A stretch of 64,000 bases of DNA from Struthio camelus (taxonomy: Eukaryota > Chordata > Aves > Struthioniformes > Struthionidae), in assembly GCF_040807025.1 (NCBI RefSeq), contig NC_090952.1, positions 25,851,068 through 25,915,067 on the forward strand, given 5' to 3'. Each line of letters starts with the position of its first letter. Within the stretch, counting starts at the first letter, position 1. A program made the position numbers and the translations under genes. The notes below the pieces were generated by a model, which saw nothing but the letters and a program-made list of their open reading frames with translations, did no database searches and was not told the DNA's origin. Of the stretch, positions 1 to 64,000 are shown in pieces.

Positions 1-720
1 AGACATATTTCTTGCATGATAGGGAAAGACTCTGTAGAGCCTGGGATCCTTCTGTTCCATGAGGAATTTGAATGGGATTGAGCCATGCACATGTGCAGTA
101 TGTACGTGAGACCTAGTGGTTGGTGGGGGAAGTTTGAACTGCCCAACCAATTATGTTTTCATGGATTGATTCAATCTTCCTATGAATCTCTCTCCTCTGA
201 TGTGAATTGGGAATTGGAGCTTTTTTAACATTTGATTTTTTTGGGGTACTCCTGTTGGTATGTGTGTGGTTCTCCCATGACAAGATTTCCAGCTAGCGAG
301 TGTTGCTCCCTGCATTAACTTCTAAACTGTGCGGACTGAAAGGGCATATTTGCTGGTGTAGTCTTTTTTTATAGGTTTTATAAACCACTTGAGCCTATAT
401 CAGCCTTTTAATGTTTGACCTCTGTTTTGGAGCTTTCTGTAATGTGTTGGTTTAGATAAGGATTCTATTTTTGTTTTGTTTTTTTTGTTTTTTTTAAGCT
501 TCTCCGATAACTCAGCTAATTGGCTTCATGATGGCAGCTCCTATTCTGTTGAAAAACCAAATTTGATTTGGAATTAATCCTCCCCACAAGTGTTTGAGGT
601 AAACACAAACTGGTGCCAAATACAGATCTTTCAGGAATGATTGTTAATTATGTATAGAGGCGCAGTCCTAGGTACTGTAGCAAAGACTTTAAACGAAAAA
701 TAAAGCTTTGGTTTGCCAGT
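1..720 (+). other. probable 3' UTR tail of an upstream plus-strand gene
   Basis: No open reading frame of interest is present. The stretch is T-rich and UTR-like and ends with a canonical AATAAA at 699-704, followed by a GT-rich segment (about 707-725), as expected of a cleavage and polyadenylation site. In human the plus-strand gene just upstream of GCNA is OGT, so this could be the OGT 3' UTR. That rests on synteny alone; I cannot recognise the sequence itself. Confidence 0.4.
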
Positions 721-1549
721 TTGACCAATTTGACCCGCGTTTCGCGTTTTATACTGCCCTTCCTGTGCTGCTATCGGAAGAGTATTCTGGGCTGCTGGCC
801 TTTTATCTTTATTTCTGTAACTTTGTTTTAAGTAATTCTGTTTGTTTCAGCGGAAATAATCCCAGGTAAGTATAGATCTTCTGCTTAAATACTTTTATCC
901 CCACTATGTTAGACTGAAAACATCCAAACGTGAAAGCTCTGAAGGGCTGTGTACATACTTGATTCTTGAAGTGTTCTGGGGCCTCACAGCAGCTTTTTTT
1001 CCCTTCTTCAAGTTGGTGTCATTTCTGTTCACACTATGTGGTACCTTGAAGGGCATGACCTGTATGTAAATTAATATTTTTGTATTGAATGAGCAAGAAT
1101 AATATTGCCTAACATCCTAAGCCTCTACAGCGGGTCAAGGACTGCAATTTGAAGCTAGTGTCAATCTTGCTAATTGTGCTACAGATGTTGCTGATCAGTA
1201 ACACAGGTAACGATTTGTCTCCTATTGGTACTGAACTAGAGACTCCTGTTTCTGCCAACTGCTGCTTTTTGGTGCACCTATCATTTAAATCTCAATTGAT
1301 GCTTGAATGTATCCTAACTGATGAATACCTAGTGTCAATGCCTTGATTTCTTGGTAGAGTTTTATCACTGCCTAAAACACGAGTAAGAAATTTTGGTTGT
1401 AATTCTGGACTTGCACATTTATACCCTGTCCTGTTCATAACAGTTGTCCGATATCATTAGGGAATTTTTAAACTTCCTTTTTACGATCCGAGACTGTGGT
1501 TGCAAACTGTTGAATCTGCTATTAAATCGGAGTCCAGTGTCAGTTTTGG
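721..1549. other. short intergenic interval, nothing recognised
   Basis: AT-rich DNA between the presumed polyadenylation site and the GCNA CpG island. The short open frames here have no family features and no splice context. I see no repeat or RNA gene. Confidence 0.5.
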
Positions 1550-2010
1550 CTTGGCTGGCGGCGGCGGCGTCCGCGTGAGACGCGGGCGGGCCGTAAGTAC
1601 GGCCGGGGAGCGCGCGCGGGCGGGCCGTAAGTACGGCCGGGGAGGGGGGGGGGGGCGGGAGCGGGCCGCTGTGCGCAGGCGCGGCGCCGTGCCCCGGAAG
1701 CGCTGCGGCGGCGCGGGCGGTTCGACGGCGGGATGGAGCGGGGCGCGGGGCCGCCGCCGTCCGCGCCGCGGCAGGGGCGCCCGGGGGCCTGCGGCGGCCA
1801 GCGGCGGGGCCTCTCCGGCGGCGGCGGCGGCGGCTCTTGGTCTGCGGCTCCGGTTTCAGGCGGCGGCAGGCCGCGGAGCGCGGCGGCGGCGGGCCGGGCC
1901 GCAGGGGGCGGCAGGTGAGGCCCTGCCCCGGGCCGCGGCCCGTCCCCGGGGGGGGGGGGCCCGCGCCCCCCCCCGCCTCGGCTCGGGCTTGGGAGAAGCT
2001 GGGGCGGGCA
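1550..2010 (+). promoter_or_regulatory. GCNA: CpG-island promoter of GCNA
   Basis: An abrupt switch from AT-rich DNA to a block of dense CpG and long G or C runs, covering the presumed transcription start and first coding exon of GCNA. It carries a tandem duplication (1582-1644) and a run of 12 G at about 1642-1655. The island ends by about 2010 and is followed by extremely AT-rich intron. Germline genes of this type are usually silenced in soma by methylation of such an island; that is family knowledge, not visible here. Confidence 0.65.
1582..1644. repeat. tandem duplication of a 29-bp motif, period 34 bp
   Basis: Two identical copies (1582-1610 and 1616-1644) of a GC-rich 29-mer, separated by five bases. 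Each copy contains the near-palindrome GGCCGTAAGTACGGCC. They lie about 90-150 bp upstream of the proposed GCNA start codon, inside the CpG island. They may duplicate a transcription-factor site. Confidence 0.85.
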
Positions 2011-5000
2011 GGAGAGCTGCGTTCCCGGTGGTTTGGTCTCTCCTGGTGGCGACGATGCCTGCCGGGTTGAGGAGCCAGAAAGAAGACTGACCGCCTTCCC
2101 CTCGTTTCTGCGGCGAACGTGCCTTTTCTGAGCTCGTCTCAGTCTAGCGATGATGATTATTAGCTATTATCCTTTTAAGCAATATTTTACGGCTATTATG
2201 GCTTTAATATTTTATGTAATAAATTGGCTTATTGTTTAAAATAATATAGCTATATTATTTTAATATTTTATATCGTTGACTGGTATTATTTAAAACAATG
2301 TTTATAGCTATTTTAATATTGCATGTTATTATCTGTTGTTAATTACCGCTATTGATAATCATTCTAAATATTTTGGATTACATCCCTAAATCTTTTATAA
2401 AAGATGGGTAGGTATTAGCATGTTTCCTAACTATAGTTTTAAAGGTTCGTTCTAGTATAACTTCGCTCTAATGTAACTTAAGAGGCATCCTCGTATTTCT
2501 AAGCCATCACATAATGTATTTTTCAAGTTGTTAATGTTTGTTTTTGTCAGAAAATGGTGCATACATCATCCAATAAAACAAAATGTTGTGGCTTGCCTCT
2601 GTGTTTGCATGGAAATTGCAATCCAAGTGGTAACGCATTTTAAAATATCTAGCAAACTGCAGTAGCTTGAGTAAAGATATTCAGGACAATCATTTTAAAG
2701 CGCATATTATTTAAACGCAGCTTGTTTCTTACTGATGCATGTTTCCAGATTTCAGACTTAATACAGCTCAGTGTTCTCTGCCTGAGTATATACACTACAC
2801 CTGAGATGAGAAACAGACTTTCTGTCACTTCTGACAGCCAATTTGAACTTAAACCAGCATAATGCGCTAAACTAGTGTCTCCAAGTTGGTTCTGTCTTTG
2901 AGTTTGACAGCAATAGATTCCTTCTTGAATATTGAATGTGTGTTCTTGTTATACGTTCTAATAGACAAGTTTTTAATATTTCTGTTTTAAATGATTTGAA
3001 ACAGTTCAGGCTATTTGAGAAATTCAGTGTGTTTTAGTGAGTTTCGTTCTCGGTGTGCACGGATGTTTCAGACCAGATGAGATGCAGATCTGTGTGCTGC
3101 AGACCTAACGTTCTTGACACTGTTCTGAATTTCAGCTATGCTCTGAACTTTTCTTCAAGCAGTGATGATGAGGAATTTGAAATGTGTAAGTAATAGCACG
3201 TGTTTCCTTTCTGAAGGAGTATGAAAAGAATGCATTTCTATCTGGGTTGCCTGAATCTCTGGTAATGAGGAGCGTGTGTTAAATTCTAGCATTTTCTGTA
3301 TGCCTCAGGAGTCACTTTAAGCACGTGCAATGCTGCTGCCTGCGCTATGTTTTCATGTTTACCAGTCACAGCTGCATTGTTGTTCTGAAGCGGGATATTA
3401 TTGTTAACGTTTTGTTTGAAGGCTCCTTTGGAGCCACTTAGTGGATCAAGCATACAGACGCCTCTTTGTGGTAGGAAAACTGCTGCCTACAGTCATTGAA
3501 ACGCTTCAGCAAAATATTGATGGTGCATTCAGGGTCCCAGCCTCTACCTCTCCTAATGGTCTGTGTTTTGAGAGGAGGCTGTACTGGATGCTGTAAGGTA
3601 CATAACAGCACTACTGTTTTGGCTTCATGCTGGGCAAGGGTTGAATAACGAAGGATTTACTAAATAGTTGTCAGCTTTGAGGAATTGAGAGTTGGAACTG
3701 TATTAAAAGGATTCTTTATTGGTGTTGGGGGTGCGTGTGTGGTGTTGTGTGTGTGTGTGTGGTTTTTTTTTGGTTTTTTTGTTTTTTTTTTAAGACTTTA
3801 GATTGAATTTGTTCTTGTTGTAAGCTTTTCTCTTAAAAATGCGTGACTTAACATTGGAGTATTGTTCTCAATAAATCTTGTATTGTTTCAGTTTTAGCTA
3901 GAATGAAAACTCCAAAATCCCTGACACGTCAAGTTTCCAAAAAGGAGGATGTGAGGTTGGTGCTGAACTAAATGACTTTCCAGTATTTATGTACCTCTGC
4001 TACTCTGTGTATAGAAGAATGAAGAAAAATTTCTTAGTGATTCTTAGGCTGGTAGGAGTATAGAAGTGAATGCAGACAGAAGAACTGGTCTGTGTTCGTT
4101 CTGTGTATGTTCAGGTCAAAGGTGAAGTGGGGCGTTGGGAGGTGTACGTGCTTCATTGCTGTTTGAGGGCAGTACAGCTTGTAGAAAATTCACCTCTCAT
4201 CTTTCACCTGTTTAAATGCTGGGTTTGTTGGATGATGCAGTTGCTTCATACTGTTCTGACTTGCTCTTTGATCAATTTTTTATGCGTTAGATGTTCATAA
4301 CACGCCTCCCTCTCTGGTTCTGATGCTAATAGTCTCATTGGTCTGGGAAGAGACAGGTGTTAAACCTGCTGTAGAAGAATTCACAACTAACAAATTAGAC
4401 TCCTAATTTATAAACTACTGACTGTAGAAGTACTGGCAGCATAGGTTACAATAGTTTAGAATAGTCAAGAAGACTCTTAAAAGCACTGAGAGCTTTGCAT
4501 AGTTCACAAGTTCATGTTCAAAGCAGTCTTCTGTTGTACAGCAGCATGAATTTCTTTCCTTGTAGAGCTTTCTAAATCTCATCTTCAGGTTTCTTTATCT
4601 GCAGTTACTGGATAAATTGCTAGCTATCTCTCAAATGTTAATACTGACAACATTATCCTGTTAGACCTGTGAACTTTTAAAGCATCCTATGGCAAGGTGG
4701 AATTGAGCCTTTAGCTCAAACTTGTAGTAATACTATACCTGTTAACGGACGTTAGTAACATCTGTTGCGAGCAACTGATAAAGTTAAGCTAGATGATTTG
4801 GTTTGCTTTCAGTAAGACAAACTTACTCCTTTATTTTCATGCTTATGCCTACCGGTGTTTCATATTATTGCTTATTTTTACAGTTTGAAGGACTTCATCG
4901 ATGACTCAGTGGACGATTTCTTCTTGGACTTTAAAAAGAGAAACAGCACAACTAAGAACGGCAAGTAATTGTCCAACAACAAATACGAAGCAGCAACTTT

Positions 5001-8000
5001 ATTGGGTGGGAAGACAGTGTACATTGCTGAGTTAACAAATTTTTGGGAGAACTTATTAAATATAAGATCATTTGGACACTTTGGCGGGGGGGTAACAGAA
5101 GACAGATTAAATTCTTCTCCCTTTCTTTTGGATTAATTCTCCATTTTGTTTATTGTTCATTTCTTATTCCTGTGGTGGGGGGGGGGGGGTGATTTTTTTA
5201 TTTTGTTGTGTGGGTGTTTTTTTTTTTCCTTTAATCTCCATTTTTCTGTAATGTTTCCTCTACAACTGAGGACTCAAAGTAGTGGCATGCCGTTTTGTCC
5301 ACCTTCCCATTGTGTCCTGACTTGGAAGGAGGAACGTCTGGCATTAGAAGGCGTTTACTATGTGCTTTGGTTAGGCCAGCTTGGCTGAAAGTTTTTTGGT
5401 TTTTTTCTTTCTTTCTTTCTCTCCCCTCTAGTATCTAGTACAAATTTGCTGCACGTTTCTTTGAATAGTGAACGTTCAATTATACTCTTACTTATATGTA
5501 ACTTTTGTTACCAGGAATACAGATTGTGCCAGTGCTAGCTAGCTATTCACGTCTGGGTGTGGGGTGGGGGGGAATTGGTAGACCAGAGGGCTGATGTAAC
5601 CTAGACCCTGTGTATGTATACAGTGTTTAATACTTCTTGCGGTGACTTTAGTATAATGGTAAATTAGCCTAGTGTAATAAAGCAAATACGAAAATACCTT
5701 TCTCTCCTTTTGTCTTTTCCTAACTTTCAAGGAATCCTCTTGTTTTTAGACAAAGGTGGATCTCCTAAGTGAATTTGCCAAGACTTTAAGTAGTTTCTTT
5801 TGAATTGCAGCACGGAAGGATCTTCAGATCCCGAAGAAGCTAACGAGTTCTGGAAAAGAAAATATTTGCTCCCAAGAGTTGCCGCATCTGGATGCTTTAA
5901 GTGACAGTGAAGATTCTGTCTTCATAGAGAGTCCATGGCATGACCGCCAAAAAGGGGGAGTGAAAGACTTGAGGGAGAATCTGAGGTGCATAAAACTCCC
6001 TCCTCCACAAAATCAGAAGGAGTTGATTTCCAGATGTAGTCCAGACTTGCTTTTTGGAGGGAAAGAAAGAATTTGTGAAAAGGAGAATACAGAAAATAAA
6101 GTGCCAGCCTTGGCACTCCAGCAAAGCGCAGAGTTAGAATCAGATAGCTCTGATGGTGAATTTGAGTCATTAATAGAGCGGATAAGAAAACAAAGTCTGC
6201 CTCGAAAACCTGTCTTAAGTACAAGTAAAACGGTCTTCCAGCCAAGCACGAAAGGTAAGAAATCATTCTTAGCTAACCTCTGAGTTACCTTTTGGGAGCA
6301 ATGTAGGCAACCCATTGCCCAGAAGTAGGCAACCCATTGCCTAGTTCTATTCATGTGTGTGGCATATGCTTTAGGAGCGCAACCCAGACTCTTGCAATTC
6401 AGTTTGATGTAAGCAGAAATTATTCCTCTCTGAACACTTTGAAAAGTGATTCTGCCAGCCTTATGGTATCAAGATTTAAGTTTTCACTGTCACTTGTTTT
6501 CATGATTCCTATAACTGCTGGGTATTTTTTAGCTTTATTTAAAAATTGTTCTGAAGACAAAAATAAGTTGTAGTTTTGAATGACGTCTCTTTTTTTTTTT
6601 TTAACATGATAGTAGCTAACATGAAGCTGTCATTTTGGTAACACTGAAATTTTGAACAGTTTGGGTGCTGTTGATTTAGTGTTTATTTGGATTTATAATT
6701 GATTTTGCTATTTTATTTAAATACAGTTTACAGTGAGAATTTGATAAATCAATAGCTGCTTCTGTCCTTTGACTAACAGAAGTGAGCTCCAACTGAAAGG
6801 CTGCAGAGAGGGAAAAGACTTGTTGGAAAAGGGGCTATTGCTGAGTAAGGGCAGAGAAAGAGATTTGTGTTTTTTTTTTTTTATAAAATGCTAAACATCG
6901 TGCCTTCCTCACAAGTACTAAATCAAGGCAAGGAGACTTGTGGAAGAGGCAAGTCAGCAGCACAGAAAGATGCCCTGGAAAAGAGCAAATCTCTTTTTTT
7001 TTTTTTTTTTTTTTTGAGTTGGGATATGGCAACGTGATACTTGTTTTCTAGAGATGAGACGGGAGCTGCTTGTGAGTTTTCTCTATATTGTTGACTAGTG
7101 AAAGGAAACCGTTTCTGAACGGTTGTGGAAAAGCCAGCAGAGATAACATCTACTGAAACTGTGAACTTTGAAGTAGTGATTGATTTCTGTCAGAGCCGGT
7201 CACTCTAGCAATCTGTCTGGATGTGGACTGGGAGAATAAGCAGCTGTTTGTTCAGACTGCTTTGTGAGACTGCATTAGGAAGAAAGCCTACTGATAACAT
7301 ATCCTGTATTTCCTGCCTATGCGATTTCTTAAACCTTTGAGTACCTGATGGATGTCATAGAGAAACTAGGCCAAAGGTCTGAATAAGCATGGCAGCTTTC
7401 ATCTGAACTAGAAAAGGCAGGCTGTGCAGTCACTATAGCTTGCTTGCTTCCCCCAGCTCCCCTTACAAGTTTGTATGTCAGTTTTTGCTGTGTTAAAGGT
7501 AGAGATCGTAAAGATTATAGAGTTTATATAGTGCTGTTAATGAAGCTGGTTCCTGATATGGGTTTTCTTATCATTACGTTAATCTACTTACGTTGCAATG
7601 TAGTAGAGTAGTATTTCTTTAGGAACAAACAGCGTGACTTTAGGTACGCAATAGAAGTTTGAAATGGTTTTTGTTTTTCTTTTTTCTCCTCCTTTCTCTT
7701 CAAAGAGTATCTCTGCATTACTGCTCTTGATGTGCAATGGTGCATTTTGAATTGGTGAAATGTCACAGGAGAAAACGCATGAGAGAGGTCACAAATGCTT
7801 TCCCTTCTCTTTCCTTTTGTTCTAGACAAGTATTTGAAATATTGGAGTCTGTCAGTCCAAATGAATGGCAACTTTAAAAAAAGATCATTTGCAATTAGAT
7901 ATATTTAAATCAATTGCATCCAAGTGTGACCACAGACACACAGGAGGAGTGTGTATGCTGAGATGGGATGTATAGACTTGTTTCACAGCTGTTTGTTTTC

Positions 8001-11000
8001 TGATTGATATCTACGCTCCTGATTCTTTGACAGTGTGCAATATTTTTGACTTTCTCTTGAACTAGAAAACCTCAAGTCACCCTGTGAAGGTGCTCACCCC
8101 TCGAGCAAGGGGGAGGGAGGCAAGATGCCAAAGTCAAACTCCATTTTACTTAAAGAAACACCTACCAGGATAATGGCTTCGGTGAGAATTCCTGGGAACG
8201 AATCGGTCAGTTGTTCACCATCAGCACAGACAAAGGAAAAGTAAGTGTTTTTCCACTCATGCTGTGTTCCAGGGCTATTGTAGTTGGATGAAGAGATGCT
8301 GAGAAGTATTTTGCCCAGGATGGAATTCTGATTTTCTTTCTGTTTGGAAACTTCTGTTACTGATCCATTGTAAAAGTTGTAGGCTGGAAAGTAAAGCTTT
8401 ATGTTCTCCCCACCATACCTGAGACTAGACTAATCTCCAGTTAAAGAAACTGAGATTAATTTTGTAGAGTAAATGAGGGTGGAACAGTAGGATAAGCGTA
8501 GGCTTAAGATACAGAGTATGTAAACAGCTGCTACATCTTAAATTCTTCCCTGTTTTAGATCTCTTTATGTCACTGCCTTGTCCTCAGAATCATCATGTAG
8601 GAGTTGGTGATTCCCTTGCAGGACCTTTGTTAATGGTAATTAGCAAGTGAATGAGGAATGATCGTTATGGTTTCATGTTCTGGGGTTTTGAAGATACGTA
8701 TGCTGTCTTTTGCTCAGAACTGGACAGCAGTTGGTGGATCACTTTGAGAGATGTTCTGGGTGTCTTTTGGATCCTCAGCACGATTTAGAGCTACAAATGC
8801 CAGATCTTTGTAAGTGTTGCAGCCTCATCTTGCGATAGTGACATGGGAGACCAGTTTTCCACTGAACAGTGTTTTTGCTTTTTATTTTCCAAATGCGCAA
8901 ATACTGTTTTTATGCCTCCATGGTTGAGAGGTTAACAAGGGGCTCCTTTTTTTTTTTTTTTTTTTTTTAAAAACACCCTTTAAACGCAACTTATGTTTCT
9001 CTGTCATCTATTATTTGCCTGGTCTCTAAACAGTGCTTTCAGTTCATTTTCAAATGGAAGTCTGCCTATGTTTCTAGTAACTTTTAGCACTGATATCTTT
9101 CTGCCCATTGCTGAGACAGGAGGAATTAGAACGGAGGGGGGAGGAATAGGTGCAGACGTATGTATAGCAACGTATACACACGTGAGTAGATCATAAGGCT
9201 TTAAGAGGAGCTGTTTGTATTTTCATCTGACCTATTTCGAAATGCAGGGCAAAGAATTGTGTAATAAATTTGACTTGTTAAGAATCCCAGTCAAGTTTTC
9301 TGAGTTGCATTTGCAGAGCAAACTTTGTAATATTCCTTTTATAAGGAAAATAATCTTATTAGAGCAACTGATAGAGTTGCACCAATATTAGATATAATAT
9401 ATAATATACAAGCCAGTGTTGTTTGAAGTGCTTTTCCTGTTTGTACTACTTCACTTTTACAGTAAGAGACTTTCATCACTTTTTAAAAATCAATTCAAGA
9501 TTGATGAGATTTAGTTTAGGCAACCCTGAATAATTTTGTATTGGCAGTCTTTGACACCTTGCTGCTTAAAGCCTTTTCCTTACCTAAACATTCTGTAAAG
9601 CATGTCCCAAATCTGATCCCAGTAGTGAACTCTCATCACTGGAAAGTATTGCCATCCAGTGTTTCATATTGTTTAATCACTTCTCAGGAGCTGTAGGTTC
9701 TTTCACCCTTTGAGTAGTGTAACAATTTCATATCTGAGTTCTAATTAAACTTGTTAGGTGAATATTAGCTAGTCATGGTGATTCTGCGTTCAGCTTGTTG
9801 ATTGGTTCTAAAAACTGTCCTACTGATCTTCAGCTGGAAAGTTAAGTCTAAAGCTACGTTAAAAAGATCCACTCAGCTTTACTGAGCTCTTCTATAGCTA
9901 ATGCTCGTGCAAAAGAAATCTCATTAACCTTTTTGCTCTTTGCTGTCTTGACAGAGCATACTTCTAGTGCGCACTGGTCCCAGAGTTTTTATCTGTTGGG
10001 CTGCCTGCCTCTGGTATATATCAAAACTGATTTTATAAGTAATTCTTTCCTTTTAACAAGCTCTTCTTCAGGTTTTTTGGACATGCATCATTATAACTTG
10101 AAGAATTTAGGTTGTTTCTCTCTCTGTATGCGGATGCAGCTTAAGCTTTTCAGAGAAATGCCTTTTTTTATAGCTGCCTTTATTCTGCCTCTTAACCAGG
10201 TGATGTTTTCTGTAGTCATTTTGTGTACTAATACTAAACCTTTAAGTAGTGTCTTCAAAGCAGATACTATATCAGAACTCTGAGGTGTTGAAATGGAATT
10301 TGCCATCCTAGTGGAATATTTGCTTTCCTTGAATGAATATTTTTTTTTTTCTTAGGATCCCTAAAATGTCTATGGTCATTTCCCTGAAAATATGCTTTCA
10401 TTGTGTGTGGTGATGTTAGGGCTGTTCATATATTAATCAAGTTTTGATATAACTGTGACTTCCTGTTCCAAGAGGAACATCTGAGCTGTCCCCCCTTCCC
10501 ACGTAGGAGCACGCATCTAGTTTTCTGAGCTAGTGAAACAATTGCAAGACTATCGCAACAACTCTCCTTCCCTCTTCAGGGCCTTGAAGAGCAAACAGTA
10601 AAATCATGTGCCCTAAACTGGCCTCATGAATATTGCTAACAAAAAGAGTCAGTAAGATTTTGTGCCATATAAATTTAGTGGCTATAAAGTGACCTTCATT
10701 TTTCAAGGTGATACTTCTGAACTGAATTAAGGTTTTGTTTTGTGTGTGTGGTTTTTGTTTTTGTTTTCTCTTGCAGGCTTAATTTGTGCTCAGTGCCTGG
10801 CTGTTTCTTGCGAGATCTCTCAAACCCAGCATCCCAATATGTGAAGTATTTCAAGAAAAATAAAGAGGACCTGACCCAGAAGCTATACTGTCTCTATAAC
10901 AGCACCGTTTTTGAGCAGAAGGTTGGCTTTAAAACAAAAAATCACGTTTCCACAGTGATAAAATGCTGATTAATATGTTGCTCCTCACCTTTTGATGTGA

Positions 11001-14000
11001 TTGCTCCTTATCCCCTTCAGTTGGTAGAGTTGGACTTACGTATGCGTTGGGTCCAACAACTTGCTTCAGAGGGGATTTGTCACCACTGTGGTGCCAAAGT
11101 TTTCTAACTTGGAGACAGCTTGCTTTCCCAGCTGTAATGGCACACCATCCTTAAGTGGACAATTTGGATGATGTCCAGAAGAGTCCTTGATTAGGTAAAT
11201 TCGTACGTGAAGTGGTGCCTTGGGTCAGTTTCCTTTCTGAAGAGGTGTCTGATACCTCTCATGTTTTCTAGAATTCACATGCTCATCAACTTGGTAGCCT
11301 AGGAGTGTTGCTGCTGCTGCTGCTTGTGTGGTACGGGGCCCCGGTCAAGGCACCTAAGGCCTCCTGCTGCTGACAGAAGCTTGAGGTTGTCTCCCACCCC
11401 TGCTCAGTCAGCCCTTATTCAATAGCATGTGCTAGTGGACCCTACAGCGTTACCACAGCCTAAAGAATAGCTAGTGGGTAGCACAAACTCATCTGCTGGC
11501 TGTTGCGTCTGCTCTGTATGTCCCGTTCCCAACTCCTCCCTACAAGCTTGTGTTAGCTTAGGTGTTCATCGGACCCTCAGCTGAGCTGCTTCAGCTTGCT
11601 AAAAAGGTGAATGATGGGAATGTGGAGCTGGGATATAAGTCCACAGCAGGCGATGCTTTGCTTGACTGAAGCTGCTTTAGAACTGCAGCCTTTGTCAAAG
11701 TAACTCTCTCATGTAACTTGGTCGAATGGTTCACAGCTGCCGGAAGGAGAGATGTTGCTGCTTGCTGGCAGCTGACACAAGGTGGGAGCGTGCATCCAGG
11801 AGCAGGGAGCTGAAGATGAAAAGCACCTCTCCTTGGTGTCAGGGGCTGTTGTCTCGTGTTTAGTGATGCTGCATGCAGTCTTCGTGCATTGCTACTATAT
11901 GTTCTTTTCTGTCATTGTGAAACAGTAAAACTGCTTATACGTTGAGTAACGTTTTGGAGTAAATCTGAAGCTGTAAGTTGTGTTTCAAACTGAAAGTTCG
12001 TTTTCAGAAAACTGCCGTTTTGACCTCACGCGGCATCTTCTGGGATGCTTGAGAACCTCTTCTGAAGAGAAACATCCTTGAAATAAAGGACGCTGCCCTT
12101 AGTAATTGCAGCTGGCTTTCCTTCAGGAAGGAAAATGTCTCTGCATCTGAGAAGATATTGCTTAGCTGACCAAGGAGAGGCAGAAGCCATGGTTTCACGT
12201 AAAGCTGAGCTGAAAGGGCTTACTGCTGCTGAAAGATGTTGCTCTCCAGTGCTTCAGCCCTTTCCTTGTGCTGGCACTTAACTCTTGTTGGACCATTTAC
12301 TTGAGCTCATTTAACTAAATTAGATGACCAAAAAACTTGTTAGTATTTAAAAAAAAAAAAAAAAAAGCTAACGAAGATAGATATGATGGAGACTTATAAA
12401 ATCAGAAGCAGCGCAGATGATAAACAGGCAATGATTATTCACCTTTTCACAGGATGAGAATGAGGGTGTATCAGGTGAAAATGACAAGTTACAGGTTCAG
12501 AATAATCAAAAGTAGATGATATTTGACATGTAAGTTGAGCTGTGAAACTTCTGATCACAGACCGTTATGTACGCTAAGAAGTAATACGCATTTTAAAAAA
12601 TTGAGAGCTGTTGAATGCAGAGGAACCACCTGCAGCTCAGTGAGGTGTTGTCTTTCAAATGACTAGCAGCTAAGAAGTGTACTTTGAAAAGAGAGTTTTG
12701 TTGTATGCCTGACCTGTCTTTATATTTCCTCTTAAGCAACAGACTAGCCGCAGTTGGAGGCAGAATAGTGGACTTTTGGTCTGATCCCACATGTGAAACT
12801 CTTAGTGTTGGTAATAGAAACAGTGGTGACTGGAATGAGAAGCTGTAGAAAGGTGGGTCTGCCTCTTAAGCGATGGCAGCGTTGAGGACGCGATCGGAGA
12901 CGTGCTGTAAAGGGCCGTGCAGTGTACACGGAGGAAGCCAGAAGGCCTGAGGAAGGTACAGGGGGCAGGAGAGGGCAGATCACACGCACTGTTTTTTTTC
13001 CCTCAGTTACCCGAGAAAATGGAAATAATCTGGAATAAGAAAATGAGAAAAACAGCAGGATATTGTGTAACTGGGCAGACAAAAAGTCCTGAAGCACAGC
13101 GTTACGCTCGAATAGAACTCTCTGAGAAAGTCTGTGACTCTGCAGGTAAGTAAAGGAAAAGATGCATTGATCCTTCTTTGTCAAACCATGTTCTAAAGAT
13201 AGTAGCATGAATCTGAGAACTAAGATCTACAGTCAGCCCCTGCTCTGAAATTTCTTGTCACCTTGAATAAATAAATCCCCTAAAAATAATGCATAGGTAG
13301 TAGCACCTGTCCTCACAACCCTTCCAAGAGGCTGGATGAATTCACAAAATGTGAAAACACTGATAGCTACCTATACATGCAAACCTCAGAATATAGTTTG
13401 ACGCTTCTATTTTGTATTGGTTTCAAAGACCTTACTATATGGCCAGACTTACTATATATTGCAGTGTAATATCTGTCTTCCATCATAGCCTGGTGCCTTG
13501 TTGATTAAACTTAAAGCTGGAATAGAGACAGATAAGAGCCAAGTTAAGTTTTATTATTTGGTGGTACTGTAACTGTTAGATTCCTGCTCTCCTACTCCCC
13601 CCTACCCCACTTTGGGAAAATGAATGTTGCCGTTACTGTAGGTTAAGAGCTACTGTAGTAGCTTTTAATTAGTTCTGCAATTAAAATCTATTGAAATATG
13701 TTTAATGAGTTGGAGAGGTGGAACGGATTAGGGATGTGGGGAAGTGACTAGGATGGAGAATTAGTAAGGTTAATCACAGAACTGGTAGAAGCGCATGGAG
13801 TGGAACCTTGTTGGGGCGTTTATCTTCTTATCCAGGTATTCATAATTCCGACTTCCAAAATGACCTTTGCACCTTAGTGAGGAAGAAGCCCCAACAACAA
13901 CAAGCCCCAAACCTTGCAGTAATTTGCAATTCTTTTAATTTTGCAGATACCATAAGAGATCTGCAGCACTAGTTTGTTTTTGAAGTTCAACAAATACTTG

Positions 14001-17000
14001 TAATACATGTTCAATTCACTGTTTGTGCTGACAAAATTGTATCCTCTGAAGTAAATCTGTTTTTACAAAGCTAGATATTGGAGCTAATATTCTCTGTGCT
14101 GTCATTTACAGTATTAAGACTAAGCTCCATTAGCTCTGGGTCATGGCAACAGACTTTGCCTGAAGGACCTATTTTTTCAGGGAGGACTCTGTTCTGAGAG
14201 CTATCTGATGATGCCTGTCTGCAAATGAAGCATCAAAGTGCTGCTGTGTAAGGCCATGAGGAGCTTGCAGCAGCTTTTTTCCCTGGATGTAGTTCTAGTC
14301 CTCTACACCTAAAAAGAGAGAGGACCTGGAAAAGGTCCACAGAAGGGCAGTGTCAAAGGTCTGGAAGAGACCTCTGCACAGCAAGAAACTGAATAGACTC
14401 TAGGACTCTTGGATGAGGGGGCAAAAAGATGGGAGAAGGGAAAATGACTGAAGGGCAGTATCTTATAAGCCTCAGAGTTTGGATAGGGAAGAGTTGTACA
14501 GTAAATGTGAAACTAAGGGGTTCCGGGCTCAAAACACAGAAAAGAGATACCACCGATGCAGAAAGTGTTAGTAAACTCTGGAATTCCTGGCTGCAGGATG
14601 TTGTGTTTGCTAAAAACTTACAGGGTTCAAATGCAATAGAAAAATCCGTAGAGGATTACTAAATACAAAGATACCATCTCTGACTCAGAAACCTGATGCA
14701 TCTATTATTGGGGGCTGGGAGAGCAGTTAGAAGAACTACTGCTATATGCTTTCCTTGCTCTCATGCTGTTCCCTAGACATCTGCAGTGATTACTGCTGGA
14801 GGCAAGGTAACGTGCCTTTGTTCTGACTTTTTCTGCAAAACATCTCTGAAGCCTCCTTTTCTCCTTCCTTTTTATTATGAGTTTAGGAATAGTAATAGTA
14901 TTTGAAGCTTGTATTAGCTGCAGAATGAGAATATAAATGCAATGTTTGGATTGTCTGTATAGATTATACTTGCAAAAGTATGAGACGTTAATTTCTATCA
15001 GCGTGCTCTGCAGCTGAATCACCAGTTTATAGGATTTTTGCCTTCCCAGATACAGTGTCTTGAAGTGGCACTCTGCAACAGTTTGGTAGTAACACCAAAG
15101 CACAGTCTGGACAAAACTTTGATTTCTCACAGCTGTGGACGTTGCCAGGCTTCTGAAGAGATTGCACATAACATGACTAATGTAGTTAACAGATGCTGAT
15201 AGTGGTGCCTTAGTGCTCAGTTTAAGCCTTCCAGAGAGCTGTCTACCCTTATTCTTGCAACAATTGAAGTCGCAAGTCAGCAGCCAATGAAAGCTAACAG
15301 AATTACTTGCGAAGCAACAGTTTGAAGAGGGAATGCAGCAGCTTAGTTGTCTTCATGTATCTAAGACAGCAGTCTCTTCTAAGACTTGGGACGGAACACT
15401 ATTACCTTGGGAAATCTCTACCTATGAGCAAGCTGTTAACAGGGAACGTGTACACCAACAGTGGAGCAGCGAGCTCAGGATGGGAGGCTGTACTTCCCTA
15501 TGCCTGGCTGATCTTAATTTCTGGTTTTTTTTGTCTTACCCCAAGACCGTCTTCGAGACACCCTGATTCATGAGGTTTGCCATGCAGCCACCTGGCTGAT
15601 CAATGGTGTTCGGGATGGGCATGGACAATTCTGGAGACTATATGCCAAGAAATCGGCTATGATTCATCCAGAACTGCCAGTGGTGACACGATGCCATAGC
15701 TATGAGATTAAGTACAAATTCACCTATGAGTGTGTTTTGTGCAAAACCACGTGAGTAATCTTGGTGGTGCAATAATCTTGCATGTGATTTTTCTTTTAAC
15801 TTTTTCTAACTTGACGGTCTCCTGTGGTAGAAATTATGAACCTCTTAAACTGTAAAGTGCTTGGGATAGTCATCTGAGTTGCCATTTTCCCTTTCCTGAG
15901 CCCACAGAATCTCGCTACATGATTCCACGTATTTGTTTCCAAGTAGGTCCACTTCCAGACTGTCAAGAGGTCAGGACAGACAGAAGTGTCTTGCAGTGAC
16001 CAAGCAGTAAGACGTGTCAGAGTACTTGCCTCAGCTTTGAGGGAGGGGGAGAGGTCACACCCTGCGTGGCTGCTCTCATTTTTCACACTTTGCTCAAATG
16101 ACTCAAGTTCGGATTCTCCCGCTACTATAGGCCTTTGAAACACGCTTGAGTGAACTTGTGCATTTTTTGGATCACATCTTTCTGATTTCGCAGTCAACAT
16201 TGATACTGTTATAAGCTTTACAGTAGTACTTTTTCCAGTCGTGAGTATGCACTAGCATCTGGAATAGTGCTTGTGAACCTGCTCTGTTGAAGCGTTGGCC
16301 AGGTCTGGCTCAGCCCCATAGAACGTACGTGAGCAAAGTACTAGGGTGTATTGCTGTATTAGTAGGTAGAAATAAGGCATTCCAAGTTCTTTGTAATTAG
16401 TAAAACGTACATAGATTTCAAAAGTAAAATCTGCAAATAATTTTCAGTTAGCACCCCTGAACCGTTGTCCCAGATGGCCTGTGATTCAGTCATGGCTGTC
16501 CAATTTTGCTCCACAGAATCTGTAAATAAAAATTAAGACTGTGAAAATGGATATCTGAATTTAGGCTTAAGTTCATGTTGGACCCCTAAATATTTGATCA
16601 GACCTTGAAAAATGTGGAAAAGGCAACGGAAGAAGTTTTAGGGGAGAAATGTCTTAATACAGATTTAATCACTTCACTCTGAAGGATGCAGTCTGTTTCC
16701 TATTATATAATGGTAGCCTAGAAATCTGACCTAAGTAGTCTAGCAGATGAGAAAGGAGCCATTTCCCACAAGTCCTGCCTACTGCAAGTGTGGAATCTAA
16801 GCAGTTGTTTTCCCATTTCAGGATTGGACGTCATTCCAAGTCGCTGGACACGGAGCGTTTTGTGTGTGCACGCTGCGGGGGGCAGCTGGTCCTGAGTCAG
16901 CCCACTCGGAAAGACGGCACTCCTGCTAGGACACATCTAACGCCCTTTGCAAAGTATGTGAAAGAAAACTATGGATCTACTAAAAAAGAGCAGCATGGGC

Positions 17001-17074
17001 TGAGCCATGTAGAAGTTATGAGGAAACTCAGTGCTGAGTTTGCTTTAAAAACTAGGCTTCAAGATTCCTTGTAA
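1733..17074 (+). CDS. GCNA: GCNA, germ cell nuclear acidic SprT-like metallopeptidase (10 coding exons)
   Basis: Exons: 1733-1914, 3136-3185, 3892-3955, 4884-4960, 5811-6254, 8066-8240, 10777-10921, 13007-13145, 15546-15750, 16822-17074; phases agree throughout, giving about 577 residues. The family works in germ cells on DNA-protein crosslinks such as trapped topoisomerase. The N-terminal half is disordered with four acidic-hydrophobic motifs (SSDDEEFEMFLARM, DDSVDDFFLDFKK, SDSEDSVFIESPW, SDSSDGEFESLIERI) that resemble SUMO-interacting motifs. The SprT-like core starts at CSVPGCFLRDLSNP. The metal site is HEVCH, with a further His in DGHG (exon 9). A zinc ribbon follows (CVLCKT ... CARCGG), and then the conserved tail HVEVMRKLSAEFA. 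There is no HMG box. The intron after exon 4 needs a GC donor. Exon 1 (Gly/Arg/Ala-rich, in the CpG island) is supported by phase and a good donor only, so the true start is less certain. Confidence 0.9.
3728..3792. repeat. GT repeat followed by T-rich tract in a GCNA intron
   Basis: Low-complexity GT dinucleotides followed by T runs broken by GG. Other pure T tracts of 22 bases lie at 6994-7015 and 8947-8968 in later GCNA introns, and an A tract lies near 12350-12366. These are simple-sequence features without other content. Confidence 0.8.
8718..8809 (+). other. GCNA: candidate extra or alternative GCNA exon
   Basis: A 92-nt segment with a good acceptor (TTTTGCTCAG) and a consensus donor (GTAAGT at 8810). 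Spliced to exon 6 (ending 8240), it stays open for 31 residues, including RCSGCL. It ends in a phase that does not fit exon 7 at 10777, whereas exon 6 joins exon 7 directly in frame. It is therefore an alternative, frame-shifting exon, part of a pair whose partner I could not find, or a decoy. I searched 8810-10776 for a compensating exon without success. Confidence 0.3.
14280..14815 (+). mobile_element. CR1 LINE 3' end, old and diverged
   Basis: Inside the GCNA intron between exons 8 and 9, in the same orientation as the gene. Recognisable CR1 3'-terminal phrases appear in order: GACCTGGAAAAGGTCCACAG, then CTCTGGAATTCCTGGCTGCA, then ACAAAGATACCATCTCTGAC, then CTATATGCTTTCCTTG, ending near a short CATCTGCAGTGATTACTG stretch. 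The copy is 5'-truncated and carries many substitutions, so it belongs to an ancient amniote CR1 group rather than a recent avian one. The 154-residue minus-strand open frame over it is a shadow. Confidence 0.8.
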
Positions 17075-20000
17075 AATCGCAGTGTTCGTACTTTCTTGAG
17101 GCTGCTTAATTTTTGTATGTATCACTAAAGTAAGTAGCATGGAATATATAGAAAATTTTTTGGAAGATTCCGAACAATTTTAATAGCTTAGCAGTCGAAG
17201 ATCCTGAGGCCTTTTCTGAAATGGGTAACACAGTGGACAAGAAGTAATGATGATGGGGAATCAGAGCAACAGTACTCTAAGTTGCAGTTGACTGGTTTGT
17301 GTATCCTCCTCAAACTTCAGGTAAACAGCTACTGCACCTGGGAAGATGCAGTTCTAGGCCCTTCACGGGACGGAGTCGCTATATTTGTCTTGGGTTTTCT
17401 TAACGATATTTACACATAGTGCCTCATAGCGCGTGTTCAGGGACTCTACTGAGCAATAGTTTTGCTGTGTAGGTCATCTGGGTAGCTGATGTGCTCACTT
17501 AGGGGGTATGCTAGACTCCATATAAACATGCCATAGAACAGCTGTGCGTATATCTGGGATTGCCAGATGCAAGAAAACTCAGGCACATGAGCCAAGTCCT
17601 GTGATTCTGTCTGGATGAAGGGCAGATCTGAGACTTGAATGTGGGTCCAGGTGTTCTCCTAAGGAGAGTTTATTGAATGGTCCTTGGCTGTTTTCCTTAA
17701 AAGTAAGCTGTAGGAAAGATGGTGCCTCAAATTTTTTAGAGACAGTGTGAGCTTTCTCTAAAGCCCTCTAGCCCCTACTGAGATCAAAGCTATCTTTCTG
17801 GTTAAATTTCGATGGCAATTGTTCCTCAATAACTGAGGTTTCGTAGAAACTAAAATAGATGCAAAAGGGCAGGTGGGGGAGAAAGCAAATTCGAACAGTT
17901 TTTCCACGAGAGAATGAGAAGCATATATAGGCAGCTGACTTGAATCTTTCCTGTAGAATTTGAATGTGTGTTAAGACTTGCTGTGTGTGTTTGCCGTGAA
18001 CAAATTGCTCAGGTGATTCGCAGTTTTGCATCATCAATAAATGTCTTTTTATACCAACTGTGGCAATGAAGCTGGCATCATCTTTACTGCTATTTAACTG
18101 TGACTGTGTAACTTCTGGGAGATTCTGCATCTGGGTAATGCCTTCTCTTTTAGAGCACTGTCCTGGCCGTGCATTTGCCTTGCACCTCTTTCCTTACTGT
18201 AGCTCCTCTAGTAATTGAGGGGCTTGCTCAGTGTATGTCTCTGTATTGATAAGGGAGGAGGAAAGCGGGTCGGTGGGCAGATGGGAGGCCTGGAGCCTGG
18301 GCACTGTCCCCCCGTTCCTGGAAGCAGCCTGGTTTGGGCTGGGGACGCAGATTGGGGAGGTGGTGCTGGGCTGTGCTCGTGTTGAGGGTGTTCAGGGGTG
18401 CAGCGGAGGGGGGTGTGCAGCAGCTAACACCCCATGCTAACGGCCAGCTGGAGCTAAAGGCGCCCGTTTTTTCCTCTCCGCAGCAGAGGCGAGTGCACTG
18501 CACGGCTGAGCTGCTCCGTGCTGGTGGCTGAGCATGGGCATGCCGCCTGGGGCTGGGGAGCGGCGAGGCGAGGGCTGGTCTGGGCTGCAGAGCATGGGGC
18601 AAATGTGGAGGGGAACGGGGAGGAGAGTAGTGCGACAGCGCATGGGGTGGGTGCTCTCTGCAGGTGCAGCTTTTCAGAGGAGGGGGAGGCAGTGGTGGTT
18701 GGGGGTGGAGGGACCAGCAAGGGGGTGATGCAGGCAGACGTGCAGCTCACTGATTTGGTTGTGCCTCCAACCCCTGTAAGGGGCTATGGGATTTGTGGTG
18801 CTTCCCTCTGGAAACAGGATCTCTGCAATGATGTGTTGCCACTGCTGCGGGACGTGGTGCTCTTAGACTGTCCCAAGTTGTGCCCGTCCTGGTGTCATCT
18901 GGTCTTCTGGAAGCAGAGCCAAGGAGGGCAGTGGTCGAGTGGAGCTCTGGACTGTGTTGGGCTGCTTCATTCGGTCTCATTTTCTTTACTGAACTGACTT
19001 CTGTAATTAAATTAATAAAAACCGAGCTCCCACCCCTGTTGTGTCAGAGGAGCCACGGACCCTGGCAAGTACTGCAAAGGGATGATGTAAATACACTGCC
19101 CTGAGTTGACGAAGGTGTCAGTCTCTGCCTGTCATCACAGACACCTTTTCAAGATGGCATTGAAAATTTCCCACTAGAGCTGTGACTGCAAGATGGGAGG
19201 AGGGTTGGATACTGGTGTAGAGAGACGCTCAAGGCATGTGAGAGGTGAAATGAGTTAAATTTAATGAAGGACTTGCCCTCCAGCGTGGGGGGGGAGCCCT
19301 GGGAACCGTGCAGGGGAGGAGGCTGTTGGGAGGCTACTGGACGGATGGGTTGAATGCCTAGGCGGGACTCGCTTTGTGTATCCTAAGGGCCCCTTTTATC
19401 TCCTGGAGCTGTTTCCTTATCTTGACTATGCAAAGTGGTTGCAAAGGGGAGTAGTTACTGGCTGCCAAGCAGCTAGACGGCGTTGACAAAACGGAAAACG
19501 TGTCTGGCCCTGCCTGGTTTTCCTCAACGCGTAGAGAGCACCCTGCAGGCCGCTGTCGCGGACCCCCCCTCCCATCAGTCCCCTAACTCCTTGCTGGCCA
19601 CAGCTTCCCCAGGTGCTCTCTCCACCACAGGGAATACAGCTGCTGTAGCTGTAGGAGGTGCTTCATCTCAGCACCTCTTGCAAGCTCATCACACCTGCCT
19701 CGCCTTCACCTCTGCAGCCAGTGTGGGCTCTACTGGGACTTGCCACCCAGGAGAGACCCTGACTCATTGGACGTGGTTCTTGTGGAGGACACCAATGGCA
19801 AATAGCTTTGCCGCCAGGCTCTCCAACATCTTCGTTCTCAGCAAAGTGTGCGTGCACAAACAAAACAGGGCTTGGATTCCCCCTGCTGTTGGGGGCTGCT
19901 AGTTAAGACCAGAGTTGTTCCTATCTTCTGCAGGCAGCTGCCTTCCCACCCTTGGTGCCTACAGTGTGAAGCTCCAGTTCTGGTATCTTCTCTGGTTCTG

Positions 20001-20574
20001 CCTCCTGCAAGCTGACCAGTCTGGGAAGGAAAAGCTTCTGAAAATGTAGAAGGAATGGCAACAGTTTCGAGAAAAAGCCCTGTGGCTTTTTAAAGCACGT
20101 TGTGGGAGTAAAATAGTTAACGCCTCATAGGCCTTCGCAGGCCTATCTAGCAAAAAATATCTGCAATGGCCTTGCAGAAGTCAGCGCGACCCAGTTCCCG
20201 AAGGAATGTATTGTTTGTAGGCGAGTGTGCGTGCCGTATTGTTGGAGCTTACGCTTCTGAAGTGATTCACTCCCTGTTCCTGCTTATCCACGTAGCTGCA
20301 GCTCTGTGAAGGACGAGTCGTATAACCCAAAGGAATAATCACCTGCGTAACTGCCTCGCTTGGGCCGAGTTCGTATGAGCAGTCTGGCACGCTGCTGCTG
20401 CTCTGGGCTCTCTCCTGTAGCTGCAGCAGTAAAACTTGTGCTCTGACCTGAGCCTGAACTGTGCTCCAGTTGTTCCACGACAGCGTGAAAGTTTGGAACA
20501 GGTCAGGTATTGATGTGATCTGGGCAACAGCGCAGACTGAGAGCGTCCTTTCGCAAAAAAAACCTATCACAAAC
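17075..20574. other. GCNA 3' UTR and downstream intergenic DNA
   Basis: After the GCNA stop there is an AATAAA at 18036-18041 (3' UTR about 960 nt) and another at 19014-19019. Between about 18.25 and 18.75 kb the sequence is GC-richer and has open frames on both strands, but they are low-complexity and lack splice or family support. Nothing else recognised. Confidence 0.5.
18036..18041 (+). terminator. GCNA: likely GCNA polyadenylation signal
   Basis: AATAAA in the sense orientation, about 960 nt after the GCNA stop codon and followed by T-rich sequence. No nearer canonical signal was seen between 17075 and 18035. Confidence 0.5.
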
Positions 20575-20735
20575 CCTTTGTGGCCTCTTGAGTTCAGGGC
20601 TGAGGGGGTGGTTTTGGTTTTAGCTCAGACCCCTTCGTTAGGGACATAAAGGAAAAGAGTAAGTTTTTACACTGGGGCTCCTACCAGGCTTTTGCTAGGC
20701 AAATTACGTGGTTATTTCTGTCTGGCCGAGCTCTG
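20575..20735. repeat. copy A of an unidentified interspersed repeat
   Basis: This stretch can be aligned by eye with 26075-26240 in the same orientation. Shared blocks in order are CCTCTTG.GTTCAG, TTTTAGCT/TTTCAGCT, an A/G-rich block, a GTAARTTTTTACA motif, then TTTGYTRGRCAAATTACRTGG. Divergence is high (roughly a quarter to a third of positions by eye). The family is not recognised. Confidence 0.55.
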
Positions 20736-20944
20736 AGAGGAACAGCAGTTTTGCTCCTCTTTCTCCCTGCGAGGCAAAGCTCTGCTCCTGTCTGCGTTTC
20801 CGATGGGTCGTGGCTTCTTCCGCCTGATGAGGTGCCTGGCTGCGTGGATGACGGAAGAGGAGTGCATGTTGCAGGCCAGGCCCTGAGCGAGGTTTTCAGC
20901 ACGGTCCTCACAGCAAAAGCAGAGAGCTGGGCTGGCACACAGCA

Positions 20945-21085
20945 TCCAAGTGGGCGGCAAAGCAGCTGGCCCATCGGGTCAGAGTGGGGTCGTGCTCACT
21001 GGTAGCAAGTCCAACTGCTGCTTGGGGCTGATACTGTTTTATGTCTTTGTTAATGACCTTTGTTGGTTCTGCCTAACAAAAGGCG
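20945..21085 (+). mobile_element. CR1 reverse-transcriptase fragment
   Basis: Translation in the frame starting at 20950 gives LGLILFYVFVNDLCWF, preceded by QSGVVLTGS. This resembles the CR1 ORF2 palm segment ([21 protein letters not shown]) with a small length change before it. The rest of the element is not visible, so this is an isolated, decayed internal piece. Confidence 0.6.
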
Positions 21086-22481
21086 CGCTATGGAGCGGTG
21101 TTCCTGTAGTCCCCAGGAGGGAGGGTAGCTCTGGCAGGTCCTCCTCACGTGCCGTGAGCTAAGGCAGGAAGCGGGACGCGCTCTGGGGCTAGCTGAACAT
21201 CTCTGGCATGATTATTTTCCCCTGCACTGCTCTCCCTCTTTGTGCTGCGCATCCTCAGGGCCAGCCCCGAACTCAGGGGAGCTGCCTGGCAGGCGTAGCC
21301 TCGTACAGGTCCTCTCACTGCCACTTATTGCAGCTGCAGGAGAGAGCTCGGCACAGAGCCCGAAGCATCGTCCTGAGGGTTGAGGGCAACTGCCTGGAAG
21401 CGGAGGTGTTCAGGAAGGTAAAGATGCCTGTAGCGGGAGGAGAGACTTGGGTGAGGGTCTACACAGGCGTAGGACAAATACCTGCCTGTTGCCCACCACC
21501 GAGGGCTTCCCTGAGGCATCATGGCCTTGGCACGCAGATCCACACAGATACTGCTGCCAGGTGCCGTGGTGTGCCACGGTGATGTGGCAGCAAGGGCTGG
21601 CTGGGAGGCCAGGGGAGCCCCTGCTCAATCCCTAGCTCTGCTTAGTCTGCTGGGACCATGGCTGGGTCACCGTGACCAACCCCAAGCCCCTGTGAGAAGC
21701 AGGGCTGGGCACCCCTGGGCTCAGTGGCTTTGAAAGCCACTGTCCCCGGGCAGCTCCTGCCTCAGCTGTGCCACGTACACACCTGATTCATCCTCTGATG
21801 TGTCTGCGAAGAATGAGGATAAACGCTCGTCTGCTGCACGCCTGTGGGCAAGCTGCATCGGAGAGCCAAAAACAACCCATCTGTAAGGTCATGAGCCTGC
21901 CATACTCAGGACAACAGTACCCTGGGATGGACGGGGAAGCGGTACAGGGCCCGGGGATGCTGTGAACAGCCACAAGTCCCAAGGGAAGGGGCCTGTGGCT
22001 GGCAAGCTGACGAGACAACACGTGTTGCAGGGCTGTAGGGCAAGTCTAGAGGCTGCAACAGGCCTCTCCCCAGTGGGTGATAGTACAGAGGGAAAAGGGC
22101 TGAGGGTGACAGCTCGGCAGCACAGGCAGGGGTGGCCCGTGGGATGGGGCAGGGGTCTTTGCCCACCGCACCTCCTAGACAGCTCATGCATCTGGTTTGT
22201 TTGGTGGTCAGTGCTGACCTTGCGCTCCCGGCTCACCTGGTGCCAAAGGCCTCTGGCCAAGAGAGAACTCATCGGCCAGGTGGGTACTGGCATAGCAAAA
22301 AGCGCTCTGCGGGGTGGGTGGGGGCTCTTCGGGAGGAGTGGGCGCGCGGAAGAGTCTTTGCTCAGGAAGCTAGGTCTTGCCCAGATTGTGCAGGTGGAGG
22401 CTTTTTTCTGCAGCTGCCATGACATCCAAGGTTGTCTTGCCTCTTCCTGCCTGCTCATCGTGGTATCCAGGTGGCTCTTAC

Positions 22482-25312
22482 AAATCAGTGAGTTCTCCAC
22501 TTTTAAAATGTCTTCATTAGTGTCCTCTTCCTCATCTTCTTCCACTACCACTTCCAATTCCACACCCTTTGGTGCTTTCAGGCCTCTCTTCTTTGCTCTC
22601 GCGCTCCGCTCCTTCTTGACGCTGTGGACTACCAGGTGCTCCAGCAGGTCCTGCGTGGTTGTCACATCCTTGAGGAGCTCCACTCGTGTGATTTCAGGTT
22701 TCCACAAGTTAGGGAACGAGTTTCTGCGGAAGACCTGAAACCAGAGAGGGAAGATTCGTGAAGGTAGCTTCATTTCCCGCTGGGAAATGCCTCTCAGGGG
22801 TCAGCCAGCAGCAGATGCAGCATTGTGGGGCAGCGGCTGGCCCCAGGAGGAGAGAAGGTTACAGGCCAAAAGGACCAGTGCTGGAAGATGTCAGCTTTTG
22901 CCCATCCACCCTGCCTGAGCCTGTCCTTCACACTCACCTCCCTGGGTTTGACATTGAGTTGTCCTGACACTGTTAGGGTGAAGCGTTTCCCCTCGCCCTC
23001 CTGTTCCTTGGCCTCGCTCTCCTTCAGGGTCTGCCTCCTCCAGAGATGGTGTTTTCGGAGCTGGGCCAAGCTCTGCCCAGTGCGGGCCAGGCAGCTGCTG
23101 TTGAGCTCCTCGAGGGACTCTGTTCTTATAGAGAGCACTGAGAGATGTTCTGATGTGACATCTGGATGTACCTTCATTGGCCTGCCTCTAATGCAGGGGA
23201 CAATGGTCAAAGCCTGCCCTTGTGGGCCCTGCCTTGTCTGTGGCCGTTCCCGGTGCCCTGGCCCATGGCCCCTGCCTGGGAGAGCTGGCCCACAGGCCCT
23301 GCCAGCAGCCCTGTTGCTGCCACAAGCACGGGGCTCAGACTCTTGCAGAGCCGTGGGGGATGTGGTTTTACCAGGCGTCGTGGTCTGCTCCGGGGATCCA
23401 CTGGCTGGTGCCGCTGGACCGTTTGTGTGGGCTACCAGCCCCTGTGCCATGGCCACATGGTGCTCCTCCATGGTTTTGTCCGCATTGGGCTGCACCAGCT
23501 GTGGACTGGGTCCTGGGCTCATGGCGCTGGCACGGCTCCAGGCTGCAGTCACGAGCTGCTGGACTGTGTGCTCCAGAGCCGTGGCAGGCAGGGCAGGACC
23601 CTGACACTCAGGCCTCGCTGCCACGCCTGGGTCGCCGAGGATGCCCTGAGAAAACCTGTCTCTTCCAGTGTTGGCTTCTTCGGGGGATTCAGAGCTGTGT
23701 TCTGCCAAGATCTCAGCAAAGGGAGTTACTTCTGTGGTGAGGACAGGCATAACAGTGAGGGGCGCTTGCAGCTCACGAAGCTGCAGGTCTCCACTGTGAA
23801 ACAGCAGGTCACCGCCATGTGCTGCCATGTCTGGGGGTTGTACCTTGGCCTCCTGGCCAGAGATGGCTTTGGGAGCTGGAAACTTTCTGCTCTTTAGCTC
23901 ATTGCATGTTTCTCTGAAGACTTTGGCAAAATCAGCCCTGGCAGGGGGCTGTGGCAGCCTCAGTGCTGTTGGGCAAGTTGCCAAGCGCTCGTCCTGCTCC
24001 TTGTAGGCTGGTCCACAGTGGATCTCTCTGCTAGCAACGCTCTCGGCTCCCAGCGGAACGCAGGAGTGGCTTGGAAGCTGCCAGCTGCTTGGAGGAGGCA
24101 TAGTCATGGTGCCATGGCTTCGCCATGTCCTAGGTTTTCCCTGTGCTGATGCTGAGGCCCTAGGCCTGACCACAGGCATGGCGCGGACCATCTCTTTGAT
24201 TCCCTTGGTTTGGGCACAAGCATCCCGCTTGGGTAGTTGAGGGGAAATCAAAGGGAGACGAGCTGGCTTTTGCTTTTCCTCTTCCCATCTCTTTTCCGAG
24301 TCCGGAGCCATTGCAGCACCACTGAGAGACTGGACGTGTTCTCTTGGGTCAGCTTCTTTGAAGTTCTTAACAGGCTGCTTGAGTCCCTTGGATGCTCTCT
24401 CCAGAATTTTTGCTGCTGCGACTTGGCCATAGAGGTACAGGTTCAAATAGAGCTGTTGCTCCTGGGAGACCTCCTGCTGGATGTCATCTATTGCACCCAC
24501 AGCATGTGCCCTGTCTCCGGGAGAAGATCCAGAGGACGTTTCCAGAGCGGGCAGCTTGGTTTGACTTGCAGCTCCTGGCATTTTACCTGTAAGTGCATCC
24601 AGGGACACATCTGCCTGTGTTGCTGCCTTGGCTGGGAGAGGTGCTAAGTAAGGCAGATGGGGTGAGCCGGAACGATTTTCAGCTGGCAACTTGCACCGAA
24701 AACGCTGCTGGCAGTGTGGGGCTGCCAACGCCTCCCGTTTGCACCTAACCCCTCCAGCTGTCTCTCCGGCTGCAGAGACGAACCCTGGGGTACTCTGGAT
24801 GTCCCTGCTCCTTTCTGCCATCCCGTCCCTCTGCAACAGAAGCCAACCAGAAAGGCGGCGTTACCGTGGTCCTGCCCGCCGTGCTCCATGCGCCTGGCGC
24901 GAGCCCCGAGGGCAGCGCTCGGCCGGGGACAGGGCTGCTCGCCGCGGGGCGAGGGCCGCGCTGTACCTGCGCGCTGCTGTGGCCGGAGGCTGGCGAGCTC
25001 AGGGGGCAGGGGAGCAGAGGCAGGCTGGGCTGGTGGGACGCCGCCGGGCTCCGGCCATGCTGCCCGGCTGCAGGCAGCTCCTGGTGGCCCACCTGCGGGG
25101 AGAAGGAGGCACGCGATGGAGGCGGCTGCATTGGCACAAGCGGGGCCTGTGGCGTGGGAAACCGCAGCCCCGTTTCGAAGGGAAGCTCGTGGCTGAGCGT
25201 GGCCCTCCCCGCTGCCTGCCTCTCCCTCCGCCCCGGGGCTTACCCTGCTGCCCCCCTGGGCGCTCGGGCACCTGCCTGCCGGCTGGGAGCGGGCGTTCGC
25301 CTCCCCCTCCAT
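22482..25312 (-). CDS. unrecognised long disordered protein, at least three exons
   Basis: Exons on the minus strand: 25312-25244 (start ATG with G at -3 and G at +4), 24830-22938, 22734-22482, then at least one more. Junctions are in phase with good sites: donor AGG|GTAAGC, acceptor CTTCTGTTGCAG, donor GAG|GTGAGT, acceptor CTGGTTTCAG. At least 738 residues are visible. The N-terminal two thirds is Pro/Ser/Ala/Gln-rich and looks disordered, apart from a likely helix (SQEQQLYLNLYLYGQVAAAK). The C-terminal part looks folded or conserved: LTIVPCIRGRPMKVHPDV, FTLTVSGQLNVKPREVFRRN, LWKPEITRVELLKDVTTTQD, then a basic patch and an acidic run (EVVVEEDEEEDTNEDI). The third exon probably ends at 22482 (donor GTAAGA); candidate last exons begin at 21333 or about 21960, both unproven. 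I do not recognise the family. By position a relative of human CXorf49 is conceivable, but I see no similarity to it. Confidence 0.65.
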
Positions 25313-25420
25313 GCCCGTCTCCGGGAGCTGCTCCCACTGGAGCTGCTCGCCGCAGGGTGGGGACCCCGGGGGGGGGGGGGGAGGCCTGTCCCCAACAGGG
25401 ACATGGTCACCATGGGGAGC
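24850..25420 (-). promoter_or_regulatory. CpG island over the first exon of the unrecognised gene
   Basis: A GC-rich, CpG-dense block centred on the proposed first exon (25244-25312), with a run of G at about 25369-25381. Outside it the sequence becomes ordinary. It is the natural promoter candidate for the minus-strand gene. The overlapping long plus-strand open frames come from base composition. Confidence 0.5.
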
Positions 25421-26074
25421 CCCCCCATCACAAAGAGCCGTTGTGGGCACCGTGCAGTTCCATTCCCCGCCCCATTACAAAGAGCAGGATGACTTTTCCT
25501 CTCCCCCCCCCATTCTGCACTGTCCCACGCCTCTGCAGCGCTGCCTCTTCTCCTTGGCTCCCTGGCCCCTCGCAGGTCCTAGGGAGGTCCCCTCAAGCTC
25601 TGTGACCACCTTGAGTGCTTGAAGGGCCATGGTAGGACAGAAAACAACTTCATTTGTGCTTGCTTGGATTAGAGCAGCGCCTCACCTGTAGTGTGCATGT
25701 GGGTCTGGATTGAGGAGCGGACCCGCAGCCTCGGGTTGTGCCTCCTTGATGTCCCACTGAATGCCAGGGCAGCCCTTTCCAGAAGGCCCTGTTTGTACCT
25801 GAACTGTCGACAACAGTCACACAGCTGCTTGTAGTGCTAGTGATGGCTGGGGCCTGGAAAGGGAGACCAGGGACCGGTGCAGCAGAGCACCTTCTCCATG
25901 CCAACAAGTTGAGGTTCCCCCCACCCCCAAACCTTTTTTTTTTTCTTCAGAAAAATGGTTTGCTCTACTTGTCTTACTAGTCTTTATCTTTTGGGCTATT
26001 TCTTAATAAGAGAGAATTTTTGAGTTCAAATACCATTGCTCTGATCATCGTGCCAATTCCAACCGTCTGTAAAA
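25421..26074. other. intergenic DNA upstream of the unrecognised gene
   Basis: C-rich simple stretches near 25500 and a T tract near 25930. No coding or RNA feature recognised. Confidence 0.5.
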
Positions 26075-26240
26075 CCTTTTTAACCTCTTGTGTTCAGATT
26101 TGGGCAGGGCAGGGCAGGTATTTTGTTTTCAGCTTAAATTCCCTTCCTCAGGGGTGTAAATGAAAGAGAGGAGTAAATTTTTACATCAGAGCTTCCTAGG
26201 AGGCCTTTGTTGGACAAATTACATGGCTATTTCAAGTTTC
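26075..26240. repeat. copy B of the unidentified interspersed repeat
   Basis: Direct-orientation relative of 20575-20735, alignable over about 160 bp (see copy A). The two copies lie 5.5 kb apart, one on each side of the unrecognised minus-strand gene. Similarity fades after the GGCCAG / TGGCCG block. Confidence 0.55.
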
Positions 26241-26514
26241 ATGGCCAGTCTCTGGGAGGAGGAGGCTCCCCCATGGAAGCATGGGGGATGGCTCAAGTAT
26301 TGCAAAGCCCAAGGGACAAAGCAGCTAATGTGTTTTCAGTCTGTTGTGGAGGGATGGGGTGGGGTGGGGTGTGTGTGTGGAGGGGTCAGGCGTCATGTTC
26401 AAAAGCAAATTATCTTCTGCCTATCACAGGCCATCAGCAACACCAAGCTGAAACAGGCCCTAGCTCTGCAAGCTAAAGCCTTCTTTGCTCACAGCCTTCC
26501 TGGGGACAGGTGAA

Positions 26515-26735
26515 AAAATCTGGAGATCCTGTTTGGGATCCTAAAAGAAGAGAAGCAAGACAAATAGCAAAAAATCACAGGCCTGGACTGCCGGAGAGCA
26601 GGTTTTGACTTGATCTGGGATATACTTGGCAGAATTCCCTGGACGATGGCCCTGGAGGGCCACGGGGCCCAGGAGTGCTGAGTGATCTCCAAGGAGCACG
26701 TCCTCAAGCCTAGGGGCAGTGAAGCATCACTCAGT
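26515..26735 (+). mobile_element. CR1 ORF2 fragment (between endonuclease and reverse transcriptase)
   Basis: The translation contains NLEILFGILKEEKQDK, then GLDCRRAGFDLIWDILGRIP, then MALEGHGAQE. This follows the CR1 ORF2 stretch that reads roughly EFRILR ... LDFRRADFGLFRDLLGRVPW ... ALEGRGAQESW. At least one in-frame stop shows that it is decayed. It lies just downstream of repeat copy B. Confidence 0.75.
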
Positions 26736-28247
26736 GACGGTCGAGGTAAGAAGTGCTTAAACTAGGAAACAGAGCAACAAAAAAAAGGAGCAAATATTGG
26801 CCGTTCATACAATTGCAAGTTGCAGCACACAGACCAAAAAAAAAAAAAAAGGGAAGAGGGGCAAAAATTGAGTGCTCTACCTTCAGAGAAGTGTTACTGT
26901 TTGAGATTTTTTGCTTATATCACTGCAGAAAGACCAAAAAGAAGTCTGACAGAAACATCCTGACTTTTTTCACCTTGGAATCTAAGAGCTTCCAAAGCCA
27001 AGCGCAATTTGCAGTTGCTAATCAGTTGCTTACAGGAAAGGGAACACTTCTCTCTCAGCTGCTTTACTTTCATCCTTCCAAACCAGCAGTCAAGGCAGCA
27101 AGTTGTCAGAAACATCACAACAGGCAACAACTTCCACTGCAGTAATACAGGCAGCTCCTCATTTTCATCTGCTCGAGCATGTAAGGCTTCACATTGAGAC
27201 TATACACAGGAACAAGGGAGCTGAAACAGAAGTTTAACTACACTGCCAGTTCCTGCACTCAGATGAGATAGATAGACGTCACAGAACTAGATGCAGATGA
27301 CAACATGCATGGACTTGGGCTACTCTGAGATCCCAAAGCAAGGACATTTAAAGAATCAGTTCAACAACATAGGGATTTTCTTCAGCTTCAAGCCAATGAA
27401 GTTTCTGCTATGAAGTGCAGCATATAGGAATGAAAGGCTCACGTATCTCTATCAGTTCTCTTCTCAGCATCTTTTTCTTCCCTCCTGGGAAGGACCGCAC
27501 TTCTCAAACTCAGTCCAGCAGAAACAGTCCATTTTGTAAAGAGCCTCAGTGCTTGGTATGCAACAGCAATAAATGAAATAGGAGAAAACAGAGACAGAGT
27601 CCAAAAACGCAGGCACTGACACTTTGTTTGATGCAGCATCTAGTTCATTTCTACTCTCAACGGCTCTGGCTTTGGAATTCTTTATTTGGTTTGAAGTTAC
27701 ACAGAGCATTGATCCTATGTCCAAGATCCCTCCCACCTTTTACCTGCCTGGGTGGATAACCAGTAATCCAGAACATTACTAGAGGCAAGATCACGGTTGA
27801 CTGAAGCTACTAAAAGAAGGCAGAAATCGGCAGCATGAGAAATGACTGCAGGGAGACTAACTCCCTTCCCCTCTAATCCTCCTGTTCTAGGCTCCTGGTA
27901 AACACGTAAAGCAGTAAGACTTCTGTCAAAACATAGGAAAGGGGGGAAACACGTTCCCTAGGTGCGCACCCTCCAGAACTGAAGTCTCTTCTACCAAGAG
28001 ATGCTACCTAACCCTACCACTGAGCTAGACTTGCACTGCTTCACAGAGCACCTGGAGAGACGCCACTGCTCTCCATCAAGCTGGGGCAGATGGGAGCCCT
28101 TATCCAGTAGGAGTGCTCTCTGCTGCAAGGAGCAAGAGGCACAGCTAGCATCTTCACTGGAAGGCAATATGGGGCCACTCCTCAGCCACAGGTAGGTCTT
28201 GTAGGTTTTATTCATGTCTCTTTTCTGGAAGGTCTGCGTTTCCTCCT
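26736..28247. other. BRCC3 3' flank and UTR
   Basis: For BRCC3 (minus strand) an AATAAA (plus-strand TTTATT) lies at 28207-28212, about 35 nt past the stop, and another at 27681-27686. Either could end the transcript. The remainder has an A tract at about 26836-26850 and no recognised gene; open frames here lack support. Confidence 0.45.
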
Positions 28248-31200
28248 TCACTCCAAAGCAGCTAGTTCCTCCAAAAGCTGCTCTTTCTCCTGCTGCAGCT
28301 CCTGCACCCGCTGTTTGTTCTGCTCCAGTCTGTCCTCCAGCCACTGAAGAAGCGGCCCACTGATGGCAGACATCTGGCTGCAGAGGTTCTTCGTGAACAC
28401 TGGAAAGAGCAAGAACACATCATGCCAGTGCAAATGACTCAGTGTGCTACAGAAACCCCAAAGCCAAGAGCATTATGGAGCGTCAAAGAGGCTCTACAGG
28501 ATCCTGGCCAGGGCAACCAGTGATCCCCACAGGAGAGTCAGAATCAGCAGCTTTTCAGAGAGGGAAACAAGTTATTTCGCCTTCACCTTTAGACACCTGG
28601 GGGAAGGAGGACAGCTCTACAAAAGGAACCTGGAAAATCACATATAAGCCTGCCTCAACGCTAATTCATTTCCACATGCAGAAGTGAAGAAGGCGGCCAC
28701 GTCTACTGAACAGGTAAGAATGGATGACAAAGTATTTATTTTACAACAGAAAGGCGCTTAGGATACAGTCTAACTCACTGGCAAGAGCAAGGATGTCATA
28801 GGGGTGTAACATACGTGAAGCGCCAGGAGAAGTAAGTAGTGTCTGCCTGATCTGTACACATGCTTTAAGACTCACCAAAACAATCATCCCTTGCCATTTT
28901 AAGTGGAGGGACAAAAAAAAAATCTATTGAGATTTTTTAACAATTTAATGCAGGGTTCCTTAAGGAATCCAAAGGATGCAGTGGCATTCATTCCCCTGGA
29001 ATTAGGTTATTTTACAACCCTCGACATCTGCCTTCAAGGTGTTTAGTCACATTTCCATCCCTCCTCCAGACTTTATCTAACAGGATAACATAGTCACAGA
29101 AAATTCTTCAGGTTATACAGTGTTTGGGATTGGAAATGAGCTCTACGGTTTACAGGTTAAAAAAAAAAATTGAAGTACTTCTGTGGTTATTTACAAGCGT
29201 CCTTTATGACCAAGCAGGCACTGCAGCTCACAAGGACTGTTAGCCAGCTGTGGGCTATTGTCCCTTACTGGCAGGGCCAGAGTGACCATTACTTAAGGTT
29301 CAGCTCACAGAGCCCTGTCCAGCACTCACAGGCAAAAGAGGAAACCTTACCTGAGCCATTATGAATCTTGGTTACGGAGTCTAGATGGGTGAGGCTAAAA
29401 GAATGAACAGAACGCAGATCGGTGACAAGACAGCAGTGAATTATGTGTTAGGCAAACCCAAACTATGGAAACGGAGACCCACAAGTCACTGACAACATAG
29501 GTACTTCGAGACCTCTTCATTTGTTGGAAGCCCTGTACATGCCCAAGGCTAACAAGCCAGCTACTTGCTATACAAAAACAGCAGTCTCTATCTTGAGTGC
29601 CAGATGCAAGAAAGCCACCCAGCTGACATCTAATCTCATTTTTTTTGACTGCTCTTCTCAGCACTCTTACGCTGGTTAAACACTAGCTACAATCACACAC
29701 AGCCACAGCACTAAAGTGCCACCATGAGCTTATACATGCTCTAGCTCTTTTCTGTTGCAGCAGCAGCAGCGTTGCGCTTAGCTGTTGTGCCATAGGAGTA
29801 GTATGCAAATCGCATGCTGCTGTGCAAGGCAGAGAGTGCTTGAACTCCTGAACATGAAGGTATTCAAACAGTTCTCCCTGTTTACATAAAGTGATAATGC
29901 ACTAAGTTTTTACATCCATGCTAAGACTACAGTGCTTTGAAGTATAGCCACTGCAGAACCTGTTCGCAGAGACAGTCCTGGAGAGGGATGCAGCCCCAGC
30001 ATTTTTACCTGTGAATCCTCCTGTAGGCATCTTGCTCTTCCTGGCAAAGGATCTTGGGCAGCTCTACAGCTGATTCCAGGCACACTTTCCCAATGGTTTC
30101 ATGGGGGACAACATGAATAGGAATTTCAATCCTTTCGTATCTAAAAAGGTATCAGATGCAATTAACTTCAAAGTAGCAAGGCAAAAAAGCCTGTCCGACG
30201 CACGCCACCGCTACAGGTTTAACTTTGGGAACGCATGGCTGTGTTGATAGGCAAATGGAAGCCTTTTATAGCCACTCTCTTATCTCGAAGTTTAATGATA
30301 TAACCCCCACAGCAACTAGACTGTCAGTACAGTCATGTCAGTACTCATGCACAGCATGTGTCCAGTAGACGGGGACCCTACACCATAGGAGGAAGGCTTA
30401 GGAAAGCCTCTGGAGTTAAAAGCAAGAGGTAGGCCCTTCTGCACGATAGGTTGCAGCACAGTTTCAGGCCCAGACTAAACAGATCGCAACTCAAATTCAG
30501 GCCCAAACTACTACGTTCTACACCAGGTCTTAAGTGCCTAAATTATCAAGGCTAAATTAGTCAGCCCTACCGTCTGGCTCTACTGTTCTCTTCAAGCAAC
30601 CTCCATCAGCAGAAGCAACGACACCTTGTTTACACATCTCTCTGTGATATTTGTTCCTTGCTACGAACTTGGAAGCCACACATTGGAGACAACCCAGAAC
30701 GCTGATTTTTAAAAGGAGAAACAAGATCAAATACAACCTGAAGCTGGATGTATTCTCCTGCTGTACTTACTCTGAGCTCTTCTGGGCTTGAATGGACTGG
30801 AAACAAGTGTAGAGAATCCTGCCTGTCTAAGAGAGCCATCAGAAAAGTCATATTCCAAGTAACGAAAAATCATTTAAAAATCCAGAATTCTTTTAGGAAG
30901 CAGAATATGCTTTCAAATAGCATTTCAACACGTTGCAAAGGTAAACAATTTCTGCTCTGACTGATTGGTAATGCTAACAAGCAGGAACTGATCTACCTGT
31001 TAGCTATGAAAAAAGAAAAAAAAAATATCTTACAGCTTTTTGGAAAACTAGACAAGACACACCACTGCCAGCCCATCTCACGCTGTAGTAGCAGCTCAGA
31101 TAAATTAAGCGCTCTGAAAAAGCACAAGGGGCCACAGGCACAAAGATGAAATAAGCTAGTTCTGCCAAACAGATGAAGAGCATTCATTTGTTTAAATGCA

Positions 31201-33858
31201 CACTTATACTGAGTCAGCCATCTGATTCAGTCCCAGAACCCGATTCCCACACAGTTCTACTGACTATCGAACCAGGCTGTGGATGAGGAAAGAGTAATAA
31301 CTTATTTTTCTGTGAATCAGGATCATGCCCCAAACATCAGCGTTCTAGTCACTCTTTGACCTTGCTGCATACAGAGCACAGCCTTTGTTGCAGGTTGCAT
31401 CCAAGGGCAAACACTGGATTTCAGCTTTGCCTAGGGGCTGACACTTCTCACGGATACCTGAAGGGCTTATCCCCAGTTGTAAGCTGCCTACCTTTGTGTT
31501 TTTGTCCTCAATGAAACAGGAGAAAATAAGCCCTACAAAACCCTGGTCCATCATCTGATACATAGCTTGAGTGCGGACATCTGCAGATAGACAAAAAAAG
31601 ACGAGCAGAACTTCGTTGGTCATCTGAACAACTGAAAAAGAGACTTGCCACCTTTCGAAGGGTGGCTCTGAAACGCGATAACAATCACAAGCTCTATTTT
31701 AAAGGACTTACTCCAGGACGCTAAGTTAAGAGACAAAGAAAAACAAAAGGCAGCCAACTTTAAAGGAAAGTAGCCTTTTTCCACAGAACGTTACACCTTG
31801 ATCCAACTTGAAAATAGAATTAAACAGCAAATCTTTAAAATAGAAGATGAAATAATGAAGTAAAAACCCAAAACAAGCAAACAAACAAACCAACCTCTAC
31901 AAACCCACAATCTTAGCAACAGCCTGGTGCCACAGATCCGATATATAGCCATGCACATCCAATGCTCCTAAATGACTTGCACGGTTCTTTTGAAGAAATT
32001 TTTGCATCAACACAGCTGCCAGAAACCAACACAGCAGGACTATCATTCCCACAGCTCTTTCATCATTTCCCATGCCTCTCGTTTGCAGCTCTACTTGCCT
32101 GGAAGAACAGTAGCAATCGCAACAACTAATCTGAGCGATGTGCAGTTTCAGCGCCTGAAGCACAGCCGCTGTGCTGGGGTTACATCCCACAAACAGGAGC
32201 GTGGCTATTTCCCAAAGCCCATCAAGACAATCTCATCCTAGAGAGGCCCTTTGGAAAACCAACATCTCCTACCTGTGAACCATTCCAGGATTTCCTCCTT
32301 CCCTACAGGTCTTTTAAGTGCGTGTGGTGGTTCCTGGACTAGTGAGAACCTCAGGTCAAAGCTCACAGAGCCAGGAAGGCCGAGCAGCCCTGTCCTACCA
32401 GGACAATCAACCCACATCACGAACCCCGGGGAACGCCACAACTTTGAGAGTTGTGAAGCGCAGATTCAAAATTCAGTAGATTTTGAGTAATACAGTTAGC
32501 AAGCTGTACGTTTTCATACAGAGCCTCGTCCAAGACTTCTCTTACCCACGTGCGATGGCCAGACAGTGATATGAGGATGAGAGTGGTACCAGCCCACAAC
32601 TCTCATGGGACGTCCCGTCATTTCAGCCAACCTGTGTGTCAGTCAAGGTCCTTCTGATACTCTCAGAGCAAAGGGAAGAAATTCTTTGTACAAGCAAAAC
32701 AGCAAGTACAGGATGGCGTTTAAAAAAAGTTTCCCAGATTCAGTGTGACTTCAGATCACTTTAGAGGAGTGACAGGTACCTAGCAGGAAACCTCTTTCCC
32801 ACTGATCAGTAAAATACTCCTATTGCTCAGCAGAAGCAAAATGGATTTTGTTTGCAAGCGGAAACACATGACATGTAAGTAAGCCGTCCAACACAGCATC
32901 CTTAAGCTTATGCAGGGGAAAAGCCCTACAGTGCACCACCCCTGGGAGCAAGGGCTTGTTAACCTTTTACTTTCTACAAAGTTTCCTTGCTGTACTTAAT
33001 AGTTGTTGCTAACTGGAAATAATGAAGAATTTGCATTTGTAAGCTGAACTACTACCCCCTTAAAAGTGTAATTTAGAATTTTATTTGTAATTAAACAAAA
33101 AAAAAGCCAACTATAACAATTAGTTATTACACAACTCCACTGCAAATGCTGGAACCAACACAGACTCCAGAGAATGGCAACTGCCAGCCTGGCTTTCCAG
33201 TCTGAACTGTGGGAGGGAAGCAGCTGACAACTTTGGGCAATCCAGAATAAGTCTTAAACAACTGCCTGCAAAAAGAGACCTGAGCTAAACCGCTTGGTCA
33301 GTAAGTTTTTATGTTTTCTCTGGGAAAGGATATCTCCGCTTCAGTAGAAGCAGCTGAAAGCTGCTCCGGAGAAATTTCCACGCGGTCTTTCCTCTTATCG
33401 GAGCGGCGCAGGATGATCACAGAGTGGATGTGCACAATTCTGCTCGTATCAACCTGACCGGGGGAAGAGGAAAAAAAAAAAAAAGAAAAGTTTATTTGCT
33501 AAAGAAACGGCCCCCTCAAGGAAAAAAATCTGCTGTTGTCTGCTGTTGCATTTTCAGTTGCACAAAAGTACACATCAAAACACAGTCAGGCTGGGCGGAC
33601 GGCGAGTCTCCCCGATGAAGCTTCGGCCGCCGCAGCAGCCAGCGGCGCCGGCCGGCGCTGACAGAGCGGCCCGTGCTCAAGCCCCTTCAGGCCGAGGCTC
33701 GCTCCGCCCGCAGCAGCGCCCCGCGGCCCCCCCCGCCCCCGCGGCGCCGGTACCTCGCCGATACAGAGCCCCATGACCTCCTCCTTCTCGGTGCTCAGCG
33801 CGTGGTTGAGGCACACGAGGAAGGCGTCGGCCTCCAGGTGCACGGCCTGCACCGCCAT
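28248..33858 (-). CDS. BRCC3: BRCC3 (BRCC36), K63-specific JAMM deubiquitinase (8 coding exons)
   Basis: Exons on the minus strand: 33858-33754, 33453-33334, 32633-32546, 31580-31492, 30826-30771, 30140-30009, 29394-29351, 28399-28248; 262 codons including stop, all phases consistent. BRCC36 is the catalytic subunit of the nuclear BRCA1-A complex and the cytoplasmic BRISC complex and cleaves K63-linked ubiquitin chains. The MPN+ (JAMM) motif is intact: the upstream Glu in STEKEEVMGLCIGE, then HSHPHITVWPSH followed by Asp across the exon 3/4 border. The C-terminus is a helical coiled coil (LLQWLEDRLEQNKQRVQELQ...) used for partner binding. Compared with the longest human isoform, two segments are absent: about 24 residues after CIGE and about 25 residues after QKSSE. 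The intron between exons 2 and 3 has U12-type AT-AC ends. Expression is driven from a promoter shared with MTCP1/CMC4. Confidence 0.96.
32634..33333 (-). other. BRCC3: U12-type AT-AC intron of BRCC3
   Basis: Reading the minus strand, exon 2 ends GAAGCGGAG and is followed by ATATCCTTT, an exact U12 5' splice-site consensus. Exon 3 must begin AGGTTGGCTGAA (RLAE), directly after ACACAC. A branch-site match CCTTGAC lies at 32648-32642, with its A 9 nt from the end of the intron. No GT or AG pair gives the right phase here. Confidence 0.88.
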
Positions 33859-34310
33859 CTTGGCGCCACCGCCCGCCCTTCTTCCCCGCCTCGCCCGGAA
33901 ATGGGCGGGGCCTCTCCCCGGCCCACCCCCGCCCTCTGCTGGCAGGGCCAATCGCGACGGGGGGTCGCCGCGCCGCCAGCCAATGGCCGCCCCCGAGGGG
34001 CAGGCCGGCTTCCGGAGAGGCGGGCGGTCCCTCGCCACAGAAGCGCCGTGTCGCCCACGCGAGCGGCGGCCCGTTGGTTCCGCGGGCGCCGGCCGCTTCC
34101 CCGCGGCGGGAGGGCGGGGGCGGCCCGGGCGGCGGAGCGGGGCGGGCCGGGCCGGGGCGGGGAGGGGCTCCGCGGCGCGCCGGCTATTGGGGCCTGCGAG
34201 CCGACGGGGGGGGGCAGTCGGGGGGGGGCCGCGGGAGGGAGGCCGGGCGGGGGGGAAGGCTTTGGTCGGTGCACACGGCGGTGGCTGTCACCTGCGTGGG
34301 GGCTGCAGGT
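33590..34310. promoter_or_regulatory. bidirectional CpG-island promoter, BRCC3 (-) and MTCP1/CMC4 (+)
   Basis: The CpG-dense block contains the BRCC3 start codon at 33858 and, on the other strand, a noncoding first exon ending at 34308 with donor CTGCAG|GTAGGT. CCAAT boxes lie at 33948-33952 and 33980-33984, with an inverted one (ATTGG) at 34186-34190. A YY1-type motif (minus strand CAAGATGGCGGT) overlaps the BRCC3 start codon. Human BRCC3 and MTCP1/CMC4 are also head to head, so the arrangement is conserved. Confidence 0.8.
34240..34308 (+). other. MTCP1: probable noncoding first exon of MTCP1/CMC4
   Basis: A sequence ending GGGGGCTGCAG|GTAGGTCA on the plus strand inside the CpG island. There is no ATG in a suitable frame. 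It is the obvious 5' exon to splice to the coding exons at 38.8 kb (MTCP1) or 40.7 kb (CMC4). The 5' border is a guess. Confidence 0.45.
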
Positions 34311-34514
34311 AGGTCACGGGGCGGCGGCTGCGGCCCGGCCCGGCCCGGCTCGGCGCGGCCCCCTCGGGCTCGGCACGGCCTCTCCCGCTCCGCCTGCCAC
34401 CGTGTCGCCCCAAGTCGACCGAGCTGGGCCGGGCCAGGCCGGGCCGGGGCGGCCGCCGCGCCCCGCAGGCCCGGGCCGGGTGGGAGGCGGTTGCCATGGA
34501 GACGCGCTGGGCCC

Positions 34515-35240
34515 CCCCACCCCCCGTTCCCGGGCCCAACCCCAGCCCCCTCCCCGGGCCCAGCTTCCCGGCCCCACGCCCCCCTCCCGGCCCCCAACCC
34601 CCCTCCCCGGGCCCAGCTTCCTGGCTCCAAACCCCCCTCCCCGGGCCCAGCCTCCCGGCCCCACGCCCCCCTCCCGGCCCCAAACCCCCCTCCCCAGGCC
34701 CAGCCTCCCGGCCCCACGCCCCCCTCCCCGGGCCCAGCTTCCTGGCTCCAAACCCCCCTCCCCGGGCCCGGCCCCACGCCCCCCTCCCGGCTCCAACCCC
34801 CCCCTACCTGGGCCTGGCCCCACGCCCTCCTCCCGACCCAAAACCCCCCTCCCCAGGCCCAGCCTCCTGGCCCAAAAACCCCCTCCCTGGGTCTGGCCCC
34901 ACACCCCTCCTCCCAACCCCCCCCTCCCGGCCCCAAACCCCCCTCCCTGGGCCCAGCCCCACACCCCCTTACTAGGCCCGGCTCCCACACCCCCTTCCCA
35001 GGCCCAGCTCACACACCACCCCCTCATCCAGCCCTCCTTGGGCCTGCCTCCTGCACCTCCTTCTCCGGGGTTCTTTGCTTGCCCCAGCTCCCTGCCCTCC
35101 TCGCGGAGCCCGGCTCCTGCACCCCCTCGTCGGCTGGCTCTTTGCTTGCCCCAGCTCCCTCACCCTCTCCCTGGGCCTGGCTCCCATACCCCCTCCTCAG
35201 CCTGCCCTTCTCCCACCCTAGCTCCCAGACCCCTTTCTCT
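34515..35240. repeat. C-rich minisatellite in the first intron of MTCP1/CMC4
   Basis: Tandem, imperfect units of about 34 bp (core CTCCCCGGGCCCAGC followed by CTGGCTCCAAA or CCGGCCCCACG), some shortened to about 20 bp. Past 35040 it decays into longer units containing TTCTTTGCTTGCCCCAGC. One strand is almost all C runs and the other G runs, so G-quadruplex and i-motif folding is plausible. The 545-residue proline-rich open frame across it results from the repeat and base composition and is not a gene. Confidence 0.85.
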
Positions 35241-38200
35241 TCCTTCCCTTCTTTCACCCAGGCTCCCCCCCGTACTCCCTCCTTCTCTTTTTGTTTTCCT
35301 GTTTCTTTAGATCCCACCAAAGCTAGACCTTCCCTCCCCTAACTGCTGGACAGCCCCGGCTGGTTGGTGAGCATCTGCTACCCCTCAGTAGGTTGGGCAG
35401 AGTGGAGAGTTGAGTCGCGGAGGCTTGCTGGGGGCGAGTGCTCTGGGCAGAGTAGAGTCCAAAATGCAGAGAAGAAGCTTTAGAGTGAGTCAACATGCTC
35501 TTACATCAGCGGACAGCTCATCTGATCCCTGACTCTTTGCAAGACGCAGGCTGGGATTTTCAGGAAAGCTCAGCTCCTGTTTAGCTCCCCAAAGGCTGTG
35601 CACGTGGAGGTGTGCAGGCAGCTGCGCGCTCTCTCCACCAAAAGGCCAAATTGGTCAGATTGGAGTCAGCTTTGGTCCAGAAGCCTTGTAGCTGTGTTAG
35701 CACGATACTGTGTCCGGTTCACTGAGCTCCAGCCTCGCTTTTTTCCTTGGTGGCTAAATGGCAGCTGAACTCTTCTAACAATCTGACCCAGTCCCCGTTT
35801 TAAATAGCAGGTAATAAAGGGGGAGTTTGTGCAGCAAGCTGAGCTCCAGCTCTGGGAATGGTCCAAGCTGCAGCTGGAGTGCTTTATTTCATTGTTTTGG
35901 TGAAGTATTTTAATGTAATGTTTAATGCTTTAAAAGCAAATAAATTGTCTTCGTTACACAATGCAGTCCTCCTCCTGGCCATCTTCATGCTTGTTCATGT
36001 ACTGTATGGCTCAGAAACCCACCCACGTCCCAGAACAATATTAAACTTCTAAGGCCTGATGCTGAGACGGACAGAATCCCTGCAGGTCTTGTTGATGTCA
36101 GTGGGGGACTGGGCTTTAAATCTCCCTCCGTCAGGACCTTAAGCAGATCAGCCTTCTGCAGTTGAACTGATGCAACAATGAAATCAGTGTCATAGGATGA
36201 CACTGCAATCCTGCAAATTTAAGCTGGATTGTTTTTTGTTGGGTTGGGTTTTTTGGTGCAGACTGTGGAGCAAACTTAATATAAGGAACAGTTTTTACTA
36301 CTTACTCTAAATGTAAGTCAGCTTACTTTTCCTTTCAGCCATTTCTTCCTGCAGGCTCTTGTTTGATTTCCTTATAAAATCCGCAAAACTAGGCGTTGCA
36401 TATGTTTTTCCCTTTTTAAGGTTTTAGGTGCAAATGTCTAAGCGCATGCTTTTTCAGATCCTCTCTGCTTCTGTTGTATGTTTTCAGTACTAAAGACAAA
36501 CTTGTCTCGCTTCAAACCCAATTGACGGTTTTGCCTGACCTCAAGATTTTATTCGTGGCACTAACTGGATACTTTCATAATAGTCTCAGAGACCGGAGGA
36601 AAGAGGGGCCAGACTGGGCCTTTGAACTTTGGCAACTAAACTCTGAGCTATGGAGTTTGGAGGAAGTTTGGGACAAATTAGTGGGACAAAGAGCAAAAAC
36701 ACGTGTTAACTGCTGCCCATTCTGCACAGCGTCCTCTGCATGAGACCTTGTTCTGTCAGTCCAGTACCTAGCATTACTACCATGTTCACACACAATAAAT
36801 ACAAATATATATATATATTGTGCTTTAGTCCTCCCATCTGTAGTTCAGCGAGATTGAACAAGGTTAGTACTTGGATAGGAGACCTTCCAGGAGAGTTTAG
36901 TTGCTGTAGGAAATAGCAGTGTTCACTTACTGAGTAATATTTTTCCAGTACTGAAGTCAATATTAAGCTGACAGTGTCTCCTGGTTCTGGGGATGATGAG
37001 CTATAGAAATTCCAGCTTTGAATAGGGTATGAAAGCAAATTCTTGAGCGTTTTCGGTCATGATGGGGCTTTTGGCATTTTACCACAGAGTAGGAGAGTAT
37101 CCTGGCCAAATTCCAGCCTGGGTAATTACATTCTGCTGACTGAAATTGAGCAGCGGTTATTGCTGTGTTTCACTGTTGGGCAAAGTGATCTTCACGTAGG
37201 GGCTTAAGTTTGTGAAGCGACTTAGGATAAAGCAGAATGAATGGGACTTACAGAAATGTCACTTTAGCCTTCACAACTCCCTCCTGAAGGCCCAGTGAGG
37301 CTAGTCAGTTTGCTATTGCATTCCTTTAAATGCCAGTGGTGCAACTGCTGGGGCGTTGCTTGGAGTGGCTGTGGCAATGTTTCCCCGTCTGGGGCTGTGA
37401 ACCGTTGCAGTTCATAAGACATCGCAGGATGTCTTCAGCGACAGTTGTACTTTCTTATAACACGTATACACATTCCCATGCGTCAAGCAAGGAGACAAAC
37501 AGAATGGGAGAAAAAGAAATAATAAAAGAACATTCCAAGTTTTCTTTGTTTATAAATTAAAATATTGTGACAGTGCCGTTCAGGCTGATCCGTGGTTGGT
37601 GTTTAGTTTTCAAAAAGGCTAAGTGAGCTTTTGATTGGAAAAAAAGGTAGAGAAACTCTGATGTAAGATATAGAAGGCTACCTGGAAGTGTATTTCCTAT
37701 CATGTATGTACCCCTGATGTTTAACAATTTTTTCTCTCCCTGACCTTCCCTACTTTATTTTGTACCCAGATTTTCTTACTTCTGTCTGAAATCTGCCTTA
37801 TAACTTCACAAGTTTTCAGGAGAAGATCACTGTGTTTCACTGGGATAGGAATATTGCAGCTGCTTCATAGCAGGAAGATGTTATACGTATTACAGCTTAA
37901 TTCTGTTCTACTTTAAACCTAGATAAAGAATGAAGACTGTCTGTACCATTTTGATTACCTCTTCTAGGGTTCAAAGAGAGAATCATTTCCCCTGACCTTC
38001 ATTTGCTAATGGCTCAGCTTGATCTAACCAGTATACAGATAAACGCGCTGTTAAACAAACGTTCTAGTAGGAAGAACCATCTCAATGTCTAAAATTCCTT
38101 TGCCCCTGCTGGTATCAGTGGCTCTTAGTAAGCAGCTAAAATCTCTACTCCACAAAGTAACGAGAGCTATTCACAAGAAGCTTTTATGTGAACGGACAAT

Positions 38201-38809
38201 TCTGCCATCCTCTTAAAAGAGATGAGATGAAGGACCCTTCACGATGACAGCTCTGCAAGCTCCAAATACGAGAAACTCCTGCGTGAGGAGTCTTACGCTT
38301 TATCTCCAGAATGACCTTCGTTCCTGTTAGGCTAATTTCACCTGTAGTCACAAGTTTTGCTTTTGGGATTTAGACCATCAGTAGCCACGGAACTCTTGCA
38401 TAAATCACCTTTTTTCTCTCTCTTTTTTTTTTTTTTCCCCCCCCCCTCTATTTTACGAAGACTGTTAACAGAGCTATTAGTGGAATAAGCAAAGCCAATA
38501 TTCACAGGGTTTAACAGTGTACCTATAGCACCTTTTGTCCCAAGATGCCTTACCAATGCCATACAGCACGCGTGTCCCAGCGTGCTACTTGTCATGAAAT
38601 TTCCTTTCACTTAGGCACCACCTTAGTTTCCCAAATTGACTGTTAGGGACATTTCAGCAAATAGCACCTCATACTCAGACACCGCCCAAAGCTGCCTTTC
38701 AGAGCTGAGAGCTTTCTCCGCGAATGCATTCAGAGCTAAGGAGACCATGCGCGCACCGTGCGTGTTGATGCCGTGCACCTAATGGGAACACCGTGACGTA
38801 ACTGAGGGA
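35241..38809 (+). other. MTCP1/CMC4 first intron
   Basis: Ordinary intronic DNA between the presumed 5' exon and the first MTCP1 coding exon. Apart from a short TA repeat near 36810-36822, a 5S-derived SINE at about 36.85 kb and mixed T/C tracts near 38401-38450, I see nothing; open frames in it are short and unsupported. Confidence 0.5.
36845..37010 (+). mobile_element. 5S-rRNA-headed SINE remnant
   Basis: 36848-36910 matches the 3' half of vertebrate 5S rRNA: GGTTAGTACTTGGATAGGAG, ACC and later TGCTGTAGG are almost unchanged and include the box C promoter region. The following stretch (TACTGAAGTCAAT ... GATGATGAGCTATAGAAA) looks like the body and tail of the 5S-headed SINEs of amniotes (SINE3/AmnSINE-like), not like plain 5S flank. 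The 5' part of the 5S head is missing or badly decayed. Confidence 0.65.
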
Positions 38810-39390
38810 ATGGCAGAAGGAGGGCACGCTGGCGCTCCTCCTGTCCGGCTGTGGGTGCGACGCGTAGGTGTTTACTGTGATGAGCACCGCAAAACGTGGC
38901 TCGTGGCTGCGGAAGAGGCAAGTGTCCTTTGAGCTTCCCAGTGATTGTAGCTTTGATAATGCAGGTGCCTCTACTGCCTTGCCGGTAACTGCCTGCTCTT
39001 TTTGTTACTCTCCCCCAGGAGGAAGGTATGCTGAGGGCCCGGATCCAAAGAGTTCAGGTTCCCCTGGGTGAGGCGCTGCGACCCAGCCAGCTCCCCCCAT
39101 CCCGGCTGCCTCATATGTGGCAGCTGTCCCAGGGTGAGCAGTACAGGGATAGTAACTCTCGCGTTTGGGAGATAGAGCACCATCTCATGGTAAGGATGGT
39201 GGCGACGTTAGACCATAGTCATTCCTGTTTGTGAAGTCGTTTGAGATCCTTGAGGGACGACAAAGGACTGTTATTTTACTGAAGTCCATTAGCTCAGCCA
39301 GGGTAACTGTAGACGTATTGAACTTTTCCTTGTCGCTTACAGCTTGGTGGTGTTGAAGAACTGCTGCTTAAACTCGTGCCTGGTGATTAA
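38810..39390 (+). CDS. MTCP1: MTCP1 (p13), TCL1-family AKT co-activator (3 coding exons)
   Basis: Exons 38810-38917, 39019-39189 and 39343-39390, all phase 0, give 107-108 residues against 107 in human. The protein begins MAEGGHAGAPPVRLWV and continues VGVYCDEHRKTWLVAAEE, then LRARIQRVQVPLGEA, LPHMWQLSQGEQYRDSNSRV and WEIEHHLM, and ends LGGVEELLLKLVPGD. It lines up with human MTCP1 from end to end. The family forms a small beta-barrel that binds the AKT PH domain and promotes AKT activation. The first intron has a GC donor (GAG|GCAAGT). An AATAAA lies at 39516-39521, so MTCP1 can be a complete short transcript ahead of CMC4. Its first coding exon (36 codons) is short enough to be missed by simple ORF searches. 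Confidence 0.94.
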
Positions 39391-39515
39391 TCTGGTACGT
39401 GTAGATGTTACCCTGCTTTTGTACTGTGCTCTGTTTATTCCCGGTCATTCTTTAATATGAATTTTTGTCTTTCAGGAGCAGTGGCTCTAGGAAGATGTCC
39501 TTGTATGTTTTGTAC

Positions 39516-39521
39516 AATAAA
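39516..39521 (+). terminator. MTCP1: MTCP1 polyadenylation signal
   Basis: AATAAA, 126 nt after the MTCP1 stop and followed by a T/C-rich stretch. Use of this site yields MTCP1 mRNA; skipping the MTCP1 exons yields CMC4 mRNA. Confidence 0.65.
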
Positions 39522-40728
39522 TGATTCTCTCTCCACTGAAATGCAGCCACCTCTGAGGTGGAAGCAGTTAAACAACACACAGCAACATCACACGAGAGTT
39601 TAGGACAGGCAGTGAAGAAGAGTATCGTGTCCAATTGAAACGTCAGGGGGAGTTCTAGGTAGGCAGAATATGATCGCCCCAAGCGGAGTTTGGCCAGGAT
39701 GCTGGAGATAATGCCTTAGCTGTACTGAAAAGTGCTGTGGGACAGTGCAAGTCCAAGTGTGGACGGAAGCCTGAAGGGCAGCACCTCCCTAGGTCGGGGC
39801 AGGCGCAGGGGCGGAAGAGTGTCTGAGAGGGAGCTGATGTCTCAGCACCACTTTCTGTAGCAGCAGTACTTTCCGTAGAGGTCTCCCATCCAACTGCTGG
39901 TCCCACCACCTTTTGCTTGTCTTTTGGTCCGTCACGAGAGATCACAATTGCAGGCGTCACAGCTGCAGAAAGTCAAATTGAGTGTCTGGGATCCTGCTTT
40001 ACGGTGATTTGAATATGATGGAGCTGTTCTCCAGTATGTTTCTCTTGGGGGATTTCCAAGAGGTTTTCTAAAAACAAAAAAAACAAACCCTCATAATTTT
40101 TTGCAGGACATACACAACTATGGGTTTTTTTTTCTTTTCTTAGTTCCTCCTCCAGATGCAGTTGTATGACAAACACCAAACCCCTGGCTATATAGAGCTC
40201 ACAGGGAAGGCCTTTACTCGAATACATGTTTTAGTATAAGGCTTAGAGGCATGCAACTATCCCAAAAAATCAGCTACGTCCATTTGACTCTCTGTTCGGA
40301 GGAGGGAATTCTGTGTTTCCAAGTGGAAAAGGACACATTTTGACCAGAAAAGAAAAGAAAAGAAAAAAAAAAAAGGCCTTCAAGCTTAGCAACATGAAGC
40401 TTCCCTGTATTTGTTATCCACGTTCTCATCCTCTACCAGAGACAGAGCTGTTCGGTATTGAGGCATCTTACAAGTTGCTGCCTGGGGGAGGTGTGCGGTG
40501 AAGATTTTGTGTGATGGTTGGGAGACTGAGGAATTCTTGTGTATGTTGGCAGTCGTATGCAAGCAGCAGTAGGCGTTCTCTGAGCTGTAGCCCATCATAC
40601 TAAATGTGCTAGCGAAGGAATTTGGGGGCTGTTTAGAAGTCTTGGTTGTAAGGGAATGCCTTGCCCACCACCGAAAAAAGCACATTGTTTCTACAGTAAC
40701 ATTTTCCTATCATTTTAGTTCTCTGACC

Positions 40729-43700
40729 ATGTCCCAGAAGGATCCCTGCCAGAAACAAGCCTGTGAAATACAGAAATGCTTGCAAGGTACCAAGCGTCGT
40801 TTTATCTTTTTGGTGTCTTGATTTTTGGTGGAACTTTTTTCCTTTAAATTAACCCTGTTCTCCTTTCACCTTGAGAAGGAAGACAGCAAGCCCGTTAGTG
40901 TGACCTGGGTGCAAAGCAAACAATGTCTTGGTTTGACAGACTTTTCTTGTGTTTGATTTTGAATAACAAGACACCATTAGTACAACACAAAAGTGTTTGT
41001 GACAGTGATGTACTATTTCAAACAACGTCTTCTCCATGCTCTGGTCAGAGCCTGTGAGTCTTGGGACTAGGCTGCGGGCAGGGAGAGTTAAACGTTAAAG
41101 TGAGCTCTCTTACAGAGGGGCTAGTGCAGTATTGGGTGGATTGTGTGGGAAGACTGCAGAGCCTCTAGCTCTATGGGTATCTTAAGAGCAGGTCAGATGT
41201 GGGCGTCTGTCAGGTATGGATTAGGCACAGGTGATCTGGCCTCAGAGCTGATATAGTTTGATGTCTTCTGGAGAACTTTAACAGCTGTTTTGTATTAACC
41301 TAGCTAACTATTTGTAGGGGAGAGGGCGCTTCTGTGATTGATAGTGTCCTTTGGGAGAAGGCTTCTATTAGCTTGAGTTGGGGAGAGCAGACTTCTTGTT
41401 ACTCATAGAGGAAAAAAAAATATATAAAGAAAGATTCATTGCCTCTTGGAGAAAGACTTACCCTAGGAAATGAATAAGAGAAAGCATTCCTCAGCTGGGC
41501 AGCGTGGGGAAGAGTTCCTCCTAACTCGCCTGGCTGAGCCCTTAGCCAGCGTGCTCTGAGCTTCGGTTGAAAGTAACTCAGTGCGTTAGCTCAGGGGTGG
41601 CGAGAGAGGGAAGGCTAGGGCCACCCCGCGAAAAGCAGCCAGGCCAGTTCCACAGAAATTCATGTCTGCGTTTAGTTTCTGTGCAGACTTTGAGTGGGTT
41701 AGCTGAAATGTAATGTGTGGGTGAAGTCTTGCTGGGGAAGTCGAGAGACGGCTCTGCAAACGTGGTGGTTGCAATCTGTGCGGGTAACGCAACAGCCTCG
41801 GATAGGCTGATGCAAGAGCATAGCAGGAAAAGCATCTGAAAAAAATGAGGGAAAAGCCACGATCAGTTATCGATGTCTGTCTTTCCCAGGATTGTTTTTT
41901 GGAAGCTGCGATCAGCTTGAGGCAAGGGCTCAAACAAACCACTCTCCATGCCCCCAAACTCTGTGGAAATAATGCCTGCTTTGCTCGTGCTCGCTTGACA
42001 GTTTGGCGCTTTCTCATGGGACGGGCTGGCTGACGTCTCTCCCCATAGTACCTGCACTTAAAAGCTAATGGTTGAGCCCATTTTGGTCCCATCTGTGACA
42101 GTATTATTTTCGTAGCGCTCATGGAAGTTATGCCAAATGTTTTACCGGTGTAGATTTGTGTACAGATTTGGTCTGGATGGTTAAATGTTAGCACAGAAGC
42201 ATTTTTACTCTGCTATGCACACACCCCACTGTCAGCCACGTCTCTAGTTATCATTTCGGAGTTGTGTTGTTGATCATATGTTATCCTGTTTGGGAACTGC
42301 CTCAGCTGTACAGATGAAGGAGCTGCGTTCGACAGACAGCAAAGCAGTTTTTCCTATAACAATTAATGTAATAGAGGATGGAAATAATAGGGATGGGTAC
42401 AGAGACTTAACTGACCAAAACCCAGGGACAATGCATGCAGTGTGGTGGATGGAGAGGCAGGAGCAGGACCTTTAGGAGATGCTGCCTTTTCAAAGGCTGC
42501 CACTCTAGAGAGGGTCGTGGTGCTAAAAGATCGTGGCTGCTTCCTCTGGGAGACTAAATGCCCACTGCAAATTGCTTTGTGGTTTGCTATCCATCGTACG
42601 ACTAACCGTTGTGCTTTTCAGGCACGCAGGCTCGCTGGATAGCAGGGTGTGCCTGTGTGTGGCGCACTCCTCATGGGAACGTTACGGTAGAGAGCCGTTA
42701 GCTGAATTTCCCAAGGGTCTGACGTGCCTTCCAGGCTGTCAGCTTCCTTCTCCTCTAGCCCGGGGGAGCCCAGCAGAGGCTCTGAGCTGAAGGTATCCTT
42801 CCCAAGCCACCTGGATTTGTTAGTCTTGGTCTCCTAGGGCCTGGGAGAGGCACTGATGGGACTCAGACCAGGCTGTCTCAGCTAAGTTGTGAGGAAGAGT
42901 CACTGATAACGGAAAGCTCTGGAGCAGCTGGTCGCTGTGTCCAAAGCTCCTCAACAGCAAGACGTTCAGAGCAAGCTGGAGATGACAGTGGCCTGTCAGG
43001 CCCGCAAAAAAAATCTCTCCTTTGGGCTCGCTGGGCAGACTGCAGCTGCCAGTGGTACAGAACAGTAACATCACCACAGCCTTTTTTTCCCCTCAGGAGT
43101 GACCCCTATGTTTCCAGCACACATCACGCCCAAACGCAGGGAACGCGTAGCCCAGAGATGAGACCTGGCTGGCTCGCTCATTAACTGGGAAGATTTCTCT
43201 GGCTCTTGCTGGGGTCTCCAGTGGACACTAGATTTGTCTCACGCTGGGTTGGCTGTTGAAATCGGGGTGGGGGGGGGGTGTGGTGGCGAGTGCAGCAGCG
43301 TAGCGTTGGTGCCGCTCATCCGAGGCAGCGGTAGGCAGCGCTGCGTGCGCTGCGCTGCTCTGCAGGCAGGTAGTTGTTCGTTGAGCCACCAGCTGCAGTC
43401 AGCTGGCGTAGCCCGGGGTCTCCCCTCCGCCAGCCTGGTGGCCGGCCTGCAAAGCACTGTGGGATGCGGTGCGGCACGCAACCACGCTGCCGAGCACAGC
43501 CGCAGCGAGCCGAGAGCTCAGGCAGAAGGGCTGCTGGACAAACGGGCTATGGTCTGTAGCGCTCGACCCTGCCGGGGCAGCAGAAGTCGCTCAGAGCCTG
43601 AAGCAAAGGCAGTACGGCGGCAGTAGAGGGATGGGTGCAGGTGTGCTCCTTGGACAAAGAGCGCTGCGTGCACCCAGTCGTCCCAGGCGAGCGGTTCAGT

Positions 43701-44637
43701 TAGCCCTGTGTCCCGTCACCAACAGTGGCTGACAGCAGAAACCTAGGGCAGAGCGAGAAGAGGACAAGTTATTTGGCCTCAGGACTTCCCGAGCTAGAGG
43801 TGGGACCAGCGTGTAGAAGGTGGTCACCCCCTGGCTCCGTGCAGTTTGGCTTCAGTTGCCGACAGCTGGATAAGCGCTCCTGCTAGCGCACGGCGTTGAG
43901 ATGGGAAGCTCAGAGTACTTTGCAAAACTCCATCCCTGCCCGCCACCAAAATTACAGGCCACCAGTAGGACGGTTGTAGTCATACTTCTCCCTTTCCTTT
44001 TACAAACAGCACTGCAATGAAGCGTGCACGTGTCCGTACTTATACCAAGTCCTCTCTGGATGCTCTTGTATCAGTTGTAAACCTTATAGTAACATGGCAG
44101 TTGGACTTAAGAACGAGGATCACAAGATTCAGCTTCAAAAGCTAAAGAAAGTAAGGATTGAAGGGCAGCACCAAGGGAAACTCCATTCTTACTGTAGTGA
44201 CATGTAATAGCCACAAAACTAGGGGACTGAAGGTGCTCCCTTGGACAACAGCAAGGCTGGCTGGGGGAGGGGGCTTCAGACAAATGAAACTCATGAGAGA
44301 TTCTGTAGAGCAGGGAAAGCAATGAAACGTCTGTAAGCAGCTCTAGCTTTTCAGTGAAAAGCCACACTGAGCAGCATTTGAAGGGCTGGGCTAGATGTGT
44401 CCCCTTTGGGGATAAAAATTGCTCCCCAGCGTAGACTTAGCGTCACCCTTCTTTTTTTGTTTTCCAGCGAACAACTACGTGGAGTCTAAGTGTGAAGCTG
44501 TGCTTCAGGAAATGCGGAAGTGCTGTGCCCGGTACCCCAAGGGCAGGTCCGTATGCTGTTCAGGGTTTGAGAAAGAAGAAAGAGAGAGAGAAACGTTTAA
44601 GGCTGCTTCAAAAGGAATTCCCCCATCACCTCAGTAA
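40729..44637 (+). CDS. CMC4: CMC4 (p8MTCP1), twin CX9C mitochondrial protein (2 coding exons)
   Basis: Exons 40729-40786 (acceptor CATTTTAG at 40718, short 5' UTR, then ATG) and 44468-44637, joined in phase; 75 residues against 68 in human. The protein starts MSQKDPCQKQACEIQKCLQ and continues with NNYVESKCEAVLQEMRKCCA and YPKGRSVCCSGFEKEE. The two CX9C pairs (Cys7/Cys17 and Cys28/Cys38) are intact, with extra Cys12 and Cys39 as in the family. Such proteins fold as a disulfide-linked helical hairpin after oxidative import into the mitochondrial intermembrane space by MIA40. The C-terminal tail is slightly longer than in human (ends GIPPSPQ). It shares its locus and probably its first exon with MTCP1, but no coding sequence. 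Confidence 0.95.
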
Positions 44638-45251
44638 CACACTGCAGCTCCAGCAGGTGCCAGAGCACGGACTCACCTGCAGAGCTCCTATGTGTTTTTT
44701 TCAGTCCTTCTCTAGACTTTCAGGAAAGCCAGATTGCTCCTAGAACACACCATCCCGTGCACCAAAAAGTAAAATGCAGTACCAACAGATGGCCTGGTTA
44801 ACAGACTTTATTTGCTGTACCAAAACATCATCTACATTGTCTTAGCATTGCACCTGTGTCTGTGAAAAGTCAACTTGATGTTTTTAGAATGCTTACCCTC
44901 CTCTAATCCGTCCTCAGTATCAAAATGCAGAGGTGGAACCAAGTTCATTCTGGCTTCTGGAGTGGGAGGTACAGGAAATAAGCTCAAAAGAGCGAGCTTA
45001 AATGTGACACATGAAACAAGACCATCTTGACACAGCAAAGGTAATGCTGCCATCCTGCAGTAGTTTCAGATAACATTCACCTGTCCACTGGCTCAAGCTC
45101 AAGAATGGGAATCAGATCTGGGGTTTGTTCCTAGTTCTGCCGTAGATCCTGAGTGACTACAAGTCACTTTGCCTAAGTGCCTCACCTTCCCACTGGATAG
45201 AGTTTTGATTACTTTATATTGGGATTGCCTACACGCTGCTATTTGCATGAC

Positions 45252-45257
45252 AATAAA
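45252..45257 (+). terminator. CMC4: likely CMC4 polyadenylation signal
   Basis: AATAAA about 615 nt past the CMC4 stop. A second one lies at 45950-45955. On the opposite strand AATAAA (plus TTTATT) lies at 44807-44812 and could end a long FUNDC2 transcript, so the two genes may overlap at their 3' ends. Confidence 0.5.
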
Positions 45258-45419
45258 GATGTTACAGGAACATTATTTCAGGGATTGCTACAGGAATAGG
45301 ATTTTTAAAAGAGCAATATTCATTTGGAACATCTGACTGTTGATATAAAAATGAATTTATAAATTTGTTATGTATAACTGAACACCTTTAAGCAATATGT
45401 TATGAACCCAGCATAATTC

Positions 45420-45800
45420 AATGCTCTGGTACCCAGAGGCCTATCACAAAGCCCTGGGCTAGATCCAAGAACTGATTTAGGTGCCCTCAATGAACAAGGT
45501 ACAGGCACCCACTTTCCACAGAGCACTCCAGACTCTCACTTGCAGGCATGCTGTGTCTGGACCCCAGGGCGAGATGGCTTTCCAGATGCTCTCACCCGTG
45601 CAGCAGAATTTCCTGTGACCTGTAGGCAGAGCTTGGTAGACAGGTTCCTGCATCACCCTTCAGAGCTGCCTAAGTCTCTCCGTCCACTGTAGCAGGAGTC
45701 CAGGCACCTCAGTGGGTGCCAAGTCCATAACAGGGCCCAGACACCTCAATATCAGACTTTGAACCCACTAGGCTCCTAACTCTGTCATTAGATCTAGCCG
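45420..45800. repeat. possible old interspersed repeat, class unknown
   Basis: The stretch repeats the words AGGCACC/GGTGCC, CTAAGTC and GGGCCCAGACACCTCA in the way old amniote DNA-transposon-like repeats do, and ends GGCTCCTAACTCTGTCATTAG. I cannot name the family; similarity to known repeats is an impression only. Confidence 0.3.
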
Positions 45801-48800
45801 TAAGGACTTTTGTGCGGTGATCAAGTACAATTAATTATTAAATACAGCTTCTATAAACAGACCACTGTAGTCTAGGCACAATAGATGAGTGTACTGAAGC
45901 CTAGAAGAGCAAACCATCTGTATTCACTGCTCTGAAATACCATGATACAAATAAATGACTGGAACAAATTGCAGTCTCAGTTTGGTTGTTTGTTGAGAAC
46001 GCAACATAGCTGCGGCTATGCGCAGCTTGGCTGCCGTTCACAGTCCAGAGCTGCGTGTGACAACAGCATGTTTAAATAGAAGCTGCTTGGTATTTTTACA
46101 TCCAGGGCTCAGGATCAGAGTAACTCAGAGCTGGCCTTCCCTTCCCACTTAGAAGAACCCTAAGAAAAAATAGTGGTTTTAGTATTCTTGAAGAACAGGG
46201 AAAATGACAACAAGGCAGTGAGGCAACTCAGACACCTGACGAGAAGCTCACGTTTCCTTCTTGCTCTATCTTGAGCAGGAGCAGTGGAAAGGCTATCACT
46301 AATAGATGATCACAAGCAAGTACTTTGGTTTCTATTGCACCCATCAGATAAGAAAAACCTTGCCTTCATGCCCGTCCCTATGCAGGCGGACATAGCTCGT
46401 TCAGCAGGAAGGCTCGCTCTGGAGCCAGGCTGGCAGGAGAATGCCTTGTCCACCTGAGCACGGTGGATGGGTGCCAGGATCCTCATGGAGAGGGACTCAG
46501 TCAGGCAGCCCACCCTTAGCCAGCTTTACCCGCAGAGAGGAGGGAAGACAGCTGGCTTGCTGGGAGGAGCCTTATGCTCCCAGACTGGCTGCAACTGCTC
46601 CTGCGAGTCAAAGGTGACATGCTGGGTAAGGTGAAGAGAGGCTGGTTCCCAAGAAGTCAACAGACCTCACACGGAGAAGCTATTAGAGCAAAATTGTTTA
46701 ATAAAATATCACTTCAACAAGCATTTACATACAATATATAAAAAAAGACTTTACAAGCCTACTGAGTTTTAAACCTTCCTGTACTGGAATAGGTACCAGA
46801 AGTTTTTGAAAACAGTCCAAGGGGAGTGTGTGTGTGCGCGCGCACATGTGTGATTGGGTGGGGGGTGGGACATCTCATTTTGGCACCCGTAGCAATGCAA
46901 ACGCATCCCCCTGGCGATTGTTCATTCAGCATCAAAACTTCCAGTGCAGCCACACAGCACTCAAACGGTGCCAGCCACGAGTCCGACACTGGAACAGCAG
47001 AAAGATTTGCCAGATTTTGATGTCCTTGCCCGCTGCCTGCCTGCATTCACACCAAACTCAACATGAATTTGTCTCAACCACTTGTTTCCCCTTCCAGCAG
47101 GAATCAAGACATTTTAGCTCAATCAGAGCCATCTCCGGGCCATTTCTCTCCATAGCAGCAACTCCAGATCCTGGGGAACAGGACTCGGTACACCCTTCCC
47201 TAGCCTGGAGCAGAAAGAACAGGGATTTATTTGAGCCTGAAAAAACAGCCCTAAGGTCTGTTAATGATTTACTTTGAGCTTTGGAGAGAGACGTGTGCCT
47301 CAGTAGAAAGTTGTGTTAGGTAACACGCCAGGCAAAGGTAAAGTAACATTTTTTTCCCCTACAGGAGATCCTGCAATACACGGGTATGAATTCATGCACA
47401 TTCAGCTGCACGAGGTTCCTACAAAAAGCAACCTAGAGCCTTTTGTCACTCCACTCCCAAACAGTGATTTCCTGAGGACCTATCTGCTGCCTCACATCAT
47501 TCCTACAGCCCTTGAGGGCCTTTAGGAAGGCCATCATTAAAGGGACGTGGACCTGACTGCTCACACATACAGCACGTGTGGCAGGACAGGAGCAAAGACA
47601 CCAACTTCTGCTTCCTGATTACCTGCAGCTGCTTCTTGGATGAAGAAGGTGAAAAAAACCTCAACTAACTCCCTGCGTTGCTACGTTGACTTCAATGAAC
47701 ACACGGCAAAACAAAATCAACGGCTAGTGCTCACCCCTAAACCTCTGGTGGCAGAACCCACGTTTCTCTTCGGGAAAGGCTCCCCACTCGTGCCCGTGCC
47801 GAGAGCCAGCAAAGTACTGTCAACATGGCATTACACAGCGCAGGAGAGGGGTGCAGCCACTGCCCCGGGCGCTGCATCCTTAACACCCACGCACATCGCC
47901 CTTTTCTAGTATGTTTCTCAAGTCAGATGGGTTGACTTTCAGCATAAGAGACCCATTCTCAGCAAGAACACTTGCATATAACCTGCTGGAGGACATCACC
48001 ACTCTGCTGCCACACAAGTCCCCGGATTCTGGAAAGAGGCAATGCCAACCCAGCACCAGCCAACACAGAACAGCTCTAAGGGATTTTTTTTTTTTTTTGG
48101 TAATTTTTTTCTTCCTTTTCTCTTGTAGGTTAGAGTTCTGCTCTGCACATAGCTGCACTGGGCCAGACCCTAAAACAGCAGGGCTCTGCATCTTGGCTGC
48201 CTCATTACCTGCAGGGAAAGGGCTGCAGACACAGTAATTAAAGAGGCAAGGGGATAACTTTTTTCATAGAAATGGAGCAAAACTAATAAGCTCAAAGGAG
48301 GAACATCACTGAAGCAGAAAGCTAGTAACGGCCCCTGCGACAGGAATACACCCTGTTTTTCCTACCACCTTTGTCACTTAGGCCTAAGGACCCTGTTTTC
48401 ATAAGCAGACCGGAAGGTAAACAGGCTGCCTTAGCTGCTTCAAGTAGCATCTTTGTAAGCACTGTCTCAGATTGGGGAAGGGAAAAAAAATTGGAGTTAT
48501 TGCCAAACACATTCAAAGGAACTTCTGATTTCCAAGAGACACTACAGAAAAGCAGCTGAACCATTCTGACAACAGCAGCCCCCAGGATGCAGATGCCGGA
48601 AAGATTAAATAATTCAGTTTGCAGAGACTAGGGAGATGGGATTTGTACTCTGCAGAGGCAGATAAAAGACCGCGCTCAAAGCAGCTCTAGCCAGATTTCA
48701 TATCCTTTCCCCCACTCCAACTGAGCTGGCAACAGGGATCCTGGACCAGTACAATGTACCCTAAATTGGGATGCATCTCCTATCTACAATCCTGTCCCAT

Positions 48801-49829
48801 ACAATTACATTCTTACGGGCATCACCAACTCCATCTGGCCAGGGAAGGCCGTGCTAGACCTAGGAACACCAGTGTGAGCCCCATGGCAATTTACAGTAAG
48901 TGGCACAGCTGAAACACAGACCACCTGAGCCAGCCGGCTGACACAGACAGGTTCAAACACTCTGGAAGCCTGCCTGCTCCAACAAGAGAGCGTCTCAGCA
49001 CATTTCAAAGGTTGAGCAGCCAGCTGGCAAGCAAGAAAGGCAACTGCGCTCTGCAGTGCAGGAAGCTCAGTGACTTTCAGAAGACATGATAAGGAAAGGG
49101 CCTGGAGAGTCACACATGGTGCTCAGTTTCCATCAGCAGTGCCAGCGCTGCAGTTCCAGTAAGAGGTATAAATAACAGCAGAGGAGAAGCCAAAACGGCC
49201 ATTTACGCGTAGTGCAATGGTAGGGGGAAGGCAAGAGAACGCCCCAGCCCCACATACAGCATGAACTCGCTCCTTAACCACCAGCCTGGGAGCCCATTCT
49301 GGCACAGAGCCCAAGCTGCCCCCAACACTTCCACCTCCACCCAAGGACAGCCAGGCATATTTGGGTTTCACACACCAGCCTCTGCGGTGAGGGAAGCACA
49401 GACTTTCCAGGTACCAGGGCAGAGCAAGTACAAGCCAAGTACCAGTGAACAACTGACAGCTGTTGTATACACATACTGGCAGACAAACAAACGTTAACAG
49501 TCCTGGGCATCTGCAAAGAAGCTTGTTCAGAGAGTTCTCTGCCACTACAGATTTATGAGGCTGCAACTCACCAAAATCTGGGCATATTGGGTGGGGAAAG
49601 GAATCACACCGATACACTGGGGGTCCTAAGCTTCAGACCAGTCCCAGCACCCAAACAGCCCAGAGAGAGGAAAAGTCGGAAATTGCAGCAGCGTTGTAAG
49701 AAGCACGGGTTGGAACCTGGGAGCAGAAGGGACTGAGCCTGCTGGCAACAACCACCGATTTCTAAGTGAGAGGGAACAGGAAGGAGAAGATGGGGAGGCT
49801 GGGCAAGAAAGAAGAGTTGAATGCAGTTC
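45801..49829. other. interval between CMC4 and the last FUNDC2 coding exon
   Basis: This presumably includes the FUNDC2 3' UTR. Minus-strand AATAAA candidates (plus TTTATT) lie at 47226-47231 and further away at 44807-44812. A short alternating GT/GC tract (potential Z-DNA) is at about 46826-46852. No other gene is recognised; open frames here lack splice and family support. Confidence 0.45.
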
Positions 49830-52800
49830 CTATGATGCCATTCCAAGCAGAAATCCTCCAGCAAACCCTCCGGTCAGGATAACATTCTTCTTCAGAAACG
49901 CGATCACCTAAGCAGGAGAGAGAAGAGCCAACAGCGTTCAACAACAGCAGGTCACTCACACACCCTCCCCGTAATAAGGTACCTCTCAGGCTATTCCCTG
50001 AGCTGGGAAAGTGGCCACTGCTCCTCAGCTCCAGGCAAGGAGACTCCCTAATGACCTCTCTGCTCCCATCCCCACGTACGGCTCCTGCACAGCTACCATC
50101 CCAGCATAACCTGGACCCTGCGAGAACTGCCGCGCAGCCAGAGCCTATGCGCCCCTGCATCAGATACCCAGGGCTCTGCCACAATCAGTACACCATCAGT
50201 CTGACAGAAGGGCCGGTTGACTGCATGCATATGCCAGACCAGGACTCAGCAGAGCCCAGGGTGACCAGACCACACTGCTACCAGATCTGCTTATCTATGC
50301 TTGTCAGACTGAAGAGATTCTTCTTGAGCTACCCACAGTCTCAGCGAGTTTTCTTCCAACCTCAAGGAATTTGCCACAACATACAGTGAGCTGGCATCAT
50401 GCCTAGAAGCCATCCTAGCTGTCTCAAATTCACCTGGGTAGCTTTGCTACCTCTCCTGTTCTGCTGTTATGCAAGCAGTCCCATGATGGAAGACCCCTAA
50501 GAGCCCAGGAGTTGATCTTGTTTCCTGCTGTCCCTCCAGCTGGGCACCTGCACATACCCTAGGAGAACTGACTCACCTCATCCACTTTGCTCTTCACTTC
50601 TGGAGACATTTTGTTACCACTGCTGTGAAATTTCAGCTGCTGCTTGGCTTTGTTCACGTCCCGTTCTACTAGCTTCCAGTCCACTTTGATGTATCCTGTG
50701 TGGTTTGCAATCTACCGTTTTGAGGGGTGGAAAGAAAGTTCCCGGAGTGAAATCCTGCACAACTATGGTTAAACAAAACCCCCTTTGCCAACCCACCCCT
50801 CCCCAAACCAAAGCCACCCCACACACTGGTTCAGTAGGCTGAGAAGAGATGAGATTGAGCACACAAGCTTAAGAGTTGGAAAAAACACTGTCCCCATAGT
50901 TTATATTAACCGTTCTGGAACATCTGCCTGCCACAGTAATCCTCTAACAGACAGGCACACCATTACAGCTTAGCATGTTTCAGCCTCTTTTCTATAATGT
51001 AAAGCTGGCATCCCCTCCCCCTCAAAACCGCCACGTGTGTCGTTGGGACTCAGCTCTCCCGCTGCTGGGGGCGGACACAGTTATTAATAGGCTGTTCCTC
51101 CCCAAGTATTTTATCTGGTCAGGATGATTCAACAGTGAAACTCTCCCTGCTCAGGGCAAGCTTTTGGCTGTGAGCAGAACAAGTGGAACCAGAACAGCAG
51201 GGAGAACAAGCTGCACAAAACCTGGGAACCAAACAACGAAGGACTGCTGCACGAGGGCTATGAATTCTTCTGCCTCCTGCAGGACGTACAAGCTAGATTT
51301 CAGCATCCCAGATACTCCTTTCAGGCCCAGAGTTCTTAGAAACCAGAAGAAACATAGTTGGAGGAGATAGATTTCCGTTTCCCTCCTCTTCCCCAGTACA
51401 TTATAAAGATCTTCATCTGATCTAGCTCGACTCCTCAGGAAGCCAGCTTGAGGGGAGGCACGTTGCACACGTGGACAACTATCCCTTGACGTTAAGAGCT
51501 GTTTCTCCAGGGACTCCTCTCCACCAGCACAGAACTAACGACAGTAGCCAGCTCTGACACCAGTTCTGCAGCAGCAGTCCAGAGTTTGCCACAGCCTAAC
51601 CTGCCTCCTGCTCCCAAGACAGCCACTGCACTCAGGTGCCTCCGGCCCAACTTCTGCTGGCCAGCCCTAAGCAAAAAGCACCTCTTGGCAATCCTCAAGT
51701 CTGTGCACGCTGTTCCTGCTTTGCTGCTGCTACAGAGGGAAGGAATTTATTCAGAGATCTGAACAAAGGCCTTGCCCCTTCCAAGACATCGTGAGCACAC
51801 TGCCACTAAGCCAAAAACAGCTTCAAAGGCTTTACAGACTTGACTCAGCTCTGGCTATCACAGGCTAAGGAGTACCACCGAGGTGATCTAACGTGCTTCT
51901 AAAATGTTCTTATGTAACTCTACAAATGGCACTTGCATACGTCTGTTTCTAATATGTCTTATACTGCCCACAGGAATGGGGAATTTATGTCATGAGAAAC
52001 ATATGCACATGACATCCACGGACACGCAGAGCCCCTGGCAGAATAGGGAGCTGACTCCATGTGTCCAAACAACAGGCAAGTTGCTGGGACATGTTGATTA
52101 CTGAAATCACCCGTTGAATCACAATCACAGTTGTTAATTACTATAGTCACTAAACAACCCTTCCTCCCCATCACACACAGTTCTTGGAAAGCCTAGCACA
52201 CTGTTTGTACACACCTGAAGTAGGAAAAAGCCACCTCCCACTGCTGTTGCCGCCAGCTTTCCAACTTTCTGGAAGATGAATCCAGTACACCTACAAATCA
52301 ACCAGGATCCAGTCAGGAGAATGGGACACGAAACACACACTTCAGCATGCTTCCACAAACAGGACTGCTTTTGGCATTAATCGTGCAAGACTCGGAGACA
52401 GCCTGACTAGTGGGAGAAGAAGAAAGCCAAAAGAGAGCAGAGAAAAGGAGAATGGATTTGCGTCCAGTCAAATCTGATGCTTCATAACTTTTTACTTCTC
52501 ACTATTACAGTTCAGCATTTCACAGATTTGATTCTTTTCCCTTCAAGAGCAAGGTTCTCCCAAAAGCATCATCAGAAACATTCAATTTCACTGGAATTAA
52601 CTTTTTTTTTTTAAACGGGTATCAGCTCTGACAGGAGATTAAGGCAGCACATCTGCTGCTCGTCCGTGACAGAGCATTGGAAGCAGACCACAGGCTCGGT
52701 GACCTCAAACAACGTTTGCTTGCCTTTCCATTTCATTTCTCAGAAGAGAAATCGCTGAAATAAGACAGCAGGGGTCTGAGGCTACAGTGCTTCCAGCAGT

Positions 52801-54354
52801 GAGATACACTTTCAACAAGAAAAACATCACTGCAACCACCAGAACTCAAGGAAGCGCCACCCTTTGCTCGTTCATGCAGCTAAAGGCAAGCATATTATAT
52901 CACCTCAAATAGACTTTATTGCGACCACAGTTTCCTTATCAACATTGCAAAACAACACAGCAACCTTCTCTCTTATCCGTTTCTGAATAGATGCACTTGG
53001 CTGCAACAAGAGAGAAGTCACCAGCTTGTATTTTTATTAGAAAATGTACAGGGTATGTCATTCTCTTTTAAATGGTTACTCCTGTATCAGAAGAGGGATG
53101 CGCTAGCAAAGCAGTGCAGTTACACTAAGCTTTCAAGTCAACCAGTGTTACTGTGGGAATGAAGTTGCAAGCAGAGCTGCAAGCCACCAGCTCCCAACAC
53201 TTCCTCCACGTAGCATGATCCCAAGGAACCATGCGTACGAACGCCAGTGCGTGAGATGCAGCAAGCCACCTCCACAGGAGGTTTTTTGGGCACAGATTCC
53301 CAAAGCACATCCACAGCCCAAGGGAGGAAGCAATCCTTGTTCTAAGGGACACATCTGTCTGTCCTAAAACTCAATTCCAGCACGTTATGCCAGAAGTTGG
53401 GGAGAACGACCTCACCTCAAAAATCTAAGCCTGCTGCTGCTTTCCCCTGCTCCTCAAGGGACCGTCTCAGTTCTTCAGCTCCAAATTAAATCACCACCCC
53501 GCTCCTGCCAGGACGTCCCCCAAAACCCACATAGCACCAGCGCACATCCTCCCTGCCAAGGGCGGCAAAGGCAGCCCCAGCACCTCTTACCATCCCGTGA
53601 CCCCTCCGATCACCAGCTGCGTGGCCACGTTGTATTTCTCCGCACTCGACCCCGAGCTGGGAGCGAAAACCTTGCGCCACCAGGGCCGGTTCTTGGTGTA
53701 CTCCGTCAGGTCCAGCACGCTGTAGGAGTCCTCCTTCTTCCCTGCGGGCACCCAGAGAGGCTCAGTGCTGGGCTGCGCTGCCTGGTGCCCTCAGACCCGC
53801 TCAGGACCTAGGGACCCTCCAGAGGCCCTTGGATGTCCCCCCTCCCCCAAAAGCCTAAGGATCCACCAAAGTCCTTGAACCCCTCCCGAGGCCTAGGGAG
53901 GCCCTGAATCCCCTCAAACACCCCCCCCCAGTGCCTAAGGACCCTACAGCCCCCCCCCCCCGGGGCCCAGGGACCCTCCGGGATCCCTCAGACCCCCCCC
54001 CCCGGGCCCGAAGACCCCCGGGATCCCTCAGACCCACCCCCCTCAGAGCCCCTCGGATCCCGGGGACCCCCCGGGATCCCTCGGATCCCCCCCCCGGGGC
54101 CCGGAGACCCCTCTGCCCGGGCCTCCCTCAGGGTGCGGCCCTCAGGGAGGGGAAGTTCGGGCCCTCAGGCGAGGACGGGCCCCGGTACCGGCCGCAGCGT
54201 CCCCCGCCCCGCCTGAGGCGTCACCCACGGACACGGAGCCGCGCAGGGCCCGGCCCCGGCCGCTCCCCGCCGGGGCTGCCCGCAGCTCCGGGGGAAAGGG
54301 AGCTGCCGTAGCCGCAGGCCCGGCCCGGCCCCCACCTCCGCCCGGTACCGCCAT
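49830..54354 (-). CDS. FUNDC2: FUNDC2, outer mitochondrial membrane FUN14-domain protein (5 coding exons)
   Basis: Exons on the minus strand: 54354-54189 (or ending 54225), 53741-53591, 52290-52215, 50711-50577, 49907-49830; 201 or 189 residues depending on the exon-1 donor, both in phase (human has 189). The FUN14 domain is clear: [17 protein letters not shown], then [31 protein letters not shown] and [13 protein letters not shown]. It contains the glycine-rich hydrophobic segments that span the membrane. [19 protein letters not shown] and the GMAS end favour FUNDC2 over FUNDC1, and so does the neighbouring F8. Upstream of the domain is [11 protein letters not shown], a YxxL LC3-interacting type motif like the one in FUNDC1. 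The N-terminus is Gly/Ala/Arg-rich and lies in a CpG island. Confidence 0.95.
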
Positions 54355-54355
54355 G

Positions 54356-54575
54356 GCGCCCGCTCCGTCCGCTCCGCTCCGCTGGCCGCCGGCACGTGAC
54401 CGCGCACGCGCAGGAGCACGCGCAGCGCCGCCGCCACCGCCCCACGTAGCCGCGCCCGGCCACGCCCAGGTGCGTCACGTGGGCACCGTTCATTGAGAAA
54501 AGGGAAAAAAGGCCCCGCGGGGGCGGGGGTCACGTGGGCACGGGGGCGCGGCCGCGCGCGTGGGGGACAGCGCGG
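54356..54575 (-). promoter_or_regulatory. FUNDC2: FUNDC2 CpG-island promoter
   Basis: CpG-dense sequence directly upstream of the FUNDC2 start codon; the dense CpG also extends through exon 1. It includes CACGTGAC at about 54393-54400 and repeated TCACGTGGGCAC-type sites at 54475-54540, which are E-box-like and related to the minisatellite unit that follows. Confidence 0.6.
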
Positions 54576-55480
54576 GCACGGCTGTGCACGGGTCACGCGT
54601 GGGTGCGGAGCAGCCGTGCACAGGTCATGCGTGTGGGCATGCATCAGCCGTGCACAGTCACACGTGTGGGCCCACACCAGCCATGCACAGTCACACGTGT
54701 GCGCATGCATCAGCCATGCACAGTCACACGTGTGGGCACAGACCAGCCGTGCACAGTCACACGTGTGCGCATGCATCAGCCATGCACAGTCACACGTGTG
54801 GGCACAGACCAGCCATGCACAGTCACAAGGGTGCGCATGCATCAGCCATGCACAGTCACACGTGTGGGCACAGACCAGCTGTGCACAGTCACACGTGTGC
54901 GCATGCATCAGCCATGCACAGTCACATGTGTGGGCACAGACCAGCCGTGCACAGTCACACTTATGTGCATACATCAGCCATGCACAGTCACACATGTGGG
55001 CACAGACCAGCTGTGCACAGTCACATGTGTGCACATGCATCAGCCATGCACAGTCACACATGTGGGCACAGACCAGCCGTGCACAGTCACACGTGTGGGC
55101 ATGCATCAGCCATGCACAGTCACACGTGTGGGCACAGACCAGCTGTGCACAGTCACACGTGTGCGCATGCATCAGCTGTGCACAGTCACACGTGTGGGCA
55201 CAGACCAGCTGTGCACAGTCACACGTGTGCGCATGCATCAGCCATGCACAGTCACACGTGTGGGCACAGACCAGCCATGCACAGTCACAAGTGTGCGCAT
55301 GCATCAGCCATGCACAGTCACACGTGTGGGCCCAGACCAGCCGTGCACAGTCACACGTGTGGGCACAGACCAGCCATGCACAGTCACAAGTGTGCGCATG
55401 CATCAGCCATGCACAGTCACACGTGTGGGCCCAGACCAGCCGTGCACAGTCACACGTGTGGGCACAGACCAGCCATGCGC
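54576..55480. repeat. minisatellite, 33-bp units in a 66-bp alternating higher-order array
   Basis: About 27 tandem units of 33 bp. Two unit types alternate: one contains ACACGTGTGGGCACAGACCA, the other ACACGTGTGCGCATGCATCA. Together they make a 66-bp higher-order repeat. The last 200 bp switch to a 99-bp pattern that is itself repeated, indicating recent slippage or unequal exchange. Most units contain CACGTG. Most variant positions are CpG changed to TpG or CpA. Because 33 is a multiple of 3, long open frames run through it on both strands (up to 412 residues); these are artefacts. Confidence 0.95.
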
Positions 55481-58400
55481 TGGCACCGATGAGCCCATGG
55501 CATTGAGGTCGAGGAGAGGCAGCAAGGCTTTAAGGGCACCTCAAAGGCTGTTGAATATCCGCTGTGATTTGCTCCATCCAAAACGGGTGTCCCTTGCTCG
55601 GCTGTGAGCTGGCAGAGGGGGCACGTGGTGGCGGCGGGGATGCTGGCGTGGGGCCCGCCGCGCTGCGCCCCCGCGATACAGCCGGCTGCCCCTGCCTGCG
55701 CCCCCCCAGCAGGGACGCCGGGTTTTGTCTCTCTTGAACCAACGATCCCTCTCAACTCAAATCTTTGAGCCGTTGCTCACTCGAGCTCTTGCAGAACAAG
55801 GGAAAGCCACGTCCTGCCGCCCGGGGAGCTGGCTGCGCGGGGAGGCAGGAAAAGCTGAACCGCAACAGATCAAAAAAAAATCCAAAAAAACCAACAACCA
55901 CAAAAATCCCACTGAAGAGCCGCTCCGGACACGGAGGCGCTGCCGCCGGAGGCGTCCCGCTCACAAACAGCCCGGCGTCGCCTCCGCCCTGGCCGGCACC
56001 GGGCGACGTGCCGGGAGCCGCGGCGGCTTCGCGCGGGTTTCCTGCGCCGCCCCGAGCGGGCTGGAGCCGCGTGGGGCGAGCCGAAAGCCCGGGGCCGGCG
56101 GGATGCTCCCGCTTCCGCCGCCGTGCCCGGCTCTGCGCGCATCCCGGGGGCCGTGGCGGGGCGGGAAGGCGCCCGGAGGCGCCGCGGAAGAGGCGCCGCA
56201 AACGGGTTTTTGCTCTAATAACCCCCCCCCCACCACCACCACCTCCGGAGGGGCAGACTGTGCTCGGCGAGGGGTTATTTACTCTCCGCGTCGCGCAGGA
56301 TCGGTCCCCCCGCCCCGTCCCCGGCCGTGGGCTCCCCCGTCCCCGGCGTCGTCCCGCCGGCGCGGCGCGGTCGCCCTTTGGTGACCCAGTAATCAGATGT
56401 AGCTGTTGGAGAGTGTCGGACAGATCCTACACCGACTACTGAGCAGCCAAGGGCGCCTGGTCGGGGCCGGGCGTCCGTGTCGGCCGGTCGGCGAGCGGAG
56501 CAGCTTGCCCTGGGGAGAGAAGAGGCGGCGGCCGCGGGGGAAGCGGGGGGCCCGTCTCGGAGAACGTGTCACGGCAGCGGCGTCGGGGCGCCGGGCTCCG
56601 CTGCCGGCTCCCATCGCTGCTCCGGGCACGTCGCCGCTTTTCCCCCCGCAGCGGGTTTCTCGGTGGCTTTCCCTTGCACGGGGCGCTCGCATCTTCCCCC
56701 CCCCCCCTCCCCGCCCCGTGCACGTGCTCCCGCGGCACCCGCTGCTCCGCCCGTCCCCGGGGCGCCCCGGCGGCGGGGGAGGGGGGGGGGCGGCGGCAGT
56801 AGCACCCGAGCACCTTGCAGCCCGCAGGGTGCCCCCGCCGGCAAACCACCCTGTTCGGCTCGAGTGCCAAATGCCACCCTCGCCGTGGGAAGGAAACGGT
56901 CTCCGAGGCTGCCGTCGGGGCCGGCGCTCCCACCCGCCACCCTGACCGCGGGGACATCCCCCCCCCCGAAACGAGCGCCCCGGTTAGGCACCCTACCTGG
57001 CCGTCTGCGCCGGAGGCGAGGGTCCGCCGGCGCCGTCCCCGCACCCCTCCATCGCGAAGAAACCCATCGCGGTGCCCGGCGCAGCCGCCGCCCGCGCTCC
57101 CAAGCTGCTTCCGCGGATGCTCGGGGTAAAACCCAGCGGCGGCGGCCGGGGCAGGGAAGGGGCTCGGGGAGCCCCGCGCGGCCCCCGGCGCTCTGGCGAG
57201 CCTGCGCCCGCCTCGCCCCTTTTAGCCCGGCCGGGAGCGACGTCTGAATTCCCCTGCCCCCGGCCGGGACACCCGCGCCGGTGTCACGCCGTGGCGGGGG
57301 ACAGCCCCGGCGCGGCCGCCGCCCCGGGGGCCCGCGGCGGCCCTCGCCGAGGGGAAACGCGCAGCTCAGCGCCGTCAAAGCAAGAGCGCGGGGATTTTCG
57401 GCGGGGTTTCTCTCTCTCTCTCTCTCTTTCTCTTCTCGTTTTCTGGAAACGAAAGGCGCCGGGGCTCCGGTTCTTGGTGCCGCTCGGCGGCTTTCTGCGG
57501 GGGCGACGGCTCTTCTCCTTGGCGGCCGCCGCGGGGACTTCACAGTCCCCCCCCGCCGCCCCCTGAGAGGCTCTTTCCCAGCCTTCCCCCACTTCCACAC
57601 CCCGGAGCAGGGGGCTTTCTGCTCCCCGGCGATTCGGGGGGGTGGGTTAGGGGGGGCTGAGCGGCGCGCTCGCGGCCCCGCCGTCCCCGCGTCCCTGCCA
57701 TCCCCGGCGCGGACGGCGCTCCAGGGGCTGGCCGGCATCGAGCGAAGGCTCGCGCCCTTCCCCGCATTGCCCCTCGCCGCCCTCTAAAAGCAGAAGGATT
57801 CACCTTTGCCGGGACCGTGGGCTGAGGCTGGGGCAGGGGCAGCGCGGTTCGGGCTCGGCGGGGCGACGCGGTGCCCCCGGCTGCTTCCGGCGCGCTTGCC
57901 TGAGCGACGGTGGGGAGAGGGTTTTTCTGGGGCAGCGCTTCTTTTGAACAACCTCCCCGTGGAGCTGCAGTAAAACCTCGTTCAGTTTAGCCTCCTCGCT
58001 GCCCGGCCGGGAGCTGCGGGGGTGCCGGGGCGCCCCGGCGCGCGCCCCGTGCCAAGGCCCGGGGATGCCGGCCGCGCGGGGGGACCTGCCGTCCGGTGCG
58101 GCTGCCCGCGTGCGCTAGGCGCTGGGCGGCCGCGGCGCAGGACGGGCCCGACGCCCAGGGCACGGGGCACACAGCCGGGCACCCCGCAGCGGCACGGGCC
58201 CGAAGGAAGGGCAACGCCGGGCGTCTTCGCCATGTCCCCCAGCACGGAGGAGCCCTGGCAGATTCAGCAGCCGCGCTGCAGCGGCCGGGCTGTCTGGGAA
58301 GATGAGCCATGCCGGGGGCGCGAGAGATGCCGAAAAACCAGACAACCGCCATGCCTTCTCCAGGCCTGACCCAGCAATAGCTACCTGCACAGTCAGCCCA

Positions 58401-61007
58401 GGGGAGACTCATTGCTCTCAGCTTAATTTAATCAGCTGCGGTAATTAGGTGACTTCCGAAGGGCTTGCGCGCCCGCAGGCTGCTCCGGTTTCCCCGGGGG
58501 CCGCTCTGACGTCGGAGGAGCCGAGCTCCTTCAGCAGGAGCCGGGCGAAGCCAGCGGCCGCGGGAAGTGTCCTCTGGCTGCTGAAAGGTCCCCGAGGGCT
58601 CGTCCCCCCCCCCCCGGTGAACGCAGCCCCCCCGGGGAGCCCCCGGCCGGGCGCGCGGCCGCTCGGGCAGGGTGACGCTCCGTGCGTCCGGAGGAGCGCC
58701 GTTGAGTCACGCTCTTTTTCACCCCGTCTCTCAACGCCGCGCGCACGCACGCGCCCGCTCGCACGCGCACAGAAAGTCCCGGCAGCGATCAGACGCCGTT
58801 CGCCTCCTTCTGAGTCATTTTCACCCGCCCCAGCCCGGCGCCCAGCCGAGTCCCGGGCGATTCGGGGAAACCGGCGGCGTTTGCGGCTCGCACGTGGCTC
58901 CCGCCTCGGCTTCCCGCCGCCTTCGCGCCGCGGGCGGCTCGCGGCGAGGACTGCGCTCCGCGCCGCGGCCGGCGTGCCCGAGCGCGGCCAGCCGCCTCGG
59001 TGACATCCATAATATGGAGGAAAAAAGGTCCTTTCTGCCCGCTCGGGTTGGCCCCCCGGCCACATCCCTGCCCCTGTCCGCCGACGGGTTTAAAGGGACG
59101 AGCGGCCTTCGCTCCCCGCCGGGTGCCAGCGAGGGGCAGGGGCCGCCCGCGTCCCCTCCGGCCGGGGCCCATCCGCCCGGGGCTGAGCAGGGCCGCCCAG
59201 CGCCGCCCTCTTTGCAGCAGGGTTTTCCCCTGGCTGGTGGCATTTTCCCCGTTTGCTCATTTCGGGAAGAAACAAACACCTTTTCCAGCCTTTCCTGAGG
59301 AGCGCGGTGACCGGGAGATTCCCGAGCGGTGCGACCGGAATAAAGCCACATCCGTGCTCCGCGGGAAACCGGTGCCAGGCGCAGAGCCACAGCTCCGTCA
59401 TCTCGCGGCGCGCGGGGGCCGCGCGGCGGGCTGAGCCGGGGCGCCCCGGGGAGAAGCCGCCCGCCAGCAAGGGGAAGCGCTGGCGGCGTTTTCCGGCGGC
59501 GAATTCCTCGAAGAGGCCGGTCACAGGAAGCGCCGACAGCGGCCTTTCACCCGCTGCACGCGGGGCCGGGTGCGAGGTGGCTGGGGGATGCTCGCCGCTG
59601 ACGCACGGCTCCCCGTCCTCGTCCCCTGCCAGCTTCCCATCAGGGCTCCCCGCTCCGGGCTAAGGATTCACCTCCTGCACCCTGAAACGCCCGTCTCGCC
59701 CTCGCCCCCCCCCCCGCCCCGGTGCCACGGCCCGTCGGGTGGCTGCTGACTTCCCACCGTTTGCCCCGGCAGCGCAGGGGTCACAGCTCCCCTTGCCCTG
59801 GTTTAGGGGCCGCTTCCCCACCTCGCTCGCGCGGCGGACGCCAGGACGGAGCAAGGGCGTTCCTCCTCGCCTTCCTGCCTCCGTGAGCGCTCGCAGCCAG
59901 CGAGCGAGCCGGGGGCGGGCGCGGGTGTGCGCGAGCCCACGTGCGTGCCTTTGGGGGAAGCCGGGGGGATTTCCTAGCTATTTAAAAAGAAAAAAATAAA
60001 AGGCTGGGGGGAGGAAGGGGGGGGGGAAGTGAATTTACAAACAGAGAGCAATTTGCAGAAATGTTTCGGTGCGTCTTCTCTGAGCCGGCCCGCGGCGGGA
60101 GCAGAGGAGCGGGCCGAGGAGGAGGCGGCGGGCCGCGGCCGCCCGGGCGTCACCCCCCGACCCTCCTCCTGCCGGGGGGGCTCGACGTGGGGCCGCGTGG
60201 CTGCAGCATGGCCCCTGGGGACGCAGCGGTCCCGGTCCCGGGGCGCCCTGCCTGGACAGGCGCGTGCAGCTAGCCCCTCACCTGCCTGTCCTGGCTGCTC
60301 TTGGGCGCTCAGGCTTCGCCTGCCAGCGGCAGCCCGGTCTCCAGCCCCTCTCGCCCACCCCGTGTACGGATGCTGAGTACCCAGAAAGCAAATGTTCCCC
60401 TAAATCGGCTTTTTCCTCGAGCTGCAAGGGCTTGCGGGGCCAGAAGTCAGCCGCTGGGGCTCCCCGCCAGCCCGCGGGAACCAAAGGCGGCTCCGGCGGC
60501 CGGCCCCGGGCAGGGGAAGGGAGCCAGCCTCTAACCGCTCTCGTCCTTTCCCCGGCGCAGCGAGAGGGAAGGTGGGACCAGGCAGAGACCACACCTAAAT
60601 TCCCCTTCCTCTGAAACCCTCCCTTTCCTCACCTCGCTCCCGGCCGCCGGCCAGGACGCTGAGCCAGCCCCTGCAGCTGGATCCTGCAGCGCGGCAGAGC
60701 GTCGAGCTGCCCTTGCCCTCCCTTTCCCCTTGTTTTTTCCTCTCCTCCCGCCGCGGTCACCGGAGAGGGAGAGCCCATCGCGCACACACTCCTCTCTCCT
60801 TGCGTTCGCCCGCTCGAGCCATTCCTCTCCCGCCGCCTTTGGGAAACTTTCCAGCGCTCTGACGGAGCCGATGGGCGCTGGCTTTAAATCCTCTTCTGCT
60901 GTGGGTTACGACAGCTGCACGAGAGGATAAACCTTTTCTCTTCTCTTTCCTTCCTCTTTTTTCATTTTACCTCCCGAAGCCGCGGAGGACCCCGGCCGGC
61001 GGGCGCG
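55481..61007 (+). promoter_or_regulatory. F8: very GC-rich block upstream of F8 (extended CpG island)
   Basis: From about 55.6 kb, and most strongly from 55.9 to 60.9 kb, the sequence is extremely GC- and CpG-rich, with many G or C homopolymers and a CT tract at about 57410-57432. Open frames abound in all frames from composition alone; none shows a recognisable domain or spliced structure. It contains the F8 promoter at its 3' end. Any additional gene or noncoding RNA here is unproven. Confidence 0.55.
60926..60931 (+). promoter_or_regulatory. F8: GATAAA box, possible TATA substitute of F8
   Basis: GATAAA followed by a pyrimidine tract, 77 nt before the F8 start codon. As I recall, the human F8 promoter uses a GATAAA about 30 bp upstream of its start site. 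If it works the same way here, the 5' UTR would be only about 50 nt. Confidence 0.35.
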
Positions 61008-61156
61008 ATGCCGGCGGCAGCCCTGGGCTGCCTCGTGCTCCTCTGCCTGTTCGAGGAGAGCGTCGGCGCCGTCCGAAGATACTACATCGCTGCGGCGGAG
61101 ACCGCCTGGGACTACGCGCACAGCGACCTGCTCTCCACGCTGCAAGCGCCAGCGGG
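61008..61156 (+). CDS. F8: F8, coagulation factor VIII, first coding exon
   Basis: ATG at 61008 opens a signal peptide (MPAAALGCLVLLCLFEESVG) followed by the mature N-terminus AVRRYYIAAAETAWDYAHSD. This matches human factor VIII ATRRYYLGAVELSWDYMQSD. The donor is GCGGG|GTAACG at 61157. The exon holds 149 coding nt and ends in phase 2, the same phase as the human first exon (143 nt). Factor VIII is a secreted cofactor of factor IXa; this exon covers only the signal peptide and the first strand of the A1 domain. No second exon is visible before the window ends. Head-to-head placement with FUNDC2 agrees with human Xq28. Confidence 0.93.
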
Positions 61157-64000
61157 GTAACGCTCTTTCGGTCGCGCTGCTGGCAGCGGGCCTGCCGCGA
61201 ATGCTGCCGGCCACGCGAGCACCCCGCCGTGGGCGCGCTCTGGCGGGAGCAGTGCCCGAGCGTGCGGCGCAGGGCAGGGCGAAGCGATGCCTGGGTGGGC
61301 AGCGGGGAGCGGGCCCGTAGGGCTGCCGGCCGGGCAGGGGACGGAGGTTTCTGGGCGATGGGGAAGACGCTAAGTGCAATTCCTGGGAAGTCCCTAAGCG
61401 CAAGCCCCGACAACGTGCATGGGATACATCTGCAGAGCGCGTTGCGGTCTTTGCTGTCCCTGCCGCCCTGCGCTGCTTTGTCGTAACTCTGCCGGTGACC
61501 CTTTAAACTCTGCACCGAGAGCTGGTTCTCCAGCCTGCGTTTTCTCCTCTGCACAGCCTCCCTGCTCCGCGTCCGGGCTGCTTTTGGGGATGCCGGTGGG
61601 GAGGTAGCGTCCTTGCTTTCCCTGCCCAGGTGCTGCAGCGGGAGCTTGGCTGTGCTGCCCGGCCGTGCTTGTGGCAGCAAAGGCTATGCACCGCGTCTGC
61701 CCCGCGGGAGACCCAGCCTTCAGCTGTTTGTATCTTTGCCCGCGCTACATTGCTGGGACCGACGTTTTCCCCTTAGGGAATGAATGTAGTTTCTCGTGTT
61801 TTGGCAAATGCTGATGTCTGTATGCAAGAGCGGGAGGATGGAGGTAGGGTGATTTGCCCGTCTTTGGGATCCGGGAAGGATCTTGTGAGCGGGAAGGAAA
61901 AATGTGGCAGTCGCATTCATTGCTCGCTGTCGGGAGGGTGTTGTTTGGAAACGCACAGTTGGCTCAGAGGTGTGCCGTTGCGCGCTAGCCGCGGGGAGCG
62001 GAGACGGACCGCTGGCTGCCCGTGCGTCAAGCCGCGCCGAGCCTCCCCCGGGCCGGGGTGCCACGTCCCCTTCCCCGGCCCTGCGCGGAGCCGAGGGGCT
62101 GAGCGGGTCCCTCCCGGCCCCTGGCAGCCCCCCGGCCCGGCCTGCCGCTGCGTCTCAGCCCACACCGGCTCGAGCAGCGAGGAGCTGCGGGCAGCAGCTA
62201 GAAACCAGGCTCTGGCCGCGACCCAAGTGCCGTAGTCACTGTGTCAGCGAGGTTTTTTCCTCCCCTTTGGTCACTTCAGGAGGAAAATTGTATCCAGCAC
62301 CCCCCATACTGTGGCACTCAAAGGTATTAGGATACGGTGGAGCTGAGGTCACCCGGGCTGTTAATTTGGCCCCTTGGCTTTGCATTTTGGTGCTGTCCTT
62401 AATGACACGCTCGTGCACCGTTTCTGACCCAGGACTGACTCACGCACCTGGGTCTGCCCTAGGGATGAGCGGAGCATCCGCAGCAGCGGCTGACTCAGCC
62501 GCCGGGAGGATGCCCTGCTCCTCCTGGGCCGAGGGGCGGGAGAGCCGGGGCTGGGCGGGCGCAGCGGGAGGGCAGCCAGCTCGAGCCCTTGCCCGCTCTC
62601 GGGGAGGAGCGAGGTCGCGCGCCCACCGGCCTCCCCGCGCCGGACCGGCGGGCAGGCAGGCAGCGAGGGCGGCGCGCTCGGCCCCGGGAACGGCCGGCGG
62701 GCAGGGGCAGCGCTGCTCCCCCGGGGGCTGTGGGAGGCAGCTGGCCTTGCGCTCCGCAGGTTTTACCTGCTGGAGGGCAACGGTGCGTTTTAGCAGACCC
62801 TATAGACTCAGCCCGCTGCCTCCCGCTTGGGAAGGACACAGGGAAATAGCCAAGCTCAGAATAAAGGGTATTTAAAAGTGGGTCAGGTAAGTGGGGTGGA
62901 AGCGGAGCTGCCTTCTCTGGTGCTCGGCCCCTTCTCCCTCCCTCCCCGTCTCCCGTTGCAGCCCCCGCAGACACACTTGGGCGGCTGAGGGTAGCCCACG
63001 AGGGTGCACCACCTCGATTGTCTTCTGAAACCCCTTTGCCTGCCCTGCGTTTTCGCCGGCGCGCGCGCGCCAGGGGCTCTGATACGAATGCGTGGACGAT
63101 GACGCACCGGAGCTGCTACGCGGCCCCCCTCCTTGATTTCAATCCCTCCTCTTCCTCCAAGCGACCGCCTGCACCCGGGCACCCCTGGCCCGTGGCAGGT
63201 GCCAGCTGCGGCAGGGTCAGCGCCGGGAACAACGCGTCCTGCGAGGGCCGCGGGGACCTCGGCCGCGGCTCGGAGCTCGGGGCCAAGTGGGGCCAGACTG
63301 TCCCGGAGCGCGGGGTGTTTACCTTGGCTGCCTCCCGCCTCCGAGAGATGAACAGATAGTCCCGGCTAACAATGCGCATCAAAGGCGCCAGGAACTTGTC
63401 TCCCCGCCTCGGCCGCGGCTGTTCTCGGGGTAGGAAGTCCGCGGGGACCTGGAGCGTCGAGTCGCTGCCAGAAGCGTTTGGATCAGCTGCCCTTGCCCCG
63501 AGCTCTGGCTCCTCGGCCCCTCGGAGGGCAGCAGGATCTGCTGCCAGCCCGCTCACCGGCACTGCAGGGGATGGGACTGCTTTCGTGCCAGGGAAATCTC
63601 ACTGGCTCCGGGGGATTTCTGGCTTGTTTACTTCCAAACGAGGGGCACCAGGCCCTCAGAGCTCAGAGATGGGTTTTCCGCGAGCAAAGACTAAGGTGCA
63701 GCTCCCCGACAGTGCCCAGCCCCAAGCTGTGCTCCTGCTGGCTGCCAACCCAAGCCCCGGCACGTTGCCACCCGCCAGCACGGGCTCAGCCCGGGAGACT
63801 TGCGCTGCGTCCAAGGGGGGGACTCTCTGCCGGCCTGAACGGAGGGTTATGGCTTGGATGGCAAAGCCAGGAGCTGGGTACGCCCAGGGAAAAGGCACGA
63901 GCCCAGCTGGGGCTCAGCAAGCCCTAACCCTGCTTTGCCCACTGCTCCCCCCTGGCAGCACCCTGCCGGCTGCAGGCAGGATTCGAACCCGCAGCCCGGG
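61157..64000 (+). other. F8: start of F8 intron 1
   Basis: GC-rich intron with no recognisable F8 exon 2. Two AP-1/MARE-like sites (CTGACTCACGC at about 62434-62444 and CTGACTCAGCC at about 62491-62501) lie close together and could be regulatory. The long open frames have no supporting features. Confidence 0.6.

Follow-up and report, generated by a model that had tools for sequence, protein, structure and literature searches.

The window, by which is meant the whole 64-kb stretch of DNA analysed (C11:25851068-25915067), very likely contains a real protein-coding gene on the minus strand, a short member of the FSIP2 family. The gene is intact, it has an array of paralogues elsewhere in the genome, and its FSIP2-like part is constrained. 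It is best explained, with a probability of about 0.7, as a short sperm-tail gene of this family, a sister branch of which has been amplified as an array on a dot-like chromosome. Taken alone the gene is modest, but it is part of a striking amplification. An earlier note had described an unrecognised gene of three exons, with a long disordered protein matching nothing known; this account is confirmed in part, and its interpretation partly supported. What does not stand is the lack of recognition, as the protein matches the Pfam family FSIP2 (PF15783) with E 3.3e-41. The family is already known, and the gene reads as a short variant of it.

Exon structure and coding potential

The full model was built from the paralogues and comprises five exons on the minus strand between 25312 and 21315, encoding a protein of 880 aa. 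Exon 1 (25244-25312) begins with the ATG at 25312 and contributes 69 nt (23 codons, phase 0); a homologous exon 1 is present in the copies on contigs C34 and C32. Exon 2 (22938-24830; 1893 nt, 631 codons, phase 0) encodes the low-complexity body followed by the first half of the FSIP2-like part. The second half of that part is encoded by exon 3 (22237-22734; 166 codons, phase 0), which then continues as an acidic run and a variable tail. Exon 4 (21783-21852) comprises 70 nt and ends in phase 1, its phases being those of the paralogues' exon 4, and exon 5 (21315-21427) supplies a Cys-rich C-terminus and the stop codon. All the splice sites and the 880-codon frame are intact. The three in-phase exons of the earlier note survive as far as exon 1, exon 2 and the start of exon 3 (at 22734), which are joined in phase 0 with GT/AG sites; the number of exons becomes five when modelled from the paralogues. 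The start of the gene, where a CpG island had been placed, is CpG-rich, the region 24750-25249 having a GC content of 0.72 and a CpG observed/expected ratio of 0.68.

The 3′ end of the gene is based upon comparison with the paralogues. By sequence, those on C34 and C32 have five exons with phases identical to those of the window gene; their exon 3 is longer than that first proposed here, terminates at a GTGAGC donor, and is followed by two further exons. On alignment the counterpart of this donor is located just after 22237 in the window, and window exons 4 and 5 are the counterparts of the paralogue exons, matched in phase, and the stop codon falls at the corresponding position. Exon 5 is free of gaps against both paralogues (70% and 74% identical DNA). 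The gene therefore most likely ends beyond 22482, where the earlier note had terminated it, the paralogue-supported model running on to 21315. The least certain stretch of the model is the distal section of exon 3 (22482-22237); over exon 3 as a whole, 133 of the 453 bases aligned with C34 are out of register. A GTAAGA donor at 22481 would provide an in-frame route into exon 5 via a 21-nt exon. Since the window shares the later GTGAGC donor of the paralogues, termination of exon 3 at GTAAGA has been demoted, and this alternative 3′ route is kept as a possible isoform. Fusion of exons 4 and 5 into a single exon, through which the paralogue frame is open, was also considered and set aside, as the GTATGT/GTACGT donor and the phases would fit splicing. 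No AATAAA was found after the stop codon of the window gene, whereas both paralogues have one after theirs.

That this is a real gene, as the earlier note proposed, is borne out by the in-phase GT/AG joins, the match to FSIP2 and the coding character of the frame. Exon 2 is held within a stop-free run of 688 codons, the longest in the window. When the region 22000-25600 was subjected to dinucleotide shuffling, none of 2000 shuffles reached 631 codons, the longest run being 502. When the six frames of exon 2 were scored with a codon model that had been trained on the C34 and C32 paralogues, the exon 2 frame gave +57 and the other five -59 to -119; with the FSIP2-like part removed the corresponding scores were +47 vs -46 to -93. 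A chance open frame is ruled out by the Pfam match, the shuffles, the paralogue-trained codon usage and the shared exon layout.

The FSIP2 match and the genomic neighbourhood

A search of Pfam-A with E up to 10 returned FSIP2 as the single family, with 141.6 bits and E 3.3e-41. Residues 563-734 are aligned with profile positions 618-790 of 875, and the match spans the exon 2/3 junction. Using coordinates derived from residue numbers, residues 563-654 correspond to 22938-23213 in exon 2 and residues 655-734 to 22495-22734 in exon 3, both on the minus strand. Taken separately, the last part of exon 2 (E of 2.6e-21) and exon 3 (3.3e-13) both match FSIP2, and the scores sum once the exons are spliced; because the separate half-scores add in this way, the junction receives independent support. 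The scores of the window, C34 and C32 proteins (141.4, 133.2 and 118.4 bits) lie well above the curated cut-off of 27 bits, placing all three within the family. The coverage of the profile is partial, as positions 1-617 and 791-875 are unmatched by the window protein. With E up to 1, the stretches 17000-22600 and 24900-34500, each searched in three frames of the minus strand, contained no further pieces of FSIP2. Among solved structures no sequence match of note was found, the best (E 0.03) being a bacterial transport protein. The protein is thus organised as an N-terminal low-complexity body of ~560 residues, an FSIP2-like part of ~170 residues towards the C-terminus, and a short Cys-rich end. 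Outside the FSIP2-like part it looks disordered.

The window gene sits between a gene with a SprT-like domain to the left and BRCC3 (BRCC36) to the right. The best stretch of the former lies at 15539-15694 on the plus strand, while JAB and BRCC36_C pieces of the latter occupy 28275-33855 on the minus strand, the gene itself being longer (coordinates derived from residue numbers in both cases). The SprT-like neighbour is presumably GCNA. The human X chromosome carries BRCC3 and GCNA, and the mouse X chromosome Fsip2l, and for this reason the window locus may be the FSIP2L locus. There is close to an even chance that the window gene and the X-linked FSIP2L of mammals are orthologues, the gene having become shorter in birds, which would be compatible with the short sperm-tail gene preferred here. 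The window protein matches the FSIP2 family, so that the family name is common to both, and with these neighbours the linkage fits an X-conserved block; the likeness considered here is one of family name and linkage. Mouse Fsip2l is located at chrX:48838466-48880713 (PMC9729108, in part). The human counterpart, FSIP2LP, is a unitary pseudogene whose orthologues in other mammals are coding, and it takes its name from the coding FSIP2L of horse, pig, cat, dog and mouse (available sections of PMC9825485). Because CREB1 binds mouse Fsip2l (PMC9729108, in part), CRE motifs were sought near the start of the gene; neither TGACG nor CGTCA was present there in the window or in the C32 stretch, and there was one TGACG at -190 in C34.

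Several other features were observed within the window. A hairpin of the mir-221 family (Rfam, 54.4 bits) is located at 56370-56454 on the minus strand, in a very GC-rich stretch. A 66-bp minisatellite of 13 copies with 91% matches (54611-55478) is open in several frames on both strands, and thus constitutes a trap for false genes. Further GC-rich minisatellites are found upstream of the BRCC3 start, at 34546-35198.

Paralogues, the C32 array and selection

A profile search with the FSIP2 family was made over the genome of 1.45 Gb in 262 contigs. From a total of 340 candidates 52 were scored, and the matches listed are the window, an inverted pair on C34 and at least 49 on C32; all 52 cover about profile positions 616-716. 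The window's own exon 3 is absent from the matches listed, and since even this is omitted, a long FSIP2 may be present elsewhere in the genome. The earlier note would have given up the gene had there been no homologues; within this one genome, paralogues are found.

The extent of the array was estimated using a 30-base mark from within the FSIP2-like sequence. Allowing two mismatches at most, this occurs at 156 places genome-wide (90 forward and 66 reverse; control 0), a copy count that applies to one assembly. The mark is absent from the window, where the best match has 11 mismatches, and is carried by both C34 copies. C32 (4.79 Mb) accounts for every one of the first 100 places listed, which lie at 1.23-3.55 Mb. 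Two of the other 56 are the C34 pair, and the FSIP2 matches listed include 16 on C32 past 3.55 Mb. Spacings on the same strand among the first 100 marks are mostly about 8.9 kb (62 out of 90 being 8.8-9.1 kb). The region of C32 from 1.23 to 3.96 Mb is built of tandem blocks of ~8.94-kb units containing FSIP2-like genes, with changes of orientation between blocks. Over the gene, the array copies are 95.7-99.5% identical to copy L012. The inverted pair on C34 (1264000-1298499, near the end of this 1.33-Mb contig) is 99.94% identical over 8.56 kb. Ten 10-kb stretches of C32 (L019-L028) were chosen irrespective of matches, and part of the gene was present in one of these, L020. No Pfam match to other genes in the array unit was obtained with ten frame pieces of copy L013 (six frames of 7450-10000 and four of the six of 1-2800). 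Other repeats are common to C32 stretches (L019, L022 and L025; L020, L024 and L026), and are located outside the FSIP2-like gene, between blocks.

Sixteen array copies were read. These were drawn from the best-scoring FSIP2 places, and both the share of intact copies and the estimate of selection therefore lean to working copies. The ATG and all eight splice dinucleotides are kept in all 16, and the frame is open in 14; the exceptions are L013, which has lost 8 nt from exon 1, and L017, with a stop at codon 644. Three of the open copies end at the stop of the C34 paralogue, six at a stop located 14 codons further on, and five are open to the end of the piece. Within this sample, most array copies appear to be working.

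The three parts of the protein differ in their rates of change. For the body of the window gene, dN/dS is 0.89 in comparison with C34 and 0.72 in comparison with C32; for the FSIP2-like part the two values are 0.53 and 0.55, and for the tail 0.96 and 0.86. The corresponding values for C34 compared with C32 are 0.94, 0.38 and 0.74. The ratios indicate that the FSIP2-like part is under purifying selection and that the body evolves almost freely, values near 0.9 in the body and tail being close to neutral. The earlier note was correct in regarding the C-terminal part as conserved, given both the FSIP2 match and a dN/dS lower there than in the body. Its description of the remainder as disordered, a pattern it linked with fast-evolving proteins, agrees with a body that is of low complexity and has values of 0.72-0.89 against the paralogues. 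Within the array, the 14 open copies contain 70 synonymous and 120 replacement segregating single changes, giving a ratio of 0.58 (bootstrap 0.42-0.79). For the FSIP2-like part the ratio is 0.28, based upon 11 and 10 changes and again upon copies that lean to working ones.

The distribution of gaps provides a further comparison. Between C34 and C32 all 10 coding gaps are multiples of three, vs 3 of 22 in non-coding sequence, and the identity of coding sequence (0.779) is lower than that of non-coding (0.811). The window is more distant, with exons 2 and 3 being 56-63% identical to the paralogues and introns 2 and 3 66-67%, the coding sequence again having diverged more. In a raw nucleotide alignment with C34, 14 of the 16 gaps in window exon 2 have a length divisible by three, compared with 5 of the 14 in the alignment with C32; for exon 3 the counts are 5 of 7 and 3 of 5 respectively. 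The same proportions are 0/5 and 0/3 for intron 2, and 2/8 and 4/6 for intron 3. This test is weak for the window, because gap placement is noisy at such divergence. An excess of frame-breaking differences, which the earlier note had named as evidence against a gene, is thus not seen in the coding gaps of C34 and C32, all in frame, while the window gaps are mixed; the comparison is within one genome.

It is unlikely that the C32 array is mainly a satellite that carries the gene by chance, enlarged through expansion of heterochromatin and not through any benefit of the protein. C32 has other repeats without the gene, the array blocks switch orientation, and satellite expansion has been proposed for chicken dot chromosomes (PMC9974502, in part), all of which would fit; but the ratio of 0.28 in the FSIP2-like part and the open frames of 14/16 copies indicate either that selection acts on the protein or that conversion from selected copies is frequent, in a sample that leans to good copies. 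Less likely still is that the window copy is a decaying relic, its function taken over by the C32 array and its frame slowly being lost: this would fit the dN/dS of 0.72-0.96 in body and tail, the exon 3 tail partly out of register, the exon 2 gaps against C32 (in frame in 5/14) and the stop codon with no following AATAAA, but all the splice sites and the 880-codon frame are intact, the FSIP2-like part has a dN/dS of 0.53-0.55, exon 5 is gap-free against both paralogues, and stops would be expected by a synonymous distance of 0.6-0.8.

A probable place in the sperm sheath, and the amplified testis genes of chicken

As a short sperm-tail gene with an amplified sister branch, the window gene would most likely be expressed in spermatids, and its protein would most likely become part of the sheath that surrounds the sperm tail. 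The FSIP2-like part would bind an AKAP scaffold, with the loose low-complexity body probably acting as spacer or filler. The window gene would be the single-copy member of the family, and its sister branch the one amplified in tandem on the 4.8-Mb dot-like chromosome, driven probably by more testis output or by competition between germline copies. FSIP2 is described as a testis-specific protein of the sperm sheath (PMC12523343 and PMC11276731, each in part), and the match to this family gives support to the reproductive kind of protein that the earlier note had in mind. Testis-specific FSIP2 binds AKAP4 (excerpts of PMC12523343); this binding takes place in the sperm sheath, and FSIP2 is linked to human male infertility (PMC11276731 and PMC12523343, in part). 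A partner of the right family exists in the genome, because there is an AKAP_110 gene on C1, with an exon scoring 301 bits. Weaker AKAP_110 matches are found on C3 and C9, some with internal stops; AKAP3 and AKAP4 are not told apart by these matches. At C3:27740378-27749760 there is an inverted pair of AKAP_110 matches, one of which has an internal stop.

A more specific account is tentative, falling somewhat short of even odds. In this lineage of birds a short sperm-tail gene of the FSIP2 family would have become a selected family with well over a hundred members on a dot chromosome, its source being a locus of the X-conserved block that lives on as the single copy in the window. Equally tentative is that the array parallels, on an autosome, the testis gene arrays of sex chromosomes, with dosage or competition between copies acting on a sheath protein.

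The sex chromosomes of palaeognaths, Z and W, still share much content. C40 and C41 each contain HIT-family matches, taken here for HINT1 and APTX, with a separation of about 40 Mb in either case, and a DM-domain cluster is present on C41 and not on C40. On account of these matches, shared and unshared, C41 looks like Z and C40 like W, a weakly differentiated pair as in palaeognaths.

A short FSIP2 member with one conserved part and a free body would show which part of a giant protein is essential. In the array a single genome would carry numerous natural versions of the same sperm protein, so that the effects of dosage, gene conversion and competition in the germline could be tested directly on an autosome. 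If this bird is a palaeognath, as C40 and C41 would suggest, comparison across birds would be pointed, its group including emu and tinamou, whose sheaths keep the main parts, vs those of the Neognathae, which are without ribs and columns (PMC11276731, in part).

With respect to known systems, the window protein is like FSIP2 over ~172 residues, matched to PF15783 positions 618-790, but human FSIP2 is a giant protein of 6907 aa (PMC11276731, in part) and the 880 aa found here are about an eighth of this. The functions tested for FSIP2 may not carry over to the short protein, because the profile match is partial and the length about an eighth of the human. No report of an avian FSIP2 array was found in a partial survey of the literature; 'FSIP2' occurs 0 times in the main text of the chicken paper PMC9974502, and PMC12954441 is without FSIP, testis or amplicon. 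The amplified genes of chicken dot chromosomes are testis-biased or testis-specific on 7 of 10 (PMC9974502, in part). These amplicons involve another gene, for example OR29G with 386 intact copies (same source, in part). The C32 array resembles them in consisting of many genes repeated in tandem along a chromosome only a few Mb in length, the first 100 listed of the 156 marks in the genome being located on the 4.79 Mb of C32.
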